Assembly: GCF_000826685.1 (NCBI RefSeq)
Contig: NZ_JROO01000047.1
Coordinates: 1-64,000, forward strand
Reading direction: 5' to 3'
DNA from: Streptomonospora alba
Lineage (GTDB): Bacteria > Actinomycetota > Actinomycetes > Streptosporangiales > Streptosporangiaceae
Length of the DNA: 64,000 bases
This document shows positions 1 to 64,000 of this stretch, in pieces. Position 1 is the stretch's first letter; each line of letters begins with the position of its first letter. A program made the translations under genes and the position numbers. The notes beneath the pieces are model-generated. The model was not told the DNA's origin. It saw nothing but the letters and a program-made list of their open reading frames with translations, and ran no database searches.

Positions 1-14
1 GCGCCTCGGGTGCC

Positions 15-1241
15 TCACAGCCGCACGCCCAGCAGGGTGTCGGCGATGTCGCGCATCAGCGCCGGTGCGGCGGGGTCGTCGCCCCCGTCGGCCAGCGCGC
101 TGTCGGCCCACTCGTCGAGGGCGGCGACCGCCGCCGCTGTGTCCAGGTCGTCGGCCAGGGCCGCGCGGACACGCTCCAGCGCGGGCGTGGCGTCGGGACC
201 GGAGGTCAGGTCGGCCGCCGCGCGCCAGCGCTGCAGGCGCCGGGCGCCCTCCTGCAGCACCTCGTCGCTCCACTGCCAGGCGGTGCGGTAGTGGTGGGGC
301 AGCATGGCCGTGCGCACGGCCATCGGGTCCACGCCCCGCGTGCGCAGCTCCGAGGCGAAGACCAGGTTGCCGCGCGACTTCGACATCTTCTCGCCGTCGA
401 GCCCGACCATGCCCACGTGCATGTAGGCCCGCGAGTGCGGGCCGGTGCCCGTGGCGCACCGCGCCTCGGCGGCGCCCATCTCGTGGTGGGGGAAGACCAA
501 GTCGTCGCCGCCGCCGTTGAGGTCGAAGCCCGCGCCCAGCTCGGTCAGGGAGATGGCGCTGCACTCGACGTGCCAGCCGGGGCGGCCGCGCCCCAGGCGG
601 GTGTCCCAGGCCGGCTCGCCGGGGCGCTCGGCGCGCCACAGCAGCCAGTCCAGCGGGTCCTTCTTGCCGGGGCGCTGGGGGTCGCCGCCGCGCTCGGGGA
701 ACAGCTCCAGCATCTGCTCTCGGCCCAGGCCGCTGACCTCGCCGAACCACTCGGCCTCGGCGGCCGAGAAGTAGACGTCGCCCTCAAGCTCGTAGGCGGC
801 GCCTGCGGCGCGGATGCGGTCGACGAAGTCGGCGATCAGCTGCACCGACTCGACGACGCCGACGAAGGCGCGGGGCGGCAGGATCCGAAGCGCGGCCATG
901 TCCTCGCGGAAGACGCCGATCTCGCGCTCGGCCAGCTCCCGCCAGTCCTCGCCGTTGTCGCGGGCGCGTTCCAGCAGCGGGTCGTCGACGTCGGTGACGT
1001 TCTGCACATAGTCGACGCGGTGGCCGGAGTCGCGAAGCACGCGCTGCACCAGGTCGAAGGTCAGATAGGTGAAGGCGTGCCCGAGGTGGGCGGCGTCATA
1101 GGGGGTGATCCCGCAGACGTACATCCGGGCCGTGGGTCCGGGGTCGAGAGGGCGGACGGCGCCTGCGACGGTGTCGTGGACGCGGAGGGGGCCGCCGTTT
1201 CCGGGCAGGCGGACGAGGTCGGGAGCGGGCCAAGAACGCAT
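15..1241 (-). CDS. mshC: MshC, cysteine:GlcN-inositol ligase of mycothiol synthesis
   Basis: ATP-dependent ligase that joins cysteine to 1-D-myo-inosityl-2-amino-2-deoxyglucopyranoside, the penultimate step of mycothiol synthesis. The 408-residue product is a class I cysteinyl-tRNA synthetase homologue without the full tRNA-binding C-terminus, the normal MshC length. Visible motifs are the YVCGITPYD segment with the zinc Cys43, the HIGH-type motif HLGH at 52-55 and KMSKS near 284. The reading frame stays open upstream to about 1442, but those codons give low-complexity sequence. The ATG at 1241, opening [10 protein letters not shown], matches family N-termini. The kinase-like, DUF3090 and phosphatase genes downstream on the same strand are frequent actinobacterial neighbours of mshC. 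A CysRS identity is less likely because of length and context. Confidence 0.93.
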
Positions 1242-1320
1242 AGACCGAGGATATCGGCCGTTTTGGAGCCCGAAGCCCCGGACGCACCGTAGTGTTGCCG
1301 ACCGGGCGGCCACGCCGGAT

Positions 1321-1533
1321 TCAGCGCCGGTGGTGGGTGATGGCGATGCAGGCCACGGCGGCGGCCGCCGCCAGTGCGCACAGCAGGGCCGGGCCGTCGT
1401 TGCCGGCGTGGAAGTGCAGCAGCGCTGCGGGAAACGCCACAACGTAGAGCAGCCAGTAGCTGGCCTGCTCCCCGGTTCCGTGCGGGCGCTGCCGCCTGTC
1501 GCGGCCCGGCCATACGTGTCTCGTCTGCGGCAT
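1321..1533 (-). CDS. Small membrane protein, two predicted helices
   Basis: A 70-residue product I cannot assign to a named family. An Arg-rich N-terminus of about 22 residues precedes two hydrophobic stretches: about 25-42 (contains [14 protein letters not shown]) and about 48-66 (Ala/Leu-rich, ending IAITHH). It should be a small hairpin-like inner-membrane protein with the basic N-terminus in the cytoplasm. A purine-rich site (GGGGGAGGG) lies about 7 bases before the ATG at 1533, which is the main reason to believe the gene. A longer frame runs upstream but is the shadow of the NRDE gene. The position between mshC and the NRDE gene gives no clear role. Confidence 0.6.
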
Positions 1534-1712
1534 CGCCGTACCCTCCCCCGTCGCGCCCGTGGCAGGGCTGCCGGGCGATCCCGGTTCCCTCGTGGGGGAC
1601 GTTCGCCGCCGCGGCTGCGCGGCCGGCACGGTCCCTGTCACAGATGGACGTCCGCCGCGGACCCGCGGTTTACGCACGGGTAAGGCGGCGGAACGGACGC
1701 CCCGCGGCGGCC

Positions 1713-2579
1713 TCAGCGCACCAGGTACCAGGCCGCGGGATCGCCCGGACGGGCGGTGAAGGCGTAGCGCAGCGTGTCGCGGTCGCAGGCCGCCAGCGTC
1801 ACCGAGGAGGTCGCCCACACCCGCCCGCCGCCGAGCGGGGCCCGGGCGATGAGCGAGGAGGGATCGTCGGTGGCCGCGCCGAAACCGCCGGTGCGGGCGT
1901 CGCCGCCCGCCGCCTCGTCCAGCAGGGCGGGCCACTCGCCCCAGACCGCCTCCGCGGTGTCGGCGGCGGCGAGCCGGGACGCATGGGGATAGGGGCGCGT
2001 GCGGGCGAAGGCGGGGCCGTGGCGGCGGGCACGCGGCTCCTGGGCGTCGCAGCCGGAGTTGACCAGGACGGTGACGCCTGTGGGCAGGCGCTCCTCGCGC
2101 AGCGCGCCGCCGTCCCAGGAGTGCAGAACCGCGCCGCCGGGATCGGCCACGAGCAGGTGGAAGGGCTCGTAGTGGCGCGCCTGGGCGGGGTCGAGTTCGA
2201 TCTCGCCGTTGTCGGCCGCCGCCAGCGGAAGCCGGCCGCGGGTGTAGCGGGTCGTGCCGGGCGGCACCGAGGTGTCGGGGGGCGGGGTCGTTCCCGCCGA
2301 GACCGGTGCGGCCGAGCGCCCCGGCGCGGTGGGGCGGGGGGTGGCGGGCTGAGCGCCGTTGAGCAGGGCGGCCACGCACGGTGCGCCGGGCGCGCCGGGG
2401 CGGCGCGCCGCCAGCCAGGTGCCGCCCTCGCGCACGTCGCGCCCGCCCACCAGATCGGGGCGGTCGGGCCAGTGGGCGGCCGGAGGCTCCCAGGCGCGGT
2501 CGACCATCTCGTCGCGCAGCGCGGCCAGCACCAGCGGCGTCGACGCCTCAGGGTCGAAGCCGACTATCACGGTGCACAT
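1713..2579 (-). CDS. NRDE / TANGO2-like family protein
   Basis: The 288-residue product starts MCTVIVGF, the typical beginning of the NRDE (TANGO2-like) family, in which Cys2 becomes the N-terminal residue and an Ntn-hydrolase-like fold is assumed. A GGRDVREGGTWLAARR segment near residue 45 matches the family's second conserved block. The name-giving Asn-Arg-Asp-Glu motif is altered here to Leu-Arg-Asp-Glu. A Pro/Thr-rich stretch near the middle looks like a linker. The biochemical role of the bacterial proteins is not established. The ATG at 2579 was chosen over longer options because conservation begins there and Cys2 must follow it directly. Confidence 0.75.
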   Translation of the reverse strand: MCTVIVGFDPEASTPLVLAALRDEMVDRAWEPPAAHWPDRPDLVGGRDVREGGTWLAARRPGAPGAPCVAALLNGAQPATPRPTAPGRSAAPVSAGTTPPPDTSVPPGTTRYTRGRLPLAAADNGEIELDPAQARHYEPFHLLVADPGGAVLHSWDGGALREERLPTGVTVLVNSGCDAQEPRARRHGPAFARTRPYPHASRLAAADTAEAVWGEWPALLDEAAGGDARTGGFGAATDDPSSLIARAPLGGGRVWATSSVTLAACDRDTLRYAFTARPGDPAAWYLVR

Positions 2580-2804
2580 CTCGCCTCCGTCTCCTGCGCG
2601 GCGCCCGCGCCCGCGAGCCTGGGAGAATCCGCACACGGTGGCAACGCGCCCGCGGGCCGGGGTGTTCCGCGGACCCGGCCGCACCCGGTAGCGGGGGCCC
2701 TCCGGCAACCGCCCGAAATCCCGCTACAGCGTTGTGGCGAGGGAGTCGCGCGCAGCGCGTGTGCCTGCTCTCCGCCGAGCGCGGGGCGCCTTCAGGCGGG
2801 CTCG

Positions 2805-2825
2805 CCGCCCCCGGCTCCGGGGCGG
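2805..2825 (-). terminator. GC-rich hairpin after the SCO1664-like gene
   Basis: CCGCCCCCGG and CCGGGGCGG face each other across two bases, 26 bases past the stop of the minus-strand gene ending at 2852. There is no clear T-run, so it is a possible actinomycete-type terminator only. The rest of 2580-2851 holds nothing I can support. Confidence 0.35.
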
Positions 2826-2851
2826 GCGGCCGCCGCTCCGCAGGACACCGC

Positions 2852-3598
2852 CTAAACCGGCGGCCAGGGCACGGCGGGCCAGTCCGGGGAGGGGTAGGGG
2901 TGGACCCGGTGGTGGCGCAGCAGCTCGACGCGGCGCAGCACCGCGTAGGCCTCCGGTTCGGTGAGGTGGCGCCGCAGCTCGGCGGCGACGGGGCTGTCGG
3001 GATCGCGCAGCCGCTCCTCCAGCAGCGCCAGCCCGGCCAGGGCCTCGTCGGTGAGCGGCTCGCCCTGCCACTGCCACAGCACGGTGCGCAGCTTGTAGTC
3101 CTCGGCGAAGGAGACGCCGTGGTCGCAGCCGTAAAGGTGGCCGGAGGGCGTGGGCAGCAGGTGGCCGACCTTGCGGTCGGAGTTGTTGATCACCGCGTCG
3201 AAGACGGCCATGCGCCGCAGCCCCGGATGGCGGGTGTCGCGGGCGAGGTCGACGAGGTCCACCGCGGTGTCGCCCTCGATCCACAGCTGGACCATGCCCT
3301 CGCCGAAGGGGCCGTCACGGTGGACCGTGGGCGGTACGACGTCCCAACCCAGCGCGTCGGAGACGGCGAAGGCCGACAGCTCGCGCCCGGCGAGGGTGCC
3401 CTCGGGGAAGTCCCACAGCGGGCGCTCGCCGGCGACGGGCTTGTAGACGCAGCCGGCCTCTGCGCCGCCGGGCGCGGCGACGGTGCAGTACAGCGTGGCG
3501 TTGGACGCCTCGGTCAGCCGACCCACGGGCTTCAGCTCGCCGGTGCTCAGCAGCTCCAGGGCGGCGTTGGTCGACAGCCCCTCGAACGACGCGGTCAT
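2852..3598 (-). CDS. SCO1664-family protein, PI3/4-kinase-like (TIGR03843)
   Basis: A 248-residue member of an actinobacterial family distantly related to phosphatidylinositol 3/4-kinases. Visible family features are CVYKPVAGERPLWDFP near residues 50-65 (lysine in the ATP-site position), FDAVINNSDRKVGHLL near 135-150 (a kinase-like catalytic loop with Asn-Asn-x-Asp-Arg-Lys) and GCDHGVSFAED near 160 (the metal-binding Asp position). Substrate unknown. The family is described as one of a trio with the DUF3090 protein and a histidine-phosphatase-fold protein, and both follow here in reverse genomic order, near mshC. The ATG at 3598 opens MTASFEGLST. Confidence 0.85.
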   Translation of the reverse strand: MTASFEGLSTNAALELLSTGELKPVGRLTEASNATLYCTVAAPGGAEAGCVYKPVAGERPLWDFPEGTLAGRELSAFAVSDALGWDVVPPTVHRDGPFGEGMVQLWIEGDTAVDLVDLARDTRHPGLRRMAVFDAVINNSDRKVGHLLPTPSGHLYGCDHGVSFAEDYKLRTVLWQWQGEPLTDEALAGLALLEERLRDPDSPVAAELRRHLTEPEAYAVLRRVELLRHHRVHPYPSPDWPAVPWPPV

Positions 3599-3638
3599 GG
3601 CCCCCGTCCTCTACCGGTCCCGCTTTCTCCGTGCGGCC

Positions 3639-4229
3639 TCACATTCCGCCGGGCTTGTACCCGTTCTGGCGCGGGCAGATGTGCCCCTCGGGATCGAGCG
3701 GCTGCCCGCACAGCGGGCAGTTGGGCCGCCCGGCCGCGACGACCTTCATCGCGCGGCCCGCGAACGCGCGCGCCGCCTCGGCAGTCAGGTGCACGCGCAG
3801 CACGTCGCGCCCCTCGGGGACGTCCTCGGCGAAGACAGCGACGTCCTCGTCGCTCTCGCTCTCGCCTTCGGACTCCGACTCGTCCTCGGACTCGTCGATC
3901 TGCTGGGCCTCGATGATGACCCGTGAGGACTCGGCGTCCCAGGCCAGGGCGAGAGTGCCCACCCGGAAGTCCTCCTCGATGGGCTGCTCAAGCGGGCCGT
4001 CGTCCTGCTCGGCCGCTTCACCGGACTCCAGCGGCTCGCCGAAGCGCTGCCGCACCTCCTCCAGCAGTTCCTCGATGCGCTCGGCCAGCGCTGATACCTG
4101 GGCCTTCTCCACCACGGCGCTGGTGACGCGGCCGCTGGCGGCGGCTTGGAGGAAGAAGGTGCGTTCCCCCGGCTGCCCCACCGTTCCGGCGACGAAGCGC
4201 TCGGGAGGGTCGTACTCGAACACGGACAT
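3639..4229 (-). CDS. DUF3090 family protein (TIGR03847)
   Basis: Conserved actinobacterial protein of unknown function, 196 residues, second member of the kinase-like/phosphatase trio. It starts MSVFEYDPPERFVAGTVGQ, typical of the family. Residues 171-185 carry Cys-x2-Cys-x8-His-x-Cys (CPLC...HICP), a likely zinc knuckle. An acidic run of Ser, Glu and Asp sits around residues 105-125 just before this motif and looks like a flexible insertion. The gene starts 24 bases after the phosphatase stop, so the trio is probably one operon read from 5030 down to 2852. Nothing in the sequence tells the molecular role. Confidence 0.85.
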   Translation of the reverse strand: MSVFEYDPPERFVAGTVGQPGERTFFLQAAASGRVTSAVVEKAQVSALAERIEELLEEVRQRFGEPLESGEAAEQDDGPLEQPIEEDFRVGTLALAWDAESSRVIIEAQQIDESEDESESEGESESDEDVAVFAEDVPEGRDVLRVHLTAEAARAFAGRAMKVVAAGRPNCPLCGQPLDPEGHICPRQNGYKPGGM

Positions 4230-4253
4230 GCAATGAACCCTAGAGGATCGTAC

Positions 4254-5030
4254 TCAGCCTTGCGATTCACCGGCGGGCGCGGGCTCGGCGCCGCCCGAGC
4301 CGCCGCCTACCGCGGCGTCGCCGGACGTCTGCTCGGGTGTCGGCACCAGGCCCTCCACAGCGCCCCCGACGTCGTTGAGCCGCAGCACGAACGGCCGCAC
4401 GCTGGTGTAGCACACCGCGGTCAGCGAGCAGGGGTCGGCCTGGACGCGTTGGAACTGGTCCAGGTGCAGTCCGAGCGCGTCGGCGGCGATCGCCTTGATG
4501 ACGTCGCCGTGGCTGCACACCGCGTAGACCGGGTTGGCCGCGCCCGCGGTGAGCCGCTCGTTCCAATCGCGCACGGCGGCCACGGCGCGCGCCGACATCT
4601 CGCTGAGGCTCTCGCCGCCGGGGAACCGGGCCGCGCTCGGGTGGGCCTGGACGGTGCGCCACAGCGGCTCGCCGACGAGGTCGCCGAGCCTGCGGCCGGT
4701 CCAGGAGCCGTAGTCGACCTCGACGAACCGTCCGTCGGTGGTCACCTCGCGTCCGGCGACCGCGGCGATCTCTGCCGCGGTCTCCTGGCAGCGCTCCAGC
4801 GGGCTGGAGACGACGGCGTCCAGATCGAGCCCGCTCAACCGCCGCGCGAGGTCGGCGGCCTGGGCGCGGCCGCGCTCGTCGAGGTGGACGCCGGGGCTGC
4901 GGCCGGTCAGGGTGGCGCCGGTGGACTCGGTGAGCCCGTGCCGCACCAACAGCAGGGTCGCGACGGGTTCGGGCTGCGGCCGCTCTTCGCGCGACTCGGT
5001 TCCTGGTTGCTGCTGCGTAGCGGTGGCCAT
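4254..5030 (-). CDS. Histidine phosphatase / phosphomutase-like, MSMEG_4193 family (TIGR03848)
   Basis: A 258-residue histidine phosphatase (phosphoglycerate mutase fold). The phosphohistidine motif LLLVRHGLTE is at about 26-35, with His31 as acceptor. The second conserved His is in YAVCSHGDVIKA, and SSPLERCQETA is the family block around 85-95. Because the neighbour is kinase-like, the family has been proposed to act as a phosphomutase; its substrate is unknown. The ATG at 5030 gives a short Gln/Glu/Pro-rich N-terminal tail. The longer open frame upstream lies inside uppP and is discarded. The last 30 residues are Gly/Pro/Glu-rich and probably disordered. Confidence 0.85.
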   Translation of the reverse strand: MATATQQQPGTESREERPQPEPVATLLLVRHGLTESTGATLTGRSPGVHLDERGRAQAADLARRLSGLDLDAVVSSPLERCQETAAEIAAVAGREVTTDGRFVEVDYGSWTGRRLGDLVGEPLWRTVQAHPSAARFPGGESLSEMSARAVAAVRDWNERLTAGAANPVYAVCSHGDVIKAIAADALGLHLDQFQRVQADPCSLTAVCYTSVRPFVLRLNDVGGAVEGLVPTPEQTSGDAAVGGGSGGAEPAPAGESQG

Positions 5031-5055
5031 CGACGCCACCCTATCGGCCGCCCGC

Positions 5056-6228
5056 CTACTGCCCGGCGGCCGAGTCGGCCAGCGGGTCGTAGGGCTGCCC
5101 CGTGTAGGGGTCGATGGGCAGCCCGGTCTCCGGGTCGAGCTGGACGTTCTCGCCGGTGTCGGGGTCGCGGTACTGCCCGGTCCCGGGGTCCTGCGCCAGG
5201 CCCGTCTCGGGGTCGATCGGCCAGCCGGTGACCGGGTCGGTGCTGGGCTGGGCGGAGGGGGACGGCTCGCCGCTCGGCGAGGGCGACCCCTGTGCGCCCT
5301 GCTCCTCGGGCTCGGCCGTGCGATCGTCGTCGGCCTCGCCGCCGGACTCGGGCCGGTTCTGCTCACCCTGGGAACTCGGGGGCGGCGTCTCGGTGCCGAC
5401 CTCGCCGCCCCCGGGTTCGAGCACGTTGAAGCTGACCAGCGTCAGGATGAGTACGCCCAGCGCGCAGCGGTAGTAGACGAAGGGCATGAAGCTGTGCGTG
5501 GTGATGAAACGCATCAGCCAGGCGATGACGACGTAGCCGATAGCGAAGGCCACCACGGTCCCCACGATCGCGGCGGTCCATCCCGCGTACTCGTTGTCGC
5601 CGATGTCGGTGAGCTTGTAGAAGCCCGACGCGAACACGGCCGGCATGGCCAGCAGGAAGGCGTACTCGGCGGCGTCGGCGCGCTTGAAGCCGAGCAGCCG
5701 GCCGCCGGTGATCGTGGCGCCGGAGCGCGAGACGCCGGGGATCAGCGCCAGCGTCTGGAACAGGCCGTAGACCAGGCCGCGGCCCACGGTCAGGTCGACG
5801 AGGGTGCGGTGCTTGCGCATGTGGAGGTCGGCGATGCCCAGGAACACGCCGAAGACGATCAGGGTGAGCGCGATCAGCCGCAGGTCGCGGAACAGGCTCT
5901 CGATCTGCTCCTCCAGCGCCAGGCCGAGCACGCCGATGGGGATGGTGCCGATGATGACGTACCAGCCCATCCGCGCGTTCATGTCCGAGCGGAGCTCGCG
6001 GTTCAGCAGTGACCGCGTCCACGTGGACAGGATCAGCCAGATGCGCTTGCGGAAGTAGAGCAGTACGGCGAGCTCGGTGCCGATCTGGCTGACCGCGGTG
6101 AAAGCGGCCCCCGGATCGGGCCAGCCGAGGAAGGCGGACACCACGCGCAGGTGGCCGCTGGAGGAGATCGGCAGGAATTCGGTCAGTCCTTGGATGACAC
6201 CAAGGATGATGGCCTCGACTATGGACAC
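5056..6228 (-). CDS. uppP: UppP, undecaprenyl-diphosphatase with repeat-rich C-terminal tail
   Basis: Integral membrane phosphatase that recycles undecaprenyl diphosphate to the monophosphate for cell-wall synthesis (BacA/UppP family). Conserved active-site blocks are QGLTEFLPISSSGHL near residues 14-28 and PGVSRSGATITGG near 165-177. About eight hydrophobic helices follow the family pattern up to about residue 272. The remaining roughly 118 residues are extra: a Pro/Ser/Glu-rich linker, then near-repeats of the form D-P-x-T-G (for example DPETGLPIDPYTG). Typical UppP proteins end before this. The start is the GTG at 6228 (VSIVEAIILG), since the upstream frame lacks conservation. The phosphatase gene follows 25 bases later. 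Confidence 0.9.
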   Translation of the reverse strand: MSIVEAIILGVIQGLTEFLPISSSGHLRVVSAFLGWPDPGAAFTAVSQIGTELAVLLYFRKRIWLILSTWTRSLLNRELRSDMNARMGWYVIIGTIPIGVLGLALEEQIESLFRDLRLIALTLIVFGVFLGIADLHMRKHRTLVDLTVGRGLVYGLFQTLALIPGVSRSGATITGGRLLGFKRADAAEYAFLLAMPAVFASGFYKLTDIGDNEYAGWTAAIVGTVVAFAIGYVVIAWLMRFITTHSFMPFVYYRCALGVLILTLVSFNVLEPGGGEVGTETPPPSSQGEQNRPESGGEADDDRTAEPEEQGAQGSPSPSGEPSPSAQPSTDPVTGWPIDPETGLAQDPGTGQYRDPDTGENVQLDPETGLPIDPYTGQPYDPLADSAAGQ

Positions 6229-6599
6229 GGCGGGCTCGGCTCCTGGGTCTTCGGTCGGGTGCGTGGGGCTCCAGTGCCCGGGTGTTCGCGGTCCGGGGGC
6301 GGTCGCCGCGGCCGGCCGTGGGAGCGCAGGCACGGCCGGGCGTCCGCACGCCGGCGCGCGGAGGCGTACCGTCGTCGGCCGGACAGGGCGGCGCCACGCG
6401 GTACGCGGGGGGCAGACCACGGCAGCTTACTGGGATCACAGGACTCACGACATCCTCGCGAACCCCGCGTACGCCCGGCCGCGGACGCCGGAGCGGCCGG
6501 CCCGCCGCCTGCGGCCCCCGGCCGGTGACTTTGGGTGACCTCGGATTTCCGCGGTGCGGCCCAGCGCCCGTGACGGCGGCACGCGGTAACCTCCGCGCC
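6229..6599. other. Divergent intergenic region, uppP / aldo-keto reductase
   Basis: These 371 bases separate two genes read outward, so both promoters should lie here. I found no convincing -35/-10 pair, palindrome or small gene; the long frames crossing it are GC-driven shadows. Confidence 0.5.
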
Positions 6600-7559
6600 A
6601 TGGAACAGCGACAGGTGGGCGGATCGGGGCTGTGGGTCTCGCGCACGGCCCTGGGCACGATGACCTGGGGAAAGGACACCCAGGAAGAAGAGGCCGCCGA
6701 CCAGCTCACCACGTTTGTGGACGCCGGCGGAACGCTGATCGACACAGCCGACATCTACGGCGGCGGCCAGAGCGAGCGCATCGTCGGCCGGCTGGTGAGC
6801 GGGGTCGTGCGGCGCGACGATGTGATCATCGCCACGAAGTCGGGGCACACCCCGCAGGGCTACCGGCGCTGCGACCTGTCGCGCCGTCACCTGCTCGCAG
6901 CGCTGGACGCGTCGCTGCGCCGGCTGCGAACCGATCACATCGACCTGTGGCAGCTGCACGTGCGCGACCCCGACACCCCGGTGGAGGAGACGCTGTCCGC
7001 GCTGGAGTCCGCCCAGCGCGCGGGCAAGGTGCGCTACGCGGGCACCGGCGATTTCACCGCCTGGCAGTTCGCCACCTACGCGGCCTGGCAGCGGGCGGCC
7101 ACCCGGCACTCCGCGGCCCCGATCGTGACCGCCGGCTGCGAGTACTCCCTGCTCAACCGCGCGCCCGAGCGCGACCTGCTGCCGGCCCTCGGCGACCTCG
7201 GCGCCGGCCTGATCGCCTGGTCCCCGCTGGGACGCGGGGTCCTCAGCGCCCAGTACCGCAGCGGGGTCCCCGGCGAATCGCGGGCCGCCCGGCCGCACAT
7301 GGCCGCCTATGTCGAGCCCTACCTCGACGAACGCAGCAGGCGCATCGTCGAGTCGGTCTGCACGGCCGCCGAGGGCCTGGGGGTCTCGCCGCTGGCCGTG
7401 GCCCTGAGCTGGGTCCGCGACCGCAAGGGCGTGGCCGCTGCGGCCGTGGGACCGCGGACCACGGCCCAGCTGGAGGAGATCCTGTCCATGGAGAGCGTGG
7501 AGCTCCCGCGCGAGATCCGCGAGGCGCTGGACGACGCCTCCTCGGCCCCCGACCCGTAG
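6600..7559 (+). CDS. Aldo/keto reductase
   Basis: NADPH-dependent aldo/keto reductase fold, 319 residues. The catalytic tetrad can be seen: Asp in GGTLIDTADIYGGGQSE with its Tyr, Lys in VIIATKSGH, and His in DLWQLHVRDPDTP. The GWSPLGRGVL-type segment (IAWSPLGRGVLSAQY) and a C-terminal VAAAAVGPRTTAQLEE block form the cofactor site. The substrate cannot be read from sequence. The ATG at 6600 begins MEQRQVGGSGL, as expected for the family, although no strong ribosome binding site precedes it. The gene is followed 122 bases later by the RecD2-like gene on the same strand. Confidence 0.88.
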   Translation: MEQRQVGGSGLWVSRTALGTMTWGKDTQEEEAADQLTTFVDAGGTLIDTADIYGGGQSERIVGRLVSGVVRRDDVIIATKSGHTPQGYRRCDLSRRHLLAALDASLRRLRTDHIDLWQLHVRDPDTPVEETLSALESAQRAGKVRYAGTGDFTAWQFATYAAWQRAATRHSAAPIVTAGCEYSLLNRAPERDLLPALGDLGAGLIAWSPLGRGVLSAQYRSGVPGESRAARPHMAAYVEPYLDERSRRIVESVCTAAEGLGVSPLAVALSWVRDRKGVAAAAVGPRTTAQLEEILSMESVELPREIREALDDASSAPDP

Positions 7560-7681
7560 GCGGGCACGGCCCGTAGCGCTCGGGGGATACGCGGCGGCCT
7601 GTGGAAGGGCGCGTCCGGAAGTCGGTGGGGATCGCTAAGCTCCGCAGGGACGTAGAACGCCGTCGGAGAGGATCTTTCGCC

Positions 7682-9532
7682 ATGTCCGCCACGTCCGGGT
7701 CCGAGGTGCCGCCGGGGCCGCCGCAGGAGGCCGCAACGAGCGGCGAGGACGCCGCCGACCGGGCGCGCGCGGCTCTGGAGCGGATGGGCGCGCCGGCAGA
7801 GCTGGCCGGGCCGCTGGTGGCGGCGCTGGGGCCCGGGGCCGGGGCCGAGGTCTCCGCCGACCCGTGGCGGCTGCTGGCCGTCAGCGGGGTGACGCCCGAG
7901 CAGGCCGACTACTGCGCCCGGCGCGCGCTGGGCGAGGACGCCTCGCCCGACGACCGGCGCCGCGGCCGGGCGCTGGCGGCGCACCTGCTGCGCCGTGCGG
8001 CGCGCGAGGGGCACACGGCGCTGGAGGAGCAGCGCCTGACCGCCGCGCTGCGGTCGGCGGGGGTGCGCTCGGTCGACGCCGCGCTCACCGCGGCGCTGGA
8101 GGAGGGCGACGTCATGCTCTTCGAGATGTTCGACGAGCCGGACGAGCCCGAGGACTTCGACGGCGACCCGGGCGAGATGCCCGACCCCGACCGCTGGTAC
8201 GCCCTAGCCCGCCTGGGCCAGGGCGAGCAGGCGCTCGGCGAGGGCCTGAACCGGCTCAGCGCCGCCAGCGAGCCGATCATGGACTCCGCCACCGCCGCCG
8301 AGACCGTCGACGCCGCCGCCCAGCGCATGGGGGCCGCCGTCGACCCGCGCACCACCGCGGCGCTGGTGACCGTGGCCCTGCGCGGGATCTGCGTGCTCGA
8401 ACACGGGGCCGGCTCCGACACGGCGATCGCGCACACCCTCGCCTGCGCCGCCGCCATCGCCGCCGAAAGCGAAGTCGGCATGGCCCTCGCGGCACCCACC
8501 GCCCAGGCCGCCGCCGAGCTCGACGACGCGCTCTCCGGGCTCGGCGCCGACCCCGGCGTGCGTGCGGTGTCGCTTGCCGCGCTGTTGGAGACCCGCGCGC
8601 CGGGCACGCGCGGCCGCGGCGCCGAGAACCCGATCGAGGCCGGGCTCGTGGTGGTCGCGGGCGCGATGTGGCTGGACGTCGAGCACGCCGCAGCGCTGGT
8701 CGAGGCCTGCGCCGACGGCACCCACCTCGTGCTGCTGGCCGACCCCGCGCAGGCGCCCTCGGCGGCGCCCGGCAGCGTCGTCGCAGACCTGCTCACCTCA
8801 CGCACCGTGCACGTCGCCACGCTGCCGCAGGACGCCGACGCGGGGCCGCTCGCCCGCACGGCGGCCCAGGTCGCCGCGGGCGAGCCCGAGGAGGTCGGCT
8901 CGCCCGGGCGCGAAGTGGTGTTCGTACCCGCCGACTCCGCCTCGGCCGCGGCGCACCGCGCGGTGCAGCTGATCACCGACTCGATCCCGCGCGCTCTGGA
9001 GATCCCGCCCGAGCAGGTGCAGATCGTCACCGCCATGCGAGGCGGCGAGGCGGGCGCCGACGCCCTGAACACGGCCTGCAAAGAGCACTTCAACCCCGGC
9101 CCGGGCGCCCACGGCGGGCTGGACGCCGGCGACCGGGTGCTCCTCTCCGCCGACGGGCCGGGCTACGCCGCCGGCGACGTGGGCTTCCTGCGCGTGCAGG
9201 AGGGCGGCACGGACGCCGGCGGCGGCTCGGGAAGCGCGCTGGCCGTGGAGCTGCCCGGCGGGGCGCTGTGCCCGGTGGCCGACTCCGCGCACCTGCGGCC
9301 CGGCTGGGCCGTCACCGTGGCCGCGGCGCACGGCGGCCGCTGGCCCGCCGTCGTCGCCGTGTTCCCGCCCGAGACCCGGGCCTCGCGCCCCCAGGTCTAC
9401 ACGGCGCTGACGGCGGCGCGGCGCCATCTGTCGGTCGTCCAGGCCGCCGGATCGACCTGGGCGCAGGGCGTGCGGGACAACGCCGCGCTCCCCCGCACCA
9501 CCCGCCTGGTGCAGGTGCTGCGCGAAGGCTGA
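7682..9532 (+). CDS. RecD2-like helix-hairpin-helix protein with eroded helicase motifs
   Basis: The 616-residue protein aligns by eye with the architecture of RecD2 helicases. The N-terminal helix-hairpin-helix region (about 25-130) contains DPWRLLAVSGVTPEQAD. A RecA-like core follows, with AAPTAQAAAELDDAL and LLADPAQAPSAAPGSVVADLL. A C-terminal part runs from VQIVTAMRGGEAGADALN through GWAVTVAAAHGGRWPAVV to YTALTAARRHLSVV. The key catalytic residues are missing. The P-loop position (about 240-250) reads EHGAGSDTA without GKT, the Walker B position reads VVVAGAMWLD without Asp-Glu, and the HKSQG box is AAAHGG. It is therefore probably not an active ATPase. Start: ATG 7682 after GGAGAGG. I recall similar degenerate proteins in streptomycetes, but their role is unknown to me. 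Confidence 0.75.
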   Translation: MSATSGSEVPPGPPQEAATSGEDAADRARAALERMGAPAELAGPLVAALGPGAGAEVSADPWRLLAVSGVTPEQADYCARRALGEDASPDDRRRGRALAAHLLRRAAREGHTALEEQRLTAALRSAGVRSVDAALTAALEEGDVMLFEMFDEPDEPEDFDGDPGEMPDPDRWYALARLGQGEQALGEGLNRLSAASEPIMDSATAAETVDAAAQRMGAAVDPRTTAALVTVALRGICVLEHGAGSDTAIAHTLACAAAIAAESEVGMALAAPTAQAAAELDDALSGLGADPGVRAVSLAALLETRAPGTRGRGAENPIEAGLVVVAGAMWLDVEHAAALVEACADGTHLVLLADPAQAPSAAPGSVVADLLTSRTVHVATLPQDADAGPLARTAAQVAAGEPEEVGSPGREVVFVPADSASAAAHRAVQLITDSIPRALEIPPEQVQIVTAMRGGEAGADALNTACKEHFNPGPGAHGGLDAGDRVLLSADGPGYAAGDVGFLRVQEGGTDAGGGSGSALAVELPGGALCPVADSAHLRPGWAVTVAAAHGGRWPAVVAVFPPETRASRPQVYTALTAARRHLSVVQAAGSTWAQGVRDNAALPRTTRLVQVLREG

Positions 9533-9621
9533 GCGGCCGCGCCCGCCCGCTGCCTCCCGCGGGGCGGCACCGTGCACGGGGGCGCCGGGGCGGACACCGC
9601 GGGCGCCGCCCCGGCGGGTAC

Positions 9622-10383
9622 TCAGACCCTGTCGACGAACCCGCCGTCGACCACCAGGTTGGACCCGGTGACGAAGGAGGCCGCGGGGCTGGCGAGGAAG
9701 GCGACGGCGCGGGCGACCTCCTCGGGGCGGCCGAGCCGCCCCACGGGGATGCGGTCGCGGATGGCGGCGTAGAAGTCGGGGTCGGATCCGCGGCGCCGGG
9801 CCCAGCCGCCGCCCTCGAACTCGATGGGACCGGGCGAGACGGTGTTCACCCGGATCCCCTGCGCCGGCAGCGTGTGGCCGAGCGCGGCCGCGTGCTGATT
9901 GAGGGCGGCCTTGACCGCACCGTAGGCCTTGGGCCCCGAGGGCGCGGTGGTGTGCAGCGCCGAGGTCGTGGAGATCAGCACGATGGATCCGCCGCGTTCG
10001 GAGGCCTCCAGGTGGGGCCGGGCGTCCTCGGCCATGCGGACGAACGGCATGATGTCGGTACTGAAGCCCCGCTCCCACTGGTCGGGCGTGGCCGAACTGC
10101 CTCCCGAGACGTTGGAGACCAGGACGTCGATGCCGCCCAGCCGCTCGGCGGAGGAATCCAGAAAGCCGCGCAGCGCATCGGTGTCGGACACGTCGAGCGC
10201 CTGCTCCACCACGGTGCGCCCGAGCACGCGCAACTGCTCGGCGGCGCGCTGCAGCGGTTCGGCCGAACGCGCGCAGATCGCCAGGTCGGCGCCCTCCTCG
10301 GCGAAGGTCTGGGCGATGGCCCGGCCGATCCCCCGACTGGCACCGGTGACGACGACGCGTGCGCCGTGCAGTCCCAGATCCAT
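9622..10383 (-). CDS. Short-chain dehydrogenase/reductase
   Basis: Classical SDR of 253 residues. The cofactor motif TGASRGIG is at about 12-19, NVSGG stands in the NNAG position, the catalytic Ser lies in IVLISTTSALHT, and Tyr-x3-Lys is in AYGAVKAAL. The C-terminal GSNLVVDGGF block is typical. The substrate is unknown. Of several possible starts, the ATG at 10383 (MDLGLHGARV) sits after a GAGAGGGG-like ribosome site; an upstream in-frame ATG at 10407 would add only eight residues. It lies downstream of fabI on the same strand but is separated from it by a strong hairpin, so it is probably transcribed separately. Confidence 0.85.
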   Translation of the reverse strand: MDLGLHGARVVVTGASRGIGRAIAQTFAEEGADLAICARSAEPLQRAAEQLRVLGRTVVEQALDVSDTDALRGFLDSSAERLGGIDVLVSNVSGGSSATPDQWERGFSTDIMPFVRMAEDARPHLEASERGGSIVLISTTSALHTTAPSGPKAYGAVKAALNQHAAALGHTLPAQGIRVNTVSPGPIEFEGGGWARRRGSDPDFYAAIRDRIPVGRLGRPEEVARAVAFLASPAASFVTGSNLVVDGGFVDRV

Positions 10384-10428
10384 GGTGGCGGTCCCCTCTC
10401 GTTGCATGCGTGGCTGTTCGGGCGTCGG

Positions 10429-10478
10429 ACGCGAACGCGGGCGCCCCCGTGCAGATGGAGGGACGCCCGCGTTCGCGT
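10429..10478 (-). terminator. Strong hairpin terminator after fabI
   Basis: Perfect 15-base arms ACGCGAACGCGGGCG (10429-10443) and CGCCCGCGTTCGCGT (10464-10478) with a 20-base loop lie 18 bases past the fabI stop. No T-run. It should separate fabI from the SDR gene. Confidence 0.7.
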
Positions 10479-10496
10479 GATTCAGCGGATGGCAGT

Positions 10497-11261
10497 CTAC
10501 GCGCCGGTGGAGTGGAATCCCCCGTCGACGTGCACGGTCTCGCCGGTCGTTGCGGGGAACCAGTCCGACAGCAGTGCGACGACGGCGCGCGCAGCGGGCT
10601 CGGGGTTGGAGGTGTCCCAGCCCAGGGGCGCGCGCTGGGGCCAGGCGTCGGCCAGCTCGTCGAAGCCGGGGATGCTCCGCGCGGCCATGGTGCGCAGCGG
10701 ACCGGCGGAGACGAGGTTGACCCGGATGTCCTGCTCGCCGAGGTAGCGGGCGAGGTAGCGGGCGGTGGAGGCGAGCCCGGCCTTGGCCACGCCCATCCAG
10801 TCGTAGACGGGGAAGGTGACGGAGTTGTCGAAGTCCATGGCGACGACGGATCCGCCGTCCTTCATCAGCGGCAGCAGCGCCGTCGTCAGCGCCTTCAGCG
10901 AGTAGGTGGAGGTGTGCAGCGCCGTGGCGACGTCCTGCCAGGAGGTGTTGAGGAAGTTGCCGCCCAGCGCCTCCGTGGGGGTGAAACCGATGGAGTGCAC
11001 GATGCCGTCGATGCCGTCGACGTGTTCACTGACGCGCTCGGCGAGGCTGGAGAGGTGCTCTTCGTCGGTGACGTCGAGCTCCAGTACCGGCGGCGCCTCG
11101 GGCAGGCGCTGGGTGATCCGCTCGACGAGGGAGAGCCTGCCGTAGCCGGTGAGCACGACTGTCGCGCCCTGCTCCTGGCACATGCGGGCGACGTGGAAGG
11201 CGATCGAGCTGTCGGTGATCACCCCGGTGACGAGAATGCGCTTGCCCTCGAGGATTCCCAT
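10497..11261 (-). CDS. fabI: FabI/InhA-type enoyl-[acyl-carrier-protein] reductase
   Basis: NADH-dependent enoyl-ACP reductase of fatty acid elongation, 254 residues. It opens MGILEGKRILVTGVITDSSIAF, the divergent SDR cofactor motif characteristic of FabI/InhA. The active-site Tyr-x6-Lys is in YDWMGVAKAGL. The block RVNLVSAGPLRTMAARSIPGF and the final HVDGGFHSTGA are family features. It follows fabG with an 87-base gap on the same strand, the same order as mabA-inhA in mycobacteria, so the two probably act in sequence in type II fatty acid synthesis. The terminator at 10429-10478 ends this unit. Confidence 0.93.
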   Translation of the reverse strand: MGILEGKRILVTGVITDSSIAFHVARMCQEQGATVVLTGYGRLSLVERITQRLPEAPPVLELDVTDEEHLSSLAERVSEHVDGIDGIVHSIGFTPTEALGGNFLNTSWQDVATALHTSTYSLKALTTALLPLMKDGGSVVAMDFDNSVTFPVYDWMGVAKAGLASTARYLARYLGEQDIRVNLVSAGPLRTMAARSIPGFDELADAWPQRAPLGWDTSNPEPAARAVVALLSDWFPATTGETVHVDGGFHSTGA

Positions 11262-11348
11262 GGAATGTGCCGTCCTGTTCTTGGTTCGTCGGTATTGAAG
11301 GGGGGTGGGGCGCGTTCGCGGGGGGTGAGCGGGGGCGGTGCCGCGCTG

Positions 11349-13351
<2,003 letters not shown>

Positions 13352-13374
<23 letters not shown>

Positions 13375-14383
13375 GGCCGCCGTCGACCAGCCCGGGCACC
13401 ACGTCGCCGATCCCCTCGAAGTCCTCGCCGACCGTCTTCCCCTGGGCATGGCGGTAGTGGATGCCTTCCAGGATCACGGCGAGCTTGAAGAAGGCCAGGC
13501 CCACGTACCAGTCCAGCGCCGAGACGTCGCGGCCCGACCGCTGGGCGTAGCGTGCGATGATCTCGTCGGCGTCGGGGTAGCCCTCGGCGGTGTGGGCGTT
13601 GCTGACCGTGGTGCTGCCGACCATGGCGGCGCTGCTGTAGGTGATGATCAGCGCGAGGTCGGTCAGCGGGTCGCCCAGCGTGGACATCTCCCAGTCCAGC
13701 ACCGCCTTGATCTCGTCGTCGGGACCCACGAGCAGATTGTCCAGGCGGTAGTCGCCGTGGACGACGGCGGGCTCGGGCGAGGTGGGGATCCGGACGCTGA
13801 GCCGCTCGTGCAGGCGGTCGATGCCGGGAAGTTCGCGGCTGCGCGAGGCCTCCAGCTGCTTCTTCCAGCGGCGCAGCTGCCGCTCCAGGAACCCCTCGGG
13901 CTTGCCGAAGTCGGCCAGTCCCACAGCGGCCGGGTCGACCGCGTGCAGGTCCACCAGGGTGTCGATCATCGACGCGGCGATGCCGCCGGTACGGGCGGCG
14001 CCCAGCGCATCAAGCTGCTCCGCGCTGCGGTAGGGCACACCCTCGACGTGCTCCATCACGTAGAAGGGAGCGCCGAGGACCTCGGTGTCCTCGCACAGCA
14101 GCACGGTGTAGGGCACGGGAACGGGGGTGTCGGACAGCGCACTGATCACGCGGTGCTCGCGGCCCATGTCGTGGGCGGTGGGCAGCACGTGGCCCAGCGG
14201 GGGCCGGCGCACCACCCAGCGCCCGCGGCCGTCGGTGACGGTGTAGGTGAGGTTGGAGCGCCCGCCGGCGATGACCTCGCCGGAGAGCGGCCCGCCGAGC
14301 ATGCCGGGGCGCTGCTCTTCCAGATACTCCCCCAACCGCCGCAGGTCCAGTCCCGGCGGATTCGTCACGCCCGTCTCGCCCAT
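13352..14383 (-). CDS. Phosphotransferase (APH/choline kinase-like) family protein
   Basis: The 343-residue protein has the aminoglycoside-phosphotransferase/choline-kinase fold. The Brenner-type loop VVHGDYRLDNLLV carries the catalytic Asp, and AVLDWEMSTLGDPLTDLALI carries the metal-binding Asp. YVMEHVEGVPY is the hinge region. Such proteins are often found with acyl-CoA dehydrogenases (ACAD10/11-like N-terminal domains), which suggests a hydroxyacyl substrate rather than an antibiotic. The ATG at 14383 follows GGGAG by six bases and is preferred over an upstream ATG at 14404. A TetR-type operator-like palindrome lies 108 bases upstream. Confidence 0.82.
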
Positions 14384-14490
14384 GCGCTCTCCCACGCTCT
14401 GCATCCGGGCCGCCGCTGCCGGGCACGGACTCCGCGCGTCGGCGGGATGCCGCGGTCCGACGGCCTGCCGTCGCCTCAACCGGGATCAAC

Positions 14491-14508
14491 ATACCATCTG
14501 GTCGGTAT
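14491..14508. promoter_or_regulatory. TetR-type operator-like palindrome
   Basis: ATACCATCTGGTCGGTAT has inverted five-base ends (ATACC/GGTAT) and a partly symmetric centre. It lies in the promoter region of the phosphotransferase gene. Its shape suits a TetR-family dimer, but the cognate regulator is not identified. Confidence 0.4.
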
Positions 14509-14523
14509 CTTGGCGGGGAGCAC

Positions 14524-14555
14524 CCCGCCCCACCGCCCGGCAGGCGGGGGGCGGG
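14524..14555 (-). terminator. Hairpin after the universal stress protein gene
   Basis: CCCGCCCC and GGGGCGGG pair across 16 bases, six bases past the stop of the minus-strand stress protein gene. A GC-rich stem without T-run; plausible terminator of the BCCT-stress protein operon. Confidence 0.4.
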
Positions 14556-14560
14556 CTCTC

Positions 14561-15010
14561 TCACGCCTGGGGACCGCGGGAGATCAGCACCGAGCAGTGC
14601 GCCCGGCGCGCCACCAGTTCGCTGACCACACTGGGCCGCAGATCGCGGAAGACACCCGTCCTGCGCGACCCGACGCACATCAGGTCGTACTGGCTCGAGC
14701 GCTCGATCAGGGTACGCGCGGGGTTGGCGCCCGTGAGGACGACCCTGTTCACTTCGACGTCGCCGACGTCGAGCTCCAAACCGTCCAACCAGTCGTCCAG
14801 CGCCGCCCGGGCCTGCCGCTCGGAGGCGGAGGGATCGCGCCGGTCGCGGCCCTTCTCGGGGAAGCTGGGGAAGGCCGCGACCGGCGCGGCCTCCCGGTAG
14901 ACGTAGATGACGTCGATGCCGCCCCCGTGGGCCCGCGCCTCATCGACAGCGGTGCGCATGGCGCGCGCGGAGGCGCGCGCGGCGTCGATCGCGACGGCGA
15001 TGCGCATCAT
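14561..15010 (-). CDS. Universal stress protein family, atypical nucleotide motif
   Basis: A 149-residue single-domain UspA-like protein opening MMRIAVAIDAARASARAM. The family's nucleotide motif G-x2-G-x9-G-(S/T) is only partly kept: the loop reads VGSRRTGVFRDLRPSVV, so Pro-Ser-Val replaces Gly-Ser-Val. ATP binding is therefore doubtful. The ATG overlaps the TGA of the BCCT transporter gene (ATGA at 15007-15010), so the two are translationally coupled. Stress-protein domains commonly accompany transporters, and a regulatory or stress link to osmolyte uptake is a reasonable inference. Confidence 0.82.
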   Translation of the reverse strand: MMRIAVAIDAARASARAMRTAVDEARAHGGGIDVIYVYREAAPVAAFPSFPEKGRDRRDPSASERQARAALDDWLDGLELDVGDVEVNRVVLTGANPARTLIERSSQYDLMCVGSRRTGVFRDLRPSVVSELVARRAHCSVLISRGPQA

Positions 15011-16656
15011 GGGCTCCCTTCGCGGTCCGCGGCGCCTGCTGGGACGCCGCCCTCCTGACGACTCTCATTCCCGTCCTGGTGCTCTTCTCTCGGCGGACCG
15101 TCCGTTTCGCGGTCGGCCTCGCGGACCACGTTCTGGCCCCGTCTCTCCTCGCCGAGCGCCTTCCACAGCCCGACCATCACCAGCAGCAGCACGACGGTGA
15201 AGGGGAGTCCGGTCGTCAGCGCACCGGCCCGCAGTGCCGAGAGCCCGCCGGCCAGCAGCAGCACCGCCGCGATACCGCCCTCCAGCAGCGCCCAGAAGAC
15301 ACGGCTGGCCGTGGGCGGCTCGGTGTTGCCGCCCGTGGTGATGATGTCGATCACGAACGACCCCGAGTCGGAGCTGGTGACGAAGAAGAACACCACGATC
15401 AGCCCTGCCAGGACGGAGGTCACCGTCGACAGCGGCAGCTGTTCCAGCAGGGCGAAAAGCGCGAAGGAGTACGAGGGGTCGGCGAAGGTCTCCCCGATCA
15501 GGTCGGCGCGGTTGCGCAGCTCCATCTCCAAGGCCGTGTTGCCCAGCACGGTGAACCACAGGAACGACAGCAGCGCCGGGACGATCAGCACGCCGGAGAC
15601 GAACTCGCGGATGGTGCGGCCGCGGGAGATGCGCGCGATGAACATGCCCACGAACGGCGACCAGGAGATCCACCAGGCCCAGTAGAACAGGGTCCACGAG
15701 CTGAGCCAGGTGTCGATCTCGGCGCTGTGGGAGTAGGTGCCGGACCAGAACATGGTCGGAACCGCCTCGCCGATGTAGGCGCCGATGTTCTCCAGGTAGG
15801 CCGCCACCAGCAGCACCGTGGGGCCTGCGACGGCGATGAACACCAGCAGCAGCGCACCCAGGATCAGGTTGGTCTGGCTCAGGATGCGGATGCCCTTGTC
15901 CAGCCCGGAGGCGACCGAGAGGGTCGCCATCACCGTGATCACCGCGATGAGGGCGACCTGCACCAGCGGGCTCTGGGGGACTCCGCCCACATAACTCAGC
16001 GCGGCGTTCACCTGGAGCACGCCCAGCCCCAGAGAGGTGGCGACGCCGAAGAGGGTGCCCAGCACCGAGAGGATGTCCACGGCGTGGCCGACGGTGCCGT
16101 GGATGCGCTCTCCGAACACCGGATAGAGCGCCGAGCGCACCCGCAGCGGAAGCCCGTGGCGGAAGCCGAAGTAGGCCAGCGCCAGCCCGATGACGGCGTA
16201 GACGGCCCAGGGCCCCAGACCCCAGTGGTGGAACACCAGCACCATGGAGTCCTGGGCGGCCTGCGGGGTCTCGGGGGCGGTGCGCGGCGCCTCGGCGAAG
16301 TGCACCACCGGTTCGGCCACGCCGTAGAAGACGAGTCCGATGCCCATGCCCGCGCTGAAGAGCATGGCGAACCACGAGAGGTAACTGTAGTCGGGGCGGC
16401 TGTCGGGCGGGCCGAGGCGGATTCCGCCGTGGGGGCCGATGATCAGGTAGAAGCAGAAGACGATCAGTGCCGCGACCGCGCCGATCATCAGCCAATCGAA
16501 GTTGTCGGTGATCCCGGCGAGCAGCACGTCCTCGAGAACGTAGCGGGCCGCGTCGGTGAACACGGCTCCGAAGATCACAAACGCCAGGGCCAGTAATCCT
16601 GAGATGAGGAAGACGGCTGGCTCGCGCCGGGACAGCCAGTCGCTTGGCCGTGGCAT
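15007..16656 (-). CDS. BCCT-family betaine/carnitine/choline transporter
   Basis: Secondary transporter of quaternary-ammonium osmolytes, 549 residues, with about twelve hydrophobic helices. The family signature is visible as TLFYWAWWISWSPFVGMFIARISRGRTIREF (around 345-375), with the Trp-rich substrate helix. GMGIGLVFYGVAEP around 110 is the Gly-rich helix that, in the Na+-coupled members, carries coupling residues. The C-terminal tail is charged (Arg/Glu-rich), as in osmoregulated members. The ATG at 16656 (MPRPSDWLSRREP) follows AAGGGGGG. The stress protein gene overlaps its stop. Which osmolyte is moved cannot be told. Confidence 0.9.
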   Translation of the reverse strand: MPRPSDWLSRREPAVFLISGLLALAFVIFGAVFTDAARYVLEDVLLAGITDNFDWLMIGAVAALIVFCFYLIIGPHGGIRLGPPDSRPDYSYLSWFAMLFSAGMGIGLVFYGVAEPVVHFAEAPRTAPETPQAAQDSMVLVFHHWGLGPWAVYAVIGLALAYFGFRHGLPLRVRSALYPVFGERIHGTVGHAVDILSVLGTLFGVATSLGLGVLQVNAALSYVGGVPQSPLVQVALIAVITVMATLSVASGLDKGIRILSQTNLILGALLLVFIAVAGPTVLLVAAYLENIGAYIGEAVPTMFWSGTYSHSAEIDTWLSSWTLFYWAWWISWSPFVGMFIARISRGRTIREFVSGVLIVPALLSFLWFTVLGNTALEMELRNRADLIGETFADPSYSFALFALLEQLPLSTVTSVLAGLIVVFFFVTSSDSGSFVIDIITTGGNTEPPTASRVFWALLEGGIAAVLLLAGGLSALRAGALTTGLPFTVVLLLVMVGLWKALGEERRGQNVVREADRETDGPPREEHQDGNESRQEGGVPAGAADREGSP

Positions 16657-16960
16657 CGGCGCCCCCCTTCGTCGTCGGCTGCTCTGCACAGCCGGGCGCG
16701 CGCCGCCCCGCGGCGGCACCCGGCCACTGTCTGCGCGCACTCCGGTTCACAGGCCGCAATGCACGCGGCTGCCCGCAGGTAGCCGGGTAAAACCGGACCC
16801 ACGTCGCAGCGCGTGGGCCACGCGCCGACGGACCCGCGGAAGCGGCGGGCGACACAGGTGCGGCGCGCAGCGCCACCGGTGGACGGTAGAGCGGCGCATG
16901 GGAGGAGCAGGCGGGCGCGCGACGTGCGGCGCCGCCGGCGGCCGGGGGCCGGGGGCGGCG

Positions 16961-17003
16961 GGGCGTGCGGGGCCCGCCCCGCCTGGGCGGTCCCCGCACG
17001 CCC
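16961..17003 (-). terminator. Hairpin terminator after dnaE
   Basis: GGGCGTGCGGGG (16961-16972) and CCCCGCACGCCC (16992-17003) pair perfectly over 12 bases, five bases past the dnaE stop. The remaining gap from 16657 to 16960 holds only the presumed BCCT promoter region; I see no gene there. Confidence 0.65.
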
Positions 17004-17008
17004 GGTGC

Positions 17009-20563
<3,555 letters not shown>

Positions 20564-20784
20564 GGTGATTCGAACCTCTTAGCGATGACAGGACTGGGCG
20601 GATCGTGTGCCACCTGAGACTAATCCCGCCACACCCGCGACCACCACGTGAAACCCCGCCTGTGGACACGCGGCCGACATCGGACGCGGCGCCCTCGGCC
20701 TGACTGCCGCGCAGGCGCGGCCGCCGACGCCTCGGGGCCGGGACGGCGCCGGCCCGGCCCTGTCCGGCGGGACCGCGCGGCGCC

Positions 20785-21399
20785 TCAGTGGGCGGAGGGA
20801 GCCGGGCGCAGGGCGTCGAGCAGCAGGCGGGCGTAGTGCGCGCCGATCTCCCGGGGACTCAGCGCGCCTTCGGGGTGGTACCAGGTGCTGAGGTGGTGCA
20901 CGCTGCCGAAGTAGAAGTCGACGACGATGTCGGCGGGCACCCGGTCGGTGAAGACGCCCTGCTGCTGGCCCTCGGTGATCAGCGACCGGAACAGCTCGTG
21001 GTAGCGGCGGCGCTCGTCCCGCACCTCGCGCTGCTTCTCGGGGCGCAGCATGTGCAGCGAGCGGAAGGAGATCGTCGCGTCGTCGAGGTTCTCGATGGTG
21101 CTGACCACCACGTCGGCGGCGGCGTGCTCGACGCGCTCGGCCACCGGCCGGTCCTGGCCGGCGATGTCGGCCAACCGCGACATCTGCAGGCGCAGCACGC
21201 GGGCGTAGATCTCGGCGAGCAGGTCGTCCTTGGAGTCGAAGTAGTGGTACATCGCCCCCTTGGTGACGTCGGCCGCATCGACGATCTCCTGCACCGAGGT
21301 GCGGTCGAAGCCCTTCTCGGCGAACAGGCGGGTCGCCACGGCGAGCAGCCGCCGCGGGACCGAGGACTCGGCGGAATCAGCAGGGGTCACGGCCGACAT
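20785..21399 (-). CDS. TetR/AcrR-family transcriptional regulator
   Basis: A 204-residue repressor-type regulator. The N-terminal helix-turn-helix (about 12-60) reads RLFAEKGFDRTSVQEIVDAADVTKGAMYHYFDSKDDLL, the standard TetR form. The rest is a ligand-binding all-helical domain with conserved-looking GSVHHLSTWYHPEG and RLLLDALRP, resembling regulators of acyl-CoA or steroid catabolism (KstR2-like); this resemblance is by eye. The longer open frame upstream belongs to no conserved sequence. No obvious operator was found in the 163-base gap before the response regulator gene. Confidence 0.85.
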   Translation of the reverse strand: MSAVTPADSAESSVPRRLLAVATRLFAEKGFDRTSVQEIVDAADVTKGAMYHYFDSKDDLLAEIYARVLRLQMSRLADIAGQDRPVAERVEHAAADVVVSTIENLDDATISFRSLHMLRPEKQREVRDERRRYHELFRSLITEGQQQGVFTDRVPADIVVDFYFGSVHHLSTWYHPEGALSPREIGAHYARLLLDALRPAPSAH

Positions 21400-21562
21400 C
21401 CCCGTGCCCCCGTGGGTGCGAACGGCCACGGCACGACCTCTCTTACGACAGCGGAAACCTTGCCTGCGCCCCGCGGCTCCCCCTGGGCCCGCGGGCGGAC
21501 ACCACAACACAATAGACGCACTCGGGGGCGCGGCGCGGAGCCAGGCCCGGCGCCGGCCGGGC

Positions 21563-22210
21563 TCACGCCCATCCCGCGTCGTGGGCGAGGATGGCCGCCT
21601 GCACGCGATTGCCCATGCCCAGCTTGGCCAGGATGCTGCTGACGTGGGCCTTGACCGTCGCCTCGCGCATGCCCAGGCTGCGGCCCGCCTCGGCGTTGGA
21701 CATCCCGCCGGCGACGGCGACGAGCACGTCGCGTTCGCGGTCGCTGAGCACCTGCAGCCTGCGGGCGGCCTCGGCCGCGGTCCCGGAGGCCGAGACCGCG
21801 AAGCGCTCCAGCATGCGCTTGGTGATGCTGGGCGCCAGCATCGCGTTGCCCTCGTCGACGGTGCGCACCGCACTGACGAGGTCGCGCGGCGGGGTGTCCT
21901 TGAGCAGGAAGCCCATCGCGCCGGCGCGCAGCGCGCGGTGCACGTACTCGTCCAGGTCGAAGGTCGTCAGCAGCACCACCTTGGGCGGGCGCGGCAGCTG
22001 CGCCATGGACGCCGCGGCGGTCAGCCCGTCGGTGCCGGGCATGCGGATGTCCAGCAGCACCACGTCGGGCTCCAGGCGCGCGGACAGCTCCAGCGACTCG
22101 TCGCCGTCACCGGCCTCGCCGACGACGTCGATGTCCTCGGCGCTTTCGAGGATCATCCGCAGACCCGAGCGCACCAGCTGCTCGTCGTCGACGAGGAGGG
22201 TGCGGATCAT
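21563..22210 (-). CDS. NarL/LuxR-type response regulator
   Basis: Two-component response regulator of 215 residues. The receiver domain (1-120) keeps acidic Asp8-Asp9, phosphoacceptor Asp54 in VVLLDIRMPG, Thr in LLTTF and Lys in FLLKDTPP. The C-terminal LuxR helix-turn-helix (about 150-212) contains LSDRERDVLVAVAGGMSNAEAG and EATVKAHVSSILAKLG. Its ATG overlaps the kinase TGA (22207-22210), so the pair is co-translated. The divergent ABC transporter operon starting at 23867 is the likely target (inference). Confidence 0.93.
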   Translation of the reverse strand: MIRTLLVDDEQLVRSGLRMILESAEDIDVVGEAGDGDESLELSARLEPDVVLLDIRMPGTDGLTAAASMAQLPRPPKVVLLTTFDLDEYVHRALRAGAMGFLLKDTPPRDLVSAVRTVDEGNAMLAPSITKRMLERFAVSASGTAAEAARRLQVLSDRERDVLVAVAGGMSNAEAGRSLGMREATVKAHVSSILAKLGMGNRVQAAILAHDAGWA

Positions 22211-23496
22211 TCGGCCGCCTCCGTCGCGCCGCGGTCCCGGCGCGCCACCGGCAGCGCGGCGCCGACCCGCCACCCGCCGTGCGGCAGGGGTCCCGACCAC
22301 AGTTCGCCACCCGCCAGGACGACGCGTTCGCGCAGGCCGGCGAGCCCGTAGCCGCTGGAAGGGGGCGCTTCGGCGGCGGATCCGGCGGGCGGCGGTGCGT
22401 TGTCCACGGTGATCTCCAGGATGTCGGGACGGTGGTGCAGGTAGACACGCACCGGCGCTCCGGGGGCGTGCTTGGCGGCGTTGGTCAGCGCCTCCTGGAC
22501 GGTGCGGTAGGCGGTGCGCTCGGTCTGGGCGGGCAGCGCGACCGGCGTACCCGCGCTGCTGCTGTCAACGGACAGGCCTGCGGCGCGCCAGTCGTCGACG
22601 AGGTGGGCGAGGTCGGCCAGCACCGGTTGGGGCGCGGTAGGGGCGCTCGCCTCCGGCTCGTCGCGCAGCACGCCGAGGATATCGCGCAGCTCGGCCAGCG
22701 CGTCCCGGCCGGTGGTGCGGATCAGCCCGGCGCTCTGCGCGGTGCGCTCGTCGGGGGCCGACACCTCCAGCCCGCCGGCGTGCAGCACCATCAGGCTGAC
22801 GCGGTGGGCCACTACGTCGTGCATCTCGCGGGCGATGCGGGTGCGCTCGGCGGTGATGGCCTGATCGGCGAGCAGGTGCTGTTCGTGCTCCAAGCGCTCG
22901 GCGCGTTCGCGCAGGTTGGCGATGAGCACCCGGCGGGTGCCGATCCACAGGCCCACGGCCAGCGGCATGCCGTAGAACATGATGAGCATGCTGGAGGCCG
23001 CCGGTGCGGTAATGGGTCCGCCGACCGTGTAGACGGCCAGGGTGCACAGCGTCAGCCATGCGGCCCACAGCCCCAGCCGCCGCCGGTCGTCGTACCAGGC
23101 CGCGTAGGTGAACAGGGCCAGGGCGGCCATGCCGATGTCGCCGTAGCCCAGCAGCGTGGCAGTCGCCGCGCCGAACATCAGCCGGGGCCGCGTGCGGCGG
23201 AAGAGCACGACGGTCGAGACCGCCGCACCCAATGTCAGCGCACCCCACGCGGTGTGAAGGGCGAGGAGGACGCCCGCTGTGCTGCCGACCGGCGCGGCGA
23301 TGCCGACCGCCGCCAGGGCGGGCAGGCCCAGCAGGCCGTGCGGCTCGCCTACCAGCATCAGGCCGGTCCAGGGCAGGAAGGCCGCGGCAAGCAGCCAATC
23401 GGCGACGCGGTGCCTGCGCGCCCACCAGCGGGCCCATCCCGGCTCGGGCCGCGCCGTACTCGCACCCGAGGGAGGTGCCGCCCCATCCTGCGCCAT
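22207..23496 (-). CDS. Sensor histidine kinase (HisKA_3 family)
   Basis: Membrane histidine kinase of 429 residues. Several hydrophobic helices fill about residues 30-180 with very short loops, typical of intramembrane or envelope-stress sensors. The dimerisation/phosphoacceptor block TRIAREMHDVVAHRVSLM places His226 as the phosphorylated residue. The HATPase end shows YRTVQEALTNAAKHAP (N box) and SGYGLAGLRERVVLAGG (G box). The start at ATG 23496 (MAQDGAAPPS) gives a cytoplasmic N-terminus. The upstream region holds a repeated 16-base element shared with the divergent ABC operon. Confidence 0.9.
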   Translation of the reverse strand: MAQDGAAPPSGASTARPEPGWARWWARRHRVADWLLAAAFLPWTGLMLVGEPHGLLGLPALAAVGIAAPVGSTAGVLLALHTAWGALTLGAAVSTVVLFRRTRPRLMFGAATATLLGYGDIGMAALALFTYAAWYDDRRRLGLWAAWLTLCTLAVYTVGGPITAPAASSMLIMFYGMPLAVGLWIGTRRVLIANLRERAERLEHEQHLLADQAITAERTRIAREMHDVVAHRVSLMVLHAGGLEVSAPDERTAQSAGLIRTTGRDALAELRDILGVLRDEPEASAPTAPQPVLADLAHLVDDWRAAGLSVDSSSAGTPVALPAQTERTAYRTVQEALTNAAKHAPGAPVRVYLHHRPDILEITVDNAPPPAGSAAEAPPSSGYGLAGLRERVVLAGGELWSGPLPHGGWRVGAALPVARRDRGATEAAE

Positions 23497-23866
23497 GGTC
23501 GGCCAGTCTATGCCGAGCAAACGCGCCGTACAGCCGCCGACCTGCGGCGTTCTCCCCTCCCATACGAAAGTCGGTGCCGTTGCGGCACCCCCGGTCAGCA
23601 CCGCCGCCCCGCACCCGAGCGCCACCGGGGGCGAGCGCGCCCGCCCCGGGCCGCCCCGACGAAAGTCGGTGCCGATCGCCGCCGATGTGCGGGGGCCACC
23701 GGGCGGAAGTCGCCTTCCCTCCCCGCGAATCTGGGCACTGCGGCGGAGGAATCGCCGCCCGCGGCGGCCGTAGCGTGTCCGGGACTGCGTTCGAACGGGC
23801 GCCGAGGGCGCTTTCGAACGCCGCACTGCCATGCACCGTCCCCGTAGCGGATCCGGAGAACACGAC
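23497..23866. promoter_or_regulatory. Divergent promoter region, kinase / ABC operon, with 16-base direct repeat
   Basis: The region between the two-component operon (minus) and the ABC operon (plus) carries ACGAAAGTCGGTGCCG twice in the same orientation, at 23564-23579 and 23659-23674, 95 bases apart. A weaker copy (GGCGGAAGTCGCC) starts near 23701. These are candidate binding sites for the response regulator next door. No coding potential was seen here. Confidence 0.5.
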
Positions 23867-24640
23867 GTGAGCCAGAGCGCGGCCAAGGCCGCCCCCGCAT
23901 CCGACCCCACCCACGCACCGCCCGTGGTCACCTCCCGCGACCTCGTCAAGGTCTACGGGCGCGCCGACTCGGCCGTGCACGCCCTGGACGGCGTCACCGT
24001 CGACTTCGCCCGCGGCGCGTTCACCGCGATCATGGGGCCCTCGGGCTCCGGCAAGTCCACCCTGATGCACTGCCTCGCGGGCCTCGACACCGTCACCAGC
24101 GGGACGGTGCACCTGGGCCGGACCGAGATCACCCGGCTGCGCGACAAGCAGCTGACGCTGCTGCGCCGCGACCGCATCGGATTCATCTTCCAGTCGTTCA
24201 ACCTGCTGCCGATGCTCACCGCCGAGCAGAACATCCTGCTGCCCGGCCGCATCGCCAAGCGCAGGCACGATCCCGCCCGCTTCAAGCGCATCGTCGAGGT
24301 CGTGGGGCTGGGCGACCGGCTCGGCCACCTGCCCTCCGCGCTGTCGGGCGGCCAGCAGCAGCGGGTCGCGGTGGCCCGGGCGCTGCTGGGCGACCCCGAG
24401 GTCGTCTACGCCGACGAGCCCACCGGCAACCTCGACTCCCGTTCCGGCGCGGAGGTGCTCGGCTTCCTGCGCGACTCCGCGCGCGATCTGGGCCAGACGG
24501 TCATCATGGTCACCCACGACCCGGTGGCCGCCGCCTACGCGGACCGGGTCGTGTTCCTGCGCGACGGGCGGCTGGTGGACGAGGTCCACCAGCCCACCGC
24601 CGAGACCGTGCTCGACCGCCTGGTGAAGCTGGAGTCCTGA
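23867..24640 (+). CDS. ABC transporter ATP-binding protein (LolD/MacB-like)
   Basis: Nucleotide-binding subunit of 257 residues. Walker A GPSGSGKST is at 57-65, the Q-loop is in FIFQSFNLLP, the signature is LSGGQQQRVAVARAL, Walker B is VVYADEPTGNLDS, and the switch His is in VTHDP. The TGNLDS D-loop and FNLLP block place it with MacB/LolD-type ATPases that work with FtsX-like permeases. GTG at 23867 was chosen because GGAG sits eight bases upstream; an in-frame ATG at 23831 lacks such a site. The partner permease begins six bases after the stop. Substrate unknown; peptide antibiotics or envelope stress signals are common for this arrangement. Confidence 0.9.
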   Translation: MSQSAAKAAPASDPTHAPPVVTSRDLVKVYGRADSAVHALDGVTVDFARGAFTAIMGPSGSGKSTLMHCLAGLDTVTSGTVHLGRTEITRLRDKQLTLLRRDRIGFIFQSFNLLPMLTAEQNILLPGRIAKRRHDPARFKRIVEVVGLGDRLGHLPSALSGGQQQRVAVARALLGDPEVVYADEPTGNLDSRSGAEVLGFLRDSARDLGQTVIMVTHDPVAAAYADRVVFLRDGRLVDEVHQPTAETVLDRLVKLES

Positions 24641-24646
24641 GCCGCA

Positions 24647-27151
24647 ATGCTGCGCACCACACTCGCCGGCCTCCGCATGCACAAGGGCCGGCTCGTCACC
24701 ACAGCACTCGCCATCGCCCTGGGCGTCATGTTCGTCTCCGGCACGCTGGTGTTCTCCGACACCCTGCGGGAAAGCTTCTCCAGCCAGGTGATGGGCTCGG
24801 CGGAGCGGATGGACGCCGTCGTCCTACCGGCGCAGGGCAGCGAGGATCCCGTTTCCGGCGACGTCCTCGACGAGGTCCGCGAGCTGCCCGAGATCGACCG
24901 TGCCGCCGGCGTGACCATGGGCGACGCCCCGCTGCTGGACAAGGACGGCCGCGCCGTCGGCAGCGTGCCCACCGCCGGGGTGTCGGTGGGCGAGCCCACC
25001 CGCTTCTCGGCGGACGAGGGCGAACTGCCCGACAGGCCGGGCGAGGCGGCCCTGGCCACCTCCACCGCCGAAGCGACCGGCTATGAGGTCGGCGACAGCG
25101 CGACCGTCCTGGGGCCCGACGAGCAGAAGCACGAGTTCACCGTCACCGGCCTGATCGACTTCGGCACCGAGCCCTCCCTCGCCTACCGCGGAGCGGTGGC
25201 CTTCACATCGCCGGTCGCCGCCGAGATGACCGGCGCCGAGGGCTACTCCGAGATCGACGCCCTCGCCGCCGAAGGCGTCTCGGCCCAGCAGGCGGCCGAT
25301 GCGGTCTCCGCTGTCGCCGGAGACGGCACCGAGGTGCTCACCGGGCAGGAGCTGGGCGACCGACTGGCCGAGCAGGCCGGCGCCCAGGCCGACGCCCTGG
25401 CCACCGGGCTGCTGCTGTTCGCCCTGGTATCGGTCGTGGTGGCGGCCATCGTCATCAGCAACACGTTCGCCATCCTGGTGGCCCAGCGCCAGCGCGAGAT
25501 GGCGCTGCTGCGCTGCGTGGGCGCGGTGCGCCGACAGGTATTCACCGCCGTGGTGACCGAGGCGCTGGTCGTGGGGCTGCTGGCCTCGGCGCTGGGCGTG
25601 CTCGCCGGGGTCGGGCTCGGCTACGCGGGCTTCGCGGTGGGCGCCGAGGCGTTCGACGCCGACGCGGGCTCGGCCGACGTCGTGGTGAAGGCCCAGACGG
25701 TGCTCATCGGGCTGGCCGTGGGCACCGTGACGACCCTGATCGCGGCGGTGCTCCCGGCGCGGCGCGCCACGCTCGTGCCGCCGCTGGCCGCGCTGCGCAC
25801 CAGCGCGACCGCGACCGCGCTCGATACGCGCGTCGGGATTCTGCGCATGGCGACGGGCACCGTGCTCCTGCTCGCCTCCGCAGGGGTGGTCGCCCTCGCC
25901 CGGCAGACCGACGATCCCGAGACCGGCCTGTACCTGGTGGTCGGCGCGGGTTTCGTCGCGTTCGCCGGCGTGATCGTCCTCAGCCCCCTACTGGTGCGGG
26001 CGGCTGTAGCGGCGGTGTCCCCGCTGATGCGGGCGCTGGGGGTCTCCACCGCGCTGGCCGCCGACAACGCGCGCCGCAATCCGCGGCGCGCGGCGACGGC
26101 CATGATCGCCCTGACGGTGGGCGCCACGCTGATCACCGGCTACTCGGTGGTCAACGCCTCGATGATGGCCACCACCACCGACATGCTCGATCGGCAGTTC
26201 CCGATGGACTACCAGGTCCGCGCCCAATTCGCCGAGGAGGGGCCCGGTGTCCCGCCGGAGGTGGCCCGCGACCTGCGGGAGTCGCCCGAGGTCGCCGAGG
26301 TGGTCGCCCAGCGCTCCGCGACCGCGGAGACCGGGGACGGCTTCGTCCGGTACACGACCTTCCGCGGCGTGCCGCCGGAGGAGGCGGCCGGCGGCGGCAC
26401 GGACGCCGGGGACCTGGCCGACGTGGGACCGGGCCGCGTGGCGGTGGTGTCCGACGTCGCCGGAGAGCGCGGCGTCGGCGACACGCTCGCGCTCACGACC
26501 GGCGAGGGCGAGCGCGACTACGAGATCGCGGCCCTCGTGGAGGGCGCGCAGAGCTCCTGGAGCGTGCTGATGGACCCCGAGGACTTCTCCTCGGCGTTCC
26601 CCGAGGTCCGGGGCGACGAGATGCTCATGGTCTCCGGCGCCGAGTCCGCCGGCGACGAGGAGCTGCGCGACGCGGTCTACGCGGCGGTGGAGGACCGACC
26701 AACGCTCCAGGTCGACTCGATGGCGCAGATGCGCCGGCAGTACGAGGACGTGCTGAACACCGCGTTCCTGGCCGTCGTGGCGATGCTGGGCCTGGCGGTG
26801 GTGATCGCGGTGTTCGGGATCGCCAACACGCTGGCCCTGTCGGTGCTGGAGCGCACCCGCGAGTCGGCGATGCTGCGGGCCATGGGCCTCAAACGCGCTC
26901 AGCTGCGGGTGATGCTCATGTGGGAGGCGGTGCTGATGTGCCTGGTCGGGGCGCTCGTGGGCATCGGCCTGGGGGTGTTCTTCGGCTGGGCCGCCTCGGC
27001 CGCCGTCCTGGACGACCTGCTGTTCCGCGTGCCGACCGCGCAGATCGCCGCCTTCCTGGCGGCCGCGGTCGCGGCCGGGCTGCTGGCCTCGGTGCTGCCG
27101 TCGCGACGGGCGGCGCGCACCTCCATCACCGCGGCCATGGCCAGCGAGTAG
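24647..27151 (+). CDS. ABC transporter permease, FtsX/MacB type
   Basis: An 834-residue permease with two FtsX core domains. The N-terminal helix is about 17-40, followed by an extracytoplasmic domain to about 260. The first three-helix FtsX block (about 260-380) contains FAILVAQRQREMALLRCVGAVRRQV. A connecting helix pair spans about 400-450, a second extracytoplasmic domain is about 520-690, and the final FtsX block (about 700-834) contains ALSVLERTRESAMLRAMGLKRAQLRVM. The duplicated form with large external domains suits mechanotransmission rather than classic import. It is co-transcribed with the ATPase, and a terminator follows. Confidence 0.9.
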   Translation: MLRTTLAGLRMHKGRLVTTALAIALGVMFVSGTLVFSDTLRESFSSQVMGSAERMDAVVLPAQGSEDPVSGDVLDEVRELPEIDRAAGVTMGDAPLLDKDGRAVGSVPTAGVSVGEPTRFSADEGELPDRPGEAALATSTAEATGYEVGDSATVLGPDEQKHEFTVTGLIDFGTEPSLAYRGAVAFTSPVAAEMTGAEGYSEIDALAAEGVSAQQAADAVSAVAGDGTEVLTGQELGDRLAEQAGAQADALATGLLLFALVSVVVAAIVISNTFAILVAQRQREMALLRCVGAVRRQVFTAVVTEALVVGLLASALGVLAGVGLGYAGFAVGAEAFDADAGSADVVVKAQTVLIGLAVGTVTTLIAAVLPARRATLVPPLAALRTSATATALDTRVGILRMATGTVLLLASAGVVALARQTDDPETGLYLVVGAGFVAFAGVIVLSPLLVRAAVAAVSPLMRALGVSTALAADNARRNPRRAATAMIALTVGATLITGYSVVNASMMATTTDMLDRQFPMDYQVRAQFAEEGPGVPPEVARDLRESPEVAEVVAQRSATAETGDGFVRYTTFRGVPPEEAAGGGTDAGDLADVGPGRVAVVSDVAGERGVGDTLALTTGEGERDYEIAALVEGAQSSWSVLMDPEDFSSAFPEVRGDEMLMVSGAESAGDEELRDAVYAAVEDRPTLQVDSMAQMRRQYEDVLNTAFLAVVAMLGLAVVIAVFGIANTLALSVLERTRESAMLRAMGLKRAQLRVMLMWEAVLMCLVGALVGIGLGVFFGWAASAAVLDDLLFRVPTAQIAAFLAAAVAAGLLASVLPSRRAARTSITAAMASE

Positions 27152-27210
27152 GCGCCTACGCCGACACACCGGCGCCGAGGTGGTGGCCCGCAGGGCGGCT
27201 GCCTACCGTG

Positions 27211-27244
27211 GGGGCGGGCGGGCCGAGCGCGGCCCGCCCGCCCC
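27211..27244 (+). terminator. Perfect 14-base hairpin after ABC permease gene
   Basis: GGGGCGGGCGGGCC (27211-27224) and GGCCCGCCCGCCCC (27231-27244) pair across six bases, 60 bases past the permease stop and 38 before the MFS start. It likely ends the ABC operon. Confidence 0.65.
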
Positions 27245-27281
27245 TGCGGGGCTGCCGCCCACGGCCGGAAGAGGCGAAGGA

Positions 27282-28784
27282 ATGACAGCCGAGGACGCCG
27301 ACGCGCCGGAAGGCGCAGCGTGGGGCACGCCGGCCGCGCGCTGGATGCTGGCGGCCACCGCGCTCGCCTCGGGGATGGCCTTTCTGGACTCCACGGTGGT
27401 CAACGTGGCGCTGCCCGCGATCTCCGGCGACCTGGACTCCGGCGTCGCGGGCCTGCAGTGGACCGCCAACGGCTACATGGTGACGCTGTCGTCGCTGATC
27501 CTGCTCAGCGGCTCGCTCAGTGACAGGTACGGGCGGGTGCGGGTGTTCTCGGCGGGCGTGGCCTTCTTCGCCCTGGCCTCGGCGCTGTGCTCCCTGGCAC
27601 CGACCCTGCAGTGGCTGATCGCCGGCCGGGTGCTGCAGGGGGTGGGCGGCGCGCTGCTGACCCCGGGCAGCCTGGCGATCCTGCAGGCGGGCTTCCGCAA
27701 GCGCGACAGGGCGCGGGCCATCGGCGCGTGGTCGGGGCTGACGGGGGTGGCCTCGGCGATCGGGCCGTTCGTGGGCGGCTGGCTGGTCGACGCGGGCTCC
27801 TGGCGGCTCATCTTCCTGATCAACCTGCCGATCGCGGCGGTGGTGCTGGTGATCGCACGCGTGCACCTGCCCGAGTCGCGCGATGCCGAGGCACCCGAAC
27901 GGTTGGACTACACGGGAGCCGTTCTCGGCATGGCGGGGCTGGCCGGGCTCTCCTACGCGCTGATCGCGGCGGGCGAGACCGCCGCCGACTGGCGGGTGGC
28001 GGGCGCCGCGGTCGCCGGCGCGGCGGCGCTGGCGGCCTTCGCCGCGGTGGAGCGCCGCAGCCGCCACCCCATGCTGCCGCTGGACATCTTCTCCTCCAGC
28101 CGGTTCACGATCACCAACATCATCACCGTGGCGATGTACGGCGCCCTGGGACCGCAGATGTTCCTGCTGGTCATCTACCTGCAGGAGGTGCTGGGCTACT
28201 CCGCTCTGGCGGCGGGGGCGGCGTCGCTGCCCATCACCGTCCTGATGCTGGCGCTCTCGGGGCAGTCGGGCCGGCTGGCCCAGCGGATCGGACCGCGCTG
28301 GCAACTCGGCTTCGGCCCCCTGGTGCTGGCGGCGGGGCTGGTGCTGCTGTCCCGGCTGGAGCCGGGGACCTCCTACCCCACCGGAGTGCTGCCGGGCGTG
28401 GTGCTGGTGGGGCTGGGCCTGTCGGCCGCGGTGGCGCCGCTGACCGCCACGGTGCTGGCCTCGGCCGCCGAGCGCCACGCCGGCGTCGCCTCCGGCGTGA
28501 ACAACACGCTGGCGCGCACCGCGCAGCTGATCGGGGTGGCGGCGGTGCCGGTGCTCGCGGGCGTCAGTGGAGACGCGGGGATCTCCGGCGGATTCGGCCC
28601 GGCGATGCTGATCACCGCCGGCCTCGCCGCCGCGGCGGGCCTGCTGGCGCTGGCGCTGCTGCGCCGCCGGACGCCCGCGCCGGCGTCGGGGCGGAGGTTC
28701 TGCGGCGTGTCGGGGCCGCCGCTGCACCGCTGTCCCGGTTCGTCTGCGGGCGACCCCCTTCGCGGGGGCGGCGAGAGGTCCTAG
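27282..28784 (+). CDS. MFS drug exporter, DHA2 (14-helix) family
   Basis: Major facilitator exporter of 500 residues, with about fourteen hydrophobic helices. Family motifs are LDSTVVNVALPAI (motif D1, helix 1), SGSLSDRYGRVRVF (motif A, loop 2-3), GRVLQGVGGALLTPGSLAI and TGVASAIGPFVGGWLVD (motif C, helix 5), all characteristic of DHA2 transporters such as EmrB/QacA relatives. The start is ATG 27282 after GCGAAGGA. The C-terminal 30 residues (Pro/Gly/Cys-containing) are not typical and probably disordered. The substrate is unknown. There is no linked regulator on the same strand. Confidence 0.88.
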   Translation: MTAEDADAPEGAAWGTPAARWMLAATALASGMAFLDSTVVNVALPAISGDLDSGVAGLQWTANGYMVTLSSLILLSGSLSDRYGRVRVFSAGVAFFALASALCSLAPTLQWLIAGRVLQGVGGALLTPGSLAILQAGFRKRDRARAIGAWSGLTGVASAIGPFVGGWLVDAGSWRLIFLINLPIAAVVLVIARVHLPESRDAEAPERLDYTGAVLGMAGLAGLSYALIAAGETAADWRVAGAAVAGAAALAAFAAVERRSRHPMLPLDIFSSSRFTITNIITVAMYGALGPQMFLLVIYLQEVLGYSALAAGAASLPITVLMLALSGQSGRLAQRIGPRWQLGFGPLVLAAGLVLLSRLEPGTSYPTGVLPGVVLVGLGLSAAVAPLTATVLASAAERHAGVASGVNNTLARTAQLIGVAAVPVLAGVSGDAGISGGFGPAMLITAGLAAAAGLLALALLRRRTPAPASGRRFCGVSGPPLHRCPGSSAGDPLRGGGERS

Positions 28785-28794
28785 AGTCGGGGAC

Positions 28795-29604
28795 ATGGGA
28801 GATGCCGCGGCCAAGGACGGCGGCGAGCCGGCCATCGCGTTCGTGGGCGGCGGAGCGGGGGCGGCCCTCGCCGCGATCGCGCTGCTGCGCGCCACCACGT
28901 GGCTGCGCCTGGCCTACCGCATCGTTCTGATCGACGAGCACGGCCGGTTCGCGCGCGGGCGGCCCTACGGCGGAGCGGGCGGGGAGTGCCTGCTGGAGAT
29001 CCCCGTCAAGCACATGTCGGCGCTGCCCGACCGCCCCTGCCACCTGATGGAGTGGGCCCGCGCCGAGCGGTCCTCCCCCCGCCGGACGGGCGGCGCCGCC
29101 GCGCCGTCCCCAGGCGCCACCGCGCTCGCCCCGGCGGCCTGCGGACCCGACACGCTGCTGTCGCGCCGCGTCTACGGCGACTACCTCGCCGACACGCTGG
29201 CGGCCACGGCGGCCTGGGCCTCCCCCTACGCCACGCTGCACACCTGCACCGACCGTGCGGTAGGGGTCGGCGGCGACGACGGCGGCGCGGCGGTGCAGCT
29301 GGCCTCGGGCGAGCGGATAGGGGCCGCGGCTGCGGTGGTGGCCACGGGCGACCCCGCCGTCACGGCGCCGCCCCCGGTCGAGGGTGCTGCCCAGGGCGCT
29401 CAGGGGGCGTCGGGGCTGTCGGCCTGCTCCTGCGGCGCGCTGACCACTCCGCAGGGCGAGGCGGCCCGGCTCTTCGCGATCGGGTCGGTGCGCCGCGGCG
29501 ACTCCGAAGCGACGGTCCCGCGCATCCGCGACCAGGCCGATGCGCTGGCCCAGCGCCTCGCCGACACCGTGCTGCGCACCCCGCCGGGACGGGGCCAGGC
29601 CTAA
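28795..29604 (+). CDS. FAD/NAD(P)-binding protein, shortened form
   Basis: A 269-residue protein of the FAD/NAD(P)-binding type related to Pfam NAD_binding_9. The dinucleotide motif AFVGGGAGAALAAIAL lies at about 15-30. RPYGGAGGECLLEIPVKHMSALPDRPCHLMEWA matches the family's second block. The protein ends with GSVRRGDSEATVPRIRDQADALAQRLAD, which matches the C-terminal end of full-length members. Those are usually 450 residues or longer, so the middle appears to be lost. A Pro/Ala/Gly-rich stretch occupies the junction. It begins ten bases after the MFS gene. Enzymatic activity is uncertain. Confidence 0.65.
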   Translation: MGDAAAKDGGEPAIAFVGGGAGAALAAIALLRATTWLRLAYRIVLIDEHGRFARGRPYGGAGGECLLEIPVKHMSALPDRPCHLMEWARAERSSPRRTGGAAAPSPGATALAPAACGPDTLLSRRVYGDYLADTLAATAAWASPYATLHTCTDRAVGVGGDDGGAAVQLASGERIGAAAAVVATGDPAVTAPPPVEGAAQGAQGASGLSACSCGALTTPQGEAARLFAIGSVRRGDSEATVPRIRDQADALAQRLADTVLRTPPGRGQA

Positions 29605-29655
29605 GCGCGTCCCTCGACACAGGTGCCCGGGGTCCAGACTGCTACCTCGCCGGGC

Positions 29656-30438
29656 TCAGCTCCCGCGGGTGCGGCGCTCGGCGGATTTGAGGCGGAAGGG
29701 GCGCAGTGCCGACTCCACCTGCACCGCCAGGTCCATCTTGCTGTCGCCCTCGCGGCGGTCCTCGAAGTGGATGGGGATCTCCACCATCTTCTGGCCGCGG
29801 GTGAAGGCGCGGTAGTGCATCTCCACCTGGAAGCTGTAGCCGCTGCTGTCCACGGTCTCCAGATCCACGGCCTCCAGCGCCTCGCGCCGCCAGATCTTGA
29901 AACCGGCGGTGACATCGCGGATCGGCATGGCCAGGATCGTCTTGACGTAGGTGTTCGCCCAGGAGCTGAGGAGCCGCCGGTGCGGGCGCCACTCCTGCGA
30001 CAGGCTGCCCCCGGGCACGTAGCGGCTCCCGATCACCACGCCCGCCCCGGTGGAGAGCATGGTGCCCAGGAGCTGGGGCACGTATCCCGGCGGGTGGCTG
30101 AGGTCGGCGTCCATCTGCACGACGAACTCGGCGCCGTCCGCGAGCGCGCGGGTCATGCCCGCCACGTAGGCGCGCCCCAGCCCTTCCTTGGCGGTGCGGT
30201 GCACCACCGTCACGCGTTCGCGGTCGGGTGTGTTGTACCGGGCGGCGATCTCCTCGGCGATCTTGCCCGTGCCGTCGGGCGAGTCGTCGTCGACGACGAC
30301 CAGGCGCAGCTCGGGCAGCGGGGACTCGAGTAGCCCGCGGGCGAGCACGGGCAGGTTGTCGGCCTCGTTGTAGGTGGGCACGACGACGCTGACCGCAGAC
30401 CGCGCCCACGGTTCGGGCAGGGTCACCGGACTCGGCAT
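29656..30438 (-). CDS. Polyprenol-phosphate mannosyltransferase (Ppm1/Dpm1-like)
   Basis: GT2-family glycosyltransferase of 260 residues that moves mannose from GDP-mannose to polyprenyl phosphate, giving the donor for lipoglycans or protein O-mannosylation. [13 protein letters not shown] is the nucleotide-sugar start, DDDSPDGTG the first Asp cluster, and MDADLSHPP carries the DxD motif. IGSRYVPGG and the terminal [14 protein letters not shown] are Dpm1 hallmarks. There is no C-terminal membrane domain, as in the soluble form. The ATG at 30438 follows GGAG by six bases. It stands alone after a DeoR regulator gene on the same strand. Confidence 0.88.
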
Positions 30439-30527
30439 GGGCGCTCCAGGAAATCCGCGGGTCTTCGGGCTCATCGGGCAGCGTACGGGGCGGCGGCCCC
30501 GCACACCACCGAGAAGGCGCTCGGCCT

Positions 30528-31334
30528 CTATTCTCCCCGGTCGACCTCCAGCACCGCCACGTGCACCAGGGTTCCCATGTCCTCCAACGTCATCAGGACC
30601 TCGGGGTCGGCGTGGTTGTCGGTGATCAGGTGGGCGATGTGCTCGGGCGCCACGGTCTGGACCATCGTGTCGGCACCGACCTTGGTGTGGTCGGCCAGCA
30701 CCACGACCTCCTGGGCGCAGGCCACCAGCGCGCGGTCGACGCTGGCCACCGCGGGGTTGGGGGTGCTCAGGCCGCGCTCGGCCGTGACCCCGTTGCCCGA
30801 GACGAAGGCCATGCGCACGCGCAGTCCCGACAACGCCTGCTCGGCGGCGGCGCCCACCAGAGCACGTATCGGCCCGCGCAGGGTGCCGCCGGTCATCACC
30901 ACCTCCACGCCCGGGGCCGAGGCCAGCACCTCGGCCACCAGCAGGGAGTTGGTCACCACGGTGAGGTTCTGGCGGCTCACCAGCTCGCGCGCCAGGGCCT
31001 CGGTGGTGCTGCCCGGACCCAGCACCACCGCGTCGTCGTCCTCGACGAGGCGCGCCGCCGCCGCCGCGATGGCCAGCTTCTCAGGCGCGGCCTGACCGCT
31101 CTTCTGGGTGTAGCTCTGCTCGAAGCCCAACCGCCCCGGCAGCGCGGCGCCGCCGCGCCTGCGGTCGATGAGGCCGTCCGCCTCCAGGGCCCGCACGTCG
31201 CGGCGCACGGTGACCTCCGAGGCGCGCACACGCGAGGCGATCTCACGCAAGGCCATGGCGCCGTTGGCCCGCACCAGCTCCAGGATCCTCTCGCGGCGCT
31301 CGGCCGCGAACGCCGGCCTGGTCTCGTCTGCCAT
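30528..31334 (-). CDS. DeoR/GlpR-family transcriptional regulator
   Basis: A 268-residue regulator. The N-terminal DeoR helix-turn-helix is [51 protein letters not shown] (about 12-62). The sugar-phosphate-binding domain contains [31 protein letters not shown] and [10 protein letters not shown], the usual DeoR phosphosugar site. The ATG at 31334 is favoured over that at 31346 because GGAG sits at the right distance. The target is not evident: adjacent genes are the mannosyltransferase and a small membrane protein, not a sugar operon. Confidence 0.9.
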
Positions 31335-31394
31335 GGGATACTCCATCTCCGGTGCTGGCTGGGGGGCCGCGCTCCGATGATAGAGCCGCCGGGG

Positions 31395-31565
31395 TCAGCT
31401 CATGTGCACTCCGTGGGTGTGGAACGATTCGTCGATGGCCGTGTCGTCGGCGGAGGCGTCGTCCTCCAACGAGGGGCCGCGGAGGACGAAGACGACGACG
31501 AAGAGGGCGATCAGCAGGCCGAGCACGGCCAATGTCGCGATACCGAACAGCGCCATCATGGACAC
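31395..31565 (-). CDS. Small single-helix membrane protein
   Basis: A 56-residue product with one strong hydrophobic helix at about 6-27 (ATLAVLGLLIALFVVVFVL), followed by an acidic tail and a His-containing end (FHTHGVHMS). GTG at 31565 follows GGGAGG by six bases; two in-frame ATG codons just after would shorten it by two or three residues. No family recognised. It lies between the DeoR gene and the divergent PPTase gene; 31566-31791 shows no other gene. Confidence 0.55.
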   Translation of the reverse strand: MSMMALFGIATLAVLGLLIALFVVVFVLRGPSLEDDASADDTAIDESFHTHGVHMS

Positions 31566-31791
31566 GGGGGGCCTCCCTGGCGAGCGGGCCGACCGGCGAC
31601 ACCGCGATTCGGGAAGGGCCCGCGCCGCGGGGTCACTCACCCCATCGATGCCCCGTAGCAGTCGGTTTCATGCCGCCCCGGCGAGGCGAGTTGCCCGCAC
31701 CGCCGCCGGGGCCGCGGACCCGCGCTCACCGGGCGGCGGACGGCGAAGCACCCGGGGTGCGTTCGGTGGACGAACACGACAGAATGGACGG

Positions 31792-32541
31792 GTGACTGCG
31801 CTGACGTGCCGGCTGTGGTGGGCCTCGCCAGACGACGCCTCTCCCGCGTTGCTGGACCTTCTCGACGCCGGCGAGCGCGAACGCCGCGAACGCTTCCGGG
31901 CACCGGCCGACCGCGACCGCTACCTGGTGGCCCACGCGCTGGCCCGGCTGGCGCTCGCACGCGAGGCCGGGTGCGCTCCCGAACAGGTCACCTTCACCTT
32001 GCATTGCCGCGCCTGCCGGCGCCGTCCCGACCCCCGCCCCGAGCCCCACGGCAAACCGCGCCCCGCCGGCCCCGCCGCCGGGCTGGAGATCTCCATCAGC
32101 CACTCCGGCGACCGCGTCCTGCTCGCGCTGGCACACGGCACGCCCGTGGGCGCCGACGTCGAGAAGGTCGCGCCCGACCGCGACACCGAGGGCCTCGTCG
32201 ACTACTGCCTGCGTCCTCGGGAGCGCCGCGACCTGGACCGGGTCCCCGCCCCGCAGCGGGCCGAGGGCTTCTTCGGCTACTGGGCGCGCAAGGAGGCGCT
32301 GCTCAAGGCCACCGGCGACGGGATCTCCGGCGGGCTGGCCACGGTGGGCGTCAGCGGCCCCTTCGATCCCGCCGCGGTGGTCGAGTGGGACTCCCCCGCG
32401 GCTCCAGAAGACGTGCGGCTCACCGACCTCGACGCCGGCCCCGGCTACCGGGCCGCTGTCGCGGCGCTCTGCCCCGGCCCGCTGGACACGCGGATCTGCG
32501 ATACCGCCGATCTGCTGGGCACCCGCCGCACCGTCGGCTGA
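31792..32541 (+). CDS. 4'-phosphopantetheinyl transferase (Sfp type)
   Basis: Transfers phosphopantetheine from CoA to the serine of carrier proteins. The 249-residue, two-repeat form is the Sfp/Gsp type that serves NRPS and PKS enzymes. Key motifs are SHSGDRVLLALA near 104-115, GADVEKV near 121 (metal-binding Asp, Glu) and FGYWARKEALLKATGDG near 161-177. It is 22 kb from the NRPS genes, but it is the only such transferase in the window and would be able to activate their carrier domains (inference). The GTG start at 31792 has only a weak upstream site; it gives VTALTCRLWW, a typical N-terminus. Confidence 0.9.
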   Translation: MTALTCRLWWASPDDASPALLDLLDAGERERRERFRAPADRDRYLVAHALARLALAREAGCAPEQVTFTLHCRACRRRPDPRPEPHGKPRPAGPAAGLEISISHSGDRVLLALAHGTPVGADVEKVAPDRDTEGLVDYCLRPRERRDLDRVPAPQRAEGFFGYWARKEALLKATGDGISGGLATVGVSGPFDPAAVVEWDSPAAPEDVRLTDLDAGPGYRAAVAALCPGPLDTRICDTADLLGTRRTVG

Positions 32542-32589
32542 CCGCCGCCTCCGGCGGGCCGAGCCGGCGGCCTGGGGCGCGAGGTCCGC

Positions 32590-32610
32590 GTGCGGCCCCG
32601 GCGGCCGCAC
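32590..32610 (+). terminator. Hairpin after the PPTase gene
   Basis: GTGCGGCC and GGCCGCAC pair across five bases, 48 bases past the stop. The rest of the 300-base gap to 32841 holds the presumed promoter of the peptidase gene, with a TTGACC hexamer at 32738-32743 but no good -10 partner. Confidence 0.4.
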
Positions 32611-32841
32611 CCGTGGTCTCCTCGGCGGCCCGACGCCGACGCACCATGATCCCCTCCGCCCGCGCGAGCAGCCCAGTCAGGTAGCAAACCTGGCTTAGCG
32701 GACACATTCGCGTGATCACCGGTCAGCGATGACTACCTTGACCGGCGTTGGAGCCCTTCTGAACCATGTAGGCGTGCGCATCCGTGGCATTGGTTTGGCT
32801 CATGCACCCGTCCTCCGCCGCCCCCGTCCCCTCGGCTCCAG

Positions 32842-35052
32842 GTGAGCATGGCCGCCCCGAACCACGGGACCGCCCGCGACGACGGCCGGGCGGCGCTGCT
32901 GTGCGTCGTCGACACCGTGCACGGCACCCAGGTCGCCGACCCCTACCGCTGGCTTGAGGACCCCGACTCCCCCGCCACCCGCCGGTGGCTGGCCGAGCGC
33001 GAACACGAGTTCGTCGCGGCCGCCCAGCGGTGGGCGCTGCGGGAGCCGCTGGCCGAGTGCATCGGCGACCTGGTGGCCACCGATCTGTGGACCCCGCCGC
33101 TGCGCCGCGGCCGCCGGGTCTTCGCCACCCGCCGGCCCGCCGGAGGCGACCACCCCGCCATCGTCGTCTTCACCGATCCCGATCCCGATGACGAAGGCGG
33201 GGACGGCGGCAGCGAGCGGACGGTCTTCGACCCGCAGGCCTTCGATCCCAGCGGCGCCACCACGCTGGACTCCTGGGAGCCCTCCCCCGACGGCGCGTAC
33301 GTGGCCGTGCAGACCTCCACCGGCGGCACGGAACGCGGGGCGCTGCGGGTGCTCTCGGTCCCCACCGGCCTGCCGGTCGAGGCGCCCGTCGAGGGCGTGC
33401 GCTACTCCAACGTCGCCTGGATCGGCCCCGACGCCTTCTACTACGTCCGCCGCGACGACGGCGACGGCCGCCGCGGCGTGTGGCTGCACCGCGTCTCGCC
33501 CACCGGTCCCGAGCCCGACGTGCTGGTACGCGCCTGCACCGGCCCGCGCACGGTTCCCGGCGTGCGGCTGCTGGGGCGGCGCTGGCTGGTGGTCACCGAG
33601 AGCCACGGCACCGGCCACCGCAACGACGTCTGGATCGCCGACCTGGCGCCGAGCGGCTCCGCCGCCGTGGCCGGGGCCTACGACGCTCCGCACTGGCGCA
33701 CCGTCCACTCAGGCGAGGAGATCGAGTCCCACCCCGACCTCGGCCCCGACGGCACGCTTTACCTGCGCACCACACTGGGCGCACCGCTCCGCCGCGTCTG
33801 CGCCACCGACCCACGCACGCCCGGCACCGCCCACTGGCACGAGGTCGTCGGCGAGGATTCCGAGGCCACCCTGGACGGATTCGCCGCCGTCGGCGCCGCC
33901 GAGCACCCCGAGGTACTGGTGACCCGCACCCGGTTGGGGATCAGCGAGCTCACCGGCCACGCCGCCGACGGCCGCCTGCTGCGCCGCATCGACCTGCCCG
34001 GTGAGGGCATGGTCACCCGGCTGGAGCCCGACGGATCCGGCGGCGCCCATCTGTGCTACGCCGACGTCGCCACCCAGCAGTGCGTCCTGGCGCTGGAGGC
34101 GGGCGGCACCCGGCCGCGCCCGTGGCCGCGGGGTTCGCAGCCGCGCCCGCCCGCCACCGTCCGGCGGCGCACCCTGCAATGCCGCTCGGCCGACGGCACG
34201 CGCGTGCCCGTCACCGTGTTCTCGGTCGTCGGCGGCCCGGGCGAGGACGGCTCCGGTTCCGCCGCTTCCGCCGAGCCCACCGAGCCGGGACCGACCATCC
34301 TGCACGCCTACGGCGGATTCGGCCGCCCCCGCCAGTTCGGGTTCAGCGCGACGGTGCTGGCCTGGCTGCTGGCCGGCGGCCGCTACGCGGTCGCCCACGT
34401 GCGCGGCGGCGGCGACTTCGGGCGCGAGTGGCACCTGCGCGGAGCACGCCGCAGCAAGCCGCGCTCGGTCGAGGACCTCGTCGCCGCGGCCGACGCCCTC
34501 GTCGAGGAGGGCGCGTGCAGCCGCGAGCAGCTGTGCCTTTCGGGCGGTTCGGCCGGCGGCCTGCTGGTCCTGGCCGCGGCGGCCCGGCGACCGGACGTGT
34601 GCGGAGCCGTCATCGCCTCGGCGCCGCTGGCCGACATGGCGCGGTTCGAGCGGCTGGGAATGGGCCCCATGTGGATCCGCGAGTTCGGCACCGCCGCCGA
34701 CCCCGAGGACTTCGCCGCGCTGATGTCCTACTCGCCCTACCACCGCGTTCTGGAGGACGGCGCCCGCGGCCGGCCCGCGGTGCTGCTGACCGGTTTCCAC
34801 GGCGACACCCGCACCGACGCCGCACATCCGCGCAAGATGTGCGCCGCGCTGCTGCACCACCGGACCGGCGAGCGCCCTGCGCTGCTGCGCTACGAGCACG
34901 ACGTCGGCCACGGCCCGCGCGCGGTGACCAAGGCGATCGAACTCGCCGCCGACGCCCACGCCTTCGCCGCCGACGCGACCGGTCTCGTGCTCCCGCGGAC
35001 GTCGGCGGAAGCGCCGGCCTCCCGGCTCGTGCGGCGGTGGGAGCAGGCGTGA
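32842..35052 (+). CDS. Prolyl oligopeptidase (S9 family), possible RiPP leader peptidase
   Basis: Cytoplasmic serine peptidase of 736 residues with the S9A plan. A beta-propeller (about 60-430) opens with DPYRWLEDPDSPATRRWLAEREHEF. A C-terminal alpha/beta hydrolase follows, with the nucleophile Ser570 in SGGSAGG, the Asp in FHGDTRTDAAHP and the His in EHDVGHGPR. Classic members have Asn where Ala571 stands here. HAYGGFGRP, HVRGGGDFGREWH and SYSPYHRV are further family blocks. The next gene is a 37-codon peptide with Gly-Gly. Prolyl oligopeptidases act as leader peptidases in some class III lanthipeptide pathways, so such a role is a reasonable inference. The start (GTG 32842 or ATG 32848) is uncertain. 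Confidence 0.88.
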   Translation: MSMAAPNHGTARDDGRAALLCVVDTVHGTQVADPYRWLEDPDSPATRRWLAEREHEFVAAAQRWALREPLAECIGDLVATDLWTPPLRRGRRVFATRRPAGGDHPAIVVFTDPDPDDEGGDGGSERTVFDPQAFDPSGATTLDSWEPSPDGAYVAVQTSTGGTERGALRVLSVPTGLPVEAPVEGVRYSNVAWIGPDAFYYVRRDDGDGRRGVWLHRVSPTGPEPDVLVRACTGPRTVPGVRLLGRRWLVVTESHGTGHRNDVWIADLAPSGSAAVAGAYDAPHWRTVHSGEEIESHPDLGPDGTLYLRTTLGAPLRRVCATDPRTPGTAHWHEVVGEDSEATLDGFAAVGAAEHPEVLVTRTRLGISELTGHAADGRLLRRIDLPGEGMVTRLEPDGSGGAHLCYADVATQQCVLALEAGGTRPRPWPRGSQPRPPATVRRRTLQCRSADGTRVPVTVFSVVGGPGEDGSGSAASAEPTEPGPTILHAYGGFGRPRQFGFSATVLAWLLAGGRYAVAHVRGGGDFGREWHLRGARRSKPRSVEDLVAAADALVEEGACSREQLCLSGGSAGGLLVLAAAARRPDVCGAVIASAPLADMARFERLGMGPMWIREFGTAADPEDFAALMSYSPYHRVLEDGARGRPAVLLTGFHGDTRTDAAHPRKMCAALLHHRTGERPALLRYEHDVGHGPRAVTKAIELAADAHAFAADATGLVLPRTSAEAPASRLVRRWEQA

Positions 35053-35097
35053 GCACCGCGGCATCCCAGGCATGCGGCCGCCGCACCGGCGGCCGCA

Positions 35098-35121
35098 CCC
35101 CCGCGCAGCACAGCGCGGGGG
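35098..35121 (+). terminator. Hairpin between peptidase and precursor peptide genes
   Basis: CCCCCGCGC and GCGCGGGGG pair perfectly across AGCACA, 45 bases past the peptidase stop. A second stem, CCCCC-TGA-CGGGGG, follows close by. It may end the peptidase transcript or act as an attenuator before the peptide gene. Confidence 0.5.
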
Positions 35122-35236
35122 CGGCACCTCCCCCTGACGGGGGTTGGCGGTGCACCGCCCCGCGCCCGAGGGCGCGGCCGGGCCTTGCGGCCGGCGGGCA
35201 CCGAGTGGCACATCCGCGAAACGAACAGGAGACGCC

Positions 35237-35350
35237 ATGGACCACAACGAGTTCGACGTCGAGGTCGAGGAGCTGACCGAGGTCACCTCGCGCGACATCA
35301 CCGCCGGCGGCGACAACGACGGCACCGACTCCAGCTCCGACTTCATCTGA
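35237..35350 (+). CDS. Candidate RiPP precursor peptide (37 residues, Gly-Gly motif)
   Basis: Small acidic peptide of 37 residues with no cysteine. The leader-like part contains FDVEVEELTEVTSRDI and ends in Gly24-Gly25. What follows is DNDGTDSSSDFI, rich in Asp, Ser, Thr and Asn. AGGAG lies five bases before the ATG, one of the best ribosome binding sites in the window. An upstream GTG would add 31 unrelated, Arg/Pro-rich residues and is rejected. The gene sits between a prolyl oligopeptidase and a JmjC oxygenase on the same strand. I infer that Gly-Gly marks a processing site and that the Asp/Asn-rich end is the oxygenase substrate. No family is recognised with certainty. Confidence 0.65.
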   Translation: MDHNEFDVEVEELTEVTSRDITAGGDNDGTDSSSDFI

Positions 35351-35453
35351 CCGACGACGTCGGCATGACCCATCCGTCACCGACAGGTCGCCGGAGCGCG
35401 TCGTGCGCCTCCGGCGGCCCGCCGCCGCAACCGCCGCAGTGGAGGCCCCCGTC

Positions 35454-36632
35454 GTGACCGACCGCCTGTTCACCGAGACGCTGCTCGCCGCCGTGGGCGA
35501 GGACCTCCTCTCCACGCGGCTGTCCACCGACGTCGTCTTCGCCGACCTCGGCGCCGAGACCGTCCGCCCGCTGCTGACCTTCGACGCGCTCAACGACATC
35601 CTGGCCCGCTGCGCGCTGGAGCCCCCGCGCCTGCGGCTGCACCGCAAGGGCGCACCGGTGCCCGCCGCGCGCTACACCGATTCGGGCAGCACCTCGGGCG
35701 CCGAGCGCGCGGTGATCCGCCCCGACGGCCTCTACCGTGAACTGCGGGAGGGCGCGAGCCTCGTGCTCGACGCCGTCGACCGGCTGCACACGCCCGTGCA
35801 GGAGGCCACCGACGACCTGATGCGGCTGGTGCGCGAACGGGCGCAGGTGAACCTGTATCTGATCTGGGGCGATTCCCACGGTTTCGACACCCATTGGGAC
35901 GACCACGACACCTTCATCGTCCAGGTCGAGGGAACCAAGTCCTGGCAGGTCCACGGGCCCGGCACCCGCCCGCACCCGATGAAGGTCGACTCCGACCACG
36001 GCCACAGCCCGCCCGAGGGCACCGTGTGGGAGGGCGTCCTCTCCCCCGGCCACGTCCTGCACGTACCGCGCGGGTGGTGGCACACGGTCAAGGGCACCGG
36101 CGACGTCAGCATGCACCTGACGTTCGGCTTCACTCGCGCGACGGGTATCGACTGGGCGCGCTCGGTCCTGGAACGCCTTTACGACGTAGATTTCTTTCGT
36201 ACCGACCTGCCGCGCTTCGACTCGGCCGAGGAGCGGCGCAAGCACCAGCACGAGCTGATCCGCCGGCTCGTCGACGTGGCCGAGCAGCACGACCTCGACG
36301 GCTTCCTGGAGGAGCACGACTCCCGCTTCCCCCGGCGCCAGTCCTTCGCCCTGCCCTGGGCGGTCGACGGCGCCACACCGCAGGCCGAGACCCGGGTGGA
36401 GTTCGTACCGATCCTGCCGCCGCCCATGCAGCGCGAGGGCGAGCAGGTCGCGGTCACGGTCTCGGGCAAGCGTTACCGCCTGCCCGCGGCGGCCGAGCCG
36501 GTACTGGCCGAACTCGCCCGCCGACCGCGCACGACAGCGGGCGAGCTGGCCGAGGACTCCGGCACCCCGCTGGAGACCACGGCCGCGGTCCTGCGCGCGC
36601 TCGTACGCCACCAACTGGTGCTGCTGCGCTGA
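35454..36632 (+). CDS. JmjC/cupin-like 2-oxoglutarate oxygenase with C-terminal winged-helix-like region
   Basis: A 392-residue Fe(II)/2-oxoglutarate oxygenase of the JmjC type, close in plan to ribosomal oxygenases such as RoxA/YcfD. The iron triad is visible: His147-x-Asp149 in DTHWDDHDTFIVQVEG and His210 in LHVPRGWWHTVKG. Lys162 (EGTKSWQVHGPG) is a candidate 2-oxoglutarate contact. The C-terminal 55 residues (RYRLPAAAEPVLAEL to LVRHQLVLLR) resemble the winged helix that binds peptide substrate in RoxA-type enzymes. Start: GTG 35454, eight bases after GGAGG; an upstream GTG at 35403 adds a Pro/Ala-rich stretch. It begins 103 bases after the small peptide gene, so peptide hydroxylation is the likely role (inference). 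Confidence 0.82.
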   Translation: MTDRLFTETLLAAVGEDLLSTRLSTDVVFADLGAETVRPLLTFDALNDILARCALEPPRLRLHRKGAPVPAARYTDSGSTSGAERAVIRPDGLYRELREGASLVLDAVDRLHTPVQEATDDLMRLVRERAQVNLYLIWGDSHGFDTHWDDHDTFIVQVEGTKSWQVHGPGTRPHPMKVDSDHGHSPPEGTVWEGVLSPGHVLHVPRGWWHTVKGTGDVSMHLTFGFTRATGIDWARSVLERLYDVDFFRTDLPRFDSAEERRKHQHELIRRLVDVAEQHDLDGFLEEHDSRFPRRQSFALPWAVDGATPQAETRVEFVPILPPPMQREGEQVAVTVSGKRYRLPAAAEPVLAELARRPRTTAGELAEDSGTPLETTAAVLRALVRHQLVLLR

Positions 36633-36907
36633 TCCCCGAGGGCGGGGCGGCGGCGCGCAGCTGCGCAGCGCCGTCCCGACATCCCGTGGCCTCGGCTGGG
36701 GCGCGGGCCGCCGCGGCGTGGCTCCCCAGCGCCGGGACCTCCTCGGCGCAGGGGCGGGCCTCGCGCGCGGGACCGGGCCCCGGCGGCCCGGCGCGGATGA
36801 CGGTCGCGAATGCCGCGACTCCGCCCGGTCGGAGACCCCGCACGGGGCCGGCCGACGCCCGGCGTCCGCCCGAACCCACCGGAGCCGCTTCATCCCCGGC
36901 GGCTCCC

Positions 36908-37756
36908 TCAGGCGCCGCCCGCCTGCGCGCGCTCGCGGGCGTAGGACTCCACACCGTCCAGCATGCGCCGCAGACCGAACACGATGTCCGTGCCGACGTC
37001 GTCGGCAGGTCCCCCCTCGCCGGCCGCCTCCTCGTCGGCGGCCGCACCGCCCTGGGCCGGCGGCGCGGGGTCGAACAGCCCTTCGGCCACCAGGGCCGCC
37101 ACGTTGGGGTAGCGCTCGGGTGCGGCGAAGCGGCGCAAGGCCGCGGCGTAGGCCGCACCGGCCGCCGCGGCGCCGACACCGCCGCCGCGGCGCGAGTCCT
37201 CGATCTGCACGGCGATGCGGGCCAGCTCGCGCACCGCTCCGTCGACGAACATGACCACCGAGATCCGCTCGGCGCCGGAAAGGCCGGAGACCGACAGCGC
37301 CTCCAGGTAGGCCTCGAACCAGGCCAGCTGATTGGGTGCCCGGGGCGGCCCGGAGATCTCCACACGCAGCAGCCAGGGCCGGGCGCGGTAGCCGTCCACC
37401 ATGGCGCGCGTGAGCGCCTCCAGCCGGGCGCGCCAGTCGGCGGCCCCGCCCCGCTCGGGCGGCTCGCCCACGGCGGTGTCGGCCATCAGCTCGACGAGCT
37501 GCTCCTTACCCTGCACGTAGCGGTACAGCGACATCGTCGTGTAGCCCAGCTCGGCGGCCACGCGCTGCATCGACACGGCACCCAGCCCTTCGGCGTCGGC
37601 CAGGCCCACGGCCGCGGCCACGACCGCCTCCAGGCTCATCCGGGGACGCGGTCCCCGCCGAGGGCGAGCGGCCACCCCCCATAGCAGCTCCAGACGCCGC
37701 TCGATCTCCGGCTGCCCGTCGCCGCTGCCGCCGTGCTCGTCGCGCTGCGTCGCCAT
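36908..37756 (-). CDS. TetR-family regulator (TetR_C_1-like)
   Basis: A 282-residue regulator. An N-terminal extension of about 38 residues precedes the helix-turn-helix, MSLEAVVAAAVGLADAEGLGAVSMQRVAAELGYTTMSLYRYVQGKEQLVELM (about 40-90), which is the classic tetracycline-repressor form with LY-x-Y. The C-terminal domain is of the tetracycline-repressor type. A Gly/Ala/Glu-rich loop near 235-255 is probably flexible. An interrupted palindrome, TGTATCGCATACA, lies 45 bases upstream and may be its own operator. The ligand and targets are unknown. The preceding gap (36633-36907) contains nothing I can support. Confidence 0.85.
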   Translation of the reverse strand: MATQRDEHGGSGDGQPEIERRLELLWGVAARPRRGPRPRMSLEAVVAAAVGLADAEGLGAVSMQRVAAELGYTTMSLYRYVQGKEQLVELMADTAVGEPPERGGAADWRARLEALTRAMVDGYRARPWLLRVEISGPPRAPNQLAWFEAYLEALSVSGLSGAERISVVMFVDGAVRELARIAVQIEDSRRGGGVGAAAAGAAYAAALRRFAAPERYPNVAALVAEGLFDPAPPAQGGAAADEEAAGEGGPADDVGTDIVFGLRRMLDGVESYARERAQAGGA

Positions 37757-37800
37757 CGTCCACCACTTCGTACTTCCGGCTCGACCCCATCCTAGAACCG

Positions 37801-37813
37801 TGTATCGCATACA
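37801..37813. promoter_or_regulatory. Palindromic operator-like site upstream of TetR gene
   Basis: TGTAT-CGC-ATACA has perfect five-base arms, in the gap between the TetR gene and the divergent hydrolase gene. Autoregulation by the adjacent TetR protein is the simplest reading. Confidence 0.4.
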
Positions 37814-37928
37814 GGTCCGACCGCGCCGCCGCCGACATGCCGCGGGCGCTGCCGGAGACCTGCGTGCGCGTCGGCCGGCGGATCCGCCGGCGCTGTCGCC
37901 CCGGGACATTCGTGCACCCCCTTTACCT

Positions 37929-37942
37929 GGAAAGCGCTTGCC
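37929..37942. promoter_or_regulatory. LacI-type operator-like palindrome, copy 1
   Basis: GGAAAGCGCTTGCC is centred on AGCGCT, the symmetric core of many LacI-family operators. It lies 135 bases upstream of the hydrolase start; a second copy is at 38082. Confidence 0.45.
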
Positions 37943-38076
37943 GGAACAATTCACCGCATACGCAACCCCATGTCAGCGATCCTGCGCGGGGCGCTACACC
38001 GGATCGCGCCGGGCATCCGAAAGACGGCAGTGCGCAGGGCGGGGCCGAGACCCCGTGGACGAAAGGACGGCAGCCA

Positions 38077-39204
38077 GTGCAGGAAAGCGCTTCCCATCTC
38101 GGGGCGTTCCACGACTGGGTGGAGCTGGCCCGCCGCAGCCACCGGCTCTTCGACTCGGGCGGCCGCGGCCCGGACCCCGAGCGGCTGCGCGCGGTACTGG
38201 GGCTGCTCGCGCCGCCCGAGGACATGCGCGTGCGCGAGGGCCGCACGTGGCGCCGGGACGGCGTCGACGGCCGAGAGGTGTCGTGGTGGCCGGGGTTCGG
38301 CCCGCGCACACGCGCCTGGGTGCTGCGGCCGACCGGGGCCACGGAGCCGCTTCCGGGCGTACTCGCGCTGCACTGCCACGCCGGGACCAAGCACATCGGA
38401 CGCGAGCGGCTCGCCGACGGACCCGAGGGCCCTGCGCCGACCGCGGTCCGGCTGCGCGGCGACCTCTACGCCGACCGGGCGGTCGCCGACGACCTGGCGC
38501 GCCAGGGATTCACCGTGCTCTGCCACGACGCCTTCTCCTGGGGCAGCCGGGGATTCGAGGCGGCGGCCATGCCCGAGCGGGTGCTGCGCGACGCCGAGGC
38601 CGAACTCGCCGCCCGCCCCGGACCCCCGCCCGGCACGGCCGAACGCTACGACGCGGCCGCCCGCCACCACGAGCACACCCTCGCCAAGTACTGCACGCTG
38701 CTGGGCAGCTCACTGGCGGGCATGGTGGCGCGCGAGGACCTCCTGGCGCTGGACCACCTGGCCGCACGGCCCGACGTGCGCGCCGACGCGATCGGCTGCA
38801 TGGGCCTGTCCGGCGGTGGATGGCGCGCGACCCTGCTGCATGCGCTCGACGACCGGATCGGCGCCGGCGCGGTGGCGGCCATGATGTCGACCTTCGCCCA
38901 GCTGTCGGCGCGCCATGTCGATCCGCACACCTGGATGCTGTTCCCGGCGGGACTGAGCCGCGAGTGCGACTGGCCCGAACTGGCGGCCACGCGCGCGCCC
39001 GCGCCGCTGCTGGTCCAGTACGCCGAGCAGGACCACCTGTTCACGCCCGAGGGGATGCGCGGCGCCGACGCAGTCCTGCGGGCCCGCTACGCAGCGGCCC
39101 GCCACCCCTCGGCCTACAAGGGCAGCTTCCATCCCGGCGGCCACGCGCTGTCCGCGCCGATGCAGCGGGAGGCGGCGGAGTGGCTACACGAGCATCTCGG
39201 GTAG
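38077..39204 (+). CDS. Alpha/beta-hydrolase (dienelactone hydrolase / acetyl-xylan esterase-like)
   Basis: A 375-residue alpha/beta-hydrolase. The nucleophile elbow is GCMGLSGGGWRATLLHAL (Ser in GLSGGG), the acid is in VQYAEQDHLFTPEG and the His in KGSFHPGGHALS. Upstream blocks GVLALHCHAGTKHIGRERLADGP and GFTVLCHDAFSWGSRG resemble the large-substrate esterase group related to acetyl-xylan esterases. The GTG at 38077 (VQESASHLG) follows AAGGA by nine bases; the longer frame upstream lacks conservation. LacI-type palindromes lie upstream and inside codons 2-6, suggesting sugar-responsive repression. The natural ester is unknown. Confidence 0.8.
   Translation: MQESASHLGAFHDWVELARRSHRLFDSGGRGPDPERLRAVLGLLAPPEDMRVREGRTWRRDGVDGREVSWWPGFGPRTRAWVLRPTGATEPLPGVLALHCHAGTKHIGRERLADGPEGPAPTAVRLRGDLYADRAVADDLARQGFTVLCHDAFSWGSRGFEAAAMPERVLRDAEAELAARPGPPPGTAERYDAAARHHEHTLAKYCTLLGSSLAGMVAREDLLALDHLAARPDVRADAIGCMGLSGGGWRATLLHALDDRIGAGAVAAMMSTFAQLSARHVDPHTWMLFPAGLSRECDWPELAATRAPAPLLVQYAEQDHLFTPEGMRGADAVLRARYAAARHPSAYKGSFHPGGHALSAPMQREAAEWLHEHLG
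38082..38095. promoter_or_regulatory. LacI-type operator-like palindrome, copy 2 (inside start of gene)
   Basis: GGAAAGCGCTTCCC is nearly perfectly symmetric around AGCGCT and shares eleven bases with the copy at 37929. It covers codons 2-7 of the hydrolase gene, where a bound repressor would block elongation or loop with the first site. Confidence 0.5.
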
Positions 39205-39263
39205 AGGGCCCCTCAAAGGGGCGTCCGTGGCGGCCGGGGCGCTCATTGCCCCGAGATCGCATA

Positions 39264-39282
39264 TTAGGGTAGCCTCATCTAA
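39264..39282. promoter_or_regulatory. Iron box (DmdR/IdeR-type) upstream of FhuF-like gene
   Basis: TTAGGGTAGCCTCATCTAA matches the 19-base actinobacterial consensus TTAGGTTAGGCTAACCTAA at 15 positions. It lies 110 bases before a predicted ferric-siderophore reductase, which fits iron-dependent repression. Confidence 0.65.
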
Positions 39283-39391
39283 AGGACGGTGATCGACTTC
39301 CCCGTTCCGCAGCTTGGTCGGCATTCGGTTCCGCGTAGCACGCCCCGAAGCCGAACGCCCGACGCGGTGCAGAAAGGTTGGCTGAGGCCGC

Positions 39392-40258
39392 ATGGCCGAT
39401 GAGCAGGCCCCGCTGCAGGCGGTGATCGACGCTTGCCGGCCGCTGAAGTTCGCGCCGCTGCCCGACGTGCGCACCACCTCCGTGCAGTCCGCGCGCGAGC
39501 ACCCGGCCACCGAGCACTGGTACCGCACCGACCTCATGGTCGCCGAGGGCGCGGTCGGCCCCTTGTTCAACCGCCTTACCGCTCAGCACGGCCCCGACCA
39601 CAAGCTGCCGGGCGCCACCCACTTCATGCGCGCGCTGCTGCGCGAGCCGATCTTCCTGGTCTCGGCGGGCATCTACCTCACCGGCAGGGCCACCCTGCTG
39701 GACGAGCGCCACCTGTGGTTCCCGTGGCTGTCCACCTCGGCCTTCGGCGCGCCCACCATCACCAGCACCCGCATGGCGGTACTGCCCGACGACCCGGCGG
39801 CGGGCCACCCCGACGCGGTCGTGGTGCCCGACGAGGACGCCCTCAACGCCATAGCCGCCCGCCACCTGGTGGGTGCGTTCTCCCCGATCATCGACGCGCT
39901 GCACGAGCACACGCGCGTGGGGCTGCGCACGCTGTGGGGATGGGTGCTCGACACCCAGCACTTCTACATGCTCAACCCGGCGCGCTTCCTGGGCCGCGAC
40001 GCCGAGGACGCCTGGCAGCGCGCCGGGGCCCTGGGCGAGGCGCTGATCGAGGCGGGCGCGGTCACCCGTGCGCGGCCGCGCCTGTTCCCCTTCTACGAGG
40101 AGCACCCGCGCGGCACCTGGGCCGTACGGGGCACGTGCTGCTTCGACTACAAGGGCGACCCCGAGCACGGTTTCTGCACCACGTGCCCCCTCAAGTGCGA
40201 CGACGACCGCCGCGCCGAACTCCAGGAGTGGATCCGCAACCCGGCCTTGGCGCCGTAG
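39392..40258 (+). CDS. FhuF-like (2Fe-2S) ferric-siderophore reductase
   Basis: A 288-residue protein ending in the FhuF-type iron-sulphur motif: RGTCCFDY...FCTTCPL, with Cys249-Cys250-x11-Cys262-x2-Cys265. FhuF proteins reduce ferric siderophores in the cytoplasm to free the iron. The N-terminal 245 residues match the FhuF-like fold loosely and lack membrane segments. An iron box upstream (39264-39282) links the gene to the siderophore locus that starts 8 kb further on. The ATG at 39392 has only a weak upstream site. A hairpin terminator follows. Confidence 0.8.
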   Translation: MADEQAPLQAVIDACRPLKFAPLPDVRTTSVQSAREHPATEHWYRTDLMVAEGAVGPLFNRLTAQHGPDHKLPGATHFMRALLREPIFLVSAGIYLTGRATLLDERHLWFPWLSTSAFGAPTITSTRMAVLPDDPAAGHPDAVVVPDEDALNAIAARHLVGAFSPIIDALHEHTRVGLRTLWGWVLDTQHFYMLNPARFLGRDAEDAWQRAGALGEALIEAGAVTRARPRLFPFYEEHPRGTWAVRGTCCFDYKGDPEHGFCTTCPLKCDDDRRAELQEWIRNPALAP

Positions 40259-40287
40259 GGCGCTGAGCCCGCGGCCCTCGCGGGACC

Positions 40288-40315
40288 GGGCGGGGTTTTC
40301 TCGGAACCCCCGCCC
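40288..40315 (+). terminator. Hairpin terminator after FhuF-like gene
   Basis: GGGCGGGGTT (40288-40297) pairs with AACCCCCGCCC (40305-40315) across TTCTCGG, with one bulged base. It starts 30 bases past the stop. The rest of the gap to 40526 is empty. Confidence 0.55.
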
Positions 40316-40526
40316 AGCGCGGTGGCCGCGGGCGGAAGCACGGAGCCCACTGTGCTGACCGGCCGGTCTCGTCGGCTTCGGGCGACGGCACGCCCCCGAC
40401 GGTCGCTCTCCCGGTGCAGGCCGCTCCCCTCTGACACGTCGAGGAACCGCGGGCGCCCTCCATGAGAGTGCTCCACGAGCCGGTTCCCTACCCGGCGCCG
40501 CAGCCGCCCGGCCCGGGACCGGCGAC

Positions 40527-41069
40527 TCAGACGCGCCGCAGCGGGGAGTGCGGGGGCGCGGGAGCGCGCACGCCGATGGCGTCGCCCGGCCGCACCGGGC
40601 CCGTGGCACGCACGACGCCCATCACCCCCGCCTTGAGCACCACAGCACCGTCGGCGTCGCGGCCGACCACCTCGGCGAGCAGTCCCTGCTGGAAGCCGTC
40701 GATCTGCGTGCAGGGGTTGCGCAGCCCCGTTATCTCGACGACCGCGCTCGGGCCGAGGTCCAGCAGCGTTCCGGTGGGCAGGGCGAGCAGGTCGAGTCCG
40801 CGGGTGGTGACGTTCTCCCCGAGGTCGCCGGGGCGCACGCGGTAGCCCGATTCCCGCAGTTCGTCGTGCAGTTCTCCGGGGATCAGGTGGACCTGGCGCA
40901 GGTTGGGCTGCGTGGGATCGCGCGCCACCCGCGACCGGTGCTGAACCGTGGCCCCCATGTGCGCGTCGCCCTCGACGCCCAGCCCTTCCAGCAGCCGGAC
41001 GGACTCCGCCGCCGTTTTGCTGAAGGCGTGTTCCGAACTGAGGCCCACCGCCGCCACACGCGCCGCCAT
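40527..41069 (-). CDS. MOSC-domain protein
   Basis: A 180-residue MOSC (molybdenum-cofactor sulfurase C-terminal) protein. It opens MAARVAAVGLSSEHAFSK, continues with GVEGDAHMG and LRQVHLIPGELHDEL, and has GDLGENVTTRGLDLLALPTG. The conserved Cys is in GLRNPCTQIDGF. Such proteins bind a molybdenum cofactor or carry sulfur and often reduce N-hydroxylated compounds with partner proteins. No partner is adjacent. The start at 41069 is the first codon matching the family. It is convergent with the FhuF-like gene. Confidence 0.88.
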   Translation of the reverse strand: MAARVAAVGLSSEHAFSKTAAESVRLLEGLGVEGDAHMGATVQHRSRVARDPTQPNLRQVHLIPGELHDELRESGYRVRPGDLGENVTTRGLDLLALPTGTLLDLGPSAVVEITGLRNPCTQIDGFQQGLLAEVVGRDADGAVVLKAGVMGVVRATGPVRPGDAIGVRAPAPPHSPLRRV

Positions 41070-41207
41070 GCCGTCCCTCCCGCCGTCGCCGGATTCGACG
41101 GTGCCGAAGTCTAGGCCCCGCGCCCCTTCACGGACTCGGCGCCAGGCGGTCCGAGGGCGGCCGCAATCGGCCGATGCGTAAAGATCCGCGCGTGAGCCCC
41201 GGCGGCT

Positions 41208-42011
41208 TCAGCCCTTCAGGCGGACGACCGCGGGCTTGTGGTCGGAGGTGAAGTCGTGCAGCCGCAGGGCTGCCGGCCGGGTGCCCGGCGGGACGTCGAA
41301 GACCAGGCCGCCGCGGACCTGCATGCCCGGGGCGAGGCGGCCGAACAGCGCGTCGGGGTTTCCCGCGCGCAGGCCCGCGGTGTTGTCGGGGCGGTGGCGG
41401 GCGCCCTGGGTGTCGACGAGGCGCTGATCGGCGTCGGTGAAGAACCCGGCCTTGTCGCCCACGTTGCGCACGGTGACCCGGGCGACCACGAAGCTGCCTT
41501 GGGCCCGCTCCCCCTGCACGGTGCCGCCGACGTGGTCCAGGTCGGTGTGCACACCGGTGACGGTGAACTCGAATGCACCCGAGGAGACGGGGTCCCCGAC
41601 CCGGCCCCAGGCCCCGTCGGCGGGCGGCCGCTCGGGCTGGGCGCCCGGTGTCGGCAGGCGTGCGGCGACTCCGCCGAGGGTGGACGGGCCGCCGCCGATC
41701 AGTACAGCGACGGCCGCGCCACCGATCAGGGCCGCCGCACCGAGAGCGGCCGCTGTTTTCGGCCACCTCCGCCGCCGGGGAACCGGTTCCGGTTCGGAGG
41801 TACCGGGGCCGCCCTCGGCGGGCTCGGCGGCCGCATCCGGGGTGGTGGGGGCGTGAGCGTCGGGATCGTGATCCGCGGCGTGCGCGGCGGCCGGCGACGG
41901 CTCGCCCGCTGCCTCGGTCTCCGGCTCCCCGATCCCGGACGCGGTGTCGTCGGCATGCCGCGGATCGGCGCCGCCGGCGCCTCTGATCGCTGCCGCCTCA
42001 CGGTCATCCAC
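41208..42011 (-). CDS. Membrane-anchored DUF4352-like protein
   Basis: A 267-residue protein. An acidic, Pro/Ala-rich cytoplasmic region (about 1-85) is followed by a transmembrane helix at about 92-112 (after RRRRWPK). The external C-terminal domain resembles DUF4352/telokin-like domains: FEFTVTGVHTDLDHVG, SFVVARVTVRNVGDKAGFFTDADQRLVDTQGARH and VRGGLVFDVPPGTRPAALRL. These domains are seen in secreted lipoproteins of unknown function. GTG at 42011 follows AAGGAG by six bases and is better than the GTG at 42035. A palindrome, CGGTAACG-N11-CGTTACCG, lies 38 bases upstream. Confidence 0.75.
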   Translation of the reverse strand: MDDREAAAIRGAGGADPRHADDTASGIGEPETEAAGEPSPAAAHAADHDPDAHAPTTPDAAAEPAEGGPGTSEPEPVPRRRRWPKTAAALGAAALIGGAAVAVLIGGGPSTLGGVAARLPTPGAQPERPPADGAWGRVGDPVSSGAFEFTVTGVHTDLDHVGGTVQGERAQGSFVVARVTVRNVGDKAGFFTDADQRLVDTQGARHRPDNTAGLRAGNPDALFGRLAPGMQVRGGLVFDVPPGTRPAALRLHDFTSDHKPAVVRLKG

Positions 42012-42049
42012 GCCGGCTCCTTCGCGGGGTGCCACACACGACTCACGTA

Positions 42050-42076
42050 CGGTAACGCCCGTTGGTCACGTTACCG
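42050..42076. promoter_or_regulatory. Palindromic operator-like element upstream of DUF4352-like gene
   Basis: CGGTAACG (42050-42057) and CGTTACCG (42069-42076) are perfect eight-base inverted arms 11 bases apart, one helical turn. It is placed where a regulator would cover the promoter. Confidence 0.45.
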
Positions 42077-42180
42077 ACCGGCACCCGGAGAGACACGCAG
42101 GTTGAAGGGTGTTTCACGGAGGTGCGCCCATCACTGTGCGTCACGGCGGCGTGAGGTGGTGCCGGTGTACGGCAGGCGGA

Positions 42181-43524
42181 TCAGCCGGTGCGGCGCGCCC
42201 GCAGTGCGAGGAGGAGGACCGGCACCACCAGCGCCGCCGCCACGGCGTTGAGCGGGCCGAAGCCCAACGCCACCAGGGTCACGCCCGACAGCGCCGAGCC
42301 GGCGGCTCCGAAGGAGTGCATCAGCAGATCGGCCGTGCCCTGCGCCTGAGGGCGGCGCTCGGGCGGCAGTGATTCGGCCAGCAGCGCAGACGCCGAGACC
42401 AGTCCGAAAGACCAGCCCAGTCCGAGCAGGATCAGCCCGGCCGCCACCTGCGTGGAGTCGTGGCCGGCCGTGCCCGCCAATGCGGCCGCCCCCACGATCA
42501 GCGCCTGTCCGGTCAGCAGCACCGGCACGCGCCCCAACCGGTCGGCGAGCCAGCCCACCAGCGGAGACAACGCGTACATTCCGGCGATGTGCAGGCTGAT
42601 GGTCACCCCGATGACGCTCAGCTGCGCGCCGCCGGACTCCATGTGCACCGGCGTCATGGTCATCACGGTGATCATGGAGGCGTGGGAGGCGGCCATGCCG
42701 GTGATGGCTAGCAGCGCCCGGGGTTCGGCGGCGATCGCCCGCAGCGACGCGGCGAGGGATCCGCGCTGCCGAGACGCTCCGCCCTTGTCCGCCGGGGCGG
42801 TGCCGGCGGCGGCGCGGGACAGCAGCAGCGGGTCGGGACGCAGCAGGAGGGCGACGACGGTCCCGGCGGCGGCGAAGGAGACGGTGCTGAAGACCAGCGG
42901 CCCCACCAGCGGGTCGAGCCCCAGCGTCCCCGCCACCGCGGCGCCGGGACCGGTCAGGTTCGGACCGGCCACCGAGCCGATCGTCGTGCCCCACACCACG
43001 AGCGAGAGGTCGCGGCCGCGGGTTCGGTCGCCGGCCAGGTCGGCGGCACCGTGGCGGGACTGCAGGCCCGTGGCGCTGCCCGCGCCGAAGAGCACCATGC
43101 CCAGCAGGAAGGCGGGGAAGAGCGCCAACTGGGCTCCGGCGATCGCGCCGACGCCGCCCAGTGCCGCCAGGAACCAGCCCAGGCTCAGCCCGAAGCGCCG
43201 CCCTCGGCGGGCGGCGGCGCTTGCGAGCGGCAGGGCCAGCACGGCGGCGCCGAGCGTGACCATCGTCGTCGCCATGCCGGACCAGCCCTGGGAGCCGGTG
43301 AGGTCGCGGGCGATCAGACCGATCACCGACACGGCGGAGGCGACGCCGACACCGCCGACGACCTGCGCCCCGGTGAGCACGGCGAGCACCCGCGGGCGGG
43401 CCGACCGCGCGGCGCGGCGTGCGGTCTCCTGGTCGGGGTCGGCACGGGCGTCGCGGGGCGGCGGCGCGGCCTCGTCGGAAGCCGTCATCGCCGCTGCGAG
43501 CGTGTGCGCATGCTCTTCCCCCAT
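42181..43524 (-). CDS. MFS transporter
   Basis: A 447-residue major facilitator with about twelve helices. The loop 2-3 motif A is weakly kept (ASAAARRGRRFGLSLG); GWLADRLGRVPVLLTG is the better preserved repeat after helix 8. The N-terminus has about 40 charged residues before helix 1. The middle loop (about 220-240) contains DKGGASRQRG. Related actinobacterial proteins are annotated only as MFS transporters, and the substrate is unknown. Neither candidate ATG (43524 or 43488) has a convincing ribosome site, so the start is uncertain. Confidence 0.8.
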   Translation of the reverse strand: MGEEHAHTLAAAMTASDEAAPPPRDARADPDQETARRAARSARPRVLAVLTGAQVVGGVGVASAVSVIGLIARDLTGSQGWSGMATTMVTLGAAVLALPLASAAARRGRRFGLSLGWFLAALGGVGAIAGAQLALFPAFLLGMVLFGAGSATGLQSRHGAADLAGDRTRGRDLSLVVWGTTIGSVAGPNLTGPGAAVAGTLGLDPLVGPLVFSTVSFAAAGTVVALLLRPDPLLLSRAAAGTAPADKGGASRQRGSLAASLRAIAAEPRALLAITGMAASHASMITVMTMTPVHMESGGAQLSVIGVTISLHIAGMYALSPLVGWLADRLGRVPVLLTGQALIVGAAALAGTAGHDSTQVAAGLILLGLGWSFGLVSASALLAESLPPERRPQAQGTADLLMHSFGAAGSALSGVTLVALGFGPLNAVAAALVVPVLLLALRARRTG

Positions 43525-43725
43525 TCGCCGGCGGCCGGCGCCACTGCGGATACTCAGGACGAGCCGATCATAGGAGGCGAACCCGCATAATCGGCACCGC
43601 TCGGCTTCTGCGTACAGCGGAGCCCGCCCCGGGTGCGGCTCGGGTTCCGGAGGCGCCCCGTGGAGGGGCCGGTCAGCGCGGGATCCCCGTGCCGCAGGAC
43701 GCGGTTCGGCACTGGACGCCTGCGC

Positions 43726-44001
43726 TCAGCCGCCGCCGTAGCGCCAGCGGAGGAATCCGTGCTCGCGCTCCACACGGCGCATCTCGGCGTACAGGGCGTC
43801 GGGGTCGACGCCCGACACCACGGCTCCGCCCTGGGGCACGGGCCAGCGCGCGAACGCCCAGAAGCGGCGGGTGTAGGAGCCCCACAGCACGAGCCACACG
43901 CCCTGCTTCTGCCACTCGATGTGCGCCGCGGTCTCATGCCGATCGTCGTCTTCGCCCTCGTCCATAGCGAAGGGCTCATACCCGGACCGATATCTCCCCA
44001 T
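43726..44001 (-). CDS. Small hypothetical protein
   Basis: About 91 residues if it starts at ATG 44001 (MGRYRSGYEPFAMD); an ATG at 43965 would give 79. An aromatic-rich core (HIEWQKQGVWLVLWGSYTRRFWAFARWPVP) is followed by DPDALYAEMRRVEREHGFLRWRYGGG. The sequence is coherent and not GC-shadow-like, so it is probably a real cytoplasmic protein, but I do not know its family. The reading frame extends upstream into low-complexity sequence. No good ribosome site was seen for either start. Confidence 0.5.
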   Translation of the reverse strand: MGRYRSGYEPFAMDEGEDDDRHETAAHIEWQKQGVWLVLWGSYTRRFWAFARWPVPQGGAVVSGVDPDALYAEMRRVEREHGFLRWRYGGG

Positions 44002-44553
44002 TGGGCCGGATGTGGTCACCCCCGAGGCCTGGACATCGAGGGAACCCGTGCCACGGGAGCGCACACGTGCCCCAGCCGGTCCGCCGGCGGAGTGCGGACG
44101 ATGCGGACGATGCGCTTTCGGCTGTTCGGCGATCCGGGCCCGGGGAGTCGGAGGTGCGCTCCGCCCGGACGGAGACATGCCGTTTCGGAGGAGGGCGCCT
44201 GCCGCCCGTCGCCCCCAGCCCGGTAGCACCCGGTACGGCCCTGGGCACGGTCCGCGGCGCCGTACCGGGAGTGGATCTCACCCGCGCCGATCCGCCGGCC
44301 CCCTTGGCGGATTCCGTTCCGCACTGGACACTGTCGGCGGCCGCCTCCGATCCCCGCGCGCTAGTGCCTCCCGCAGCGGCCCGGACCGCTGGGCGGTGCC
44401 GGCCTGCGGGTGAACGGAGCGGTAGGCGCCGCGCCGCAAATCTGCCGCAGGTTTTCTGTTGTTCCCCAGGCCCGCTCCCGTCTCCCAGGGGTGGAACGGG
44501 ATGACGATCCGCAGCCGGTCCCGTCGCCGCAGTAGACCGAAGGGAAGTCAGCA
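44002..44553. other. Intergenic region upstream of the sigma-factor fusion gene
   Basis: About 550 bases without a gene I can support; frames crossing it look like GC-driven noise. GGAAC at 44493-44497 could be the -35 element of an ECF-type promoter, but the -10 partner is unclear. AAGGGAAG just before 44554 is the ribosome site of the sigma gene. Confidence 0.4.
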
Positions 44554-46530
44554 ATGAGTCACGCGCCCTGGCCAGGGCCGGACCCCGCACTGGTGTCCGC
44601 CGCCCGTGACGGCGATCCGCAGGCCGTCGAAGAGCTGCTTTCGCAATCGCTGCCGCTGATCTACAACATCGTCGGCCGAGCACTGGACGGCCACAGCGAC
44701 GTGGACGACGTGGTGCAGGAGACCGTGCTGCGTGTCGTGGACCGTCTCGATCAGCTGGAGCGGCCGGAGTCGTACCGATCCTGGATGGTGGCCATTACCG
44801 TGCGGCGTATACGGGACTGGATCCGCGCCCGGCAGCGGTCGCAGGAGAACCTCCGGTCGCTGCCGCAGGCCGAGCACCTGCCCGACGCGTCCGACTTCGC
44901 CTCGCTGACGATCCTGCGGTTGAACCTGACCGACCAGCGCCGGGAGGTCGCCGAGGCCACGCGCTGGCTGGACGAGGACGACCGCGAACTGCTGTCGCTG
45001 TGGTGGCTGGAGCAGACCGGCCAGCTCGGGCGCTCCGAGCTCGCCGAGGCGCTGGGCCTGCCGGAACGGCACGCGGCCGTGCGCGTCCGCCGCCTGAAGG
45101 ACCAGTTGGACGTCGGCCGCACCGTCGTGCACGTCTTGGCCGCCCAGCCCGCCTGTCCGCAGCTCGGCGACATCACGAGCGGCTGGGACGGCCGACCGAG
45201 CCCGCTGTGGCGCAAGCGGCTGGCCCGCCACATTCGCCGCTGCCCCCACTGCGGCGACCGCACCGAACGGCTCGCGCCGGTGGAAGGGCTGCTGCGCGGA
45301 CTGCCGATGCTTGCGCCGCCGCTGCCGCTGTACCAGGCCCTCGCCGAATACATCCGGTTCGGCCTGCCCGACGCGGCTCAGGACGGCTCAGACCAGGGCT
45401 CCGCGGGATCGGCGGACACCGGCGCGCCCGCCGGCGGGGGCTCCGATCCGGTCGGCGGCACGCAGTCGCATGCCGGCCCGCCCTCGCACCACGGCGGGCA
45501 CGCTCCAGGTCTCCGCCGGGCGCGCCCGCCCGCGGCCCGGCGGAGCATCCTGGTCGCCGCGGGCGCGGGAGCTGTCGCCACGGGTGTCCTGGTCGCGTCC
45601 GCGCTGACGGACGACGGCCCGGCGTCGCCGCAGTCGGCCGCTCCCGCCCCGGGGCCCATGGCGGTCCGGGAGTCCAGCGAGGCTCCGGACTCTCCCTCGC
45701 CCTCCCCGTCGGCCTCGCCGAGCGCGGCCGCCTCCGCGGCGCCGCCGTCGCCGACCGCCGAGCCCGAACCCGACGCCGCCGAGGTCGCCGCCTCCGGCGG
45801 CAAGGGCGTCGGCGTGTGGGAGTTCGAAGGCGCAGACGCGGCGCTGCGGCAGTCGGGCGCCGGCTGGTACTACACCTGGTCCACCGCCCCTCCCGGCGTC
45901 GGCTCCGCGTCCGGGGCCGAGTTCGTACCCATGGTCTGGGGCGCCGACTCGGTCACGGACCAGGCCCTGGCCGAAGCCGAGGCGGCGGGCCCGTACCTGC
46001 TGGGGTTCAACGAGCCCGACATGGGCGAGCAGGCCGACATGACCGTGGAGCAGGCCTTGGAGCTGTGGCCGCGGTTGGAGGAGACGGGCAGCACTCTGGG
46101 AAGCCCCGCCGTGGCCACTGACGCCGACGTCGACGGCGGCTGGCTGGACCGGTTCATGACCGGCGCCGAGCAGCGCGGCCACCGCGTCGACTTCATCGCG
46201 GTGCACTGGTACGGCTCCGATTTCCGCACGGGTCCGGCCGTCGAGCAGTTGCGCGGCTACCTCGCCGCGGTCCACGAGAAGTACGGCAAACCGGTCTGGC
46301 TCACCGAGTACGCGCTGATCGACTTCTCCGACGGGACACCGCGCTACCCCGCCCCGGCACGGCAGGCCGCCTTCGTCACCGCGTCCTCGGCGATGCTGTC
46401 GGAGTTGCCCTTCCTCAAGCGCTACGCCTGGTTCGGCCTGGGCACCGACGAGGCGGGGCCGACCACGGCGCTGTACCGCGGCGGCCCCGCCCCCACGGAG
46501 ATGGGCAGCGCCTTCCAGACCGCTCCCTAA
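44554..46530 (+). CDS. ECF sigma factor / zinc motif / transmembrane / glycoside hydrolase (GH128-like) fusion
   Basis: One 658-residue polypeptide. Sigma region 2 (about 10-95) contains SDVDDVVQETVLRVVDRLDQL and SYRSWMVAITVRRIRDWIRARQR. Sigma region 4 (about 135-185) contains SELAEALGLPERHAAVRVRRLKDQL. His226-x3-Cys230-x2-Cys233 (HIRRCPHC) resembles the zinc motif of anti-sigma factors. A low-complexity linker leads to a transmembrane helix at 331-351, then a Ser/Pro-rich extracytoplasmic spacer. The rest (about 418-658) is a glycosyl-hydrolase catalytic domain of the Asl1/GH128 type, with Glu487 in GFNEPD and Glu585 in WLTEYALID as likely catalytic acids. Reading is continuous with no frameshift. 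The sensor-effector role is inferred. Confidence 0.85.
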   Translation: MSHAPWPGPDPALVSAARDGDPQAVEELLSQSLPLIYNIVGRALDGHSDVDDVVQETVLRVVDRLDQLERPESYRSWMVAITVRRIRDWIRARQRSQENLRSLPQAEHLPDASDFASLTILRLNLTDQRREVAEATRWLDEDDRELLSLWWLEQTGQLGRSELAEALGLPERHAAVRVRRLKDQLDVGRTVVHVLAAQPACPQLGDITSGWDGRPSPLWRKRLARHIRRCPHCGDRTERLAPVEGLLRGLPMLAPPLPLYQALAEYIRFGLPDAAQDGSDQGSAGSADTGAPAGGGSDPVGGTQSHAGPPSHHGGHAPGLRRARPPAARRSILVAAGAGAVATGVLVASALTDDGPASPQSAAPAPGPMAVRESSEAPDSPSPSPSASPSAAASAAPPSPTAEPEPDAAEVAASGGKGVGVWEFEGADAALRQSGAGWYYTWSTAPPGVGSASGAEFVPMVWGADSVTDQALAEAEAAGPYLLGFNEPDMGEQADMTVEQALELWPRLEETGSTLGSPAVATDADVDGGWLDRFMTGAEQRGHRVDFIAVHWYGSDFRTGPAVEQLRGYLAAVHEKYGKPVWLTEYALIDFSDGTPRYPAPARQAAFVTASSAMLSELPFLKRYAWFGLGTDEAGPTTALYRGGPAPTEMGSAFQTAP

Positions 46531-46581
46531 CTGTCGGCGTCCAGCCCGGGGCCCTCCGGGAGCGGGCGAGCCCGGGGCCGG

Positions 46582-47409
46582 TCACCCGGAGGCCGGGGCG
46601 ATGGGGGTATCTGCGGGGAGCGCGTGTGCCTGCTTGCCGCCGGGCGCGCGCCGGGTGAGCACCAGGGGGCCGTCCTCGGTGATGGCCACCGTGTGCTCGG
46701 AGTGGGCTGTGCGCGAGCCGTCCGCCGACCGGATCGTCCAGCCGTCGGGGTCGTAGACGATCCGGTCGGTCGTGCGGGCGAACCAGGGTTCGAGCGCGAG
46801 GGTCAGGCCCGGGCGGAGCCTCAGGCCGTGGCCCGCCCTGCCCTTGTTCGACACGTGGGGTCCCTCGTGCATCGTGCGGCCGAGGCCGTGGCCGCCGAAT
46901 TCGTCGTTGACCGGATAACCGTAGTCGCGGGCCACCGCCCAGATCGCCGCAGAGACATCACCCAGGCGGTTGCCCGGACGCGCCGCCGCGATCGCCGCCT
47001 CCAACGCTTCCTCGGTGGCGCGGACGATCCGCAGGTCCTCCTCGGCGGCGGCCCCGACGACGACCGTGCGCGCCGAGTCGGCCACCCAGCCGTCGACGCT
47101 GACCGCGAGGTCGGCGGTGAGCACGTCACCGTCGCGCAGCGTGTAGTCGTGCGGCAGGCCGTGCAGGACGGCGTCGTTGACCGACAGGCAGACGACGTTG
47201 CGGAACGAGCCCCTTCCGAAGGGCGGGGCGTAGTCCCAGTAGCACGACTGCGCCCCGCGCCGTTCGATCATGCCGCGAACGTGGTGCTCCAGGTCCAGGA
47301 GGTTGAGGCCCACCTCGGCGAGCCGTCCGACCTCGGAGAGCACCTCGGCGACGAAGCGCCCGGCCACGTGCATGCGCTGGATCTCCGCGGGCGTCTTCAG
47401 TTCGATCAC
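46582..47409 (-). CDS. map: Type I methionine aminopeptidase
   Basis: Removes N-terminal methionine from nascent proteins; about 275 residues. Metal ligands are visible: two Asp in LAVSVDGWVADSARTV, His in FGGHGLGRTMHEGPHV, Glu in LALEPW and Glu in HSEHTVAITEDG. The substrate-site Cys-containing block CLSVNDAVLHGLP is typical. Start: GTG 47409 after GAGG; another GTG at 47415 adds two residues. It diverges from a small XRE regulator gene across a paired operator, so this copy is probably a regulated second Map rather than the housekeeping enzyme (inference). Confidence 0.92.
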   Translation of the reverse strand: MIELKTPAEIQRMHVAGRFVAEVLSEVGRLAEVGLNLLDLEHHVRGMIERRGAQSCYWDYAPPFGRGSFRNVVCLSVNDAVLHGLPHDYTLRDGDVLTADLAVSVDGWVADSARTVVVGAAAEEDLRIVRATEEALEAAIAAARPGNRLGDVSAAIWAVARDYGYPVNDEFGGHGLGRTMHEGPHVSNKGRAGHGLRLRPGLTLALEPWFARTTDRIVYDPDGWTIRSADGSRTAHSEHTVAITEDGPLVLTRRAPGGKQAHALPADTPIAPASG

Positions 47410-47430
47410 GAGCACCTCACGCAGGGAGTT

Positions 47431-47480
47431 CTGGTATTTCTATACCGTCAAGCGCTAGAGTTTCGGTATAGAAATACCAG
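47431..47480. promoter_or_regulatory. Paired operator in the map/XRE divergent promoter
   Basis: A 17-base perfect inverted repeat: CTGGTATTTCTATACCG (47431-47447) and CGGTATAGAAATACCAG (47464-47480), 16-base spacer. Each arm is itself a palindromic half-operator, GGTAT-TTCT-ATACC. On the minus strand TTGACG (47451-47446) lies in the spacer and could be the map -35 element. Two regulator dimers could cover both promoters. Confidence 0.7.
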
Positions 47481-47495
47481 ATCTAGCATGAGGGC

Positions 47496-47765
47496 ATGGT
47501 CCGCCAACCGCTCACGCCCGAACAGATCGAGGCTGGCAGGCGTCTCGGTGCCCTGCTGCGCCACGCTCGGGCGGGGCGCGACCCCGCGGAAGTCGCGCAC
47601 GCGGCCGGCGTTTCGCCGGAAACCCTCCGCAAGATCGAGACCGGCCGCCTGCCCTCCCCCGGGTTCGGCACGATCATCAGCCTCGGCGAGGCGCTCAACG
47701 TGCCGGTGCAGGAACTGGCGGCCACCTGGCGTGGCGGCGACCTCCCGCTGAAAGCCGTCTCCTAG
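47496..47765 (+). CDS. XRE-family helix-turn-helix regulator
   Basis: An 89-residue protein that is almost entirely an XRE/Cro-type DNA-binding domain: RRLGALLRHARAGRDPAEVAHAAGVSPETLRKIETGRLPSPGFGTIISLGEALNVPVQEL (about 15-75). It has no ligand domain, so it likely binds as a simple dimer. Its ATG is 15 bases from the end of the paired operator at 47431-47480, which strongly suggests that it controls itself and the divergent map gene. The coding frame is short and well bounded; a terminator follows. Confidence 0.88.
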   Translation: MVRQPLTPEQIEAGRRLGALLRHARAGRDPAEVAHAAGVSPETLRKIETGRLPSPGFGTIISLGEALNVPVQELAATWRGGDLPLKAVS

Positions 47766-47851
47766 CCGCCCTGCGCCCCGCGAGGTATACCCCCGGGAAG
47801 CTCCGGGGCCGGTCCCGGTGGAGGCGCCTTGGCGGAGTCCGCGCAGCAGAC

Positions 47852-47886
47852 GAAGGGCCTCGGAGCCGGCGGCTCCGAGGCCCTTC
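47852..47886. terminator. Bidirectional hairpin between XRE and panD genes
   Basis: GAAGGGCCTCGGAGCC (47852-47867) and GGCTCCGAGGCCCTTC (47871-47886) pair perfectly over 16 bases across GGC, between two convergent genes. It serves both as terminator, 87 bases past the XRE stop and 32 past that of panD. Confidence 0.75.
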
Positions 47887-47917
47887 TGCGCTGCTGCCGG
47901 GCGTGGCTCCCGCCTCC

Positions 47918-48337
47918 TCAGGCTCCGGCCAGGGCCGTGCCCGGGACCAGGTTCGAGCCCGGGACCGGCTCGGCGGGGTCGTCTCCCAGGGAGACGATGC
48001 GGTTCGCGGTGTCGACGTGGACCACGCGGGGCCGGTGCTGGGAGCGCTCGGACTCCTCCAGCTCCACGTACGACATGATGATGGCGAGGTCTCCCGGGTT
48101 CACCAGGTGGGCCGCCGCGCCGTTGATGCCGATCACACCGCTGCCGCGCTCTCCGGCGATGGTGTAGGTGACGAGGCGGTTGCCGTTGTCGATGTCGACG
48201 ACGTGGACCTGCTCGCCCTCGACGATGTCGGCCGCCTCCAGCAGGTCGGCGTCGATGGTGATCGATCCCACGTAGTGCAGATCGGCCTGGGTGACCGTCG
48301 CGCGGTGGATCTTGCCGTGGAACAGGGTGCGACGCAC
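47918..48337 (-). CDS. panD: PanD, aspartate 1-decarboxylase
   Basis: Makes beta-alanine from aspartate for pantothenate and CoA synthesis. The 139-residue precursor has the self-cleavage site Gly24-Ser25 in [14 protein letters not shown], which produces the pyruvoyl group. [20 protein letters not shown] is the conserved core block. It starts at GTG 48337 with TAGGAG just upstream. The C-terminal 25 residues extend past the common family end and are Pro/Val-rich. The gap 48338-48590 shows no other feature. No other pantothenate gene is adjacent. Confidence 0.94.
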
Positions 48338-48590
48338 GATCTCCTACCTCGTTTCCCTCACTGCGATATGACTACAGGCCCTGGTGGAGGGTCCCGTGCA
48401 CGCTCGTGGCGGCGTCCGAAGCACCGCGGCGGTGCGAGGGTGCCGTCTTCTCGAAGCCGGGAACACCCGTGGTCCGCACCGAATTCCGCGATCGCCCCCG
48501 AGGGTAGTGTGCGCCGGATCGCGCGCGTGCACCGGGGCCGGGCATGTGCATCCGCAGCGTCGGAGGGGCCGCGGGCCCCGGGAGGAGCGC

Positions 48591-49406
48591 CTACTCCTCG
48601 TCCTCGTGGTGGTCGTGGTTGCTGGTGCCGCGCCGCCAGTAGCCGTCGACGTCGAAGCCCGTGCCGCGCTCGAATCCCCGTTCCTTGAGGTAGCGGCGGA
48701 TCGGCTTGAGAGTGGTGGCCTCGCCCGCGCACCAGGCGAACCCCCGGCCCTCGGGCAGCTCCGCGCCGCGGATGGCGCGCTCCAGCAGGTCGGTGCTGCC
48801 GGGGGCGGCTCCGTCGCGGTGCAGCCAGGCCACCGTGGCGCCGGCGGGAACGTCCAGGTCCTGCTCCTCGCCTGCGTCGGCCACCTCCAGAAACGCCAGC
48901 ACGCGCGCGTCGCGCGGCAGCTCCTGCTCCAGCCAGCGTGCGGCCGCGGGCAGGGCGGTCTCGTCGGCGCCGATGACGAAGTAGTCGAAGTCGTAGTCCA
49001 TGTGGTGGGTGCCGCGCGGACCGAGGACGCCGAGCCGGTCGCCGGGGCGGGCACGCACCGCCCAGCGGCCGCCCGGGCCGTGGTCGTGGGCGACGAGGTC
49101 GACGGTCAGCTCGTCGGCGTCGGCGTCGTAGCGGCGGACCGTGTAGTCGCGGTAGATCAGCTCCGGCGCGCGCATGTTCCACCGGCCGTCCTCGTTGAAC
49201 TGCGGGAGGTGGAGTTCGCCGGTCTCCTCGTTCGGGAAGAAGAGCTTCACGTGGTCGGTGAAGTTGTCGGTGCGGAAGCCGTCGAGGTCGTCCCCGGTGA
49301 GGACGACGCGGATCATGCCGGGGGTGATGCGCTCGACGGTGCGCGCCTGGAGGGTCCGGGAGCGCAGGGGGTAGAACTCCACGCGCGGGTCGCGGACGGT
49401 GGTCAT
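48591..49406 (-). CDS. Siderophore-interacting protein (FAD-dependent ferric reductase, SIP/ViuB type)
   Basis: Cytoplasmic flavin-dependent reductase that releases iron from ferric siderophores, 271 residues. The N-terminal FAD domain has RDYTVRRYD (Arg-x-Tyr-Thr flavin motif) near 85-93 and VLGPRGTH. The C-terminal NAD(P) domain ends with GFAWCAGEATTLKPIRRYLKERGFERGTGFDVDGYWRRGTSNHDHHEDEE, where WCAGE and GYWRRG are SIP hallmarks. The C-terminal tail is His/Asp/Glu-rich. The start at ATG 49406 follows AGGAG at ten bases. An iron box lies 88 bases upstream at 49494. It closes the siderophore locus. Confidence 0.92.
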   Translation of the reverse strand: MTTVRDPRVEFYPLRSRTLQARTVERITPGMIRVVLTGDDLDGFRTDNFTDHVKLFFPNEETGELHLPQFNEDGRWNMRAPELIYRDYTVRRYDADADELTVDLVAHDHGPGGRWAVRARPGDRLGVLGPRGTHHMDYDFDYFVIGADETALPAAARWLEQELPRDARVLAFLEVADAGEEQDLDVPAGATVAWLHRDGAAPGSTDLLERAIRGAELPEGRGFAWCAGEATTLKPIRRYLKERGFERGTGFDVDGYWRRGTSNHDHHEDEE

Positions 49407-49493
49407 GAGCGCATCACTCCTGTCGTGTCGGGCGTGGCCGCGCAGGGCGGCGGGTTCGGGTTCCGCGCCGCGGACCGGACCCCTGCGCGCACT

Positions 49494-49512
49494 TTAGCTT
49501 AGGCTTGGCTAA
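49494..49512. promoter_or_regulatory. Iron box upstream of siderophore-interacting protein gene
   Basis: TTAGCTTAGGCTTGGCTAA matches the DmdR/IdeR consensus TTAGGTTAGGCTAACCTAA at 15 of 19 positions. It overlaps the stop codon of the upstream MFS gene and sits in the promoter of the reductase. Confidence 0.75.
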
Positions 49513-50867
49513 CTCGACAGCCCGGGTTCGTCCGGACCGCCGCCGTCGGCGGGTCTGTTCGCCGCGGGGGCGGGCGGGCGCGGCTGCGCGGACGCGTCCT
49601 CGGCTCCGCTGCGACCGTCGGCGTTGGCGGCCCGACGCAGCCCGGGCGCCGCCGCTGCCAGCACCGCCACCAGGACCACGGTCACGGCGCCGCCGGCCGT
49701 CACGGCCGCACCGGCACCGATCAGCGGGGCCAGCGAACCCAGAGCGAGCGCCCCCAGCGCCCCGCCCACGGTGTTCTGTGCGCTCCAGACGCTGTTGACC
49801 CGCCCGCGCAGCGCGTCGGGGGTGTGCGACTGCAGCAGCGCGAAGCGCAGCACCTCCTCGACGATCTCGGCGAAGCCGAGCACGACCAGCGCCGCTACAG
49901 CGAGCGCCACCTGGCCCGAGGCGCCGAAGGCGGCCGACGCCGCCCCGCAGCCGGCCACCGCGGCCAGCAGCACCGTGCCGCTGCGCCGAACGGTGCCGGT
50001 CCACCCGCTGGTGACCGAAGCCAGGACCGCGCCGAGGGCGGAGGCGGAGTACAGGAGGCCGGCGACGGTCTCGCCCGCGTGCAGCACGGTGTCGGTGAAC
50101 TCGGGGATGAGCACGTAGGGCGTGGCGAACAGCAGCTGGACGAATCCGAGCAGCAGCAGCGGCCCGACGGTGCGGTGCCGGGCGGCGAAGCGCATCCCGT
50201 CGACCGCTGCGGCCGCGATCGCCTGCCTGCCCCCGCCGTGTTCGGCCTCCGGCGCCAGCGGCGGCAGGCGCAGGACGAGCAGAGTGGTGAGCACGCTGAC
50301 TGCGGCGGTGATGCCGAAGACGGCGGGAAAACCCCACAGCGCGATGACGGCGCCGCTCAGTGCGGGCGCGGCGATGGACCCGAGCTGGCCGGTCAGTGCC
50401 AGCAGCGCCCCGGCGGCGGGCAGCCGATCGCGCGGGAGCAGACCGGGCACGGCCGCCTGCAGCGCCACGGTGCTGAAGGTGCCGACGAAGCCGTTCAGCG
50501 CCGCGCAGGCGCAGATCACAGCGAAGGCCGCCTCGGCGCCGCCGCTTTGGGCCCACACCGCGTTCAGCGTGAGCCCGGTGAAGGCGACCGCGGCGGCGCC
50601 GCGCCCGGCGACGATCAGCCCGCGGCGGGGGAACCGGTCGGCCAGCACTCCCCCGACCAGCGTGCCTCCGAAGATCGAGACGCCGTTGACCGCGCTGACG
50701 ACGGCGACCAGGACCGAGGACCCGGTGGTCGAGTAGACCTGCATGGGCAGCGCCACCATGGCGAATCCGAGCCCGAAGACCGAGATCAGCCGTGCGGTGA
50801 ACACCACCCGGAACGCGTGGCTGACGCGCAGCGGGGTGAGGTCGATGAGCGCGTTGCGCAGCTTCAC
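49509..50867 (-). CDS. EntS-like MFS siderophore exporter, copy 1
   Basis: A 452-residue major facilitator of the EntS type. It opens VKLRNALIDLTPLRVSHAFRVVFTARLISVFGLGFAMVALPMQVY and has GGVLADRFPRRGLIV as motif A. ADRF/PRRG, SAPALSGAVIA and RGRVNSVWSAQNTVGG are shared with the paralogue at 51236. The C-terminal 40 residues are Pro/Ala-rich. The GTG at 50867 follows GGAGG by seven bases. It lies directly after mbtH on the same strand, so both probably share the iron box at 51217. The presumed job is export of the siderophore made by the adjacent NRPS. Confidence 0.88.
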   Translation of the reverse strand: MKLRNALIDLTPLRVSHAFRVVFTARLISVFGLGFAMVALPMQVYSTTGSSVLVAVVSAVNGVSIFGGTLVGGVLADRFPRRGLIVAGRGAAAVAFTGLTLNAVWAQSGGAEAAFAVICACAALNGFVGTFSTVALQAAVPGLLPRDRLPAAGALLALTGQLGSIAAPALSGAVIALWGFPAVFGITAAVSVLTTLLVLRLPPLAPEAEHGGGRQAIAAAAVDGMRFAARHRTVGPLLLLGFVQLLFATPYVLIPEFTDTVLHAGETVAGLLYSASALGAVLASVTSGWTGTVRRSGTVLLAAVAGCGAASAAFGASGQVALAVAALVVLGFAEIVEEVLRFALLQSHTPDALRGRVNSVWSAQNTVGGALGALALGSLAPLIGAGAAVTAGGAVTVVLVAVLAAAAPGLRRAANADGRSGAEDASAQPRPPAPAANRPADGGGPDEPGLSS

Positions 50868-50985
50868 CGGCCCGCCTCCGCAGGGGCGCGGCCTTCGCCG
50901 AGCGCGCACCCGTGGTCACCGTGGACGTCCTCCGGTGACCAGGGGGGCACGGTCGACGCGGTTCTGTGCGGCGGAGCGCTCCGCC

Positions 50986-51198
50986 TCACGCCTCGCCCAT
51001 CGCGACGCGCAGACTCCGCGGGCGCAGGTCGGTCCAGTTCTCCTCGACGTAGGCCAGTGCGGCCTCCCTGTCGACCGGGCCGTGCACCTGCCGCCAGCCG
51101 TCGGGCACGGCCGCGAACTCCGGCCACAGCGAGTGCTGGTCCTCGTCGTTGACCAGCACCAGGAAGCGGCCTTCGGGGTCGTCGAAGGGATTGCTCAT
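50986..51198 (-). CDS. MbtH-like protein
   Basis: A 70-residue NRPS partner that binds and stabilises adenylation domains. The signature N-x-E-x-Q-x-S-L-W-P-x5-P-x-G-W is fully present ([19 protein letters not shown]), followed by [16 protein letters not shown] lies seven bases before the ATG. An iron box (51217-51235) sits 19 bases upstream. The linked NRPS genes are the obvious partners. Confidence 0.96.
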
Positions 51199-51216
51199 AC
51201 CGCGACTCCAATCACT

Positions 51217-51235
51217 TTAGGAAAGGCTTACCTTA
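51217..51235. promoter_or_regulatory. Iron box upstream of mbtH
   Basis: TTAGGAAAGGCTTACCTTA matches the DmdR/IdeR consensus at 15 of 19 positions. It lies between the MFS stop (51236) and the MbtH start (51198), so it can control mbtH and the exporter downstream. Confidence 0.75.
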
Positions 51236-52510
51236 TCAAGCTCGCGTCTCGTCGGGAAGGGGCGGCACGACGCCGCGGGTGGACAGCAGACCCGGCGCCG
51301 TCAAGGCGATCGCACCGACCAGGGCCGCCCCCGCCGCTCCGGCCGCGACCAGCGCCGCCGCCGTGCCCAGGGCGGTGGCGAGCCCGCCCATCAGCGACGC
51401 GCCCAGCGACCCGCCGACCGTGGCCTGGGCCAACCAGGCGCTGTTGACCCGCCCTCGCAGCATGTCGGGGGTGTGGGCCTGGATGAGGGAGTAGCGGAGG
51501 ATCTCCTCGACCGCCTGGAAGCACCCCAGCAGCACCAGCGCGACCAGCGCGAGCACCGCGCTGCGGGCGGCGCCCAGCAGCACCACCGAGACACCGCACA
51601 TCGCCACCGCCGCGGGCACGATCGGGCCGGTGCGGGCGATGCGGCCCGTCCATCCGCTGGTCAGCGACGCCGCCAGCGCGCCGGCCGCCGGGGCGGTGTA
51701 GAGCAACCCGGCCAAGGCCGCATCGCCGCCCAGTACACGGTCGGTGAACTCGGGGATCAGCACGGTGGGCATCGTGAACAGCACCTGGGTGAAGCCGAGC
51801 AGCAGCAGCGGGCGCACCACCGGATTGCGGGCGACGAACGCCAGCCCGTCGGCGACCGCGCGCAGCGCGGGGACGTCGTCCGCGGCCCCGGCCAAGGGCG
51901 TCGGCGGCACGAACCACACCGCCGCGGTGGCGACGGCGGCGATCGCGCAGGTGGCGAGGTAGCCGGCGCCCACACCGCCCAGCGAGATCAGCGCGCCGCC
52001 CAGCGCCGGCGCCGCCGCCGCGCCCGACTGGGCGGTCAGCGCGAACAGCGCGCCGGCGGCGGGCAGCCGGTCGGGGCCCACCAGCGCGGGCACCATGGAC
52101 TGCTGGGCGATCAGCCCCATGGTGCCGATGACGCCGTTGACGGTGGCGCACACATAGATCACGGCCAGCAGCGGTCCGCCCGGAAGGTAGGTGTTGACCG
52201 CGAACATGCCCACGACCAGCGTCTCCACCGCCAGGCTCACCAGCATGAGCCGGCGCCGGTCCAGCTTGTCGGCCAGCAGCCCGCCGAGGGCGGTGCCGGC
52301 GAAGCTGGCCAGCCCGTTGACGACACTGACGCTGGCGACCAGCACCGACGAGCCGGTCATGGCATAGACCTGCATCGGCAGGGCGACGAGTCGGAACCCG
52401 CCGCCGAACAGCGAGATCAGCCGGACCGCGAAGACGATCCTGAACCCTCTGCCGCTGCGCAGCGGGCTCAGGTCGATGACCAGGCCCCGCAGTACCGGCC
52501 TCGCGGCCAC
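51236..52510 (-). CDS. EntS-like MFS siderophore exporter, copy 2
   Basis: A 424-residue paralogue of the exporter at 49509. Nearly the same N-terminal block is seen (FRIVFAVRLISLFGGGFRLVALPMQVYAMTGSSVLVASV), with GGLLADKLDRRRLMLV as motif A and RGRVNSAWLAQATVGG. About twelve helices. The GTG at 52510 follows GGAAGGGGG by five bases. The gene lies between the acyltransferase and mbtH. It has no iron box of its own and is probably expressed with the upstream acyltransferase or binding-protein genes. Two exporters may handle different siderophore forms or act together (inference). Confidence 0.87.
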   Translation of the reverse strand: MAARPVLRGLVIDLSPLRSGRGFRIVFAVRLISLFGGGFRLVALPMQVYAMTGSSVLVASVSVVNGLASFAGTALGGLLADKLDRRRLMLVSLAVETLVVGMFAVNTYLPGGPLLAVIYVCATVNGVIGTMGLIAQQSMVPALVGPDRLPAAGALFALTAQSGAAAAPALGGALISLGGVGAGYLATCAIAAVATAAVWFVPPTPLAGAADDVPALRAVADGLAFVARNPVVRPLLLLGFTQVLFTMPTVLIPEFTDRVLGGDAALAGLLYTAPAAGALAASLTSGWTGRIARTGPIVPAAVAMCGVSVVLLGAARSAVLALVALVLLGCFQAVEEILRYSLIQAHTPDMLRGRVNSAWLAQATVGGSLGASLMGGLATALGTAAALVAAGAAGAALVGAIALTAPGLLSTRGVVPPLPDETRA

Positions 52511-52664
52511 GCCGACCCCCTTCCGCGCTCGTCGGAGGTCCCCGTCCGGCCGCGCGAGGGCGCCCCTCGGGCGCGGACCGGTCGCGGCCTGTGGCCGCCC
52601 CGCGGCGCAGGACCCTGCGGCCGGGCGACCTCGCATACGCCCGTGTGCGCCCCGGCGACCGCCC

Positions 52665-53306
52665 TCACTCGCGCGTCCGGACGAACAGCGCCGCCCGCTT
52701 GTGCGGCAGGTCGACCTCGGCGAGGAAGCCGAGCCCGGCCTTGCGGGCCGCACGGCGGGCGGCGGCGTTGTCGGCGTCGGGCTCCATGAGGATGCGCCGG
52801 CAGCGCGGATCGGCGGCGAAGACGGCGGCGGCGAAGGCGTCCAGGATCTCCTTGCCGACGCCGCGGCCGGTCTCCCCCGGGTCGCCGATGGCGATGTGGA
52901 ATCCGATGTCGTGCGGTTCGGCGTCGTAGTGCCAGGCGATGACGTCGCGCGCCGCCCGGTACAGCTCGACGTAGGCCAGGTCGACGCCGTGGCTGCTGAC
53001 GACGAACGGCCGCGAGAAGGTGCCGGCGCGCTGCGAGGCGAGTTCCTCGGCCCAGTGCTCGCGGCTCCAGGCCTGGTCGTAGAACGGGGCCACGTGCGGG
53101 AGGTTCATCCAGGTGTGCACGGCGTCCAGGTCGGCGCCGTGCGGCTGGGCCTGGCGCGCGGAGTAGGGCGGCGCGAGCGTCGGAGTCGGCGGCGGGCCGA
53201 CGGCGAGGACGTCGGAGCCGACGGGGATCTCGCGGGGTGAGGGGCGGTACGCCGCGTCGGGCGCCTGCCCGGTGCCTGTCGATTCGGGCACGGACACGTG
53301 CGTCAC
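52665..53306 (-). CDS. GNAT acyltransferase of siderophore synthesis (IucB/RhbD/MbtK-like)
   Basis: A 213-residue acyl-CoA-dependent N-acyltransferase. It ends with the conserved RILMEPDADNAAARRAARKAGLGFLAEVDLPHKRAALFVRTRE, and HDIGFHIAIGDPGETGRGVGKEILDAF is the CoA-binding block. HTWMNLPHVAPFYDQAW is characteristic of enzymes that acylate N-hydroxy-lysine or N-hydroxy-ornithine in hydroxamate siderophores. The matching amino-acid monooxygenase is not in this window and may lie to the right. Start uncertain: GTG at 53306 or the in-frame GTG at 53297, which has a better placed GGAG. Confidence 0.85.
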   Translation of the reverse strand: MTHVSVPESTGTGQAPDAAYRPSPREIPVGSDVLAVGPPPTPTLAPPYSARQAQPHGADLDAVHTWMNLPHVAPFYDQAWSREHWAEELASQRAGTFSRPFVVSSHGVDLAYVELYRAARDVIAWHYDAEPHDIGFHIAIGDPGETGRGVGKEILDAFAAAVFAADPRCRRILMEPDADNAAARRAARKAGLGFLAEVDLPHKRAALFVRTRE

Positions 53307-53394
53307 CTCCGGTCGTGCCCCGCGGACCGGGGCGGTGTGCTGGCGTTTGCGGGCGGAACGAGGGCGGGCGCCGCGGACTCGCGCCGCCGCGCCC

Positions 53395-53426
53395 GGCGGG
53401 CGCCCGGGCCGTGCCGGGCGCCCGCC
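53395..53426 (-). terminator. Hairpin after the siderophore-binding protein gene
   Basis: GGCGGGCGCCCGG (53395-53407) and CCGGGCGCCCGCC (53414-53426) pair perfectly over 13 bases across GCCGTG, 34 bases past the stop. It may limit read-through into the acyltransferase gene. Confidence 0.6.
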
Positions 53427-53460
53427 GAGGCGCGCCGTGCCTGCGGGCGCGCCGGACGGC

Positions 53461-54432
53461 TCACAGGTCCTGCAGGACGCGCTCCTCCAGCTGGTCGAAG
53501 AGGTCCAGGCCGGTCGTGTAGCTCATCGCGCCCAGTTGCGGGACGGAGTAGACGCGCTCGTCCTGGACGGGCTGCAGGTCCTGCCACGGCCCCTGGTCCA
53601 TGACCTCCTGGATGGGCTCGGTGGGATCGCCCTCGGCGTCGGCGCGGGTGAGGACGACGTCGTACTCGTTCAACCGGTCCAGGTTCTCCAGCGGCAGGGA
53701 CTCGCTGAAGTTGCCGTCGTCGGACTCGGGGGTGAAGCGCAGGCCGGCGTCGGCGGGCACGGTGGTCCCGTGCGAGCCCTGGTGCTCCAGGGTCCACTTG
53801 CCGTCGCCGTAGGCGTCGATGGAGACGAAGGTGGTGTCGGCGAGGACCTCGGAGTACTCCTCGCTGAGTTCGGCCGCCCGCGTGTCGTAGGTGTCGATGA
53901 GCTTGGAGTGGGCGTCGGAGACGCCGGCGGCGTCGGCGATGCGCCGGTTCATGTCCTTCCATTCGGAGGGGATGTTCATCGCGGCGACCGCGACGGGGGC
54001 GATCCGCTCCAGCTTGGAGTAGTCGAACTCCATGGCGGCGGGCAGGCCGGAGACGATCAGGTCGGGCTCCAGTTCGGCGACCTTCTCGACGTTGATCTCC
54101 AGGTCGCGGCCCACCTGAGGGAGGCCCTGGGCCTTCTCCAGTTCCGCAGGGGTCATGCCGGTGTCGTGGGTGCCGCTCGAGACCCCGACCAGGTTCGCCT
54201 CCTCCACCGAGATCAGCGGGGTCACGGCCCAGCCGATGGCGACGATGCGCTGGGGGTCTCGGGGGATCTCCACCGGCTGATCGGCGTGGTCGCTGGTGAA
54301 CTCGCGCACGGGAGCGGACTCGGACCCGCTCTCCTCGCCCTCGGCGCCGCTGGTGCAGCCGCTGAGTGTGAGTGCCGCCGCGGCGATCAAACCGATGCCC
54401 CATCGGGGGATCAAGGCGCGGTATCGGTTCAT
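53461..54432 (-). CDS. Siderophore-binding lipoprotein (ABC transporter, FecB/FhuD type)
   Basis: Extracytoplasmic substrate-binding protein of 323 residues for a ferric siderophore. The lipoprotein signal is an Arg-rich start, a hydrophobic stretch and the lipobox LTLSGC with Cys26. The mature part has two lobes joined by a long helix, with the family blocks RIVAIGWAVTPLISV and VAELEPDLIVSG. The ATG at 54432 (MNRYRALIPR) follows GGAG by five bases and is better than the ATG at 54447. An iron box lies just upstream. The permease and ATPase genes are not adjacent, so they are encoded elsewhere. Confidence 0.9.
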   Translation of the reverse strand: MNRYRALIPRWGIGLIAAAALTLSGCTSGAEGEESGSESAPVREFTSDHADQPVEIPRDPQRIVAIGWAVTPLISVEEANLVGVSSGTHDTGMTPAELEKAQGLPQVGRDLEINVEKVAELEPDLIVSGLPAAMEFDYSKLERIAPVAVAAMNIPSEWKDMNRRIADAAGVSDAHSKLIDTYDTRAAELSEEYSEVLADTTFVSIDAYGDGKWTLEHQGSHGTTVPADAGLRFTPESDDGNFSESLPLENLDRLNEYDVVLTRADAEGDPTEPIQEVMDQGPWQDLQPVQDERVYSVPQLGAMSYTTGLDLFDQLEERVLQDL

Positions 54433-54452
54433 GGAGACTCCAGACATCTATG

Positions 54453-54471
54453 GAAGGTGAGGCTTACCTTA
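54453..54471. promoter_or_regulatory. Iron box upstream of siderophore-binding protein gene
   Basis: GAAGGTGAGGCTTACCTTA matches the DmdR/IdeR consensus at 14 of 19 positions and shares the core AGGCTTACCTTA with the box upstream of mbtH. It lies 21 bases before the lipoprotein start, where a bound repressor would block transcription. Confidence 0.65.
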
Positions 54472-54531
54472 GAGGGTTGATGCGGGGGTGGGACAAGCGG
54501 GTGCGGCCGCCGCGCGTTCGGGGGGCGGGGA

Positions 54532-57500
54532 TCACCCCGTGCGGTCCGGGGGTCCGGCAAGGCGGGCGGCGAGGACGGGGCCGATGACCGCCAGGCCTTC
54601 GGAGGCGAGCAGATCGTCGTGGGCGGTGGGGACCTCGTGGTGCTCGACGCCGCCGCCGATGCCGTGCTCCCAGGCGCGGGCGGCGCCGGCGGGGGCGTCC
54701 TTGGCCGTGAAGCAGAGCGCATCGCCCATGTGGCGGGGCGGCTCCTCGCCGACGGAGGCGGCCAGGACCTCGGCGGCCCAGCGACGGTTCGCCTCGGCCA
54801 TGCCGGCGTCGCCGCGTTCGGCGCCGATCCGGGCGGCCAGCGCGGCGGCGCCGGCATCGGCCGGCCGCTCCGGTTCCTCCCCGGCTCCGGTCCCGGTGGC
54901 TCGGGCGCCGCGCCGTGCGTGCCAGGGCGCCGGGTAGGCGTCCAGCAGCGCGAGCAACTCGACGTCCGCGCCGTCCCGGGCCAGCTCGGCGGCCACGGCC
55001 TGGGCCAGGGTCCCGCCGAAGGACCACCCGGCCAGCCGGTAGGGGCCGTGCGGGTGGGCGCGGCGGATACGTCGGGCGTAGACGCCGGCGAGTGCGGCGA
55101 CGGTGCCCGCGGCGGTTCCGCGCGCCGGCGCCTCCACTCCCAGGAGCGGCACGTCGGCGCCGATGTGGCGGCGCAGTCCGACGAAGGGCCAGCTGAACCC
55201 GCTCGCGGGGTGCAGGCAGAACAGCGGTGCCTGCTCGCCGCCCGAGCGCAGTACGACGACGCCGGGCTCGCCCGGGGCCTCCTGCGGCGCGGCGGACCCG
55301 GGCCGGTCGGCCCGGCCGCCCGGCCCGGCGCCGAGTGCGGCCAGGTGCGCGGCGAGCGCACCCGGCGAGGGATTGGCGAACAGGTCGGCGATCGCCGCGC
55401 GGGTGCCGGTCTCGGCCTCGACACGTGAGCGCAGCCGCACCAGCAGCATCGAGTGTCCGCCGAGGTCGAAGAAGTCGTCGTCGGCGCCGACCCGGTCGGC
55501 GCCCAGCACCTCGGCGAACACCTCGCACAGCACCGCCTCGGCGGCGTCGCGCGGCTCGCGCCCGGGCTCCGGCGCGAGCTCGGCCGGGTCGGGCGCAGGC
55601 AGCGCGTCGCGGTCGAGCTTGCCGTGTGCGGTCAGCGGCAAGGACTCCAGCGGCAGGAACGCCGCGGGCACCATGTAGTCGGGCAGTCGCCCGGCCAGGT
55701 GGGCGCGCAGCTCGGCGGTACCGGGACCGCCCCTGCCCCGCGCCGCACCGCCGGCCGAGGACGTCCCCTCGGACGCTCCGCCCTCTCCGGAACCGCGCTG
55801 CCGCTGCTGCCCGCGGACGACGTAGGCCACCAGCCGCCGATCCCCCGGCGCGGCCTCCCAGGTGTCGACGACCGCCTGGTCGACGGCGGGGTGCTCGCTC
55901 AGCGCCGCGGCGATCTCTCCCGGCTCGACGCGGAAGCCGCGCACCTTGACCTGGTCGTCGGCGCGGCCGACGTAGTCCACCGACCCGTCGGGCATCCGCC
56001 GCACCAGGTCGCCGGTGCGGTACATGCGTGCGCCTGACGCGCCGAAGGGGTCGGCGACGAACCGGTCGGCGGTCAGCCCGTGGCGAGCGAGGTAACCCCG
56101 CGCGAGCCCGGCGCCGCCCAGGTACAGCTCTCCGACCACGCCCGGCGGCACCGGACTCAGCCGCTCGTCGAGCACGTAGGCGGCGGTGTTGGCGGTGGCG
56201 TAGCCGATGACCGGGCGCTCGTGTCCGGCGGCACGGGCCGCCAGGGCGTCGACCGTGGCCTCGGTGGGTCCGTAGAGGTTGAAGGTGACGGTGCCCCGTT
56301 CCTCCAGCTCGCCCAGCCGCCTCCACAGCGACGCCGGCACCGCCTCGCCGCCCACGCCCAGCGTCAGCGGGGTGTGCGTGCCCGGCTCGCCCAGTCCGGC
56401 GCGCATCAGCTGCAGCAGGTGGGAGGGGGTCACCTCGATGAAGTCCATGCGCTCGGCACGGATGCGCTCAACCAGCAGCGCGGGGTCGTGCATGGCCTCC
56501 TCGGTGACGACGTGCACGGCGTGGCCGTCCAGCAGCCACAGCTGCGGCTGCCATGCGGCGTCGAAGGAGAACGACCAGGCGTGGCCCACCCGCAGCCGGT
56601 CGCGGCCGGCGCGGCGCCGCGTGGGCCGGTGCAGCGTCTCGCGGTGGCTGTGAAACAGGTTGGCGACGCTGCGGTGGGTGACCACGACGCCCTTGGGCCG
56701 TCCGGTGGAGCCGGAGGTGTAGACGACGTAGGCGGGGTGGTCGGGGCGCAGCGGCGCGGTGCGGTCGGCGTCGGCGGGATCGGTCGCCGACCGCTCGGCC
56801 GCTGCCTGCGGGGTGAGCGCGAGGATCCCGCGGGCCCCCAGCGCGGCCGCGCGCTCCCCCAGCTCGGGAGTGGTGGCGGTGAGCAGCGGGTCGGCGTCGC
56901 TCAGCATGTGGGCCACGCGTTCATCGGGGTAGGCGGGGTCGATCGGCAGGTAGGCGGCCCCGGCCTTGAGCACGGCCAGGATCGCGACCAGGGTGTCGGC
57001 CGAGCGCGGCAGCAGCAGCGCGACGACCGCCTCCGGCCCGGCGCCGCGGGCGATCAGCTCGTGGGCGAGGCGGTTGGCGCGCCGGTTCAGCTCCGCGAAA
57101 ACGTGGCTCTCGCCCTCGCATACCAGCGCCGGGAGATCGGGGCCCTCGGCGACCGCGGCCTCGAACAGGGCGGGGACCGTCTCCGGGGCGGACACCGCGA
57201 CGCGCGGGCCCTGGGCGTCGCGGGTGAGTCGGGCGGACTCCTCGGCGGTGAGAAGGCCCAGCCGCCCGATGGGTGCGGCGGGGTCCTCGGCGGCGGCCGC
57301 CAGCAGCCGCTCCAGCCGCAGCGCGATGTTGCGCACCGTCGCGTCGTCGAACAGGTCCAAGCTGTAGTCGACGACACAGCGCATGGCCCCGCCGTCGGGA
57401 CCGGCGCTCTCGCCGGGGTCGCGGAACTCCACGGCCAGGTCGAACTTGCCGCCGGGGGCGGCCACCGGCTCGCGCTCGGCCTGCACGCCTTCCATGGCCA

Positions 57501-60500
57501 GCCGCGGCCCGGCGCCGCTCTGGTAGGCCAGCATCACCTGGAACAGCGGGTGGCGGCTCATGGAACGGGCGGGGTTGACGATCTCTACTAGGTGCTCGAA
57601 GGGGATGTCGGAGTTGTCGTAGGCGGCCAGATTGGCTTCGCGCACCCGCGCCAGCAGTTCGGTGAAGGCGGGGTCGCCGGAGGTGTCGGTGCGCAGCACC
57701 AGTGTGTTGACGAAGAAGCCGACGAGGTCGTCGAGCGCGGCGTCGTCGCGCCCGGCCACGGGCGATCCCAGGGGGATGTCGGTGCCCGCGCCCAGCCGGG
57801 TCAGCAGTGCGGCCAGCGCCGCCTGCAGCACCATGAAGACGCTGGTGTCGTGGGTGCGCGCCAGCGTGCGCAGCCGCGCGCTCAACTCGGCCGACAGTTC
57901 CAGTTCGACGGCGCCGCCACGCCCACTGGAGGCGGCCGGGCGCGGCCGGTCGGTGGGCAGGGCGAGTTCCTCGGGCAGGCCGCGCAGCGCCTCGCGCCAA
58001 TAAGCGGCCTGGGCGTGTGCCGCGCTGGCCGGGTCGTCCTCGCTGCCCAGCACGGCGCGCTGGTGCAGGCCGTAGTCGGCGTACTGGACGGGCAGCGGCG
58101 TCCAGGCGGGGGCGCGGCCGCCGCGGCGGGCGGTGTAGGCGGTGCCGATGTCGCGCAGCATCGGGCGCGCCGACCAGCCGTCGCCGGCGATGTGGTGCAG
58201 CAGGACGAGTAGCACGTGCTCGTCTTCGGCGGTACGGAACAGCCGGGCGCGCAGCGGCGGCTCGGCGTCCAGCCGGAAGCCGTAGGCCGCGGCACCGGTG
58301 AGCAGGTCGGGCAGTTCGCCCTCGCCGGCCTCGGTGAGCGGCACGTCGGGCCGTGCCTGATCGGGCGCCAGGATGTGCTGGTAGGGCACGCCGTCGTCGT
58401 CGGGGAAGACGGTGCGCAGGCTCTCGTGGCGCGCGGTGACGTCGGCCAGCGCCTCCGCCAGTGCGGAACGGTCCAGCGGGCCGCGCAGCCGCGCGCAGAA
58501 GGGGATGTTGTAGGTGGGGCGCGGGCCGTCCAGCCGGTAGAGGAACCACATCCGCTGCTGGGCGTAGGACAGCGGGGGCCGGTCGGGTCGCTGGGCCGGG
58601 CGCAGCGGGGGGCGGGCGCCGGCGGGGCGCAGCCGCTCGGCCAGTCCGGCGACGGTGGGGGCGTCGAAGACGGTGCGCAGCGCGACGTCGCGGCCCAGCA
58701 CCGCGCGGATGCGGGTGACCAGCCGGGTGGCCAGCAGCGAGTGGCCGCCCAGCGCGAAGAAGTCGTCGTCGATGCCGGTCTCGGGCACGTCCAGGATCTC
58801 GCGGTAGAGTCCGCACAGCAGCTCCTCGACCTGGTTGCGCGGCGGGCGGCCGCCGGCCGCCGCGGCCAGGTCGGGGGCGGGCAGGGCGGCGCGGTCGGTC
58901 TTGCCGTTGGGCAGGACGGGCATCTCCTCCAGCGGCACCACGGCGGCGGGGAGCATGGCCGTGGGCAAGCGCGCGGCCAGGTGGTCGCGCAGCGCCCGCG
59001 GGTCGAGGCCGCGGCCGTGCAGCGCGGTGGCGTAGGCGACGAGGGCGTCGGAGCCGGCGCTGTCGCGGTGCACGGCCGCGGCGCCGGCGGCGACGTCGGG
59101 GTGGGCGGCAAGGGCCGCCTCGACCTCGCCGAGCTCGACGCGCATCCCGCGGATCTTGACCTGGTCGTCGGTGCGGCCGAGGAACTCCAGCTCGCCTCGG
59201 GCGTTCCACAGCACGCGGTCGCCGGTGCGGTACATGCGGGCGCCGGGCGCGCCGAAGGGGTCGGCGACGAACCGCGCGGCGCTGAGCCCGTGCCGCCGGA
59301 GGTAGCCGCGGGCCAGCCCGGCGCCGCCGAGGTAGAGCTCGCCGGCCACCCCGGAGGGCACGGGACGCAGCAGGGAGTCCAGCACGTAGGCGCGCACCCC
59401 CGGGTCCGGGCGCCCGATGGGCACCCGGTCGCCGGCCGCGTCGGGCCGACACTCCCCCAGGGTGGCGTTGACCGTGGCCTCCGTGGGGCCGTAGCAGTTG
59501 AACATGGCGCGTCCGTCGGCGGCGAAGCGGCGCACGAGCGCGCCGGGCACCGCCTCGGTGCCGGCGAGCACGGTCATGCCGGCGGGCAGCTGAGCCTCCG
59601 GAGGCAGCGCCGACAGCAGCGCGGGGGGCAGCCCGGCGTGGGTGACGCGGCGCTCGTGCAGGTAGTCGGTCAGCGGCGGCCCGGGCACGCGACGTTCGGG
59701 CGGCACCACCACGAGCCGTCCGCCGGAGAGCACACCCATCACGAACTCCCAGAAGGCGACGTCGAAGCTGGGCGAGCCGAGCTGGGCGATGCGGCTGGAG
59801 GCTCCGACGCCGAGGCGGCGGGCGGCGGTGGCCACGAGCTTGGCGACGCCGGCGTGACTGACGGCGACGCCCTTGGGTGTGCCGGTGGAGCCGGAGGTGT
59901 AGACGAGGTAGGCGGCGCTTTCGGGACGCAGCGGCGCGCCGCGCTCGGCGTCGGTGATCCCCCCGGCCGCTGCGGCGGCGATCTCGGCGGCGGTACCGGG
60001 GGCGTCGGGGACGACGAGGTCGGCACCGGTGAGCGCGGCGACGCGCCCGCTCAGCTCGGCCGCGGCGACGAGGCAGGCCGGCCGGGAGTCGGCGAGCATG
60101 TGGGCGAGCCGGTCGTCGGGGTAGTCCGGGTCGAGTGCGAGGTACGCCGAGCCCGCCTTGAGGACCGCCAGCAGCGCCACGACCAGTTCGGCAGAGCGGG
60201 GCAGCGCCAGGGCCACCACCCGCTCCGGCCCGGCCCCGCGCTCCAGCAGCACCCGCGCCAGCCGGTTCGCCCGCGCGTCGGCCTCGGCGGCGGTGAGGAC
60301 GGTGTCCTCGTCCTCCACCATCACCGACTCGGGGGCCTCGGCCACCCGGCGGCTCAGCAGGCCGGTGAAGGTGGCGGCCCGCAGCGCGTCCGCCTCGGCC
60401 GCCTCCTCCGCACGGGAGGGCCGCGGGCGGTCCTGGGAGGCGGGCAGGGCGGCGGCGCCCGCCCCGTTCCCTGCTCCGGCGCTCCCCGCGGCGTCGGCGT

Positions 60501-62031
60501 CCGCAGCGGAGCCGTCGGCTCCGCCGTCCGGGGCGCGATCGGGCTGCGCGGCCGTCCCGGCCCCGGCGGCATCGCGGTCACCGGTTGCGGCCTGCCGGCC
60601 CCGGCCCGCGCTGCCGACCGCCGCGTGGGCGGCCGCACGGTGGGCGGCGAGGGCCGTGGTGGGGGCCGGGACGTCATGGGGCGAAAGGACGGCAAGCCGC
60701 GCGACGGGGGTACGGGGCGCGGCCGACATGGCGCTCAGCACGGCGGTCAGGCTGTCGGCGACCAGCTCCGCCCGCGCCGGGGAGACGGTGTCGGGCCGGT
60801 AGCCCAGTGTCAGGCGCAGCCGCGGGTCCTGCGCGCCCGGCCGCGGGGGTACGGCCGCCAGCGACAGCGGGTAGTGCGTCGCGTCGGCGGAGCCCAGCAC
60901 CCGGGCGCGCAGGCCGGGCACGTCGGCGGCGGGGTCGGTGCCCTCGACCGGGTAGTTCTCCACCGCCATCATGGTGTCGAACAGTTCCGGCACGCCTGCC
61001 GCGCGCTGGATGTCGGCGAGGCCGACGTGGCCGTGGTCGAGCAGGGCGGCCTGCTCGTCGCGCAGGCGCGCGAGCAGGCCGGCGGCGCTCTCGGCCGGGC
61101 GCACGCGCACCCGCACCGGGACGGTGTTGACGAACAGCCCGACCATGTCCTGGGCGCCGTCCAGCTCAGGGGGGCGGCCGGAGACGGCGGCGCCGAAGAC
61201 GACGTCGCGGCTGTCGAGCAGGTGGCCCAGCACCATCCCCCAGGCCGCCTGGAGCACGGTGTTGAGCGTGACGCCGTGGGTGCGCGCCAGGTCGCGGACC
61301 GCGGTGGTCAGTTCGGCGGACACCTCGCGGGTGAGACCGCGGGGGTGCGCCTCATCGCCCGCCGTGCGCTCGGGCTCGGCGGCTCGGTCGAAGGCGTCGG
61401 CGACGCGCGTGGCGCCCTCCACCCCCGCAAGGGACGCCCGCCAGGCCTTCAGCGCCGCGTCGACGTCCTGGCGGGCGAGCCAGGACAGGTAGCCGCGAAA
61501 CGGCGCGGCGCGCGGCAGCGGGGCCCCGTCGGCGGCATAGAGCCGGAACAGGTCGCGCACCAGCAGCGGCAGCGACCAGCCGTCGAGCACGATGTGGTGG
61601 TGGGTGAGCACCAGCACGTGGTTTCGGGGCGCCCGGCGCACCAGGACGAAGCGGATCAGCGGCGGGTGTGCGAGGTCGAAGCGCCTGCGGCGCTGCTCGT
61701 CGCGCAGGCGTTCCAGCTCGGCCTCCTGGCCGGCGGCGTCGAGGCCCGTCAGGTCGGTCTGCGACCAGTCGGCGGGCACGTCGGTGCCCACGAGTGCGGC
61801 CGCCTGCCCGTTCTTGCGGCGCCGGAACGCCGCGCGGACGTTGGGGTGGCGCCGCAGCAGAGCGTCGGCGGCGGCGTGCAGCCGCTCGGACTCCAGCTCG
61901 CCGTCGAGTTCCAGCGCGATCTGGACGTTGTAGACGTCGGCGCCTTCGGCGTCGAGCTGGCTCTGGAACAGCAGCCCTTCCTGGAGCGGCGTCAGCGGCA
62001 GGATGTCCTCCAGGCCGGATGCGTTGCTCAC
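54532..62031 (-). CDS. NRPS, two modules plus thioesterase (C-A-PCP-C-A-PCP-TE)
   Basis: A 2499-residue nonribosomal peptide synthetase that should add the last two residues and release the product. C1 (about 8-450) has HHIVLDGW with His145, His146, Asp150, and opens [16 protein letters not shown] as expected after an epimerase. A1 (about 550-1045) has [11 protein letters not shown] near 708, YRTGD and NGKTDR. PCP1 Ser1098 is in GGHSLL. C2 (about 1155-1585) has HHIAGDG at 1279-1285. A2 is about 1590-2090. PCP2 Ser2194 is in GGHSML. TE (about 2250-2499) has Ser2337 in GWSFGG and the His in PTAHDD. By-eye specificity residues are DVWGLGCVN for A1 and DAQEGGLVD for A2; neither is assigned securely. 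GTG 62031 overlaps the upstream stop (GTGA). Confidence 0.93.
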
Positions 62032-64000
62032 GTGAGCCTCCACTCTGCTTCGAATTCGTCGATCTCGCTTTGATCGAGGTCCGGTAGGGCCAGGTCGGAG
62101 GGGGTGTGTCCGCCCGCCCCCGAGGAGCCGGTGTGGGCGACGAGGCCGCCGAGCTGGGCGAACCAGAAGTCGGCGAGGAGGCGCACGTCGTGCTCGCTCA
62201 GCAGCCGCCGGGGCCAGGCCACAGTGGCGGTCAGCTCGGGGCCCTCGGCGCCGTCGCGGGTGAGGGCGTTGAACTCCAGCGGGTGGCGCACGGGCATGCG
62301 GAGGTCGATCCCCGGCGGCAGCGCCGCGGTTTCGGGTGCCACGGCCCAGGGCTCGTGCTCGCCGGCGACCGCGACCCGGCCGAGGTAGTTGAACAGCAGC
62401 GGCGGTTCGGGGGCGGCGGCCAGCGCGCCCGCGGTGTCGGGGTTGAGGTGGCGCAGCAGGCCGTAGCCGATCCCGCCGTCGCCGGGGCGGGAGCGCAGCT
62501 GCTCCTTGACCCGCTTGAGGGCGTCGCCGGCAGCCGGCCCGCCCGTTCGGGCCTGGTCGGGGTCCAGACCGCTGACGTCCAGGCGCGCGGGGTGGACGGC
62601 GGTGAACCAGCCGACGGTGCCCGATACGTCGGTGCCGCCGAACAGGTGCTGCTCGCGGCCGTGGCCCTCCAAGGCGAGCCGCAGCACCGCGCCGGTGCGC
62701 TCCGCGCCGCCGTCGTGGGAGGCGCGCCATTGGGCTACGGCCAGCGCGAGCGCGCTGAGCAGCACGTCCTCGATACCGGTGTGGAACATCTCGGGGACCC
62801 GGGTGAGCAGGGCCTCGGTGTCGGCCGTGGGCAGCGTGACGGTGATGCGGCGCAGCGTCGCGGCGGTGTCGCGGTCGGGGTCGCACCGCCCGAACGGCTC
62901 GGTGCCGCCGTCGGCGGCGGTGATCTGCTGCCAGGCGGCGAGTTCGGCGGTGCGGCGTTCGGCCCGGGCTTCGGTCCGCAGGTGCTGCGACCAGCGCGCG
63001 TAGGAGGTGTGCGGCGCCGGGAGGGCGGGCGGGCGGCCGCGGGAGACCTCGCGCCAGGCGGCGGCGAGTCCGGCGCGCAGGATGTGCCAGGAGACGCCGT
63101 CGACGGCGAGGTGGTGCACCACCAGCACCAGGCGCCCGGGGGCGGCTCCTCGGTCCAGCCACACGGCACGCACCATCGCCCCGGTGTGCGGGTCGAGCCG
63201 CTCCTGGGCCGCGTCGGCTTCGTCGGCGGCCGCTCGCGCGAGCCCCTCCTCGTCCAGCCCTGCGGAGTCGCGCCGGGTGAGCACGTCGGCGGCCGCGACG
63301 GAGCCGGGCTCGGCGACGTGCAGCCGCCAGCCTTCGGCGCCGGTGTGCAGCCGTGCGCGCAGCATGGCGTGGGTGTCCAGCACCGCCTGGAGGACGGCGG
63401 CCAGGCGGTCGGCGTCGGCGCCGGCGGGCGTGTGCACCGCGGTGGCCTGGCTGAACCGTTCGAGGGGGCCGCCGCGTTCGCGCAGCCAGTGCATGACGGG
63501 GGTCGGCTCGACGTCGCCGGTGCCGTCGTCGGCTCCGCCGGGGTGCGGACCGGCGCCGGCGGGGTCGCCGACGGGCGCGGCGGCCAGGGCGAGGCGCTGC
63601 GGCGTCTGCTCGGTGAAAACGTCGGCCGGGGTGAGCTCCAGGCCGCCGGCGCGGGCGCGGCCGACGAGCTGGATGGCGAGGATGCTGTCGCCGCCGAGTG
63701 CGAAGAACCCGTCTTCGGCGCCGACGCGGTCCAGCCCGAGCAGCTCGGCGAACAGCCCGGCGAGCAGCTCCTCCCGGGAGCCCCGGGCCTCCCGCCCCGC
63801 TGCGGCGCCTGCGCCGGGGTCGGGGTCGGGCAGGGCGGCGCGGTCCAGCTTGCCGTTGGCGGTCAGCGGGAAGGCGTCGAGCACCGTGATCGCGGCGGGG
63901 ACCATGTGCTCGGGCAGCCGTGCCGCGAGTCGCCGCAGCAGCGCATCGGGGTCCGGGTCGGCGGCGTCGGCGGGGGTGACGTAGCCGGTGATCCGGTCGG
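62028..64000 (-). CDS. NRPS, 5'-partial (end of A domain - PCP - epimerase)
   Basis: The start lies beyond the right edge of the window. The visible 657 codons begin in the last part of an adenylation domain ([10 protein letters not shown], then [18 protein letters not shown]). A carrier domain follows, with the phosphopantetheine Ser in GGDSI (codon at 63684-63686). The rest is an epimerisation domain: [14 protein letters not shown] near 63100 (HHxxxDG), [11 protein letters not shown], and [12 protein letters not shown]. The module therefore supplies a D-residue to the two-module enzyme downstream. Its stop overlaps the next start, so both are made from one transcript. The adenylation specificity region is not in the window. 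Confidence 0.92.

Follow-up and report, generated by a model that had tools for sequence, protein, structure and literature searches.

What does a JmjC oxygenase of the ribosome-modifying fold act on when its gene adjoins that of a small acidic peptide? The question is raised by a window of 64,000 nucleotides (the whole stretch of DNA analysed) from Streptomonospora alba, in which reading of the open reading frames confirmed three consecutive plus-strand genes, for a prolyl oligopeptidase (POP), a small peptide and a JmjC protein. The first-pass annotation had taken this trio for a minimal RiPP system, an interpretation that our analysis partly supports. We consider it probable (about 0.58) that the peptide is a ribosomal precursor hydroxylated by the dedicated JmjC Fe(II)/2-oxoglutarate enzyme, probably at Asp, with the POP-type enzyme trimming it or turning it over. 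The three genes do not make up the whole system: the POP is seen only in the Nocardiopsaceae version of the locus, while [2Fe-2S]-type proteins recur in several lineages; here a FhuF-like gene at 39392–40258 belongs to the conserved set too.

Upstream of the POP gene, an alignment of 13 sequences showed a conserved promoter-proximal block (32686–32746, plus strand; AAACCT ... TTGACCGG), with CTTGACC in all 13 regions. A scan of this block found no standard sigma-70 site, and a terminator scan gave nothing of use. The gap between the POP and peptide genes is 11–67 nt in 38 of 42 loci, so the genes probably form a single operon in most of these loci. Between the peptide and JmjC genes lies a predicted G+C-rich hairpin (35386–35419, plus strand), the stretch that holds it (35345–35453) having a fold z-score of -2.59.

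The gene for the 37-residue peptide (35237–35350, plus strand; MDHNEFDVEVEELTEVTSRDITAGGDNDGTDSSSDFI) starts with an ATG behind the AGGAG ribosome site that had been reported, and its product is indeed free of cysteine. A chance ORF was rejected by codon score, pN/pS and conservation: a codon-usage gene caller, trained on the window and the fetched loci, picked the peptide unprompted, 74 loci carry 43 distinct sequences, and pN/pS is 0.13 for 36 sequences of 35 residues and 0.41 for 14 sequences of 37 residues. A lanthipeptide was also rejected because the peptide has no Cys, Pfam and NCBIfam searches with the peptides returned no family (one Pfam match was at chance level), and no lanthionine synthetase was found among the neighbours scanned. 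Pfam scans of neighbouring genes covered the window, parts of L053, L072, L084, L110 and L093, and single genes elsewhere; other neighbourhoods were compared by clustering alone.

The peptide can be divided into a putative leader, M1–G25 (35237–35311), and a conserved end, D26–I37 with the stop codon (35312–35350), both on the plus strand. This end reads D-x-D-G-[TS]-D-x-S-S-D-F-I in the clade, with 9 of 12 positions invariant among 56 distinct sequences; the search pattern, which matched 75 of 76 loci, itself fixed six positions, and pattern-free tblastn agrees on the conservation. The spacing of the Asp residues is invariant in the close clade, and the two Pseudonocardia peptides end in D-N-D-G-S-D-x-x-S-D-F-[IV] behind a different leader. 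A conserved leader with a variable end had been anticipated; within the Nocardiopsaceae the pattern is inverted, the Asp-rich end being the most conserved part, although ends do differ between JmjC clades. This conservation points to a single fixed product in some core role more than to an antibiotic under diversification. Of the Gly24–Gly25 step the first residue is conserved, whereas 3 of the 56 sequences have another residue at position 25 and the two Pseudonocardia peptides lack Gly-Gly; Gly-Gly was therefore rejected as a general processing site.

The search in other actinomycetes that the first-pass annotation had proposed found homologous peptide genes beside related JmjC genes, and the pairing extends beyond what had been claimed. 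In the window the peptide adjoins the JmjC gene, as it does in 74 of the 76 close-orthologue loci scored, the exceptions being one filter miss and one contig edge. Loci are not species, as L001 (the window) to L030 and L031 to L075 share species, and L076 and L080 lie on one contig. A short, Cys-free, Asp/Gly-rich peptide gene precedes 88 of 111 distinct JmjC genes (identical-start genes merged, those with <300 nt upstream skipped) compared with 13 of 557 control genes. All nine misses of the peptide filter among 59 close JmjC genes carry the peptide by pattern search; at <55% identity, 38 of 52 JmjC genes have an upstream acidic peptide gene and 14 have none that passes the filter. Outside the close clade, 37 of the 41 listed peptides have Asp-Gly in their C-terminal part and none has Cys. 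The leaders of close-clade and type B peptides are weakly alike (hhalign probability 31.6%, E 5e-4, one comparison), and a simple motif for the leader is matched by 8 of 16 type B peptides, 6 of 8 others and none of the 17 of type C. In a JmjC tree of 52 rows, groups A, B, B2, C and P each form one side of a branch, and group D, which has no clear peptide, is scattered (3 changes); the labels are our own, based on the peptide or, for some rows in which none passed the filter, on the surrounding genes. A peptide accompanies JmjC on Streptomyces plasmids too, where the third gene of the cassettes, though placed like the APH-like gene of L084, had a Pfam match in 0 of 3 cases. As in RiPP systems, a small precursor-like gene is conserved in a cluster with a putative modifying enzyme. 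Its presence in dozens of genomes of actinomycetes, together with the peptide genes beside distant JmjC relatives, suggests a little-explored family of ribosomal peptides modified by oxygenases, with a possible link to iron. No description of the pairing was found in the open-access literature searched, which took in few subscription papers, and the YxbC/asnH literature held nothing helpful to interpretation of the locus.

The JmjC gene (35454–36632, plus strand; Pfam PF08007) most likely starts at GTG 35454, which best fits a ribosome site, with GTG 35439 as the alternative. Numbered from the former, the iron triad His147, Asp149 and His210 that had been proposed is invariant in 48 of 48 aligned relatives (alignment A1, the window plus 47 of 118 full-length JmjC genes). 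The nearest solved folds are the protein hydroxylases NO66, MINA53 and YcfD: a profile search matched NO66 (E 4.5e-44), and Foldseek gave NO66 at E 1.6e-23 and YcfD at E 2.1e-17, with TM about 0.6 and rmsd of 7–9 Å. The AlphaFold2 model (mean pLDDT 92.3) contains the winged-helix-like C-terminal tail that had been suspected, a predicted winged-helix or RRE-like segment (36393–36626, plus strand) which DSSP of the model resolves into strands followed by three helices, the order that an RRE would have; with the JmjC domain and the HxD...H triad, it gives the protein the predicted build of the ROX fold family. The tail could be aligned in 20 relatives at 16–36% identity (86% for the nearest). Against Pfam it gave weak HTH matches and no RRE or PqqD-type match, so it may be merely the winged helix of ribosomal oxygenases.

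From gene position we infer that the precursor peptide serves as the substrate of the JmjC hydroxylase. The winged-helix domain, at the position of the RRE in RiPP enzymes, would hold the hydrophobic-acidic leader F/I-x-V-E-V-E-[ED]-L, so that the C-terminal segment, D-x-D-G-[ST]-D-x3-D-F-I, would come to lie at the iron site. There the beta carbon of at least one Asp, most likely in the D-G step, would be hydroxylated. The locus-specific POP-type enzyme may then trim the peptide or turn it over, which in the window species would take place at a non-Pro site. This reading is supported by the pairing of the genes, the invariant iron triad, the protein-hydroxylase folds, the grouping in the JmjC tree and the recurrent Asp-Gly of the peptides. 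Counting against it are the weak likeness between leaders, the lack of an RRE-type match, the JmjC genes for which no peptide passed the filter, the scatter of group D and the finding that no exporter is constant in the clade.

The neighbouring genes raise the possibility of a role in iron supply. The FhuF-like protein (39392–40258, plus strand; Pfam PF11575), of the ferric-siderophore-reductase type, carries CC-x11-C-x2-C at residues 249–265, a Cys ligand motif shared by 40 of 40 cluster members; it passes the Pfam FhuF_C cut-off (27.3 against 20.5) and falls short of the curated cut-off of NCBIfam TIGR03951 (25.1 against 63.85 bits). Its gene is found at most six genes away from JmjC in 40 of 49 neighbourhoods, often parted from it by TetR and ABC-transporter genes. 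Upstream, at 39264–39282, is an iron box with 3 mismatches to TTAGGTTAGGCTAACCTAA, which we take to be the IdeR/DmdR-type consensus; measured against this assumed consensus, the box has 2–4 mismatches in 52 of 52 loci scored and 7–11 in shuffled sequences. Beta-hydroxyaspartate is a bidentate Fe(III) ligand of siderophores, and the peptide could accordingly be a ribosomal iron ligand in which several Asp become beta-hydroxyaspartate and a [2Fe-2S]-type reductase, FhuF-like here and Suc_Fer-like elsewhere, frees the iron reductively. The FhuF-like neighbour with its box and the invariant Asp spacing speak for this. So does the finding that the close orthologues of the FhuF-like protein (≥55%) and of JmjC (≥59%) share one set of 41 among 200 family genomes, although these 41 genomes are one clade and the co-occurrence is thus not independent. 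Further support comes from other lineages: a distant second FhuF–JmjC pair in L076/L080 has adjacent genes with an iron box between them; in the two Pseudonocardia loci a ferredoxin-like Suc_Fer-like partner replaces FhuF-like (by PF06999 scan in L068, by clustering in L072), with an iron box of 4 and 5 mismatches in the shared intergenic region; and the majority of type C loci likewise have a ferredoxin-like Suc_Fer-like protein in its place, whose gene overlaps JmjC or comes straight after it in 12 of 13 measured loci (20 have one). Against it, no iron box lies upstream of the POP–peptide–JmjC operon in the clade, and iron-box control of that operon was rejected; type B and C loci have no box with ≤4 mismatches (the best upstream one, in L097, has 6); gene clustering of the neighbourhoods found no constant exporter or receptor across the close clade; and 8 of 12 type B loci carry an aldo/keto reductase and an APH-like gene in place of the [2Fe-2S]-type partner. 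We therefore hold an iron ligand to be a tentative, rather unlikely reading. Its widest form, a phylum-wide class of JmjC-made, Cys-free beta-hydroxyaspartate peptides whose Nocardiopsaceae member is an iron ligand with Fe(III) released by a dedicated [2Fe-2S] reductase, is slightly more doubtful.

The same partners could instead supply electrons to hold the JmjC iron in its reduced state, the hydroxylated peptide then being unrelated to iron supply and serving, for example, in signalling or Ca binding. This fits the recurrence of a [2Fe-2S]-type partner, from two unrelated families, beside JmjC in four lineages (Nocardiopsaceae, L076/L080, Pseudonocardia and type C), and D-x-D-G-x-D resembles Ca-binding loops. 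However, no ribosomal oxygenase is known to need such a partner, and the FhuF-like gene lies behind an iron box of its own, with other genes often lying between it and JmjC. We hold an electron-donor role to be rather unlikely.

A conventional ribosomal oxygenase acting on a ribosomal protein, beside a peptide that is a decoy or some conserved small protein with no connection to it, would agree with the nearest solved relatives and with the finding of a single gene of this kind in the window's genome. However, a peptide accompanies JmjC across deep divergence, a plasmid location would be odd for a housekeeping ribosome modifier, and several genomes, G006, G018, G043, G086 and G147 among them, encode in addition a divergent JmjC accompanied by a peptide of another type. 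Ribosomal protein genes beside the JmjC orthologues, which the first-pass annotation would have taken as a refutation, were not found among the neighbours scanned with Pfam for the window, L053 and L072, nor in the four plasmid stretches that were annotated. We regard this alternative as improbable.

The POP gene (32842–35052, plus strand; Pfam PF02897/PF00326; second possible ATG at 32848) encodes an S9A prolyl oligopeptidase, with prolyl endopeptidase 2bkl as best PDB match (E 2.7e-88). It is a locus-specific paralogue: close orthologues (61–86%, some partial-length) were found, with five candidates scored per genome, in at least 38 of 41 close-JmjC genomes, besides a separate family-wide POP. 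No POP was matched in the distant loci or in L068 and L072, and POP was therefore rejected as a defining part of the system. Release of the product by Pro-directed leader cleavage, as the first-pass annotation's choice of peptidase implied, is very unlikely: the catalytic Ser/Asp/His triad and the S1 tryptophan are kept and a few clade peptides have a mid-leader Pro, but the window peptide has no proline, which rules out Pro-directed trimming of it, and Pro in the clade is mostly M-D-P at the start and never in the conserved end. The active-site neighbours also differ: all of the 14 locus POPs read, taken from 43 POP-bearing neighbourhoods, have GGS[AT] for GGSN, Phe for Tyr and Thr for Val when compared with one same-genome family-wide POP and solved POPs.

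If the peptide is the substrate, as we favour, a ribosome-modifying fold would here be a peptide maturase with many natural precursors, which genome mining could find as short Asp-Gly peptides just upstream of PF08007. The enzyme would offer accessible Asp hydroxylation in peptides, and actinobacterial proteins annotated only as 'cupin domain-containing protein' would gain a physiological role; should the iron link hold, a ligand familiar from non-ribosomal siderophores would have a ribosomal route as well.

Several known systems share parts of this locus. LanP-type and FlaP-type prolyl oligopeptidases of RiPP pathways are S9A enzymes encoded beside the precursor; the S. alba POP is placed likewise, and differs in its proline-free precursor and altered active-site neighbours. 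The FhuF-like protein has the C-terminal Cys motif and iron box of the FhuF ferric-siderophore reductase, whereas it scores below the curated NCBIfam cut-off and its gene lies near a JmjC–peptide operon. NO66/RIOX1, MINA53/RIOX2 and RoxA/YcfD share the predicted fold and iron triad of the S. alba JmjC protein; according to their structure entry titles they hydroxylate His or Arg of ribosomal proteins, whereas the genomic context here shows peptides. Another parallel is offered by the fish and algal JmjC (PF08007) proteins fused to RRE-like domains, whose bacterial homologues appear in RiPP-like contexts; they combine the same Pfam domain with an RRE-like domain, and neither a precursor family nor a substrate or product is named in the accessible sections of that report (Bregman et al. 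2025, PMC12710340). JmjC-type enzymes that hydroxylate RiPP precursors have a precedent in BipG (PMC12707348) and PbsQ (PMC12257519). As the accessible sections of these two reports describe them, the biphenomycin-type clusters of BipG, BpmG and PbsQ add MNIO, B12-radical-SAM and arginase-type genes, and BipG, likened here by description rather than sequence, is an Orn hydroxylase, unlike the Asp hydroxylation proposed for S. alba; they share with the S. alba locus a JmjC or cupin-like Fe/2OG enzyme clustered with a ribosomal precursor (PMC12707348, PMC12257519).

The window carries the row of three plus-strand genes described in the first-pass annotation, i.e. a prolyl oligopeptidase (POP) gene at 32842–35052, a gene for an acidic 37-residue peptide at 35237–35350, and a JmjC oxygenase gene with its best start at 35454 and its end at 36632. 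A TetR gene and a hydrolase of the DLH family separate JmjC from a FhuF-like gene at 39392–40258. There is one JmjC gene of this kind in the 5.9 Mb genome, and among the named relatives covered by the genome scan the closest is Streptomonospora sp. PA3, at 90% identity. Further along, a single called ORF at 44593–46530 joins a sigma-70 region 2 domain to a glycosyl hydrolase core (PF11790), which could reflect either a fusion or a mistake in gene calling.

Using an end pattern together with a ribosome-site filter, we found the peptide adjoining JmjC in 74/76 loci scored. In L044, one of the two missing loci, the peptide is visible without the filter and does not pass the ribosome-site requirement, while the other, L062, begins at a contig edge; the end pattern alone matches in 75/76 loci. 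The C-terminal twelve residues of 56 distinct sequences from Nocardiopsaceae read D-[SNT]-D-G-[TS]-D-[SG]-S-S-D-F-I, with 9 of the 12 positions invariant (six of these were fixed by the search pattern itself), and the first residues vary. Pattern-free tblastn gave the same conservation of the end, and two Pseudonocardia species have a different leader with the same end, D-N-D-G-S-D-x-x-S-D-F-[IV]. As the end is conserved in this way, the first residues vary, and pN/pS is 0.13 for the 35-aa group (36 sequences) and 0.41 for the 37-aa group (14 sequences), the strongest selection falls on the C-terminal end. The first-pass annotation had expected a conserved leader and a variable Asp/Asn-rich end, which is the reverse of what the Nocardiopsaceae sequences show.

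JmjC matches with E ≤ 1e-20 are present in 63/200 family genomes, 41 of which reach at least 59% identity, and in 42/396 genomes of a phylum-wide draw. A short acidic peptide often precedes the distant genes as well. Peptide genes beside related JmjC genes, which the first-pass annotation had proposed to look for, were found, a fixed filter placing a short acidic peptide with 88/111 distinct JmjC genes compared to 13/557 other genes in the same loci, and at 38/52 JmjC genes below 55% identity. The peptide types track the JmjC tree, with one type in the close Nocardiopsaceae clade, type B ending in ...PSDGGGTGKSDLNDN, and type C consisting of repeats such as GPADGGSNPEGHDGGADGTA or DADGTDGDGTDG. 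Of 41 listed peptides outside the close clade, 37 contain Asp-Gly towards their C-terminus and all lack Cys. Our best reading, with a probability of about 0.58, is a family of ribosomal peptides that undergo a putative modification by JmjC. Since Asp-Gly is the feature most widely common to the peptide types, Asp is the likely target of the predicted modification.

In 8/12 type B loci with a gene table, JmjC is followed by an aldo/keto reductase as well as an APH-like gene, as assigned by Pfam in L084 only and by clustering elsewhere. Type B peptides also occur on Streptomyces plasmids, where, in three of four records, JmjC is immediately preceded by a 49-residue ‘hypothetical protein’ with the type B end and followed by an aldo/keto reductase; a Pfam scan of the gene after the reductase gave no match. 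These peptide–JmjC–aldo/keto reductase cassettes (L131, L132, and L133), whose plasmids are typed mobilizable by PLSDB, offer a compact gene set for mining. Type C loci, including L110 and L123, have Asp/Gly repeat peptides (DGGADG, DADGTDG) ahead of JmjC and mostly a Suc_Fer-like gene (20 loci), which overlaps the JmjC stop in 11/13 loci measured. At the position of HxGGH, which we take to be the Suc_Fer family motif, 20/22 members of the Suc_Fer-like cluster have HxGGD.

POP homologues are found in 196/200 family genomes, and the POP of the locus is a second, clade-specific paralogue that keeps the catalytic residues. Relative to the family-wide copy in the same genome, 14/14 locus POPs show GGSN to GGS[AT], W-x-x-E-Y to W-x-R-E-F, and D-T-R-V to D-T-R-T. 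POP may process the peptide; the Pro-directed leader trimming suggested in the first-pass annotation is ruled out in the window species, because its peptide contains no proline. The POP–peptide gap is 11–67 nt in 38/42 loci, and the window, with 184 nt (35053–35236), is among the four exceptions; its gap is a region of dense, strong hairpins with a fold z-score of −2.78 for 35053–35200. Upstream of POP, a block at 32686–32746 is conserved in 13 aligned loci and contains TTGACC, with no recognisable −10 element.

The most surprising part is that two unrelated [2Fe-2S]-type families, FhuF-like and Suc_Fer-like, recur beside JmjC. The FhuF-like motif is kept in 40/40, and the same 41 genomes, all of one clade, hold both close FhuF and close JmjC orthologues. 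A distant genome has its own JmjC–FhuF pair on one contig (L076/L080) with an iron box between the two; in both Pseudonocardia loci the partner is Suc_Fer-like and the shared intergenic region contains an iron box. In 52/52 loci scored, an iron box lies roughly 60–145 nt upstream of the FhuF-like gene (39264 in the window), with 2–4 mismatches compared to 7–11 in shuffles. A scan of 512,232 bases gave six sites with at most four mismatches, compared to none in shuffles; of these, four are at a FhuF-like or Suc_Fer-like partner and two in the NRPS cluster of the window. This siderophore-type cluster (48591–63998, minus strand, reaching the window end) encodes a SIP-type FAD protein, two MFS proteins, a GNAT acetyltransferase, a Peripla_BP_2 binding protein, and a 2499-aa NRPS, and its iron boxes are at 49494 and 51217 with 4 mismatches each. 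A second FhuF-like paralogue, 33% identical, lies elsewhere in the same genome (G000:C78:75439-76185). The peptide could be an iron ligand, which we consider unlikely; the iron box is absent from the POP promoter region, none occurs at four or fewer mismatches in type B and C loci, no transporter constant across loci was found, and only some Nocardiopsaceae have an ABC-2 exporter pair, together with TetR, in the interval from JmjC to the FhuF-like gene. That the [2Fe-2S]-type partners serve as electron donors is considered about as unlikely.

The JmjC structure model (mean pLDDT 92.3) matches NO66, MINA53, YxbC, and YcfD with TM-scores of about 0.43–0.66 and rmsd mostly 7–9 Å; thus, the modelled likeness is at the level of domains rather than of a rigid whole. 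That the enzyme acts on a ribosomal protein appears unlikely. Turning back to modification of the peptide by JmjC, the iron triad His147, Asp149, and His210 noted previously is invariant in 48/48 aligned sequences, and the winged-helix-like tail is borne out by the model, where strands are followed by three helices, the order seen in winged helices and RREs. As no RRE family match was found in the tail, leader binding is proposed as a putative role. BipG and PbsQ provide a precedent for JmjC action on RiPP precursors (PMC12707348, PMC12257519), and Bregman et al. describe JmjC–RRE fusions whose bacterial homologues appear in RiPP-like contexts (PMC12710340).
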